Part shown: piece after piece, positions 1 to 38,981 of the stretch | Layout of the letters: every line of letters begins with the position of its first letter | Position numbering within the stretch: the stretch's first letter is position 1 | Source of the DNA: Coriobacteriia bacterium | GTDB lineage: Bacteria; Actinomycetota; Coriobacteriia; Coriobacteriales; Eggerthellaceae | Direction: 5' to 3' | DNA length: 38,981 nucleotides | Assembly (NCBI GenBank): GCA_030536315.1 | Contig: JAUNQF010000011.1 | Span: 1 to 38,981, forward strand | Notes under the pieces: generated by a model | The model's database searches: none | Seen by the model: only the letters and a program-made list of their open reading frames with translations | Told to the model about the DNA's origin: nothing | Translations under genes and position numbers: made by a program

Positions 1-80
1 AAAATATTGATGGCGGTTTAATTGGTGGCGCGGCGCTTAAGGCCGACAGCTTCATCGATCTTTGCAAAGCGTGTTTATAA
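1..80 (+). CDS. tpiA: Triosephosphate isomerase, C-terminal end (partial)
   Basis: Only the last 25 codons are in the window, read from base 3 and ending in TAA at 78-80. The peptide contains IDGGLIGGAALKADSFIDLC, the phosphate-binding glycine loop and final helix typical of triosephosphate isomerase, which interconverts dihydroxyacetone phosphate and glyceraldehyde 3-phosphate in cytoplasmic glycolysis. The next gene, gpmI, starts on the base after the stop codon, so the two are probably co-transcribed and translationally coupled as part of a glycolytic operon. The upstream part lies outside the window. Confidence 0.9.
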   Translation, partial: NIDGGLIGGAALKADSFIDLCKACL

Positions 81-1625
81 ATGAAAAATCCAATTTGTCT
101 AATAATAATGGATGGTTTTGGTCTTGCGGATGCGGGACCAAAGAATGCTATTGCTTCGGCGAAGACTCCTAATTTGGACAAAATTTTTAGCGAGCATAAA
201 GTTGCAAAGCTTGATGCTAGTGGCGAAGAGGTTGGCCTGCCTGCCGGCCAGATGGGCAACAGCGAAGTTGGTCATCTTAACATCGGCGCTGGTAGAGTAG
301 TATATCAAGAACTCACTCGAATCAATAAGGCTTGTGCTGATGGTTCAATTTTAAATAACGAAGTCCTAATCGAAGCTTGCAAGCGCGCCAAGGAAAATAA
401 TTGCGCCCTTCATTTGATGGGTCTTATTAGTGACGGTGGAGTTCACTCGAGTCTTGAACATTTATATGCGTTGTTTGATCTTGCAATTGCCGAGAACGTG
501 CCGCATGTCTTCGTTCACTGCTTTATGGATGGCCGAGATGTTCCTCCAACCAGTGGTGCTGAATACATTCGTCAGCTTGAAGACAAAATTTCAATCAAAA
601 ATGCTCAGTGCGTTGCCAAAGATAAAAAGACTTCGATTGCAATTGCTAGCATTCAAGGTCGATATTATGTGATGGACCGCGACAAGCGTTGAGACCGCGT
701 TGAGAAAGGTTACAACGCAATTGTGAAGGCCCAGCCTTGCGAGCCAACCCTGACTGCTGAGCGTGTTTGCGAAAAGTCTTATGCGGTTGATGTAACTGAC
801 GAATTCATTGTCCCAACTGCTCTTATTGACCGGCCTATGAAGGACGGCGACAGCGTTGTATTCTTCAACTTCCGACCGGACCGCGCGCGTCAAATTACTC
901 ATGCACTGACAGATGCTGACTTTAGTGACTTCGACATTAGTGGTCGCCCGAATGTTTACTATGTTTGTATGACCGAATACGATGAAACCTTCGACTTGCC
1001 AATTGCCTTTCCAAAGGAATTCCCGCAAAATGTTTTAGCGGATGTTTTGGCTGACGAAGGCCTGGTCCAGTATCATACTGCCGAGACTGAAAAATACGCT
1101 CATGTTACATTTTTCCTAAACGGCGGAATCGAAGCGCCAAAGAAAAATGAAATTCGTAGGCTAGTTGACAGTCCGAAGGTTGCAACCTATGACCTTCAAC
1201 CAGAAATGAGTGCGCCCGAAGTGGCTTCGTCACTTAGCGAAGCAATCCAGGCTGACACAGCAGATGTCTACATTGTAAACTTTGCGAACTGCGATATGGT
1301 TGGTCATACTGGTGTTTTTGATGCCGCAGTCAAGGCTGTCGAAGCTGTCGATACTGGTGTTGGCGAAGTTGTTCGCGCAATCGAGGCCAAAGGTGGCGCG
1401 GTTCTTATCACTGCTGACCACGGCAATGCGGATATTATGAAAGACGAAACCGGCAATCCTGTTACAAAGCACACAACAAATCCAGTGCCATTTGTCCTGC
1501 TAGACTTCACAGGACAAAACCGCGAACTTACTGCCGAAACTGGAGCTCTCTGCGACATCGCCCCAACACTCCTCAACCTCATCGACATTCAGCCATCCCC
1601 TGAAATGACCGGCCACTCCTTGTAA
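81..1625 (+). CDS. gpmI: 2,3-bisphosphoglycerate-independent phosphoglycerate mutase
   Basis: A 514-aa protein of normal family length (about 510), interconverting 3- and 2-phosphoglycerate in glycolysis with two Mn ions. Asp11 in the N-terminal MDGFG motif and Ser61 in MGNSEVGH are the expected metal ligand and phosphoserine nucleophile. The DGRDVPPTSG motif and the late metal-binding DHGNADIM motif are also present. The in-frame TGA at 690-692 falls at the W of the family motif MDRDKRWDRV, which is direct evidence that UGA is read as Trp; with the standard code the gene would look split in two. The ATG follows the tpiA stop with no gap and only a weak ribosome site inside tpiA, so coupling is likely. 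The stop is TAA. A GC-rich repeat follows at once. Confidence 0.97.
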
Positions 1626-1694
1626 TTCCCCGGGGCCAGAGCTCGATTTAGGGTGTCTAAAAACTCGATTTCCCCGGGGCCAGAGCTCGATTTT
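1626..1694. repeat. Intergenic CCCCGGGG-pair repeat, copy 1
   Basis: Two copies of the palindrome CCCCGGGG (1628-1635 and 1672-1679) lie 44 bases apart. Each is followed by CCAGAGCTCGATTT, and the spacer carries AGGGTGTCTAAAAACTCGAT. Nearly the same block occurs at 7297-7357 and 11247-11315. The two palindromes can pair with each other into a GC-rich stem directly after the gpmI stop, so the element may act as a terminator or mRNA-end stabiliser. A weak hairpin (ATCCA 1708-1712 with TGGAT 1724-1728, then a T run) lies just downstream. The function is inferred. Confidence 0.85.
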
Positions 1695-1756
1695 GGGTGG
1701 GGAGAGTATCCAGATTCTACTTTTGGATTTTTTGATTTTTTAGTTGAGCTTTGTAC

Positions 1757-1762
1757 TATAAT
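1757..1762 (+). promoter_or_regulatory. Probable -10 box for the 1798 operon
   Basis: A perfect TATAAT lies 35 bases before the TTG start at 1798. A TTGATT at 1732-1737 could be the -35 box, but the 19-base spacing is long. The ribosome site AGGGGAGG at 1785-1792 sits 5 bases before the TTG and fixes that start. Confidence 0.55.
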
Positions 1763-1797
1763 AAATAAGATCTAAATTACTAATAGGGGAGGTCAAA

Positions 1798-4700
1798 TTG
1801 ATATCAACAGTAATTGAATTTGCAAGTAATCCAGACATTCCAGTTCCAATTAATGTCGATGCTCAAACGTCTGACAATTTGGGATTGATTATCCTTGGAT
1901 TGATTCTTGCAGCAACAGTTGGATTCTTGCTTTTTAACGTTTACAAAGGCAAGATGTCCTTAAACGTTAAAGGTATGCATTCAAAATCGCAAGTTGTGAT
2001 CAGCAATAATAAATTTATTGCCGCAACATTGATTGCCGTTGCAATTGCCGCGCTTATGTGCATTTTTTGCATAAGCAATTCTGCATTTGCTGCAAATGGA
2101 GTTAACGTTACAAGCACCGAAAAAGTAACAGCAACTTATGACCAAGCAACTGGCAAGGTCACTTTCGAAGAGGCTTTTGTTACAAGCGAGGAAGAAACGC
2201 AACTCGATTTCAACAGCATTCAACTTAAGCTCATGGACGGAATTGACGATGGTCACTGCAATTGAAAAATCTATCTAAATGACGAAGTCTTTTACGACGA
2301 CGTTGCAGGCTACACTCAAAAATTGTATGAGCCAATTAAAATGGAGCCTCTTGAGGAATTCACAATTACTTTCGAAACAAACATGAGCCCAGACGTTGCG
2401 TATTCTTTAGGTGGTCGTCAAGTAGCAACAGTAAATTATGATATCACCGAAGTCCAGACATATGTCAACGCCAAGCTTAATTTCCACGAGTCATCTATAA
2501 CTCCAGAAGGTGAGAAAGCGATTTCTCGAAATGGTTGGATTCTTAAAGATGGCTTATATCAAAAGAAGGAAGTTAAGAATTCGGAAATCGCTCCAGAGCT
2601 TGCTCCGCTTGAAGAGGGAATGGCAACTGGTAGCATTCAAAAAATGTATATGATGTTTACGGAGTGGACAATTTTAACTGTCGAAGACGAGCCAAAGGTT
2701 GTCGACATTTTCTCTAAAGACGTAACAATTGATGCTCAATGGGTAGATAGACCTGGTCTTCGTGGTTTTGTTGTTGACAATGCTGGCGAACCAGTCGAAG
2801 GCGCTATAGTAAATATTTACAATAAGAATACTGGCGAGATTGTTCAATCGCTTATCACCGATGAAAACGGCAAGTATATTTTCGAAAATCTTCCGCTTGG
2901 TGTTGAATATTATATAACTTACGAAAAATCGGGCACGCCAAATCTTGTTGCTCCTACTAAGGAATTTACTTCGTATGAAACAATCGGCGAGCTTGGCAAT
3001 AATGAAGTTACGGATGAATCAACTGTTAAGGGTAAGATTGAAGGTGCTCCACTTTCGCCTCAAACTTGGGCGGTTTTCTATGCAGATGACGGATCGAAGT
3101 ATGTTGCACCGGTTGACAGTCTAGGAAATTACAGTCTTCCTGTTCCTGCTGAACAGAAAGGCAATTTGCTCTTCGAAAACGACAACCCAGAAGTTATTAT
3201 TCCAGGCACACCAGGTTTAACAACTCCTGGTGCTGGAGAGACTTCGACATTGCCAAATAAAAATAATCTTCCAAAAAATCAATGCGAAAGCTTTTCTCTC
3301 AACCTTCAGCCTGCTGTTGAAGGTGCGCAGTTTGTTATAAGCCAATATAACTATACTGATGGAAATGAATATGCATTCGAGGCAACTTCAGATCATGACG
3401 GCAACGCAACCCTTTACGCAATGCCAAACTTGCCTGGAACTATTGAAGTCACATATTATGATCCGTTTTCCCGTCAAAATATTTCATACACACAAGATGT
3501 TGATGGAATTAATGCCGGTGAACAATTTATCCTGGATATTGATGCTACGAAGCTCCGTACAGTTGCAATGTCAATTTCTCCTTGAACAATTGACCAAGTT
3601 AATATTCCAAAAGGCTGAAGCACTAGTTATACAAAAACATTTGTTGTTGGCTCAAGCATAAATGCAATTGTTAACCAGTGGAACCCAAATTTAATGGATC
3701 ACCCTGAAGACGAAGCGTTCCTTTGCTGGTCAGAAAGCACTGGACAATTAGCTTATGATGATGGAGCAACTAAAAATATTTCTTTGATGTCTTCACCAAA
3801 AACTTATGCTAATTTTATAAAAGGCAAAGTAGTTGATTCGAACGGAAAGCCTGTTAGTGCTGCTAGAGTAGATTGTTTATTCACGCGTGAAACCCCTTCT
3901 TTCTTTCAGACAAGAATAACTTTAGCGACTGACAGAGATGGCTATTATAGTATGTATATGCCAAATTCATTTACTAAAGCATGAATTAGCGCATTTGGAA
4001 CAGAAGGGGAATTAGTAAATGCCTACAGTGAAAAGATTGATTTGACTATTAGCTCTGAATCTACCACTGTTCCAGATATTAAATTGATAAGCGGTTCTAC
4101 GTTTACAGGGAATTTAACATTTTCTTCATATATGCCTGCTAGCTATGTAACATTTTCAACTGCAGATAAACAATATGTTAGTTTTTCTAACGGTGATAAT
4201 TATGTGCTAAATGTTCCTACAAACATCGAAGGCACTTTATCTGTCACTCCACTTGTAACAGACTATAATTCTCCAAGCTGCACTATTATTTCGGCAGGCG
4301 CTGGCGAAGCTATTGTCCAAGATTTTTATCTATACAGAGAAGCTGATTTAAGCAAAGTAAATATAACTATTGAATCCCAATCTTCCAGTTCAACTTATTC
4401 TTTAAGTTATATTTCGGATGATAAACAATTCTCAATTGAAGAAGCTGGCATAGCTGCTGGAACACATACTTATACTGTTCCACCAAGCACACATGGTATT
4501 CTTAAAATTGTAGAGAGTGTTACTGGATGTGTATTTATTTACGGGCTCGACTCTGCTGCTTCTGGGTCTTCTACAACAGTAAGTGCAATTTTTAGAACCT
4601 TCCCAACTATTACTGCCGAAGTTGTAGATGGTACATTTATTGAAAGTAAAATGCCTGCGTTTTGGTCAAAAGAAAGCGACACACAATATACAACATCCAA

Positions 4701-5544
4701 ATTTATTGCTGGATCGACACTTGACTTGTGCTTGCAAGACATTGATAAAAATGCAATTGCAACTGAAAACTTATATTATTTCAAGGGCATAGAGCATGAT
4801 CCAAATGTTGTTCTTCTAACAGCTGACACAACAGTAACATTCAAGTGTGATCACTTTATTTCTGTTAAGGATAAGCTCTATCATAAACAAGATTGAGATC
4901 CACAACTTTATGAAGTAGGAACAATGAACGTGGTTGGTGATTATACAGATAATGTTTTGGGTTATAAAATATTACCATTCTGTTCTAGTATTTTGCTTGT
5001 TGGTCCTGACAATAAAGTTACAACCATGATTTCAGCGCTTATTACGTATAGTCCATACTTTGTACCTGAAACATGAAATTTTGGCAATGAAGCAACTGAG
5101 GAGTCTGGATATGTAATGTCTGACTTATATGTCTACCCTAACTTAGTAACTTCATGAACACCCAGCTCCGGAAGTATTTCAATTGGGGGAGATGTATCTT
5201 TAACAGATTCGGATAGAGACAAGCTTAACAAATTATTTTTAAAATCTGGAAGTACTTCTTGAAACTTTTACAGTGAAACTAATATCTTTTATGATTGTTA
5301 TAAACTTGCACCAGCTGTTATGGAATTTTTAGATTTGCATCCAACTAGAGAAGGATATACTTTTGGTGGTTGATTAATTCCTGATTATTTTAGTGCCCCA
5401 ATTGTTCCTAAGTGGATCCCAAATTCTCAAGCTAATGGTGTAACGATAGAAAATATTATTGTTTCTCCAGATGACGAAATCTATCAAGAAGCATTAAAAG
5501 ATCTTTATCCAGAAGATCAAGTAGACAACGAAGAAGTTAGGTAG
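1798..5544 (+). CDS. Large membrane-anchored surface protein with carboxypeptidase-regulatory-like domains and N-terminal QTSD hairpin
   Basis: A 1248-aa protein read through nine in-frame TGA (Trp) codons to TAG. The TTG start is supported by AGGGGAGG 5 bases upstream and by the MISTVIEF opening, which parallels the openings of the two giant proteins downstream. The N-terminus has a short peptide, QTSD at 23-26, a hydrophobic helix about 27-48, a basic loop, a second helix about 73-92 and an AFA/A signal-peptidase-like site near 96-99. The exported part has carboxypeptidase-regulatory-like beta domains near residues 320-377 (GLRGFVVDNAGEPVEGA) and 673-722, and an InlB-type repeat near the end (HPTREGYTFGGW). 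There is no C-terminal anchor. The SusD-like gene starts 8 bases after the stop, so the pair forms one operon. A binding or scaffold role at the surface is inference; no enzyme motif was seen. Confidence 0.85.
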
Positions 5545-5552
5545 GTGTAATT

Positions 5553-7286
5553 ATGAACAAATTTAATAATGCAAAACACGCAAAATCAAATTTATTTTTG
5601 TTTCCATTTATTGCAATTATAATTGCTGCGCTAGTTGCGCTTCCATTTATTGCTCAGGCTTTGTCCCAAAAAGCGCAGGCAGAACCTATGAGCCCTGCAG
5701 ATTGTGAGCAGGCAAGCATTCGCACGAATGATGTAGAAGCTGAATTAATGGACTGCTATGAAGCTTTTGGTCATGCATATAATAATGAATATAATTTTGT
5801 TATGATTTCAGAAATCATAGGTGGCGAATGTTTAGTAAGTGGCGATTACTATGATTCGCCTGCAAGGGTCCTTGATACGTTTGATAAGAATTCAACAACT
5901 CATAATACCGATATTTTAAATAATACTTGAGTAAATTATTATGCTGCAATTGACAAGATTAATGCATTTATTGATAAATACGATAAAGGTTCACAAACTT
6001 CTAGTGCAAACGTTCAGCTATTAGCAGAGGCTTATACGCTTCGTGGTATTTGTTATTTTGATCTTGCAAGGCTTTTTGAGAATGTTCCACTTGTTACAAA
6101 ACCTAATGGTCCTAAGGCTGGTCAGGCAAGTGTTGATGATTTGTATTCGCAAATACTATCAGATTTTGATTATGGTGCTATAAACGGAAATAATTTTATT
6201 AAAGACTCTGAAGAAAAGAACAAAACAAACCGTATTTCAAAATATGCATCAATGGCTATGATTGGCAGAGCTTACCTATTTTATAAAGATTATTATAATA
6301 GAGGCGAACAAATTGACATGAGGTATCCATCTATAAAGACCTATTTATCAAAGGAAGACGTTACTGCTTATTTAAAAGATTTAGTTTCGAATTCTGGTTT
6401 ACGATTAACAGAACAATTTCCTAATTCGTTTGCTAGTTCAGTTGCAATGTGTAGAAGTATTTATGTTCAAGCAGAACCAGGTGATATCGCCACCCTTCTT
6501 GGTGATGAAGAGCATGATCCTGGATTTGGGTTCTTTGATAAGAGTGAATATATATTTTCTATAAATTATAATTGCGAAACATTAAGTGAAAGTGATAATT
6601 GAACCAGTAAACTTGGAATTTATAATTCTCAACAGCTTTTAAGAGATTCTGGTTCTGGAATGATTTCTGTATCGCCTTCGGTTGATGCTGAAGTAAGAAT
6701 CCATGAAGTGATAGATCCTTATGCGCCTTCTCCAGATTTTAGATTTGGTATTCCTGGTATGTCTAAAGTTCCTTTAGATGGTGAAGCTTATCAAATGACA
6801 ATGTATTCGCAAAGTACATGGGATAAATATCTTTCAGAATGAAATAATTGTACTGGCCATATTATTTCAAAATATGCTCCTGTTTGTTATTCGGATGGAA
6901 CATCTGTAAATGTTAATCAACCTCTTGTTTTAATTCGATATGCTGACGTCTTATTGATGCTGTCAGAGCTTACTGGAGATCCATCATATCTAAATCAAGT
7001 TCAGGCAAGAGCTGGAGTTGCTCAATATTCCTATACTGTTGATAACCTTAGATATGAGCGCCAAACAGAGCTTATGTTTGAAGGCATAAACTACTGAGAT
7101 GATCTAAGATGGGGCAGAGCTGGTCAAAAGTTTAACGATTTGCAAGTGCCAATCTCCGTTTGCATGAATGGAGTATGGCAGTTAACTTCTGGATATGATA
7201 TTGCAAACTATAATTCGAAGCACTTCCTGCCTATTCCAGAAAGCCAGATTGCAAAATACGGTTATCGCCAAAACCCCGGCTGATAA
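5553..7286 (+). CDS. SusD/RagB-family glycan-binding protein (secreted, not lipidated)
   Basis: A 577-aa protein with five in-frame TGA (Trp) codons and a TAA stop. SusD hallmarks occur in order: a TPR-like helix with RGICYFDLARLF near 164-175, RYADVLLML near 463-471, ERQTELMFEGINYWDDLRW near 502-520, and FLPIPESQI with a terminal QNPGW. In Bacteroidota, SusD proteins are outer-membrane lipoproteins that cap a SusC TonB-dependent channel and bind glycans. Here there is a Sec signal peptide (helix about 14-37) with an AQA/E site near 41-44 and no lipobox cysteine, and no SusC gene is nearby. The ribosome site AGGTAGGTG overlaps the upstream stop. The Trp codon use matches its neighbours, so if it was acquired by transfer it has adapted. 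It may bind the co-transcribed 1798 protein; that is inference. Confidence 0.9.
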
Positions 7287-7296
7287 TTAATCATCC

Positions 7297-7357
7297 ATTT
7301 CCCCGGGGCCATAGCTCGATTTAGGGTGTCTAAAAACTCGATTTTCCCCGGGGAAAT
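7297..7357. repeat. Intergenic CCCCGGGG-pair repeat, copy 2 (terminator-like)
   Basis: The palindromes at 7301-7308 and 7346-7353 extend here into a perfect 12-bp inverted repeat: ATTTCCCCGGGG at 7297-7308 pairs with CCCCGGGGAAAT at 7346-7357 around a 37-base loop. The sequence ATTTTTATTTT follows. It lies 10 bases after the SusD-like stop, so termination is plausible. The copy differs from copies 1 and 3 at one base (CCATAGCTCG) and has one extra T before the second palindrome. Confidence 0.8.
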
Positions 7358-7386
7358 ATTTTTATTTTAAAAGTCTATCTTTAGGC

Positions 7387-7392
7387 TATAAT
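7387..7392 (+). promoter_or_regulatory. Probable -10 box for the 7439 gene
   Basis: A perfect TATAAT in GGCTATAATAAAA lies 46 bases before the chosen ATG. No convincing -35 box is visible; TTTATT at 7361-7366 is the nearest candidate. Confidence 0.5.
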
Positions 7393-7438
7393 AAAATCAC
7401 AGCGTAAATTCTTGAATAATTTAATGATTGGAGTCATC

Positions 7439-10400
7439 ATGAAGGGTCAACATGTAAATTTTACAGCCATTAAAATTAACAGACGAAGGAAAATTTTGTG
7501 CATTGTTGTTGCAATCGCATTAATTGGTCTTATGCTTCCTCATGGAGTTTTAGCCCAGGTCAGGGCCTTCGCTGAGCAAAATGCTCAAAGCGCGGAAACT
7601 ACTGAAGTAACAGTAGAAACTCTGCAAAATAACGAAGACACCGCAACTGATTCTTCTGAAGAAGTTGCTTCAACCACAACTGAAGAAACAACGCCAACCG
7701 AAGCTCCAGCAGTTGATACTTCGACAAGTGAAGCGCCAAAGTACCACGAAAGTGTTAACGGCATCACAGTTCAAGCTCCTACAAACCGATCTATCCCTAA
7801 TGGTATTCCAAACGAGGCACTTTCCGCAACATTCGAAATCGCAGATCCTACAACATATCCAGATGCCGGGATGGAAATGTATTCTTACGATTATTGGGAT
7901 TACTACGGCGATAGTGAAATTGATATTGTCAGCAAGGAAAAAATTACGGACCCAACTTTTTCGGAAGCTTATTTTAATGAGGATGCATATTATTATGTTG
8001 ATGCCGATACAAATATTTTAGTCCTTATCTATGGAACATATCAAGGTGAATATCGTGTTGTTCAGGTTTTGCCTTATGAATTTGGGAGTGCAAAATTTGT
8101 AAAATGGACACTTAATGATATTGATCTTGTCCCTGATGAATTTTATGATTTTTCTTCCTCAGTATCTACATATACATTTAAAGCAGTTTATGAGGCTGCC
8201 GAAGGTTATGCAGCAAAGTTGCAATTGTTTAGCGATGAAGAAGGCGTTAATATTTCTATAAGAGACCAAAGTTCGTTGCCTGAAGGATGGAATTGGTCTT
8301 CGGATGGTTTATGGGTTTCAAAAATGTTTGCTGAAGAAACTGCATACAATGATATTTATGCAGACTTTCTTGGCGAAGGAAATGCCTACGCCCTTCACTG
8401 GCCAGGTCATGAATTTAAAGGTTGAATACCACAGTCAGCTGAAACAACGCTAGTCGCAGATACAGCATTTTATTATAACTTTGAAGAACATGCCGATATT
8501 ACTGTTAAGGCATATGCTGGCGAAGGTGAATTTACTGGCTATCAATATTACGAAGAGTGGCAGCTAGTTGATGATCATTACGAAGCATCATTTAAATATG
8601 ATTCTACAACAATGGAAGACGTTATAGATAGTTGGAGTGTTGACTTTCCACATAAAGCTGGTTATACATTTAAGGATTGAACTTTAACCCCAGAAGTCGA
8701 AGGCTATTTGATTGATGACGTTACCATGACAGCAACTTATGAAATAGCTCAAACCTATAAAGTTGAATTTGCTGCAGAAGTTATTACAAACGGGGTCTTA
8801 AATAATCCAAGTTGCGTAGGCGGATACGTTGAAGGCGCTGACTCTTATTACGTTGTTGAAAATTCAGAATATTTTCATGATTCATTTTATGGTTATATAA
8901 CTTATCCAGAAACATATGTGCTTTATGACAATGGTACAGACCTATATAGATATGTCGAGGCTGTTGCAAATGACGGTTATGAATTTGATTCGTGAGAAAT
9001 TACTCCTGCAGGCAGTGACGAAGAAGGCTATGTTACTCAAGACATGAAGTTCACTGCGAAGTTCAAAAATCTTGGTTCTGCTGTTGCAACCTTCGACTTT
9101 ACCGAAGACGAAACAATTGTAGTTGACGCCACTAAGGCTACCGAAGCCGGATGAGAAAAAGATTCAGCAGCAAATAAATGATCAAAGGTTATTCCATTAG
9201 GAACGGCAACTGTTCAAGCAATCGAAGAAGAATGAAGCGACTATGTTACATATTCGGATGGAAGCATTTATGCATGAAATCACAACAATGAAACCTATTC
9301 ATATGACAGCACAATTGATACAGACACAACGTGGGTGCCTCATAAAATTACAAATGATGACTATCAATTTTCGGTCACTGCAGACGACGAATATGGTTTT
9401 AATGCATCTTTATATGATCTTGACCCTGATTTTAATATAGCGTGATATCAATTTTTTGGTGCCGACTTTTCTGAGGCTACAACTTACAACGACACTTATT
9501 TTAGCAAGTATCCACTAAACTTAAAGTCATCGCTTGGCATGATTGGTTATCAAATTATTGATAATGACCTGGTATATGCTTATGTTAATGAGCGCGATAC
9601 CAACACATGATATTACGGTCTTGTTGTTCCAAATCTTGATGGCGCCGATAATGCTTATGTCCAATGGTCGCTAAATGGTGAACCTATTACAACAAGTAAT
9701 TTTAATTACTTTACTACCAAGACCAAAAATTATCATTTCAGTTATGATGTTCAAGAGAGTGTTAATGTTCGAGGTCAAATAACTGATGCTATTACTGCAG
9801 AACCACTTTATTATGAATATGTCTATTTTGTAGCTGGCGATGACCCAACAGCTGATCCTTTATTAAGAGTTGAAACTTCAGAATACGGTTTGTACAACTT
9901 TAATATTCCTAAGGGTACTTCGGGATATATTAAGGCTGATATTCGAGGTTATGGCACCGAAGTTGTTAAGGTTACTGGCACAAGTGACGAAGTTCACGAC
10001 ATTTCGCTTTATCCTGATATTGAGCTTTCTGGTCGAGTTGTAGGTGTTGACGGAAGTCAGTTGCAAGGTGTAAAAGCGGTGATTTATGATAGCGATACAA
10101 ATTTGCCCGTAAGCGATGAGATTTACACAAATCAGTATGGATATTATCGTTTTTCTGATCTTGTTCTAAAGGATACGAAATATTTTGATGAAGATGGATG
10201 CCCTACAAATATTTATGTAAAAGTTGAATACAAGCCGTTTACATCAATGGCTGCCTTTACAGGAACCTACACTGGAGAATTCCCTTACGGAGGAGATGCT
10301 GCTTATAAGGCTGGTGATATTACACTTGAGCCTGGTCTTTCGCCAAGCGAATGAAGTGTAAGTGCACTTGATGCTGCAGATCATTACACCTTCTATATAT

Positions 10401-11236
10401 ATGGAACCTATAATGGCGTAACATATGAAGGTGCAAAATTTAATACTTGAAATCAAAATTGGTTATATCAAGGTACCAAAGTTGGTGTAATTCGCGGCAA
10501 CATTCATGATGGAAGGACTTTTGGCCTTCACCTCGAATATGAATATGAAGGAGCTCCTTCGGAACATCACTATGATCTCTACATTTATGCTAAGTCAAGT
10601 GTCGAAGACCACACTCCTTATGCATGACGCCTTAATGGTGATTGAGTAACCGATTATATTGACCCAGGTTTTGTTTTGAATTTTAATGATCTTGATCCTG
10701 CTTCTGATGCCGTTAAATTCACAATGGAGTACAAACAAACAATTACTTCAACAATTAATGGCGAAGGCATTGAAGGTCATGATCATTTTCATACTCAATA
10801 TTACATTAATGATCCAGAGCATCTTTATCCTCCGACTGCCGAATGAGATAGTGCTTCTGTAAAAGATGAGCTCTATGTTGGTACTGAAATTTCCATTACC
10901 GAAGAGGGATTTGTTCACCTTGATTATGTTGATCCAAGTCTAAATTATGCAAATGAAGACGAGGATGTTTACGACGAGTGCGGAATTGTTGTTCCTATTC
11001 CTGCCGAAGGTTATCAAATTGCAAGGTGGACTTTAAATGGTGCAACTTTTAACCCTGGTGAACTTTATATTGTAGGAAGTGATGCTACGATTGATTTGGT
11101 TCCTGTTTATGAACCTATTCCAGCGCAGATTGATGCAAGCGCTCAAACAGGTGATTCCACTTCGACATTGTGAGTTTTTGCCGTACTTGTAATGGCTGGC
11201 GCTACATACATTGCAACCCGCAAAAAACTAAACTAA
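7439..11236 (+). CDS. LPXTG-like (QTGD) cell-wall-anchored surface protein with InlB-type and carboxypeptidase-regulatory-like domains
   Basis: A 1265-aa protein read through about 15 in-frame TGA codons to TAA. The ATG at 7439 has GGAG 5 bases upstream; TTG 7412 and ATG 7424 are weaker starts. A signal peptide (RRRK at 15-18, helix to about 38) ends at VLA/Q or AFA/E near 39-45. A Thr/Ser/Glu-rich spacer follows to about residue 100. The middle holds InlB-like strands (HKAGYTFKDWTLTPE), and two carboxypeptidase-regulatory-like domains lie near 775-960 (VNVRGQITDAITAEP, ELSGRVVGVDGSQLQGV). The C-terminus is a classical sorting signal: QTGD at 1236-1239, a hydrophobic stretch, then RKKLN. The protein should be sortase-linked to peptidoglycan. 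Its ligand is unknown. Confidence 0.88.
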
Positions 11237-11246
11237 CAATATCTAT

Positions 11247-11315
11247 TTCCCCGGGGCCAGAGCTCGATTTAGGGTGTCTAAAAACTCGATTTCCCCGGGG
11301 CCAGAGCTCGATTTT
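11247..11315. repeat. Intergenic CCCCGGGG-pair repeat, copy 3
   Basis: Palindromes at 11249-11256 and 11293-11300, again 44 bases apart, with the same spacer and the same CCAGAGCTCGATTTT tail as copy 1. It starts about 10 bases after the stop of the 7439 gene. It is nearly identical to copy 1 over about 65 bases, although the two lie almost 10 kb apart. Confidence 0.85.
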
Positions 11316-11376
11316 GAATAAACCTCAATTTCTTTCCAGGCATGAAATACAGATTTTCGTGAGAAAAGTTTTGTGT

Positions 11377-11382
11377 TAAAAT
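11377..11382 (+). promoter_or_regulatory. Probable -10 box, cysK (leaderless arrangement)
   Basis: TAAAAT ends 6 bases before the cysK ATG at 11389, so transcription would start at or near the A of the start codon. No Shine-Dalgarno sequence lies between. No good -35 box is visible. Confidence 0.4.
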
Positions 11383-11388
11383 AAAAGT

Positions 11389-12249
11389 ATGTTTGATGTA
11401 GGAAATACGCCTCTTGTGGAATTCGAGAAAATTCGTGAAAGCGAAGGTTTGACTTGCCATATCTTCGGCAAGATGGAAAGCGAAAATCCTGCCGGATCCA
11501 CCAAGGACAGAATTGTTAAGCAAATTTTAGATGATGCGATTGCCGAAGGCTGCCTGCACGAAGGCGATGAAATTGTCGAAGCTACTTCGGGCAACACTGG
11601 CATTGCGCTTTCTGCCTACGGATCAATGCTTGGTCATTCGGTTAAAATTTTCATGCCGGAAAATATGTCTCAGCAGCGCATTAACTTGATGAAGCACTAT
11701 GGTGCCGAAGTTGTGCTGACCCCGGCTTCGAAAAATGTCGAAGGCTCAATCGAGGCCGTTCACGAATACATCAAAACTCACGAAAATTGCTTTTTGGCTG
11801 ATCAGTTCAATAATTTGTCAAACACAAAGGCACATTTCGAAAACACCGCGCGCGAAATTTGGGATCAGGCTAACGGCGAAGTTGATGCCTTCATTGCAGG
11901 CATTGGAACTGGTGGAACGCTAAAAGGTGTTGGCGATTATTTAAACGAGAAAAACCCCAAGGTATACCTCGCCGCTGTTTTGCCAAGCGAAAGCCCCCAC
12001 GTTATTCAGGGGATTGGCGATGGCTTCGACCCTCCATTTTTCAAGGACAACAAAAACATCAACGAGGTCATTATAATTTCAAATGCCGAAGCCATGCAGT
12101 ACTTTGACTGAATAAATAACGAAGAAGGCCTCTCAGCTGGTATTTCGTCCGGAGCAAACCTTTGCGCGGCACTAAAATTAGCCAAAAACAACCCAAATCT
12201 TAAAAATATCATCATCATGTGTGCTGACGGCGCCGACCGCTACAAATAG
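11389..12249 (+). CDS. cysK: Cysteine synthase family (O-acetylserine sulfhydrylase-like) PLP enzyme
   Basis: A 286-aa cytoplasmic protein, slightly short for a family of about 300-310 aa, because it begins almost at the conserved GNTPLV motif. CysK makes cysteine from O-acetylserine and sulfide. The PLP lysine is Lys39 in AGSTKDR. TSGNTGIALSAYG (substrate/PLP loop), GTGGTLKGVG (phosphate loop) and GISSGAN follow in the expected order. The TGA at 12109-12111 encodes the W of YFDWINNEEGL. The stop is TAG. It sits alone between surface-protein genes with its own -10 box and no visible ribosome site. Related beta-replacing enzymes such as cystathionine beta-synthase cannot be excluded, but the single-domain length fits CysK. 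Confidence 0.88.
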
Positions 12250-12252
12250 CAT

Positions 12253-12281
12253 TTGACCTTTTACAAAAAGTTTTGTATAAT
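12253..12281 (+). promoter_or_regulatory. Promoter of the 12346 giant gene
   Basis: TTGACC at 12253-12258 and TATAAT at 12276-12281 have an ideal 17-base spacer. The promoter begins 4 bases after the cysK stop and gives a leader of about 57 bases. Confidence 0.8.
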
Positions 12282-12292
12282 ATCGCATTACG

Positions 12293-12320
12293 AAGGGGTC
12301 TTTTTTAAGCCCTTTTATTT
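12293..12320 (+). terminator. Terminator-like hairpin inside the 5' leader of the 12346 gene (possible attenuator)
   Basis: AAGGGGT (12293-12299) can pair with GCCCTTT (12309-12315) around a T-rich loop, with wobble pairs, and TATTT follows. Because it lies downstream of the promoter at 12253-12281 and before the ribosome site AAGGAAGGAG (12331-12340), it could stop either cysK read-through or the giant gene's own transcript. Confidence 0.4.
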
Positions 12321-12345
12321 TTCTGTCTTAAAGGAAGGAGACATT

Positions 12346-15300
12346 ATGGGAGAATTTAAGACTGCGGTAGAATTTGTTCTGGGCCAAAGCCCTACACCAG
12401 AACCTACACCTGGTGGATGAACACCCTCACAAACTGGCGATTTACTTGGTATTGTTGGTGTAGTTTTGTTTGCACTTATTGCAATTGCCTCGCTAGGATT
12501 TTTTGTATATTCAAATAAGAAATCTGGCGTAAAGTATGGCAACTACATTTCAAATGCAGGTAAAGCTACGCTAACAAAGTCTAGCAAAATTGCTATTGCT
12601 GCTTTTATGATTGCTACGCTGGCCTTATGTAGCGTAATTTTCATACCAAGCATCACAAAGGCAGTGGCTGCAAATGACGAAGCGGATGAAACAGTCAAAG
12701 TTTATGTTGACACCGAAGCAGGAACCTTGACTTCGGAGCCTACAACAATTGTCAACAAGACTGATAAAAATGCTTATATAGCAGCTGTTCAAACAACCTT
12801 AACGCCGGATGCCGAAGAAATCTTGAAGGATGCAAAATTTAATCTAAAGATTGAATCCGAAACTCTTGGCACAACTTTGTATAACAAGGAAGTTCCTGGC
12901 GTAGACGACTCGATTAAGAGCCTACCATTTGCGGCTGGTCAAAAAGCCCAGGCCACATTAACAATCACGGATTTGGGCCTTGACACAGCAAAGCTGCTTG
13001 CCGGATTGAACGTGTTCACTGTTTCGTTCATTGAAGCCGAATGCTACGTTGTTTCATATGATGCCAACGGAGCAACTTCTGGAACAGCTCCGGCACTTCA
13101 GACCAAAGATCCTGGTAAAGATATCACTCTTGCCGCAACCACGGACCTTGAAAAAGACGGTTACACTTTTGAAGGCTGGAACACTTCGGCAGACGGATCT
13201 GGTACAACCTATCAATTAGGCGCAACATTTTCGACAGACGCTGACACTGTTTTGTACGCATACTGGAAGGAAAATCCTACTCCACCTCCACCTCCTCCTG
13301 CAGATACATATCGTGTTACATTTGTTGCAAGCACCGGCGGTATTGTTGATGCCGAATACATTGATGTTGACGAAGGCACCACTCTGGTCTATACCCCAAC
13401 AACAGGTAAGCTTGAGCTCAAAAATCAGGCTGACCAGTCGACCGTTAAAACTGTAATAGCAACCGCCAACACCGGATTTGTTTTTAAACAATGGGAGCTT
13501 GACGGAACAGCCATTACAACCGAAGGCACCATCAACTCTGCTTCCAAATTTACGGCCGTGTTTGACAAAGACATTCCAATAAGTGACTACACAATTACAT
13601 ACAAAGTCTTAAACACCTTCGATGCTCACGGCTCGATTGCTCTAAATTCTTCTAACGAAAACGGCGCTCCACTTGTTTCTGAAACTGTAACTGCAACTCA
13701 TGCTGCTGTTGGTGCGACGGCTTCGGAGGAAGACCATCCAGAATTTGGATATTACTATTTCTTTGACGGTTGGACTATCGAAGACGAAGCGCATTCGACC
13801 TGGTCATGTACCGATCCTTGCCTAAGCGCCGAAGCAATTGCAGCCCTTGGTTTAAGGGAAGACACAATATTCATTGCTCACTTTATTGCTCCCGTTGCTA
13901 AATATTCAGAAGAAAATTCGACCATGGTATTTTCTTGTGACGAAGTAATTGGCGATGGCAATTACACATTCCCCGTTTACAATTCAAATTGGGACGAAGA
14001 ATTTATGCAGTCTGGCGATTTTAGCCTTCTAACATTCCCAGCATGGTGTAATTATGACGGAACTCAAAAAGTCTATCCAAGAACGGTTCGTTTCAACGAA
14101 TCATTTGCAAAATACAAAGGCCTAACGTCAACATCGTTTTGATTTAATACCTCAACCATAACGTCTAGACGCATTTCAACTTCAAATGACGAAGGCAACA
14201 ATACTTCTCCATATAGTAGCGAAGCCAATTTAATCATGGAAAAAGCGACACTTCAACAAAGTGTATTAACAAATGTTTATGGTCTTGAAAATATATACAC
14301 TCAAAATCTTACACAGACAGCATTTATGTTTGCAACTTCAGATTTTTTGCTCAGAGAAATTTCAAATCAAAATGCAAATCGTCTTAATAGTTTAGATCTT
14401 TCATCATGAAATATTAATCCAAAAGACCAACAGGGTAATCCTCAATATGTAAACATGCGTTCAATGTTTATGGGTTGTACAGGTCTTACAAAGCTTGATT
14501 TGCCTTCGGAAGAACAAGGCCATTATTTTGGTACCTATGCTAATAATTTCACTGAGTGTTTTTATCGTTGTTCAAGCCTGCAAACTTTAACTTTAAATGG
14601 TGATTTCGGTAAATATGCCACAGATTTGACTGGCATGTTTGTTATGTGCAGCAGTCTATATAGTATAGATATTGGTTCTGGGTTCGGATCCGCTGCCACA
14701 CGTTGTATCAGCTTATTTGATAGTTGCGAATCGCTTTTAAATATTAAGTTTAATCCAAATTTCTGTCAAAACGCTACAGATATTTCGCATATGTTTTATT
14801 GTTGTTTAAAATTGACTCAGATTGATTTTGGCACAAATCCAAAAATAGGCCAGAGTGTACGTTTTTGCAATTGTATGTTTCAAGGTTGTTACAATCTTAG
14901 AACTATTGATTTGTCTTCTTTTGTTGTTAATGAAGACGTTAGTTGTGGAGATATGTTGAACAACTGTGGTTCTTTAGAATCATTTAGGATTTCTGATTCT
15001 TGAGAAGAACCAATGAGTTATACAAACTTAGGTTCTGTAGAATCTAGTGAAGGTTGATATTTAAATTACAATAAAGGAATTTCATATGATAAAAACCAAA
15101 TTCCAGAAGAAAGCGGTTCTGGTTTATTTTCGAGGATGAGCGCTAAAGCAGTTTATGACCCAAAGGCACTAACTTTTTCATTCTATTACGATTGCGACTC
15201 TCATAGCGATGATATAAGCAGGGGATGTACTGTTTATCCTGTTGATGGTAATTGTGGTTTTTCCGCTGGACAGTATGGAATCCGTTCCACAGAAAGAAAT

Positions 15301-18300
15301 GAGGAGTCCAAAAGACTAAGCAATGACAAGCTTTCTGCTTTAGATTATGCTACGAATTTTACAATTGACGCTCTTGATGATCTTAGAAGACCGGGTATTA
15401 TGGATTATCGTTTGTCTGGTTTAACCTTGCCTTCCTGGTACATGATTGATTACAATAATTATAAGATTGTAAACTTACTTAAGGGAGCTAGTAAGATTGA
15501 TGTAAATTTCACTGAATCTTTTCAGTATTGCCCTTATATTTATTCCACTTCATGTTGGTTTATGGCCGATTCAGATGGTTATGCTCCATTTAAATTTGAC
15601 TTAGCTTATTTTGGTCGTATTCCAACACAAAACATAAGACAAACAGCATGCATGTTTGGCGGATTCAGTTTTGAAATGTTTAAGCCACAAAACTATTGAT
15701 ACGATGGATCAAATTCAGAAATTCGCTATGATTCTTCAGTGGGTGTATTTATTTCGCCATATTTAGATACATTTAACACAACATTAACTGATCTTGATTT
15801 AAGTAATTTCAATATTATAAATTCATATACTGATTATGGAGCAATTTGCGCAAACTGTAAGGCCTTAACTAAAGTAACCTTACCATCAGCATTTATTGAT
15901 ACTAAGGATGAAGACACTAATAATAATGGATCAAACATAGCTGTGGGACAGCATGGCGAAATTTGTTCATTTGCTGGTGCATTTTATGGATGCGAAAGCT
16001 TGCAAGAAATTACAAACCTTAGCAAGTTTAATCCTTTTACTGTTGTTAATAGAGCCGGATGAAATTTTGATTATTATGCAATTGGAAAAATGTTTTACGG
16101 ATGCCAAAATCTAACGTCGCTTGATCTAGGCTTATTTAATACAAATTACATAATTGGTAGTAGAGGTTCTAAATCGTTTTCTGCATATAATGTTTTTACG
16201 GGCTGCAATAAGTTAACATCAATTACCATCGGCAGCAATTGGTATATACCTATGGGTTCTGAATATGCTAATTTACCAAGTCTTGAAGATTTTGGTATTC
16301 GTTGGCAAAAGAATGGCGAGGGTTATTCTACAGATTCAATACCATATTACAAAAGTCATGATGAGCCTGACAATTACGGTACATTTACAAGAGACCCAGA
16401 AGAAATTGAAAGGCTTAGACAGACTGTAAGTATTTCTTCGGAGGATCCATCTAAGGGAACCGTAAGTTCAGGTTCTTATATGTTTTATCCGAATAAACCT
16501 GTGTGCGTTAACGGATCAGATAACTTAATTAGATTAAATGATACAACCATTATTGCAACTCCAAAAGAAGGATATAAGTTTGATTATTGGACTGTTGGCG
16601 GTTGGTATTATGACAACGAAGAGTGTTCTTTTGCAAAGTCATTTGAAATTGTTGCTCATTTTTCGCCAGATGGATATTCGGCAAAAGCTGTTTATACAAA
16701 AAACAATAGTGCTTACGACAATGATAATACGCTAACTTTCTATTATGACAATGTTGATCATTCTTCGGAAGGTACTGTTTACGAGGTTATCCCAAATACT
16801 AGAGCTGACACATATAAGGGTAATGCCGTATTGCCTTCGTGATTCCAAACAACTTATGTGGCGAAGGCAGATATGGGCCAAGTAAGTAGTCGCACAGTTA
16901 TTAGTAGAGAAGAGCTTGAGCGAAGGATGCGTCAAAGCAGTGCTTTATATTACAATCCTTATTCAAGTTCTAGTACTGCAACAACAACAACGTATAGTAA
17001 TTTATGAAAAATTCAAACTCTAATTGAGCCAAAAGACGTTATTTTTGCCGAAAACTTTAAGAACTTTACCAATCTTTCAAGTATTTCGATGTGGTTTATG
17101 GCAGATCAGTTTGGAACTCAAACTGTCGAAAATTTCTACAGCCCAACTTCGTCTAATCCAAAGAATCCTGGTTTTGCCAATTTATATACAAGTAATTTAA
17201 TGGATGTTAAATATGCATTTGGTGGTTTGTTTGAAGAAGATGTTGCTGAAGACACAGTTCAAGAAATGCTACTAGATGGTGTAATAAATATGGTAGATGC
17301 AGTTACTTCGCCAGCTAATAAGGATGACGAAAATGTTGAGTGGTCAAAGAGCACAGAAACCTATGGAACTTCTATATCGACTTTGGATTTAACTGGGTTT
17401 GACTTTTCTCATGTTCCATATTTAAAGGCAATGTTTGCAAATTGTGTTGGTTTGAAAACAATTAAATTCGGTAGCAATTTAAACACTGAAAACCTTTATG
17501 ACTGCAATGCTATGTTTGTAAATTGTGAAAACCTGGGTCCAATTTTTAGAGATTGTGTTGAAAATTGGAATAAATTTACAACTACAAGAGTTGAGGACTT
17601 TGATTATATGTTCTATGGCTGCAGCGGAATTGAAGAACTTGATATATCTAATTTATCAACCGAAAACGCTTATACATGAAAGCGTTCAATTGCAGCAGCT
17701 TTGGAATCAAATGGGTGAAATGCAGATGATGCTAGCGGATACAAAGTATTTTCAGAATGCACAAGACTTTCAAAAATTAAAATTAATAGTTATTATGACG
17801 AAAACAAACCAGCAAGTGTTGGTGGATGAAACCTCAATTTAGGTTTATCTGGACTTGCTGATTGCAATGGCGAAGGTAAATGAATTAATGAAGATTCTGT
17901 CAATTGGGATCCAACACCTGAATCCAATGAGATACCATATGATATAGACGTTTATCGCACAAGAGGTTACCTGGAGGAAAATGAAATTTATACTGGCACA
18001 TTTTACCGGTCTAACAAGTTTTTAGAAAAGTCAGTAAATATTGAGTCTAATGATGACGTTTTAGGTAAGGTTAGCGATTCGAAATATGGCTATATAAATG
18101 ATGTTCAAATTAAGGCTGACAATGTAAACGATAATGTTATTTATGTTGATAATAGAAAGATTACTGCAATTCCAGAAGAAGGCGCAAGGTTTGCTTACTG
18201 GCAAATAGCCATTGGCGATTCGGAGCCTGAAGCTATTCCAGCAGGATACAATCAAACATTTAGTGCTTTGGATGATTATAAGATTAATATTACTGCTGTA

Positions 18301-20409
18301 TTTATCAGCAATGAAACTAATGGTTATGTTGCATTTTCTGTTAATGATTCGCGTGAGGGTACCTTTACTTTTTACTATGGTGTAGGCACCGAAGCTGCTG
18401 CTTCGAAATATGTTCCTTCTGGAGAAAAATTGATTAGTGTTTTTGATGTTAAGTCAAATACAAGCGACTACGATTTGCCTTCGTGGTATAGAAAATATCA
18501 GGAATCGTGGCATGAAAATGACAACCATCCAATTCCAAAGTTTGTCAAGGTAATTGAAGACAACGTAGACAACAATAAGCTGTATGTTAGATTTGACAAG
18601 ACATTTACAGAATTTAAGGAACTTAGAAGTATGTCGTGCTGGTTTATGGGTGCTTTGTCTCACATAGACGAATCTGTTTTGTTTAATCCATTTAACCTTG
18701 ATAGTGCTGATCATTTTGCTGGTCTTGAAAATATTGACACAGGAAATATTTCTAATGTGGCATATATGTTTGGTGGACATGAGTATTTCAATGATTTGCA
18801 TGGTTCAAAAAATACGAAGATTTACCTTGAAAATTTTGACGTTAAGGGCAATATCAAGAATTTAAGTGGCTTGTTTGCAAACTTGCCAAAGCTTACTGAG
18901 CTTTATGTTGGCGACAAGTGTTTTTATGGAATGAAGAATGTTTACTCAACTTCCAAAATGTTCTATAACACTCCATTGCTTGAGAAGGCTGAACTTAATT
19001 GGCTTAATACTCAGGAAGTAAGTGAGATGGAATATATGTTTGGAAATACGGTTGAACAAATTCCTTCGGAAGCCGCATTAGATGTATCTAAGCTTATATT
19101 ACCTTCTAACTTCGTAATTACAGAAAAGGTTAAAAGCCTTGAAGGTATATTCTGTGGTTATGCAGATTGTAAGGAATTTGAAGTTAAGTTTGATAAGTGC
19201 AAGTCGTCTTCGTCATTTAATCAAATTGAAAATATGTCTTACATGTTCCAAAATTGCTGTCATGCAACAAGGATTTCTGTATCAGGAACAAACAATTTAA
19301 CTTCTGCTAGTGTTACTAATATGTCTCATATGTATGAAAATTGCACGAAGATTAATAGTGTAACAAGTCAAGACGAACAAATTCCTACAGAACTTACTAT
19401 GATCAATGCAGTAACTGATTTTAGTTACATGTTTGCTGGTTGTTCAAGCCTTAATCGTTATTCATTGATGCGTGAAACGTCACCAGCTTATTTGATTCAA
19501 TCGGCAGCATATATGTTTAGTGATTGTCCTAATCTTAAGGATGTTGAGTTTGCAGGAAACTACAATTGGTTCTATGTTGATGACTTTGATAATTATTATC
19601 GTAGTACTGGTGCTGTAAATATGTTTGCTAATTTAGATGGTACATTAAATTCAACTTTGGAACACTTTACTTATGATACTAATGCTTGGAACAGTGCTAT
19701 TTCTTTTGCTGCTGCAGGTTTAGCATATGTTAATGGTAATAATCCAATTGGATGGATAAATAGTAAATCAATGTATTATGACATTTCAACAAGAATGCCA
19801 GATATTGTTCCTGTTCCTTCAACAAATGATATTAATATGGTCACGTTTGACAGGATGACTACTAACTATTATTTCAAGCTAAGTAGTAACAGTGCTGGCT
19901 TTGCTTATGGTGAATGAGACGATAAAATAAGCATTGCTACTTATATGCTGCCATTTATTGGTGTCGCAGGAGGGTACTCTATTACTGTTAATTTAGGTCC
20001 TGTTGAGAAATATTGAAATAATTCACAGGAGATTAATTTTGTTTTGACAAACACTTCAAAAGGGCTATCTAGAACATATACTTTAATTGGTAATGCTTAT
20101 GATGATTTTAATCCAGAATGGTATTACGAAACTATTCAGAGTCACCAGACAGGACAAATTACTACTGGCAGTGATTTACCTGATGAAGATTCAATTATTT
20201 GGTTCTTCAATATTCCTGGACAAGAGCAACAACGTCAGGTAGATGATTGTGTTGCCGAAGCTCAGGCTGTCGAAGCAGCTGCTGTTGATGAGGTAGCTGT
20301 TGCTGACGAAGCCATGCCAGCTGCCGAAATTGCAATTGAAGCAGTTAGCGCATTTGTCCTCCCAATCCCAGTAACTCTTGTAAACATTGCGCTGTCTTTA
20401 ATCTGGTAA
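12346..20409 (+). CDS. Giant BspA-like leucine-rich repeat (DUF285) surface protein A with N-terminal QTGD hairpin
   Basis: A 2687-aa protein, open throughout when TGA is Trp, with a TAA stop. The N-terminal module has a Pro-rich peptide ending in GGW (Trp25 is TGA), QTGD at 29-32, helix 33-56, NKK and other basic residues, a second helix about 82-101, and AVA/A near 106-109. InlB-type repeats follow near 233-309 (DGYTFEGWNTSADGSG) and 318-405. The rest is four large units of BspA/DUF285 repeats (MF..C..L..IDLS pattern), each opened by a strand pair (F.YD...HS..GTVY) and containing a WFM motif. Divergent InlB-like linkers separate later units (KEGYKFDYWTV). The C-terminus is EVAVADEAMPAAE followed by an uncharged hydrophobic tail. 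BspA-type proteins often bind host matrix; adhesion here is inferred. It is the tandem paralog of the next gene. Confidence 0.9.
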
Positions 20410-20434
20410 GACCAGCTGACATTAAGCAATAATC

Positions 20435-20465
20435 AAGGGCCTCTTTTTAGGGGCCCTTTTTCTTT
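20435..20465 (+). terminator. Intrinsic terminator of giant gene A
   Basis: AAGGGCCTC (20435-20443), loop TTTTTA, GGGGCCCTT (20450-20458): a 9-bp stem with one G-U pair and a following T run. The loop and core match the terminator at 28865-28891. Confidence 0.9.
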
Positions 20466-20482
20466 AAAAATCCTGGCATTAT

Positions 20483-20511
20483 TTGATATTTTTGTGAATT
20501 TATAATATAAT
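20483..20511 (+). promoter_or_regulatory. Promoter of the 20567 giant gene
   Basis: TTGATA at 20483-20488 and TATAAT at 20506-20511 are separated by 17 bases. An overlapping TATAAT at 20501 is too close to this -35 box. The ribosome site is AAAAAGGGG at 20552-20560. Confidence 0.7.
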
Positions 20512-20566
20512 AAAAACAATTCTGTGACTATTCTTCGTTAATGTTCGTGATAAAAAGGGGTAAATT

Positions 20567-23500
20567 ATGACTACATTTAACACCGTTGTTGAATTTGTTC
20601 TTGGCCAAAATCCCACACCAGAGCCTACACCTGGCGGATGAACTCCAACTCAAACTGGCGATTTTATTAGCACTGCGCTAATTTTGCTGTTTGTTTTGGT
20701 TTCCCTAGGCTCAATGGCTTATTTGCTTTATTCTCGTAAAAAGGTTGGTGTAAGCTATGGGGGTTACTTTAAAACCACTGGTAAAAATGCACTAACAAGG
20801 TTAAACAAGATTGCAATTGGTGTGTGCATTGGAGCTTTTGTTGCACTACTTGCCGTTGTTGCTTTTAGTGGTGTGAACAAGGCAATTGCGGCTGATAAAG
20901 AGGCGGACGAAACAATTAAAGCCTATGTTGATGTTGAGTCTGGCACTGTAACTTGTGATGTTGCAACAATTGTCAACAATAGCGAAAACACAGTTTATAT
21001 TGCTTCGACTCAGGTAGATTTAACTGACGAAGCAAAGGAAGTCCTCAAAGATTCTACGTTTAATCTAAAAATTCAATCGGATGACCTTGAAACTACCCTT
21101 TATGATAAAGAAGTTCCTGGTGTAATGGACGAAATTAAAAGCCTTCCTTTTGAATCTAAACAGTCGGTTAAGGCTTCGTTAACTATTACAAACCTTGACT
21201 TTGCCACAGCAAAATTGCTAATTGGCAAGAAGGTTTTGGACATCACTTTTGCCGAAAAAGATTGCTGGTCGGTTGTTTATAACAGCAATGGTGCTCAATC
21301 GGGAACTACTCCTTCGCCACAAATTAAAGAAGCTGGAAAAGCTTTAACATTGGCTTCGAAGCCTGACTTTGTTAAAGAAGGTTACACATTGCAAGATTAT
21401 TGGACAACAGATCCAGCTGATGGTGCTTCGGCAACACACTATAATTTTGGCGCCGAATACACCGACGATGCAAACCTAACCTTATATGCTGCGTGAACCC
21501 CTAATCCTGTTCCAGGAAAATATAACGTAACATTTACTTGTTCCGAAGGCGGAAGCATAACATCGGGTTCTGATTTTTCTGCTGACGAAGGAGTTGAATA
21601 TGCTTATAAGGACATTGCAACAAGCGCTACGGAACATTCATTGGAATTTAAAACTAATGAGTCTGATGACTCCCATGTTATTACTGTAAAAGCAAGTGAA
21701 AATTATAAATTTGATAAATGGACAGTTAATGGTGCGGCTGTTACTCAAGGAAAAATTAGTTCGTCAACAGCATTTGTTGCCAACTTCATCTATGTTGCTC
21801 CTCCTTTAACGGACATTAAAGTAACTTATAAAATTTATAATACAATTTTTGTTAACGGTAACGTTCAGTTGCTTAAGTCGGGTTCAAGTCCAGATGTAAG
21901 TGTTTACGAAGAAGTTAAAGTTAGCGAACAAAACTATCAAGGTGCAAAGGCAATTGAGCTAGAAGACAACGAAGATAGCAGGCTTGATTATTTCTGATAT
22001 CACTGGACAATGGAAGGTGTTGATGACTGGTCCTATGATGGAAAAGAACTTACAAAAGATGTTATATCTGCAAAGTTTGGAACTCTTAGCGAAGACGTTA
22101 CATTTATTGCTCATTTTGTAACTCCTGTTGCAAAATATACAGAGTCAAATTCGACCATGATTTTTTCATGCGATGATTATGCTGACGAAGACGACAACTT
22201 CATCTTCCCTGTAAACAATACTCACTGGGATGATAATTTTGATGGAACCTCAGAAACTTTAGGCTTGTTAACATTGCCAAGTTGATGTAATTATGATGGT
22301 ACGCAAAAGGTTTATCCAAGAACAGTTAAGTTTTTAGAATCATTTAAAGCGTACAAAACTTTAACATCAACATCCCTTTGGTTTAATTCACAATATCTTC
22401 TTCGGAACGAAGCTACGGCTGTTATTTCTGAGGAAAGCCCATCATATAGTCAAAAGAGAGTTTTAACAAATATTTCTGGTCTAGAAAATATTTATACTGA
22501 AAATATTGAAGAGACTGCAATGATGTTCAGTTGTTCGTATGATAACAGGTCAAAAGATCTTTTAACTAGTATTGATTTATCCTCATGAAACCTTTGTCCA
22601 AAAGACTCAAATGGTAATTACAAACCTATTAATATGAATTCAATGTTTAGTTGTTGTTCTGGCTTAGAAACTATTAAGCTTCCTGCAGAAACCGAAGGCC
22701 ATTACTTTGCTACAAACGCAAGTAACCTTGCTTATATGCTTGATGATTGTATTAGCCTCTCTAAGATTAGCTTAAATGGTTCTTTTGGAGCAAATGCTAC
22801 CACCATACATGGATTGTTTGGTTGATGCAATAATCTTTTAAATATTAATATAAATGAAGATTTTGGAGCTAAAGCAAAAGATGTCGGTTATCTATTTGCT
22901 GACTGTAACAAATTAAAAGAAATTAATTTGCCTGCAAATTTTGGTGCTGTAGCTACAAATCTTGATAACGTATTTTCTGATTGCTATGAATTGCTCAATA
23001 TTAATTTTGCAGAAGGCTCTAAGTTTGGTATGGCCTCTCAAACATCTGAAAACTTTAGATGTGATCACATGTGTATTGAATGCTATAAATTAAGGTCGAT
23101 TGATCTTTCTAACTTTAAGATACCTAATAGTTATACTCCAGAGAATATGTTCGTAGATGCAAATGATATTTCTGAATTCAAGATTTCAGATAAATGAGAG
23201 GTAAATATGAGTGATGTCGGAATGCATGGTGTTGACGATTCTAATAAGTGGGTTAAGGATTATACTGGAGGTTCATACGCAACAGAAGCCATTCCTGGCT
23301 CTTCTGGTGCCGGTATCTTTGTATTAACTACACCAAAGGCAATTTATAACCCAACAGATAGCACTTTTACATTCGTTTATGATTCTGCAGATCATTCAGA
23401 AGAAGTAAAAGCTGGTTCTACAATATTCCCTGTTTATGAGAAAACTGGTTATGTAACAGGAATGATTCAGGAAGATATTGATGATTATTCGGCATATAGA

Positions 23501-26500
23501 CTTATGGGTGACACATTGGCATCGTTTGTTGTAAATGCTGGAGGGGAAGTATTACCTTTTAGACCTCATCAATTAGGACGAGTATCTCAAGCTGAATATT
23601 ATGATATTTCAAATTTAGATTTGCCGTCTTGGTACTATCTTGATACAGAGGCATATAAAATTGAGTGCATGATTAAGAACGATGTTACTGTAATCTTCGA
23701 TTCAAGCTTTTCTATGTGTAAAGATATTTATAGTACATCATGTTGGTTTATGGCAGACTCAGATGGAAATGCGCCATTTACTCAATTTAAGAGTCGAATA
23801 AATGGAAAACTTGTTGATGGCTTTACTAATATTCCTACTAATAATCTTCAATCATGCTCTTCGATGTTTGGTGGTTTTTGTTACGAAGCCTACAAGCATC
23901 ATAATTATTGGTACAATGGATCAGATAGTGATATTCCATTATCTGACCCTTGGCGAATATTACCAGCTTCAAATACTGGAAATGTATTTGTATCATCGTT
24001 TTTGGATACATACAATTACAAGCTAAGTACCTTAGATCTTTCAACTTTCAATATTTCTAACATGAATGTAATTGATTATGGTGCCATATGTGCTAATTGT
24101 AAAGGCCTTACCACAGTAACATTGCCATCTAGATTTATTCAACCTAGTCAAGAAGATAACAATTTTGATTATCCGGGCACAAGAGGGGATTATATCTCCT
24201 TTTCTGCAGCTTTTTATGGCTGTGAAAAACTTGAGAATGTTACAAATATTCAAAAATTTAATCCATTTACGATTATGTCTAAGAATAAAACGTTTGGTTC
24301 ATATTCTATTGGACGTATGTTTTATGGCTGTAAAAGCCTAAAGAGTATTGATCTATCCTGTTTTGATGTTGATAATTATATTGGTTATTCAGGTCTTGGT
24401 TACTCCGCTATGTACCGTTACGAAGATGTATTTTGTGGTTGTGAGATGCTTAATCAGATTAAATTAGGTAATGGCTGAGATTTACCTATGTCGACATATT
24501 TGGAGAAAACAAAAGGCGAAAGCAACAATCGTAATATTAGTATGTGTGCTAACTTGCCAGCCTATGATAGTGCCGATATTTTTTGGACGTTTACGCCAAA
24601 TGATACTTCCTTACCGCCTGTTACTGATCTTCCAACTTATGCAATTCCTATTCGTGATGATAAATCTATATCAGACTACCCAGCTGGTACTTATGTACGA
24701 AGCGATAGTTCCGTTTCAACTTTGCTAAAAACCATTACTATCAGTCCTGATGATGAGAATAAGGGTAACGTTAGCCAGGATTCATACACCTTCTATAATA
24801 GTTCATATTCCAGCGCAAATGAAAATGTGGTTGAAATTAGTTGTAGCAATAATATTTTATGAATTGAAGATACAAGAATTGTTGCTACCCCTAAAGAAGG
24901 TTACATTTTCACTTATTGGACACTGGACGGGCAGATTTTTGATTCGTCAAATGATCAATATGTTAATAAGTCTTCAAGTATTGTTGCTCATTTTATGCGT
25001 TCTGATTACACGGCAAAGGCAGTTTATCAGAAAAACAATAGCGCATATGATGGTCACAACACACTAAGTTTTTATTTTGATAACATAGATCATAATTCTG
25101 AAGGTGATGTATATGAAGTTAATAGCTCGTTTGTTGATACTTCGTCTCGCTATGTAAATCTACCTTCATGATATACATTAACATATGTTGCCAGCAGCGA
25201 TTCATGGGCCTCGAAATTTAAAGAAGGTAAACAGCAGCAAATAGGGTCTATAAGCGAATATATACGTCATATTGATGCTACGATGATGGATTATAATCCG
25301 TATTATTCAGCTCGTATATATAGTGTTCTTTCTACTCAGTATAGTTCTTTATGAAGGATACAGACATTGGTAGAACCAGAGGATGTTGTTTTTGATAAAA
25401 GCTTTAAAGATTATACGCAACTTCAAAGTATATCTATGTGGTTTATGGCCGATATGTTTGGTACACAAACTGTCAAGAATTTTTACAGCCCTACTGATTC
25501 AAATCCAAAAAATCCTGGTTTTGCAAATATGTTTACAGGTAATTTAACTGACGTTTCCTATGCTTTTGGTGGTTTATTTCAGGAGGTAAATGCGCTACCA
25601 AATATGTTAATGCCTACTCAGGAATTAACAAATAGTGTTTTTGATGAAACCAAGGATGTTGTCTTAAATCAGCTTTGGTCTAATGATTACGAAACATACG
25701 GCACTTCGTTAGAGAATATTGACTTAACAGGATTTGACTTTTCTAATATTAAGGACATGTCATATATGTTTGCCAATTGCGTTTCGTTAAAGAACATTAA
25801 GTTTGATAGTAATTTGGACACGTCTCGCAATTTATACAATATGGGAACATTTGCAAATTGCGAAAATCTTGGACCTGTGTTTAGTAATAGCGTGCAAAAT
25901 TGAGATAAGTTTACTACGGAAAATGTTGCTTTCTTTGACGAAATGTTTTACGGATGTAGTGGAATTGTTGAGCTTGATTTGTCTAAGTTTAATACCGACA
26001 AAGCAGTATGCAATCCTAATTTCGAAGATTTATATAACGGAAATATAAGTGCTCCTGGTATGTTTAGTGAATGTACAAGACTAACAAAAATTAATGTTCA
26101 TTCAGAATATGATGATGATAGCTATTATAACATTACAGGTTTTAGTCTAAATCTGGGCGAATCAGGTCTAGCAAACTGTAATGGTGATAACGTAGTATGG
26201 AAAAATGATGGTGACACATCATGGCAGGAAACTGATTCTTCTTACAGGATTCCATATAATAGCAATATTATCTGGGAAGGCTCAGATTTATCTGAAGGAA
26301 ATATTCACACAGGTACATTTTATAGGTCTCAAAATTTTGACGAAAAGAGGGTTGAAGTTGTTTCAAATGATACATCAAAGGGTACAGTTAGCGAAGACGG
26401 TTATGGTTATATAAATAATGTACAAATTATGCTTAACAATTTAGAGAGCAATTCAATTAATTTAGATAATCGTAAAATAACAGCTACAGCAAAAGACGAA

Positions 26501-28840
26501 AATTCAAGGTTTGCTTATTGGAAGATTCAAATTGGTGACGAAGATGAATTTACAATGCCTAATGGTTATTGTGAAACCTTCTTTGCAGATGATGATCTTG
26601 AGATAACCATTACTGCTGTGTTTGTGTCAAATGAAGAGAATGGTTATGTGGCATTTTCTAACCATCAAAATGGAGATAAAAAGGAAGGTACATTTACTTT
26701 CTACTATGGCACTGCTGACGAGGCTTCTGATTTTGTTCCAGAAGGAGATACATTTGTAGAGGTTTATCCTGTTTATAATAATACAAGCGATTATAACTTG
26801 CCTTCGTGGTATAGAAAATATCAGGAATCCTGGATTAGTGGCGACAACCATCCAATTCCTAAATTTGTAAACAAAGTTGAATCAAATGCTGATACCATTT
26901 TTGTTAACTTCGATTCTTCGTTTAAGAATTTTGATGAGTTGCGTAGTATGTCTTGCTGGTTTATGGGTGCTTTATCTGCAACTAACGAAGCAGTCTTATA
27001 CAATCCATTTGCTTTAGATTCGGCAGAACACTTTAGTGGCCTCGATAATATTAATACCTCAAATATAGATAATGTTGCTTATATGTTTGGTGGTAGTGAA
27101 TTCTTTAATGAGATTCATGGATCAAAGAACGAAACCATTTATCTTAAGGACTTTGATAAGGAAGGAAACATTAGGAATCTATCTGGCATATTCGCCAATT
27201 TGCCAAGGCTAACCAACCTTACTGTTGATAATTGCTTTAATGGAATGACAAAGGTTACTTCTACTTCGAAGATGTTCTACAATACTATTAAACTAGAAAA
27301 GAGCAATCTAAACTGGTTAAAGACACAAAATGTTGAAGATATGTCTTATATGTTTGGTAATTCAGTTGATGGAAAGCCTAAAGAAAAACTTGTTGAGGAT
27401 AATCCGTTTACACTTACACTTCCAGAGAATTTTGTCTTTTCTGATAATTTGTATAATTTAGAAGGTATGTTTAGTGGATATGCAATTTATCCAAAGCTTA
27501 TAGTTGATTTCTCAAAAATTCATACAAGCGAAAATAAGGTTATTCGTAAGGCTAACATGTCACATATGTTCCAAAATTGCTATTGGATTTCAAGTATTGA
27601 ATTTAAAGGAACCGTACCTGAGATATTTAGTAGGGGTACCGACATGTCATATATGTATAAGAACTGTTCTAACATAAAGAAGGCAACAAATGGCAACGAT
27701 AGTGCAATTCCAGTACCATTACAATGTGTGGCTTATGTTATTAATTTTAACAATATGTTTGATGGTTGCACCAGCCTAGAGGATTATTCGCTTACTCGCG
27801 AAGATAAAGATTTCGATATTGAATATATGCAATATATGTTTAGTGGTTGCACTTCGTTAAAGACAGTTAGTTTGGATAGTGGATACTATTGAGATAAGAG
27901 TTGTTCTGGGCCAGCGCTTATGTTTAATAATACTGATGGCACTTTAAATACTACGTTAGAGCATTTTTCATTTGATAGAGATAATTGATATGATGATATA
28001 AGTTTTTATGATTGTGGTCTAAGTCTTTTTGTTGATGACTCTGCTGGATCATCTCAATTAAACCCATTAATTCCTATAACATGAGTTCGTCAAAGTGATC
28101 TATCTTATGCTACTCCGTTAAATTTACCTATTGATGATTCAGAAGACAATAATGATGTTTCTAATATTGAGACGTATGATCGAGCTACAACTAATATTAG
28201 AGTTGCAAATTGCTATAGTTTTTATGGTTATAATTGGGAGTCGACAGATTGGCATGAAACAGCATTAAGGTGCGTTGATGTCGGTTACTATCAAATTATA
28301 TATTATATTGGTATTCCAGAGGGTTATTCGCTGAAAGTAAAGTATGTTGATGAAGAACCAGCATATGATGAAGTTTTTACCTATGTAGAATTTGTTTTAA
28401 GCAATCCAGACAATAGTAAATCTCATTATTATAGAATAGGCCAATATTATGACGAAGGAACTACTGACCCACATGATTGAACTCTTCATGATGTTGATGG
28501 TAAAGTACAAGATTATAAGTTAACTTCTGAATATAAAACAATTACTGCAGGATCTAATTATTGTATATATTATCCTTATGTTCCTTATGAAGTTCAACCT
28601 AGGTTATTTTCTGAGAATGCTAGCAATGATAATTATATAGATAATAACTTAGATCAAAATGATGCTTATGCTGAAGAGGTTGCTGTTGCTGACGAAGCCA
28701 TGCCAGCTGGGGAAACAGCATTTGAAACAATGGCAAGTCCAGATGTTTCAGCTGTCGAAGTTGCTACTGCCGCAATGAGCATATTGACTATGCCGTTGCC
28801 GATTCAGTTCTTTTCGTTATTGATTGAGATTCTTATATAA
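20567..28840 (+). CDS. Giant BspA-like leucine-rich repeat (DUF285) surface protein B with N-terminal QTGD hairpin
   Basis: A 2757-aa tandem paralog of protein A, read through about 16 TGA (Trp) codons to TAA. The N-terminal module matches A position for position: VEFVLGQNPTPEPTPGGW, QTGD at 29-32, helix 33-55, RKK at 57-59, second helix 82-101, AIA/A near 106-109. An InlB-type repeat (KEGYTLQDYW) and a second beta repeat follow, then four BspA/DUF285 units (starting near bases 22130, 23340, 25010 and 26640) with WFM motifs such as SCWFMADSDG and SMWFMADMFG. Divergent InlB-like linkers precede the last two units. The tail repeats EVAVADEAMPAG and ends in a hydrophobic stretch without charged residues behind it. 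It has its own promoter and terminator. A surface adhesion or antigenic-variation role is inference. Confidence 0.9.
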
Positions 28841-28864
28841 GATTTCAATTTAATCTAAAATTTT

Positions 28865-28891
28865 GGGCCTCTTTTTAGAGGCCCTTTTTTT
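28865..28891 (+). terminator. Intrinsic terminator of giant gene B
   Basis: GGGCCTC (28865-28871), loop TTTTTA, GAGGCCC (28878-28884): a perfect 7-bp stem followed by seven T residues. The loop is identical to that at 20444-20449. The T run overlaps the proposed -35 box of the ribosomal operon. Confidence 0.93.
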
Positions 28892-28919
28892 GTGATATCC
28901 CTGCAAATAGTGATATAAT
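28890..28919 (+). promoter_or_regulatory. Promoter of the rplB ribosomal operon
   Basis: An extended -10 element, TGATATAAT (28911-28919), has a plausible -35 TTGTGA at 28890-28895 and an 18-base spacer. Transcription would start near 28926, giving a leader of about 110 bases before rplB. Confidence 0.7.
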
Positions 28920-28925
28920 GCATCG

Positions 28926-29037
28926 TTGCGCCCGTGGGAAAATGAACACGCCCGGAAGCGTGGGAGATTTTTACTCGCCTGCATATGGCGCAAAGAAAGC
29001 GCAGGCCCAAGGCCTCGCAAACGAAAAGGAGATTAAA
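28926..29037 (+). promoter_or_regulatory. Structured 5' leader of the rplB operon (possible ribosomal-protein autoregulatory RNA)
   Basis: The leader is GC-richer than its surroundings and can fold. CACGC (28947-28951) pairs with GCGTG (28958-28962) around CCGGAA. GCCTGC (28977-28982) pairs with GCAGGC (29001-29006). CGTG at 28933-28936 can instead pair with CACG at 28947-28950, so alternative folds exist. The ribosome site is AGGAG at 29027-29031. Ribosomal operons are often controlled by such leaders; which protein would bind here is unknown. Confidence 0.4.
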
Positions 29038-29871
29038 GTGGGAATGAAAACATTTAAACCGACTTCTGCTGGTAAGCGTTTTCAGACGGTTTCGGACTTC
29101 GCTGAAGTTACGAAGACTACGCCTGAAAAAAGCTTAATTGCCAAAAAGAAGAACCACGCCGGCCGTAACAATTATGGCCGTATCACAACTCGTCATCAAG
29201 GTGGCGGAGTTAAGCGCAAGTATCGCATTATCGATTTCAAGCGCGACAAAGACGGCATCCCAGCTAAGGTTGCCAGCATCGAATACGATCCAAACCGTTC
29301 AAGCTACATCGCTCTTCTTCACTATGCCGATGGCGAAAAGCGCTACATCCTTCAGCCTAAGGGCTTAAAAGTTGGCGACACTGTTATTAGTGGCGAAGGC
29401 CAGGACATCAAGCCTGGAAACGCAATGAAGCTTGACGCAATCCCAGTTGGTACTTTTGTACACGCTGTTGAAATGCAACCTGGAAAAGGTGCTGCAATGG
29501 CTCGAAGCGCTGGAACCAGCATTCAGTTAATGGGTAAGGAAGGCGATTACGCAATTCTTCGTATGCCATCATCTGAAATGCGACGCGTTCTTTTAACTTG
29601 CCGCGCAACAGTTGGCGAAGTTGGAAACGCCGAACACGTTAATATCAAAATTGGTAAAGCTGGCCGCAAGCGCTGGATGGGTGTTCGCCCTACAGTTCGA
29701 GGCACAGCAATGAACCCAGTTGATCACCCACACGGTGGTGGTGAAGGTAAGAACAAGAGTGCTGGACGTCATCCAGTATCTCCATGAGGCCAGCCTGCTA
29801 AAGGTGCTCGTACTCGTAATCCTAAGAAAGCAAGCAGCCGCTTAATAATTAGACGTAGAAGAACTAAGTAA
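29038..29871 (+). CDS. rplB: 50S ribosomal protein L2
   Basis: A 277-aa protein, the normal length. L2 supports the peptidyl-transferase centre and subunit association. The GTG start at 29038 lies 6 bases after AGGAG; ATG 29044 is a less well spaced alternative. The conserved region [13 protein letters not shown] is present. The TGA at 29785-29787 gives the invariant W of GRHPVSPWG, strong evidence for UGA = Trp; read as stop, L2 would lose its basic C-terminal tail (IIRRRRTK). It is the first ribosomal gene here; rplW, rplD, rplC and rpsJ, which usually precede it, are absent. Confidence 0.97.
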
Positions 29872-29892
29872 TTAGTTGGAAGGATTTTATAA

Positions 29893-30162
29893 ATGAGTAG
29901 AAGTTTAAAAAAAGGACCTTATGTAGAACCAAAGTTGCTTAGCCGCATTGATGCAATGAATCAGGCTGGCACAAAAGAGGTTATTAAAACATGGTCTCGT
30001 TCAAGCACAATTTTCCCTGATATGGTAGGCCACACAATTGCTGTTCATGATGGACGCAAGCATGTGCCTGTTTATATCAGCGAAAGCATGGTTGGTCACA
30101 AACTTGGCGAATTCGCACCAACTCGTACATTCCGCGGTCATTCGTCTTCGGGTAAGGAATAG
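29893..30162 (+). CDS. rpsS: 30S ribosomal protein S19
   Basis: An 89-aa protein opening [11 protein letters not shown] and carrying [20 protein letters not shown] and [16 protein letters not shown], all typical of S19. It binds 16S rRNA in the head of the small subunit next to S13. It starts 21 bases after rplB behind a GGAAGGA site (29878-29884). The stop is TAG. Confidence 0.97.
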
Positions 30163-30171
30163 GTGATATAA

Positions 30172-30525
30172 ATGGAAAGTACAGCTCAAGCAAAGTATAT
30201 CCGAATTTCTCCACGTAAAGCCCGCATGGTTGTGGACCAAATTCGAGGCAAAAGTGTCGAAGACGCGCGCCTGACGCTTCGTTTTATCGAGCGTGCAGCT
30301 GCTCAAGATGTTGAATCTTGCCTTAATTCTGCAGTTGCAAACGCCGAAGACGTGCACAAGCTTCGCGCCGAACAATTAAAAGTAACTGAGGCTTATGTTG
30401 ACGAAGGCCCAACGCTAAAGCGTTATAGGCCTCGCGCTAAAGGTGCAGCAAGCCGCATTAATAAGAGAACATGCCATATTACAGTTGTTGTATCAAATGG
30501 CAAAGATGATAAGAAGGAGGCATAA
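30172..30525 (+). CDS. rplV: 50S ribosomal protein L22
   Basis: A 117-aa protein with the L22 motifs [19 protein letters not shown] and [19 protein letters not shown], the second being the beta-hairpin that lines the peptide exit tunnel. The ribosome site AGGTGAT lies just upstream. Its TAA stop shares a base with the rpsC ATG (TAATG), so the two are translationally coupled. Confidence 0.97.
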
Positions 30526-31244
30526 TGGGTCAAAAAGTTCACCCAACCGGATTTAGATTAGGCATCACCGAAAACTGGCGCAGCCGCTGGTATGCCGATA
30601 AAGATTATGCCGATCAATTAAACAATGATCTTGAGGTTCGTAAGTATTTAGAAAAGCGCCTTGCAAATTGTGCTCTTTCTAAAGTTGAAATCGAACGCAC
30701 TGGCGAAAAAATCAAGATTATCATTGTTACAGCTCGTCCTGGTGCTGTTATTGGTAAGAAGGGTGCAGACATCGAAGGACTTCGCACCGATGTTGAAAAA
30801 ATTGTTGGTGCAAAAGTTGCTATCGATGTTGTGGAAGTTAAGCGCCCAGAACTTGATGCAACCTTAATTGCTAAAAGTGTTGCCGAACAGTTAGAAGGAC
30901 GTATCGCATTTAGACGTGCTATGAGAAAAGCAGTTCAGAGCGCTCAAAAGTCAGGTGCACAGGGCATTCGCCTTCAGGTATCTGGTCGTTTGGGTGGCGC
31001 TGAAATGTGTAGACGCGAATGGTATGGCGAAGGCCGAATCCCTCGTCACACACTTCGTGCTCAGATAGATTATGGGTTTGCGATTGCAGCTACTCAAATG
31101 GGTAGCATTGGCGTTCAAGTTTGGGTTTATTATGGCGATGTTCTTCCAGGACAACGTCCTACCAACCCAGCACTTGAAAGCAGCTCTCGCCCAGCTGGTC
31201 GAGGCCGAGGCAAACGCCCGGCATCAGAGAGGGGTGCTAAATAA
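30525..31244 (+). CDS. rpsC: 30S ribosomal protein S3
   Basis: A 239-aa protein opening [13 protein letters not shown]. The KH RNA-binding domain carries GKKG at 77-80. The C-terminal domain includes [19 protein letters not shown], and the tail is rich in Arg and Gly. S3 lines the mRNA entry channel. It overlaps rplV and rplP by one base each. All its Trp codons are TGG. Confidence 0.97.
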
Positions 31245-31669
31245 TGTTAATGCCAAAAAGAGTCCGTCACCGCAAGGTACAACGCGGTAGCATGAAAGGC
31301 AAGGCCAAGGGTGGCACAAAGCTCGCTCACGGTTCTTGGGGAATTCGTGCCATGGAATCAGCCTGGATTACAAACAGGCAGATCGAAGCCGCTCGTATTG
31401 CGATGACTCGTGCTATGAAACGTGGTGGTAAAGTTTGGATCACAATTTTCCCAGACAAGCCAATCACTAAAAAACCACTTGAAACCCGTATGGGTAAGGG
31501 TAAAGGTAATCCTGAAGGCTGGGTTGCTGTTGTCAAAACAAACAGAATTATGTTTGAAATTGACGGCGTCGAAGAAGAAGTTGCCAAGGAAGCACTTCGT
31601 CTTGCAATCACTAAGCTGCCTATCAAGTGCAAGATTGTTACTAAAGAGACAGAGGAGGTATTAGCATAA
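31244..31669 (+). CDS. rplP: 50S ribosomal protein L16
   Basis: A 141-aa protein opening [15 protein letters not shown], with [25 protein letters not shown] and [21 protein letters not shown]16 helps shape the A-site region of the large subunit. The wording around GWVAVV resembles actinobacterial L16 proteins; this is recalled, not searched. The one-base overlaps at both ends indicate tight coupling. Confidence 0.97.
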
Positions 31670-31881
31670 TGGCTGATTTAAAGAATGCAGAAATTAGAAC
31701 TCTTTCTGTCGAAGACTTGTATGCCAGGTTAAAGGATGCTCGTGCAGAGCTTTTCAACCTTCGTTTTCAAATGGCAACAAGCCAGTTGGACAACACTTCG
31801 CGTGTTAAGGTTGTTAAAAAGCAAATTGCTCGCATCCAGACAGAAATGCGCGCAAGAGAAATTGCCCAGAGTGAGGCGTAA
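31669..31881 (+). CDS. rpmC: 50S ribosomal protein L29
   Basis: A 70-aa helical protein with the L29 core [20 protein letters not shown] and a final [15 protein letters not shown] helix. It lies near the exit tunnel mouth. It overlaps the rplP stop by one base. Confidence 0.95.
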
Positions 31882-31892
31882 AGGAGTAAATG

Positions 31893-32162
31893 ATGGCAGA
31901 GAAAAAAGAAACTCGTAATTTACGTAAGACTCGCCAAGGCGTTGTTGTAAGTGCTTCGGGCGAAAAAACTTGCGTTATTAAAATTGAAGAGAAAAAACAG
32001 CATCCAGTTTATAAGAAGATGATGACAACTTCAAAGAAGCTTCATGCTCATGATGAGAAAAACGAAGCCGAAGTTGGCGATACTGTTTTGGTTATGGAAA
32101 CTCGTCCAATGTCTAAATTGAAGCATTGGCGTCTTTTGAAAATTGTTGAGAAGGCTAAATAG
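31893..32162 (+). CDS. rpsQ: 30S ribosomal protein S17
   Basis: An 89-aa OB-fold protein with RKTRQGVVVSASGEKTCVI, HPVYKKMM and a C-terminal SKLKHWRLLKIVEKAK that resembles actinobacterial S17. Two in-frame ATGs adjoin. The second, at 31893, is chosen because it lies 6 bases after AGGAG (31882-31886), whereas 31890 lies only 3 bases away. S17 binds 16S rRNA early in assembly. Confidence 0.96.
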   Translation: MAEKKETRNLRKTRQGVVVSASGEKTCVIKIEEKKQHPVYKKMMTTSKKLHAHDEKNEAEVGDTVLVMETRPMSKLKHWRLLKIVEKAK

Positions 32163-32180
32163 TAAAAGGCAGGTATTATC

Positions 32181-32549
32181 ATGATACAGATGCAAACATA
32201 CCTAAGTGTAGCCGACAATTCTGGTGCCCGTAAAGTTCAATGCATTAAGGTTTTGGGTGGCAGCAAGCGTCGTTATGCAGGCTTGGGAGATAAAATTGTA
32301 TGCGCTGTTAAAGAAGCAATTCCTGGTGGTGCAGTTAAGAAAGGCGACGTTGTTAAATGCGTTGTTGTTCGCACTAAAAATCAGGTTCGCAGAAATGACG
32401 GTAGCTACATTCGCTTCGACCAAAATGCTTGTGTACTAATTAATGACGAAGGCGAGCCTCGCGGAACTCGTGTGTTTGGACCGGTTGCAAGAGAACTTCG
32501 TGATAAGAAATTTACACGTATTGTTTCCCTTGCTCCAGAGACTTTATAG
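32181..32549 (+). CDS. rplN: 50S ribosomal protein L14
   Basis: A 122-aa protein, exactly the usual length, opening [33 protein letters not shown] and [14 protein letters not shown] are present. L14 forms an intersubunit contact and binds the silencing factor RsfS in many bacteria. The stop is TAG, 12 bases before rplX. Confidence 0.97.
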
Positions 32550-32561
32550 GCGGTGATTGTG

Positions 32562-32879
32562 ATGGCTAAACTTCAAATTAAAAAAGGTGATACAGTTCGC
32601 GTCCTTAGCGGTAAGGATAAAGGTAAAGAAGGCGAAGTAATTCGCGCTTATCCTTCTACTAACCGTGTAATTGTAGAGAAAGTTAACATGATTAAGCGTC
32701 ATATGCGTCCTACTCAGCAAAATCCTAACGGATCAATCAGCGAAAAGGAAGCCACAATTGATGCTTCAAACGTAATGCTTATTTGCCCAGCGTGCAATAA
32801 GCCTGTTCGTGTTGGTCATGTTAAAGATGAAAAAGGCAATATGCAAAGAGTTTGCAAGAAATGCAAAAAGACTTTTTAG
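32562..32879 (+). CDS. rplX: 50S ribosomal protein L24
   Basis: A 105-aa protein with the KOW motif (KKGDTVRVLSGKDKGKEGEV). The C-terminus has CPAC near 72-75 and CKKC near 97-100, a zinc-ribbon-like pair. The ATG at 32562 is preferred over the in-frame GTG 32553 because GGCGGTGA (32549-32556) is correctly spaced for it. L24 starts large-subunit assembly. The stop is TAG. Confidence 0.95.
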   Translation: MAKLQIKKGDTVRVLSGKDKGKEGEVIRAYPSTNRVIVEKVNMIKRHMRPTQQNPNGSISEKEATIDASNVMLICPACNKPVRVGHVKDEKGNMQRVCKKCKKTF

Positions 32880-32892
32880 TGGGTGATAAATT

Positions 32893-33441
32893 ATGGCAAT
32901 GCCTAGATTAAAAGAAAAATATCAAAAAGAAATTGTGCCAGCAATTATGAAGGAGTTTGGTTACAAGAATGTTAACCAGGTTCCTCGTTTGGAAAAAGTT
33001 GTTGTCAACATGGGTGTTGGAGATGCTGCAACTGACAAAAAACTTATCAATGGTGCAATTGATGACTTAAGCGTAATCACTGGTCAAAAACCTACAACTA
33101 CTCGTGCTAAAAAATCCATCGCTGGTTTTAAGCTTCGCGAAGGAATGGCAATTGGTGCGAAGAGCACTTTGCGGGGGGACAGAATGTGGGAATTTATTGA
33201 CCGTTTGTTAGCGACTGCACTTCCTCGTGTTCGAGACTTTCGTGGTCTTAGCCCAAAGAGCTTCGACGGTCGTGGAAACTACAGCCTTGGTCTTACAGAG
33301 CAATTAGTATTTACCGAGGTAGATTACGATAAAGTTGATCACACACGTGGTATGGATATTACGGTTGTAACTACTGCGAATGAAAATGACCCAGCTTTTA
33401 AATTGCTACAAATGTTGGGCTTCCCATTCGCCGAGAAATAA
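32893..33441 (+). CDS. rplE: 50S ribosomal protein L5
   Basis: A 182-aa protein that binds 5S rRNA and the P-site tRNA region. Motifs include [43 protein letters not shown] and [20 protein letters not shown]. The ending [12 protein letters not shown] recalls actinobacterial L5. The ribosome site GGGTGAT precedes the ATG; the next in-frame ATG, two codons later, is possible. Confidence 0.97.
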
Positions 33442-33464
33442 TAAGATGGTAAGAGAGGAAAACC

Positions 33465-33650
33465 ATGGCTAAAAAATCTATGATAGCAAAAGCAAAAAAA
33501 CCCGCAAAGTATGCGACTCGTCAGCATAATCGCTGCAGTCGTTGCGGACGTCCACGCGCATATTACCGCAAATTCGATATGTGCCGTGTTTGTGTTCGTG
33601 AACTTGCAAATAAGGGTGAATTACCAGGCGTAACAAAGTCGTCTTGGTAA
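33465..33650 (+). CDS. rpsN: 30S ribosomal protein S14, zinc-binding (type Z)
   Basis: A 61-aa protein of the short zinc-binding type. The four zinc ligands are Cys24, Cys27, Cys40 and Cys43 ([20 protein letters not shown]). Many bacteria also carry a longer, zinc-free S14 expressed under zinc limitation; none is visible here. The ribosome site is AGAGAGGAAA. Confidence 0.97.
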
Positions 33651-33670
33651 GATAGATAGAGGTGATGTAA

Positions 33671-34069
33671 ATGAGTATGACTGATCCAATAGCAGATATG
33701 TTAACTCGCGTTCGTAATGCGAACCAAGCTGGGCATGAAAAAGTTAGCATGCCAAGTTCTAAAAAGCTTGTTGAAATTGCTCGCATTATGAAGGAAGAGG
33801 GCTTTGTTGCTGGATATGATGTTGTAAAGAGTCAGCCAGTTGACAAGCTTGAAGTTACATTGAAGTATGGCGATAACAAAGATAAGACAATTAGAGGTAT
33901 TAAGCGTATTTCAAAACCTGGTCTTCGTATTTATGCGGGTAAGGATGATCTTCCTCGTGTTCTTGGCGGCCTGGGTTGCGCAATTATCTCTACAAGCAGT
34001 GGTGTTATGACCGACCGCGATGCCCGTCAAAAAGGCGTTGGTGGCGAAGTTATGGCCTATATTTGGTAG
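33671..34069 (+). CDS. rpsH: 30S ribosomal protein S8
   Basis: A 132-aa protein opening [17 protein letters not shown] and ending in the S8 signature [20 protein letters not shown]8 organises the central domain of 16S rRNA and in other bacteria can repress the spc operon. The ribosome site is AGGTGAT. The stop is TAG. Confidence 0.97.
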
Positions 34070-34080
34070 GAGGTTATGAG

Positions 34081-34626
34081 ATGTCACGTGTAGGAAATAA
34101 CCCTATTCCAATTCCTGACGGTGTTGAAGTTAACATCGAAGGTTGTTCGGTCACTGTTAAAGGACCTAAGGGTGAACTCGTTCGCGAGTTTAATAAAGAT
34201 ATGAAAATTGAGAAGGATGAAAACACTGTTGTTGTTAAGCGTCCTAATGATCAGCGCGAAGTAATGGCTATGCATGGTCTTACTCGCAGTTTGCTAAATA
34301 ATATGGTTGAAGGCGTTAGCAAGGGCTTCGAAAAGAAGCTTGAGCTTACTGGTGTTGGTTATAGAGCTCAAATCAAGGGCCGTGACCTCGAACTTCAACT
34401 TGGATATTCGCATCCTGTAGTTATAAAGTGCCCTGAAGGAATTACTTTCGAGAGCCCTTCGCAAGAAGAGATTTTTGTAAAGGGAATTGATAAGCAATTG
34501 GTTGGAGAAATTGCTGCAAACATTCGCAAGCAACGTCCACCAGAGCCTTATAAGGGTAAAGGTATCAAGTACGAAGGTGAACACATTCGCCGTAAGCTTG
34601 GTAAGGCAGCAAAGACGGAGGCCTAA
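34081..34626 (+). CDS. rplF: 50S ribosomal protein L6
   Basis: A 181-aa protein opening [17 protein letters not shown], with [18 protein letters not shown] and the C-terminal [20 protein letters not shown]6 sits near the factor-binding site. The ATG at 34081 is fixed by AGGAGG just upstream and by the family N-terminus; the frame is open further upstream but only as an overlap with rpsH. Confidence 0.97.
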
Positions 34627-34627
34627 T

Positions 34628-34996
34628 ATGAAAAAGTTAGTTAAGAAACAACAAGGTTTAAAGCGTCGCCACACACGTGTTCGTGGTAAGGTCGAAGGCA
34701 CAGCGAAGTGCCCACGTTTGTGTGTTACTCGTAGCAATAAAAACCTTTATGTTCAATTTGTTGATGATGTTGCTGGAAAATCTATTTGTGGTGTTTCAAC
34801 TCATTCAGCAGATTTTAAAAAGACCAAGAAAAACGGTGCAACTGTTGAAGGCGCTGCTGCTCTTGGAAAAATTGCTGCTAAAGCTGCACAAGATAAGAAA
34901 ATCAAAAAGGTTGTTTTCGATCGAGGTGGCAACCTTTATCACGGACGCATTAAGGCATTGGCCGAAAGTTGCCGTGAGGGTGGATTAGAGTTTTAG
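34628..34996 (+). CDS. rplR: 50S ribosomal protein L18
   Basis: A 122-aa protein with a basic N-terminus ([19 protein letters not shown]), [12 protein letters not shown] and a C-terminal [20 protein letters not shown]. It binds 5S rRNA together with L5. It starts one base after the rplF stop, behind GGAGG inside rplF. Confidence 0.97.
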
Positions 34997-35010
34997 AAAG
35001 GAAATTGATA

Positions 35011-35595
35011 ATGGCTCAAAAAACTCAAAGAAGAGAAGCACATGTTGATGAACTCGAAGAGCGCGTAGTTCATATTAACCGCGTTGCTAAGGTTGTAAAG
35101 GGTGGCCGTCGCTTCGGCTTGACTGCTCTTGTTGTTGTTGGAGACCGCAATGGTAAAGTTGGAATTGGTATGGGTAAAAGCCAAGAAGTTCCAATTGCTG
35201 TTAATAAAGCAGTTTCTGAAGCAAAGAAAAACATGTTTAAGGTTTCTTTGACTCCTGAAAAAACTGTCCCTCATGAGATCATGGGCGAATATGGTGCTGG
35301 TCGCGTTTTGATTAAGCCAGCTACACCTGGTACTGGAATTATCGCAGGTTCTGCTGCTCGTGCTATTTTGGAACTTGCTGGAGTTACCGATGTTTTCGCC
35401 AAGAGCTTAGGCACTGACAATATTATGAATGTTGTTAAGGCTACAGCTGATGGTCTTAAAAATATGGAAAGCCCAAATCAGGTTTCTCGTAGACGCGGGA
35501 TGAGCGTGCAGAAGATCTTCGGAATTAAAGAGAAGAAACAAGCTGCACCTAAAGATGAAAAGAAGCCTGCTGCGAAAAAGGAGGCTGATAAATAA
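35011..35595 (+). CDS. rpsE: 30S ribosomal protein S5
   Basis: A 194-aa protein with the S5 domain [18 protein letters not shown] and the C-terminal [20 protein letters not shown]5 lines the mRNA channel and affects decoding accuracy. The tail beyond about residue 170 is rich in Lys, Ala and Pro. The ATG at 35011 is preferred to TTG 35005 because the ribosome site GAAAGGAAA ends at about 35004. It overlaps rpmD by one base. Confidence 0.96.
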
Positions 35596-35777
35596 TGGCT
35601 AAGAAGTTAGTAATTACCCAGGTTGGCAGCGAAATTTCTCGCCCAGAATCTCAAGCCAAAACACTGAAGGCTTTAGGTCTTGGTAAGATTGGACGCACTG
35701 TTGAACAACCTGACAACGAAGCAATTCGTGGAATGATTTTTAAAGTAAAACATCTTGTTAAGGTGGAGGAGAAATAA
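35595..35777 (+). CDS. rpmD: 50S ribosomal protein L30
   Basis: A 60-aa protein of usual size with [21 protein letters not shown]-type wording, then [19 protein letters not shown], the L30 signature. L30 is missing from many Mollicutes that share the UGA = Trp code, so its presence weighs against that origin. One-base overlaps occur on both sides. Confidence 0.95.
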
Positions 35778-36226
35778 TGGAACTTATAGATTTAAAACCT
35801 GCCGAAGGTTCTCGCCACGCTAAGAAGCGTGTTGGTCGTGGTATTGGTAGTGGTCGAGGCAAAACAAGTGGTAGAGGTATGAACGGCCAAATGTCTCGTG
35901 CTGGTGGCGGAAAGCGCGCTGGTTTTGAGGGTGGTCAAAATCCACTTGCACGTCGTTTACCAAAACTTCCTGGCTTTAAAAACTTTAATCGCACAGAATA
36001 TGTGCCAGTTAATGTTTCTCGTTTGGAAGAAAAATACAAAGCTGGCGAAGTTGTTGATGTTGATTCACTTGCAAAATATGGAATCATTAAAAACACTGAC
36101 TGTGTTGTAAAGGTTCTTGGAAGTGGAGATATCAAGAAAAAATTGACAGTAAAAGTTGATAAGGTTTCGGCTTCTGCAAAAGCTAAGATTGAGAAAGCCG
36201 GAGGAAAGGTTGAAGAGCCTTGTTAA
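35777..36226 (+). CDS. rplO: 50S ribosomal protein L15
   Basis: A 149-aa protein with the Gly/Arg-rich N-terminal extension (KRVGRGIGSGRGKTSGRGMN, GFEGGQNPLARRLPKLPGF) that threads into 23S rRNA, and a globular C-terminal domain. The ribosome site is AAGGTGGAGGAG. The last seven bases overlap the secY start. Confidence 0.97.
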   Translation: MELIDLKPAEGSRHAKKRVGRGIGSGRGKTSGRGMNGQMSRAGGGKRAGFEGGQNPLARRLPKLPGFKNFNRTEYVPVNVSRLEEKYKAGEVVDVDSLAKYGIIKNTDCVVKVLGSGDIKKKLTVKVDKVSASAKAKIEKAGGKVEEPC

Positions 36227-37509
36227 GTTCATTAATTGATGCATTCAAAGTCAGGGAGCTTCGTAATAAAATTTTATTTACGTTAGCTATTCTTGCACTT
36301 TACAGACTTGGAGCTTTTATTCCAGTTCCAGGTATCCCTTTCAAGGGTTTTGCCGATAGTTTTCAAGACAGTGGTGTTGCCATGAGCATGTTGGACTTGT
36401 TTACTGGTGGTGCGCTGTCGCGCTTTTCGGTATTTTCGCTTGGAATTATGCCATACATCACAGCAAGCATTATTATGCAGCTTATGCAAGGCGTTATTCC
36501 TGCTGTTGGTCGTTGGGCTAAAGAAGGCGAAAGTGGACAAAAGAAAATTACTCAGTGGACTCGTTATTTAACACTTGTTCTTGGTCTTATTAATGCTATT
36601 GGTTATTTGCTTTTGTTCCAAAGTAGCCAATATAATGTTCAATTTAACGAAGAATCTATGGGTGTTCCTGTTTGGTTGACAAGCGTAGTAATTATATTTA
36701 CTTTGATTGCTGGTACTGCGTTTATCATGTGGATGGGTGAACTTATCACTCAGCATGGTATTGGTAATGGTATGTCGCTTATCATCTTTACAAGTATTAT
36801 TTCGCGCGTACCTTCGGCTATCTATTCTTCGATCACAATTCAAGATGACACCGGAATGGGTATTGCTGTTACTGTGCTGATTTTGGTTGTGGTGCTGGCG
36901 TGTATCCCTTGTATCATTTTTGTCGAACGTGCGCAGCGCCGAATTCCTGTTAATTATGCAAAGCGTGTTCAAGGACGTAGAATGATGGGTGGCCAGAGCA
37001 CTTATATTCCACTTAAAGTTAATGCTGCTGGTGTTATTCCAATCATCTTTGCAAGTTGTATTATTTACTTCCCAGCGCAAATTGCGGCGTTTTTCAATGT
37101 TGACTGGCTAACTAATTTCAGCAATGCAATTTCGTCAGGTGTATGAAATTGGATTTTGACAGTTGTTCTCATCGTATTCTTCGCTTACTTCTACACTTCG
37201 ATGGTTTTCAACCCTCAAGAAACTGCTGATAATATTCAAAAGCAAGGTGGATTTGTTCCTGGTGTTCGTCCGGGGCGTGCGACCGTTCAATACATTAAAG
37301 ATGTTATCAATCACATTACACTTCCAGGTGGTTTATTCATCGCTGTTATTGCGGTTGTTCCTTCGATCTTGGTTTCGTTTACAAATAACCAGTTGATCCA
37401 GGCCTTCGGTGGTACTTCGATTCTAATTATGATTGGTGTTGCTCTTGACACAATGAGCAAGATCGAAAGCCAATTAAAAATGTATAACTACGACGGCTTC
37501 TTTAAATAG
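36220..37509 (+). CDS. secY: Preprotein translocase subunit SecY
   Basis: A 429-aa polytopic membrane protein, the channel of the Sec translocon that must export the surface proteins encoded nearby. The N-terminal VRELRNKILFTLAILALYR, GAFIPVPGIP (plug region) and ERAQRRIPVNYAKRVQGR (cytoplasmic loop for ribosome/SecA docking) are typical. The TTG start at 36220 overlaps the end of rplO by 7 bases and matches the family N-terminus (LIDAFKVRELR); AGGAAAGG lies upstream. The TGA at 37144-37146 encodes Trp before NWILTVVLI in a membrane helix; the other Trp codons are TGG. The stop is TAG. adk, map and infA, which often follow, are not here. Confidence 0.97.
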
Positions 37510-37521
37510 AAAGAAGGGTTT

Positions 37522-38208
37522 ATGTTTTTACTTGATACTACAAGAACTGAAAGAATTGCTGAGTTGCGAAGGCAGCTGATTTTGCAAGTTTGGATGCCTT
37601 GGATTATTACCTCGATAATTGTTTCAATTTTAGTTTACGTAGCAAGTGCTGTTGGCCTTATGAAGATGTTTGAAAAGGCTGGCGAGAAAAACTGGAAGGC
37701 ATGGATTCCAGTTTATAACATTTATGTTTTAGTTAAACTTTGCTGGAATAAAAAATGGTTCTGGCCTGCTTTAGGTGGTTGTGTGTTCATTGCCATTTTC
37801 GGTAATTTACGAGTAGCAAATTCTACTGCAACTGTTTTTGCAATTTTAATTGTTTTAGTTTTAATTGCTTTGTTTGTTTGAAAGTGTTTTTTCTCTTATT
37901 TTGTTGCGAAGAAATTCTCAAAGGGTATTCCTTGGGTTATCGGAATTATTTTACTTGATTGGTTGTTCTATCTTTTCTTAGGCTTTGGAGGATCAGAATT
38001 TGATGGCAAAAAACCTGAACCTAAAAAAATAGAAGAGAAGAAGTCTCCTGAGAAGAAAACAGTCAAGAAAGCTACAACAAATAAAACCGAAAAACCAAAG
38101 CCAGCAGCGCCAAAACCATCTGAAAAAAAACCAATCTCGGAAGCTAAGCCTGCAGCTAAAAAGAAGCCTGTAGACTATATTGACCCAAAACAAAAAATCG
38201 ACTTCTAA
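37522..38208 (+). CDS. DUF5684-like small membrane protein with Lys/Pro-rich tail
   Basis: A 228-aa protein. A membrane helix lies at about residues 22-46. It is followed by the amphipathic motif EKAGEKNWKAWIPVYNIYVL, characteristic of DUF5684-type proteins, and further hydrophobic helices at about 76-120 and 132-150. The tail from about residue 158 is disordered and made of Lys, Pro, Glu and Ala (KKPEPKK, PKPAAPKP). The TGA at 37879-37881 (Trp120) lies in a membrane helix. It begins 12 bases after secY with AAAGAAGGG as ribosome site, so it is probably co-transcribed with secY. The function is unknown; a link to secretion is suggested only by position. Confidence 0.7.
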
Positions 38209-38216
38209 ATTCTAAT

Positions 38217-38269
38217 CTGCCCGCGGTCAGCACTCGATTGACTCCGGGAATATTAGGGGCCGGGGGCAG
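38217..38269. repeat. Divergent copy of the intergenic GC-palindrome repeat (copy 4)
   Basis: CTGCCCGCGG (38217-38226) pairs with CCGGGGGCAG (38260-38269) at 9 of 10 positions. The internal CGGTCAGCACTCGATT resembles GGGCCAGAGCTCGATT of copies 1-3. It lies 9 bases after the stop of the preceding gene, the same placement as the other copies. Membership in the family is an inference from partial similarity. Confidence 0.5.
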
Positions 38270-38314
38270 CGAGAGTTTATTGCCGGTTTAATTTTTGTTA
38301 TTATTTGTTATTTT

Positions 38315-38344
38315 GGGGTAGGATGAAATCCTGCCCCTTTTTTT
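38315..38344 (+). terminator. Intrinsic terminator upstream of glpK
   Basis: GGGGTAGGAT (38315-38324), loop GAA, ATCCTGCCCC (38328-38337): a 10-bp stem with one T-G pair, followed by seven T residues. It ends the secY-side transcription unit, about 45 bases before glpK. Confidence 0.93.
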
Positions 38345-38348
38345 GTGG

Positions 38349-38354
38349 TAGAAT
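38349..38354 (+). promoter_or_regulatory. Possible -10 box for glpK
   Basis: TAGAAT lies 35 bases before the glpK ATG and just after the terminator. No clear -35 box is visible because that position falls within the terminator stem. Some glpK promoter is expected here, since the terminator isolates the gene. Confidence 0.3.
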
Positions 38355-38389
38355 TAGGGGGTCAAGTAAATCACAAAAGGAGGCAGTTC

Positions 38390-38981
<592 letters not shown>

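Follow-up and report, generated by a model that had tools for sequence, protein, structure and literature searches.

The genome of a "gut-type" actinobacterium of the family Eggerthellaceae (Actinomycetota), which reads UGA as tryptophan, encodes two proteins of the SusD family that lack a lipobox, stand in native genomic context and are rare in their order. Searches of the host genome (75% complete) for SusC and Omp85 found neither. SusD usually counts as a Bacteroidota hallmark and is seen as the lid that closes a pore in the outer membrane; in this host the family seems to have taken on a new role that involves no pore. We consider it rather probable, from the sequence evidence below, that the host SusDs are secreted, SusC-independent, ligand-binding surface proteins of ultimately Bacteroidota-type origin. 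SusD itself is a known family; what is new is the unexpected cell type in which this variant occurs.

If this reading is correct, the SusD fold would work as a free-standing receptor in a monoderm bacterium, with two selected copies and no pore, and ligand capture would here be naturally separated from transport. SusD would also have crossed into a host whose genetic code differs, and every UGA that its gene contains would point to adaptation after arrival.

Family membership and signal sequences of the host SusDs

The window (the whole stretch of DNA analysed, 38,981 nucleotides) carries the first SusD gene, whose last sense codon is UGA, followed by UAA. The first-pass annotation had seen SusD hallmarks in its product, and this was borne out by Pfam (SusD_RagB, 61.1 bits against a cut-off of 23.1, E 1.8e-16; SusD-like_3, 54.6 bits against a cut-off of 27, E 2.2e-14), by phmmer against PDB sequences (24 matches at E<=1, most of them named SusD, with 6gcz_A the best at E 1.3e-16) and by the profile-profile comparison that the annotation had proposed (hhalign, probability 100, E 1e-57 over residues 52-577). 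A single-sequence AlphaFold2 model was too poor for use (mean pLDDT 35); homology to solved SusDs points to the TPR-based SusD fold.

Table 1. Features of the SusD region of the window
Feature	Position	Strand	Basis
73-nt hairpin repeat copy 1, at phosphoglycerate mutase stop codon and after	1623..1695	+	
Large surface protein, 1248 aa, TTG start after AGGGGAGG	1798..5544	+	ORF, Pfam
N-terminal two-helix targeting module, hydrophobic 25-50 and 66-84, then A-F-A	1798..2090, end approximate	+	
CarboxypepD_reg (PF13620) domain, residues 321-380	2758..2937	+	Pfam
SusD-family protein, 577 aa	5553..7286	+	Single open frame with UGA = Trp; profile matches
Sec-type signal sequence, no lipobox Cys	5553..5681	+	Hydrophobic residues 10-39, A-Q-A at 41-43
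SusD-like_3 (PF14322) region, residues 113-242	5889..6278	+	Pfam
SusD_RagB (PF07980) region, residues 413-577, C-terminal end QNPGW	6789..7283	+	Pfam
73-nt hairpin repeat copy 2, after SusD stop codon	7296..7368	+	
Surface protein: signal sequence, InlB-like B-repeat, C-terminal QTGD-helix-RKK sorting-type tail	7412..11236	+	
73-nt hairpin repeat copy 3, after 7412 gene	11244..11316	+	

The window protein is homologous over its full length to the SusD/RagB family, the lipoprotein lids of SusC barrels encoded in Bacteroidota polysaccharide utilisation loci, and shares with it the conserved core columns and the QNPG[YW] C-terminus. Our plasmid-collection comparators were 14 of 64 listed matches, picked chiefly for their length and diversity. 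Across 14 comparator SusDs, 23 alignment columns are invariant, and the window copy has retained 21 of them, having lost the lipidated Cys and one Ala. A second SusD, on another contig (C9:28074-29798) and 27% identical to the window copy, keeps 14 of the 23. Thus selection seems to maintain the fold even though its usual partner is missing.

Unlike canonical SusD/RagB proteins, the window protein has no lipobox and no SusC upstream, and belongs to an actinobacterium with UGA = Trp in which no outer membrane was detected. Its signal sequence contains a single hydrophobic stretch, and the first Cys comes only at residue 51, so there is no lipobox, just as the plain Sec signal described earlier implied; the cleavage site was placed by the A-Q-A motif. 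The C9 copy likewise has a Sec-type signal sequence and no lipobox. A lipobox-like pattern was found in 14 of 15 comparator SusDs, the fifteenth (L094) showing FSC by eye, and in neither host copy. Lipoprotein-type sequences do exist in the host genome (LLAGC starts a GH28 protein encoded some 7.4 kb away from the C9 copy), so the absence of a lipobox from both SusDs is specific.

The earlier observation that no SusC lies nearby also held, and extends to the assembled genome: there is no SusC TonB barrel directly upstream of the window SusD, and a profile search with PF00593 gave no match in the host genome (75% complete). An annotated TonB receptor lies upstream in 11 of the 14 plasmid comparators, and SusC-like upstream ORFs were recognised by eye in the other three and in L106. 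The Parabacteroides SusD WP_009276809.1, which ranked first by E-value among the plasmid-collection matches (25.5% identity, 87% query coverage, E 1e-31), differs from the window SusD in having both a lipobox and a TonB receptor directly upstream.

NanU is a sialic-acid-binding SusD-family protein that is described as having no lipid anchor, binding its ligand alone and being partly in the cell-free fraction (PMC3969230). It resembles the window protein in belonging to the SusD fold family and in lacking a lipid anchor, but differs in having a partner barrel, NanO, and a diderm host; the window protein matched the NanU model at E 1.2e-4 with 21 bits, far under the cut-off of 425. Glycan binding by the protein alone is not universal: the SusD-like protein of a xylo-oligosaccharide locus is reported not to bind in this way (PMC9599597).

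Proposed surface retention and the upstream protein

We propose that Sec would most likely carry the window SusD out of the cell and that, once signal peptidase I has cut it, the protein would stay at or close to the cell wall. There it would bind its ligands, probably glycans or glycopeptides, independently of SusC. It would probably be co-translated with the large beta-sandwich surface protein encoded just upstream, and imported sugars would enter through ordinary cytoplasmic-membrane transporters. A more elaborate version, in which SusD was rebuilt in a recoded, single-membrane lineage as a SusC-independent surface receptor with no lipid, a beta-sandwich stalk supplied by the operon partner and two copies for two ligands, is less likely than not.

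The 8-base gap between the two genes and the carboxypeptidase-regulatory-like domains noted in the first-pass annotation were both recovered: the ORF for the 1248-aa protein stops 8 nt before the SusD gene, the two being probable co-transcribed neighbours, and Pfam finds two PF13620 stretches in its product. This protein belongs with the CarboxypepD_reg / SpaA-type beta-sandwich surface proteins (PF13620, PF17802) that are common in Gram-positive bacteria, but unlike them it has an N-terminal two-helix module, and a hydrophobicity scan found no C-terminal hydrophobic segment. Its body had no match in the plasmid collection (tblastn). A SusC-like origin, hinted at by the domain that the annotation likened to the N-terminus of SusC, was rejected: the protein scores 61.6 bits with PF13620 against 29.3 with PF13715 (cut-off 32.2) and has no plug domain, whereas a true SusC shows the reverse pattern (PF13715 69.8, PF13620 40.7, plus Plug), and BLASTP between the two gave E 0.88, that is, no similarity.

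That SusD might be tethered by binding this partner, which with CarboxypepD_reg domains on an N-terminal anchor would be a rebuilt substitute for SusC, was the earlier proposal, and we now judge it unlikely. The close spacing is in keeping with it, as are the position of the gene pair between two of the hairpin repeats, which may serve as terminators, and the upstream protein's two N-terminal hydrophobic segments and two CarboxypepD_reg stretches. The two-helix module is, however, generic: it is common to at least four other host surface proteins (C7, C13 and two more window proteins) and is present in two surface proteins of the nearest relative, G395. An A-x-A motif follows the second helix in all seven proteins with the module, so the protein body may be released, and the earlier "membrane-anchored" label for the upstream protein is uncertain for this reason. 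The upstream domain type also differs from that of SusC, and the second SusD has a different neighbouring gene, encoding a DUF6273 protein that lies downstream, in a gene order opposite to that of the window pair.

Less likely still is a non-nutritional role, in which the SusDs would be adhesins, scaffolds or secreted proteins docking, by way of the conserved SusD face, on the SusC barrels of neighbouring Bacteroidota. No carbohydrate genes are clustered with the window copy, which fits such a role, and its 21 retained columns would suit docking; regions proposed as the SusC-binding face of BT_3984 (PMC2954216) appear to lie within the two conserved stretches. The same residues may be kept for the fold, and in the C9 copy no more than 14 of the columns are retained. 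Besides, SusD and SusC are usually specific for each other, which argues against docking on foreign barrels.

Host envelope and origin of the SusD genes

The host was earlier taken to be a single-membrane cell, and we agree: the presence of a sortase and the Eggerthellaceae affinity point to a single-membrane lineage, and the Omp85 profile (PF01103), which matched in 7 of 14 control genomes, found nothing in the host genome (75% complete) or its nearest relative. As a quarter of the genome is missing, a SusC might lie there, but a diderm envelope with such an unassembled SusC is highly improbable given the sortase, the unmatched Omp85 and TonB barrels, and the contrast between comparator SusDs, with a SusC gene directly upstream, and the window SusD, with none.

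The altered code runs through both SusD genes, with 5 UGA and 3 UGG tryptophan codons in the window copy and 10 and 4 in the C9 copy. UGA encodes the near-invariant Trp at residue 126 of the window protein, and in both copies it occupies a column that is Trp in 14 of the 15 comparators. No RF2 gene was found in the host genome (75% complete); the search for tRNA-Trp(UCA) covered five loci (L005, L108, L109, L110 and L112) and the window.

Least probable of all is that Bacteroidota DNA entered by contamination or through a chimeric assembly, which the annotation had already called unlikely given UGA = Trp. In its favour, SusD occurs in only one of 395 genomes of the order, that of the host, and the one other match in the phylum sample (G703) looks exactly like contamination. 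Against it, conserved Trp positions are written UGA in both SusD genes, and genes flanking them use UGA for Trp too; the copies lie on two contigs among core genes, with a SecY of Eggerthellaceae affinity on the same contig; and rplB starts its cluster without the usual upstream genes in host and nearest relative alike. G703, where the end of a SusC adjoins a SusD with a lipobox (L106), was set aside as contamination.

SusD was not found in the closest relative found, G395, and the second-SusD locus (mfd side) was not at G395 C9, a position guessed by synteny. The window SusD gave 46 pattern matches in the genome contig collection, no relative among them, and different SusD queries found none in viral contigs. 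We infer an ultimate origin of the Bacteroidota type; the phylogeny suggested earlier, built here from 17 SusDs, singles out no donor and does not tell one shared acquisition of the two copies from two separate ones (58/96 support at the node of interest, long-branch warning).

The 73-nt hairpin repeat, which had no match in viral contigs, also separates SusD from the 7412 gene, whose likely start is ATG 7440. Neighbouring surface genes use UGA and UGG for tryptophan much as the SusD copies do (9/8 and 15/12).

The SusD-family pair and its surroundings

The gene at 5553, placed in the SusD family by the first-pass annotation, is confirmed as a member: its product matches PF07980 (E 1.8e-16) and PF14322 (E 2.2e-14), both over the cut-off, and the best of the PDB sequences is 6gcz (E 1.3e-16). 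A second copy (PF07980 E 1.7e-9, PF14322 E 1.1e-7; 27% identical by BLASTP) lies on contig C9 of the same genome, where, going by gene names assigned by reading, it has the mfd/rpoD side on one flank and a fructose-PTS-like gene on the other; the secreted protein downstream overlaps it by 11 nt and matches DUF6273 (E 1.4e-7, 420-aa fragment). Against an alignment of 14 plasmid SusD proteins, used as comparators, the two copies gave probability 100 and E 1e-57 over 450 columns (hhalign). Among the 23 columns invariant in the comparators (initiator Met counted), 21 are conserved in the window copy and 14 in the C9 copy; for the 37 columns shared by at least 13 comparators, the counts are 28 and 23, respectively. 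Because comparators left out one by one keep from 32/40 up to all such columns (at a slightly different threshold), both copies are more divergent than the comparators, the C9 copy most.

Neither copy has a lipobox; both have, near the N-terminus, a hydrophobic stretch followed by A-x-A, which bears out the plain signal peptide proposed earlier. The missing SusC is likewise upheld, as no TonB barrel (PF00593) was matched in this 75.36% complete genome (1,089,702 bases, 31 contigs, 1.67% contaminated), of which the window is contig C10 (1-38981). The family is known, but the cell type is an unexpected one for it; the earlier interpretation, a receptor rebuilt for one membrane and tethered by its operon partner, is partly supported.

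The 73-nt repeat carries paired CCCCGGGG palindromes with strong predicted hairpins, each copy directly 3′ of a stop codon; identity is 99% between copies 1 and 3 and 78% for copy 2. Two copies flank the 1798 and 5553 genes and the third is 3′ of the 7412 gene; we infer that 1798 and 5553 form one transcription unit and 7412 a separate one. No copy was seen in the other loci compared, beyond the window's own stretch, or in viral contigs.

Features of the window (read with UGA = Trp) and of related loci
Feature	Coordinates	Remarks
Phosphoglycerate mutase	81-1625	named by reading
73-nt hairpin repeat	1623-1695, 7296-7368, 11244-11316	three direct copies
1248-aa surface protein	1798-5544	
N-terminal two-helix module	1798-2090, 12343-12700, 20567-20900; same genome C13:21744, C7:27650; G395 C7, C9	
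SusD-like gene	5553-7286	
Second surface protein	7412-11236	
Cysteine synthase-like gene	window	named by reading
Two giant DUF285/InlB-repeat surface proteins	12253-20409, 20567-28840	tandem; ~2,700 aa each, paralogous to one another; Pfam run on the first
Ribosomal cluster rplB-to-secY	window	
Second SusD-family gene	C9:28074-29798	574 aa
GH28 pectinase-like gene	C9:37223-38614	

UGA codons and the origin of the region

UGA occupies conserved Trp positions in window genes, for example in SPWGQPAKG of L2, which we take to be a conserved stretch, and prfB (RF2) gave no match over the cut-off, an absence subject to the incompleteness of the genome; both observations support reading UGA as Trp. 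The single RF2-model match in this genome, at 272.5 bits, is close to the second match of G395, the nearest relative found (276.3 bits, presumably prfA); prfB of G395 scores 469.5 bits. L2 is 92% identical between the two genomes, and neither SecY nor two surface-gene frames of G395 contain in-frame UGA. A literature search for codon reassignment in Eggerthellaceae gave no match, and the group's names are absent from the main text of two genome-wide code papers (PMC8629427, PMC13092985); the recoding may thus be one not yet described for Actinomycetota. It concerns the whole genome, the loci noted being window 28918-37509 and C9:67977.

A chimera with Bacteroidota DNA had been thought unlikely from the use of UGA, and we concur. 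A column with Trp in 14 of 15 comparators (G703, another genome of the phylum, added) has UGA in both copies. Trp codons in the two SusD genes (5 UGA/3 UGG and 10 UGA/4 UGG) resemble those of neighbouring surface genes (9/8 and 15/12), unlike the 2/19 of 11 genes of the ribosomal proteins and secY; the SusD genes are native. The ribosomal cluster opens at rplB without rpsJ-rplC-rplD-rplW directly 5′ (28850-28918), and the same break occurs in G395 (C18:18877-19757) with other genes 5′ of it (0/7 of the window's upstream genes, 27.5 kb compared); an assembly artefact at this junction is therefore unlikely, and the region is variable.

Distribution and ancestry

PF07980 was matched in one of 395 genomes of the order, this one (264 of the 395 having a completeness of 90% or more and a contamination of 5% or less), in 0/8 named close genomes, G395 among them, and in 2/396 of an even phylum sample. 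In the second genome of that sample, G703, the SusD has a lipobox and lies directly 3′ of an apparent SusC C-terminus (by reading) on a 27-kb contig (L106, C134), most likely Bacteroidota contamination. Among the papers listed in our literature searches, no title or abstract opening described a SusD from a Gram-positive or monoderm bacterium, an actinobacterium or a member of Eggerthellaceae.

The window copy matched 44 plasmid records by tblastn, Bacteroidota by name except Gemmatirosa and Catenovulum, the best being Parabacteroides (E 1e-31). A TonB receptor lies directly 5′ in the 11 annotated comparators, and SusC-like ORFs lie upstream in the three unannotated (by eye). In a tree of 17 proteins our copies group tentatively with the Parabacteroides SusD (support 58/96, with a long-branch warning).

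Envelope, neighbour and possible mode of action

Scanning named genomes with SecY gave 336 relatives, and the titles of the best 80 nearly all name Eggerthellaceae, its genera, Coriobacteriaceae or Coriobacteriia; the top match is 88% identical (L007, G395, 'Coriobacteriia bacterium isolate S32M_St_metabat_43') and the next, among these 80, 83%. Since a sortase is present, and neither the TonB barrel nor Omp85 (PF01103; none here or in G395, controls matching in 7/14) was found, we read the host as a single-membrane actinobacterium.

The proposed tether by the operon partner survives in part. The 1248-aa protein does carry two CarboxypepD_reg stretches, but it scores higher with PF13620 than with PF13715, whereas a real SusC shows the opposite order, and it has no BLASTP similarity to that SusC (E 0.88), arguing against a SusC-like origin; a dedicated anchor is disfavoured by its generic N-terminal module and A-x-A. 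This module runs from TxIxFV or similar through a Pro/Gly-rich stretch, QTGD (QTSD in the 1248-aa protein, STGD in one), helix, basic loop and helix to A-x-A. It occurs in seven giant surface proteins (three in the window, two elsewhere in the genome, two in G395), and is thus a targeting module common to the lineage rather than a tether dedicated to SusD. Cleavage at A-x-A by signal peptidase, if it occurs, would release the body of the 1248-aa protein. The first helix, lying between QTGD and basic residues, resembles the sorting signal that sortases recognise at a C-terminus, but here it is N-terminal.

The window SusD is predicted to be exported by Sec and then cleaved; the mature protein may be kept in or near the cell wall, through its neighbour or through glycans of the wall, or may not be kept there, and it would probably bind a glycan or a similar polymer with no barrel involved. 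NanU, described as having no lipid anchor, can bind sialic acid by itself, and part of it occurs in the cell-free fraction (PMC3969230), a precedent for the anchorless and lone-binding parts of this model. Two further papers describe SusD homologues, isolated or fused, that bind cellulose and chitin (PMC11267923) and, as a counter-example, a SusD-like protein that fails to bind its substrate alone (PMC9599597). The GH28 protein, a lipoprotein by its lipobox, is encoded ~7.4 kb from the C9 copy and weakly hints at plant glycans. Farther along the same contig (C9:41670-52000, L108) lies an apparent ethanolamine/diol-dehydratase microcompartment cluster, recognised by eye.

Follow-up and report, generated by a model that had tools for sequence, protein, structure and literature searches.

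Sorting motifs near the N-terminus of surface proteins have been described in streptococci. Pneumococcal IgA1 protease, ZmpB, ZmpC and ZmpD carry N-terminal LPXTG motifs (PMC7939560), and in the IgA1 protease a signal peptide is followed by a 200-residue N-terminal domain that holds transmembrane segments and the anchor motif (PMC2225412). For the M26 IgA1 proteases, a passage in PMC9637739 that cites Bender and Weiser (2006) states that sortase A recognizes the N-terminal motif and that the protein is cut 56 residues downstream. These streptococcal proteins contradict the original prediction, made for the DNA analyzed here, that no N-terminal sorting signal had been described (PMC7939560, PMC9637739). 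N-terminal sorting signals being already known, what looks new in the present case, as judged from structure models, is a docking strand in front of the signal.

The window, that is, the whole 38,981-nucleotide stretch of Coriobacteriia DNA that was analyzed, encodes three large surface proteins, referred to below by their start positions. When TGA is read as Trp, the 1798, 12346 and 20567 frames are free of stops over 1248, 2687 and 2757 codons, and the predicted sorting-signal layout is present at all three N-termini: first a tail of 26-32 residues that closes with QT[GS]D, then two helices joined by a basic loop, and after them an AxA site. The elements do fall at identical positions in both giants, with QTGD at residues 29-32 and A-x-A-A at 106-109 of the 12346 and 20567 proteins. 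The module of the 12346 protein occupies 12346-12675 of a gene that spans 12346-20409, and its N-terminus (TGA=Trp) reads MGEFKTAVEFVLGQSPTPEPTPGGWTPSQTGD-LLGIVGVVLFALIAIASLGFFVYSNKKSGVKYGNYISNAGKATLTKSSK-IAIAAFMIATLALCSVIFIPSITKAVAA. A C-terminal QTGD had been assigned to a protein at 7439; it is found in a reading frame that runs from 7412 to 11236 and ends AQTGD-TM-RKKLN. The features are as follows.

1798..5544, + strand: surface protein, 1248 aa, TTG start, with the module and a SpaA/CarboxypepD_reg domain
1864..1875, + strand: QTSD motif of the 1798 protein, residues 23-26
2083..2091, + strand: AFA of the 1798 protein, possible signal peptidase site, residues 96-98 (AFAA = 96-99)
2095..2466, + strand: domain 1 of the 1798 protein
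7412..11236, + strand: surface protein with an ordinary C-terminal sorting signal
11144..11155, + strand: C-terminal QTGD of the 7412..11236 protein, for comparison
12346..20409, + strand: giant surface protein, 2687 aa (TGA=Trp), with N-terminal module, domain 1, InlB-like repeats and DUF285/BspA-like LRR repeats
12349..12381, + strand: N-peptide GEFKTAVEFVL of the 12346 protein, residues 2-12, a conserved strand-pattern peptide before the sorting signal, the equivalent of which is a beta strand in AlphaFold2 (AF2) models of two relatives
12430..12441, + strand: QTGD sorting motif of the 12346 protein, residues 29-32, a weak match (E 0.056) to the C-terminal sorting-signal profile
12445..12510, + strand: transmembrane helix 1 of the 12346 protein, approximate limits, from hydropathy; a helix in the AF2 model of the 20567 protein
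12511..12585, + strand: K-rich basic loop of the 12346 protein, predicted cytoplasmic, 6 K/R and 0 D/E
12586..12657, + strand: transmembrane helix 2 of the 12346 protein, signal-peptide-like, from AF2 model and hydropathy
12661..12669, + strand: AVA of the 12346 protein, possible signal peptidase I site, residues 106-108; small residues stand at -3/-1 in all modules inspected
12673..13044, + strand: domain 1 of the 12346 protein, conserved jelly-roll-like beta domain behind the hairpin, from alignment, AF2 and domain search
20567..28840, + strand: second giant surface protein, 2757 aa, module as in the 12346 protein; residues 1-236 modelled with AF2
20570..20602, + strand: N-peptide strand of the 20567 protein, residues 2-12, predicted with pLDDT about 89
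20651..20662, + strand: QTGD motif of the 20567 protein, residues 29-32
20798..20890, + strand: transmembrane helix 2 and AIA site of the 20567 protein, residues 78-108
20912..21262, + strand: domain 1 of the 20567 protein, residues 116-232

On this basis the first ~110 residues may be read as an N-terminal cell-wall-sorting hairpin, the layout of which is well supported by sequence and the processing of which we infer. As in the IgA1 metalloproteases of streptococci and Gemella and in ZmpB/C/D, a motif lies near the N-terminus, two membrane helices follow and the body is exported behind them; in compact Coriobacteriia modules the distance from QTGD to AxA is about 45-55 residues, against the reported cut at 56 in IgA1 protease. 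However, the Coriobacteriia modules lack a signal peptide, which only the relative L065 has, and no G5 or M26 Pfam match was found in the members scanned, so that these proteins are not members of the IgA1/Zmp group. In place of an N-terminal domain of ~200 residues they have a tail of 20-50 residues that amounts to a single strand and a linker, their bodies (DUF285/LRR, lipase, NlpC/P60) are unrelated to those of IgA1/Zmp, and they carry domain 1. Two further observations concern the window. Several module proteins end in a hydrophobic C-terminus without basic residues (e.g. ...FVLPIPVTLVNIALSLIW and ...MSLFFIILVI; window 20340-20409 and 28760-28840, and module proteins of contigs C7 and C9), perhaps a second membrane contact. 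In addition, 5553-7286 encodes a SusD/RagB-like protein (SusD_RagB E 1.8e-16) whose signal peptide is of the ordinary kind; the lineage is Gram-positive and has no outer membrane. Another SusD-like frame was recognized by eye in L013 (G000:C9).

The translations depend on the genetic code of this genome (G000, 1.09 Mb, 75% complete), the SecY of which is most similar (88%) to that of a Coriobacteriia metagenome-assembled genome, with Eggerthellaceae next. TGA is read as Trp because it occupies conserved Trp positions in phosphoglycerate mutase, ribosomal protein L2 and glycerol kinase; TGA=Gly (code 25), the first reading tried, was ruled out by these positions. The relatives use the standard code. 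A search for prfB (RF2) gave only a prfA-level match of 272 bits in this genome (C9:67977-68933), against 443-470 bits for full prfB in three relatives. A tRNA-Trp with anticodon CCA is present in the 75% complete assembly, and a TCA-anticodon tRNA-Trp was not found in those parts of it that were read. A literature search for code reassignment in Coriobacteria found no paper on such a reassignment.

The resemblance to a wall-sorting signal extends beyond the motif itself. In common with C-terminal sorting signals (LPXTG_anchor TIGR01167, Gram_pos_anchor PF00746), motif, helix and basic residues stand in the same order, although here they lie at the N-terminus, with the motif at residues 18-49, and, where the chain would otherwise end, lead into a second helix and the exported protein. 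A profile built from 17 C-terminal sorting signals of three genomes, and from no N-terminal module, returned 20 matches in the window's genome at E<=0.01, namely 9 C-terminal signals, 1 internal signal, 10 N-terminal modules and nothing else; the predicted layout is thus recovered in 10 modules with no unrelated match. In the relative G014 the same threshold gave 21 matches, 15 of them C-terminal and 6 N-terminal. Against the TIGR01167 cut-off of 15.9 bits, one N-terminal copy passes with 16.4 and the others fall just below, the score of the passing copy being similar to that of the C-terminal copy at 11144 (16.2 bits). No row of a 20-row alignment departs from the T and D of the motif; these two residues are constant between families as well, while linker, helices and loop vary. 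The degenerate spellings xQTGD, ASTSD/QTSD, AATGD and STGD occur at both N- and C-termini, and the same spellings are shared by the N-terminal modules and C-terminal signals of the same genomes.

A sortase that could act on these motifs is encoded, as the original prediction had proposed to establish. One was found in the window's genome (C24:8461-9279, minus strand), and it belongs to class B, with 149 bits to TIGR03064, just below the cut-off of 153.75, and with SrtB enzymes as its nearest solved structures; all six genomes tested encode a sortase. Class B sortases usually recognize NPQTN-type motifs. Since the genome is 75% complete, further sortases are possible. A sortase of G014 shares the gene neighbourhood of the C24 enzyme, which includes a DegP-like protease and an MprF-like protein (both named by eye), and that genome encodes a second sortase. 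Adjoining the latter is a short secreted protein (L130, G014:C9:15001-25000, 5479-6888, minus strand) that ends ...DTSPKTGLY, a sorting motif truncated ahead of any helix.

The module is not confined to the window. Three Coriobacteriia genomes, which belong to two GTDB families, have about 25 copies between them: 13 in the window's own genome (about ten from the protein search, 13 after later searches, one of them frameshifted), 9 in G014, which is of another genus, and 3 in G365, which is of another family of the same order. The relatives searched comprised 138 genomes for the family and 397 for the order; only G014 and G365 were positive, and the full module was present in none of 395 other genomes, an even draw over the phylum. 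The module-bearing genomes are drafts; at least one derives from a metagenome, and two are about 75% complete. A contig scan with the N-terminal region of the 12346 protein matched no relative, and many weak matches in relatives proved, on inspection of their contexts, to be ordinary C-terminal sorting signals or chance. Such recurrence, with the same layout in many other proteins of one genome, counters the possibility of a chance fusion limited to one protein. In the shortest copies just 3-6 residues separate the helices, which defines the core of the module as N-peptide, T[GS]D motif, helix, a few basic residues, helix and AxA. The bodies behind it include DUF285/BspA-like repeats, InlB-like repeats, CarboxypepD_reg domains, a class 3 lipase and an NlpC/P60 domain; because the bodies differ, the hairpin is a targeting module and not a piece of one protein. 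In L022 (G000:C16:10001-24859, 2114-7076, minus strand) a second and nearly identical module copy is disrupted by a frameshift inside the basic loop, and could be a recent duplication, a pseudogene or an assembly error.

Several related architectures bear on how the module may have arisen. In the window's genome, L019 (G000:C21:45001-65000, 12515-16323) appears to encode a polyprotein with a signal peptide, a domain A, an internal SQTGD-helix-RKR, a second helix with VANAG and a domain B; a frameshift near 12991-13069 is either real or an assembly error. A long protein of G385 (L190) has a similar fusion, LPTTGD...AFAAP, and in G091 (C31; L079/L195) LPSTGD-helix-RRK is followed in frame by a lipoprotein signal peptide with the lipobox LAGC. 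Finally, L065/L136 (G114:C142, about 2868-3392, minus strand) is a frame of 174 codons in which LPETGD, two helices and AIAEE precede an early stop; it resembles a truncated IgA1-protease-like layout. These four cases make up a gradation, with two fused proteins at one extreme and a minimal peptide at the other, which suggests that the module arose by fusion of the end of one protein to the start of the next.

Charge distribution predicts the orientation of the hairpin. The N-tail is negative or neutral in net charge (mean -3.1) and the inter-helix loop is positive (mean +4.4) in 23/23 modules, and by the positive-inside rule the QTGD tail would therefore lie outside, in answer to the question of topology raised by the original prediction, and not in the cytoplasm. 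In several module genes a stop codon lies 1-8 codons upstream of the start, leaving no room for a signal peptide in those genes, and an unannotated upstream signal peptide was dropped from consideration on this ground. The relative L065 (genus g9, G114) has a signal peptide and about 35 residues ahead of LPETGD and the same two helices, so that its LPETGD would lie outside too.

What precedes the motif is itself conserved. Twenty N-peptides can be aligned on a common invariant Phe, with the consensus I/L/F-x-T-x-I-x-F: positions -6, -2 and 0 are hydrophobic, -4 tends to be Thr, and polar residues occupy -5 and -1, an alternation that in sequence terms is that of a beta strand. N-peptides without the Phe are found in the lipase-like module proteins of L139 and L314, and a third in L178. 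Directly behind the AxA site lies domain 1, a conserved domain of ~110 residues for which Pfam searches gave no family above cut-off. A search with domain 1 only found 24 copies in the three genomes, 24/24 of them behind a hairpin, and no copies in six relatives without the module; one module (L128:1937-2746) is without domain 1. This co-occurrence indicates that N-peptide, hairpin and domain 1 act as one unit.

AlphaFold2 models, based on the family alignment of 20 rows, suggest how they may do so. In the 20567 protein residues 2-12 are a DSSP strand with pLDDT 89 and domain 1 has pLDDT 84-94; in a G365 protein with 27% or less identity to the other alignment rows, residues 2-12 are likewise a strand (pLDDT 95) and domain 1 reaches 89-98. 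Strand pairing was read from DSSP, pLDDT and alignment ranges. DSSP calls a strand only for hydrogen-bonded ladders; since domain 1 contains every other strand, it has to be the pairing partner of the N-peptide in these models. The N-peptide is thus predicted to be the first strand of domain 1 in two divergent members, the second strand of the domain following only after the membrane hairpin. Structure alignments begin at model residue 1, skip the hairpin and continue through all of domain 1, matching complete jelly rolls (HDT2, Z 8.3, rmsd 2.2, 87/95 residues; GOLD domains, Z 7.7). This nucleoplasmin/GOLD-like comparison (Foldseek E 0.001 at best, VIA Z 7.7 and 8.3) is at background level for such models and serves topology only; no family could be assigned, the structure searches returning generic jelly rolls.

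In donor-strand complementation and split domains (chaperone-usher pili, SpyTag/SpyCatcher, GAIN/SEAL-type), a cut domain is held by the strand of another chain. The present arrangement would differ in that the strand is linked by sortase to the wall and a membrane hairpin lies between strand and domain. An isopeptide bond of the SpyTag type was considered and dropped, as no single residue type precedes the invariant Phe (E, N, D, Q, S, T, K, R and H all occur there); unlike SpyTag/SpyCatcher-type pairs, the Coriobacteriia modules have no conserved catalytic isopeptide residue. To our knowledge the predicted strand-in-domain arrangement has not been described before.

Taken as a whole, layout, conservation, charge orientation, motif identity, sortase presence and, in the models, strand pairing support a scheme for the display of these proteins. 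In this scheme the N-tail, which is short and acidic, would pass through the membrane with its N-end leading and no signal peptide ahead of it, bringing [A/S/T/V]-Q-T-G-D to the outside, with helix 1 and the basic loop as the remainder of an ordinary sorting signal. Helix 2 and the AxA site would act as an internal signal peptide that exports the body, whereupon the N-peptide strand may dock on domain 1 and complete the jelly roll. The class B sortase could then cut T|G and join the strand via its Thr to the wall, while signal peptidase would cut behind helix 2 and the helical hairpin would be discarded. The body would be kept on the wall by its own wall-linked first strand, clipped into domain 1. 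We infer both cleavages, the wall linkage and the retention of the body by the strand, and the complete explanation, with sorting hairpin, docked strand, both cuts and retention, is offered tentatively as one that falls a little short of probable. The split-domain wall anchor as such, in which strand 1 is tied to the wall by sortase and holds the body released by signal peptidase, possibly reversibly, we regard as somewhat short of probable. It counts against this explanation that anchoring to the wall by a strand held noncovalently is unusual, and that NPQTN-type motifs are the usual targets of class B sortases.

Signal peptidase cleavage behind helix 2 may be absent. Sortase would in that case still act, helix 2 would keep the body in the membrane, and the docked wall-linked strand would serve as a second, membrane-to-wall attachment. 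The same sequence evidence fits this scenario, and the length and hydrophobicity of helix 2 (Kyte-Doolittle mean 1.9-3.2) would suit an uncut anchor. However, small residues are found at -3 and -1, at the right distance, in all modules inspected (literal AxA in 20/23), and IgA1 proteases of the same layout are reported in the passage of PMC9637739 noted above to be cut 56 residues behind LPXTG, such that an uncut helix 2 appears unlikely. It is less likely again that the sortase step is missing altogether, leaving a plain two-helix membrane anchor with an N-terminal strand packed on domain 1, and QTGD as a relic of a C-terminal sorting signal fused to the signal peptide of the next protein. 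Such fusions do exist, as the internal sorting signals with a second signal peptide in L019 (contig C21) and in G385 (LPTTGD of L190) attest. A relic would be expected to decay, however, whereas T and D stay the same from family to family, in contrast to linker, helices and loop, and the motif spellings match those of functional C-terminal signals.

Two further scenarios carry far less weight. The N-peptide, released or linked to the wall, might itself be the product, as a signal or decoy peptide, with the body simply secreted. The peptide is conserved and short, as this would lead one to expect, yet its conserved pattern is that of a strand docked on domain 1 in the models, domain 1 accompanies the module in 24/24 cases, and one genome encodes many paralogues with slightly different peptides; this scenario is thus judged improbable. 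Most improbable is a cytoplasmic tail in which the motif is a chance resemblance. The lack of a signal peptide ahead of the motif would agree with a tail that stays inside, but the charge bias in 23/23 modules, the conservation of the motif, its match to the profile and the signal peptide that precedes LPETGD and the same two helices in the L065 relative all argue otherwise.

N-terminal sorting signals have so far been mainly an oddity of streptococcal metalloproteases. The module described here would represent a display route for a whole family of surface proteins, adhesins and enzymes among them, of gut-type Coriobacteriia, in a phylum other than that of the streptococci. How a protein that is cut from its own sorting signal is retained by the cell is not obvious, and the models suggest that the anchored piece may be a strand of the very next domain. 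If true, the arrangement would be a natural split-protein tag, and would involve export of an N-tail without a signal peptide. The idea of a docking strand raises the same question for the IgA1 proteases.
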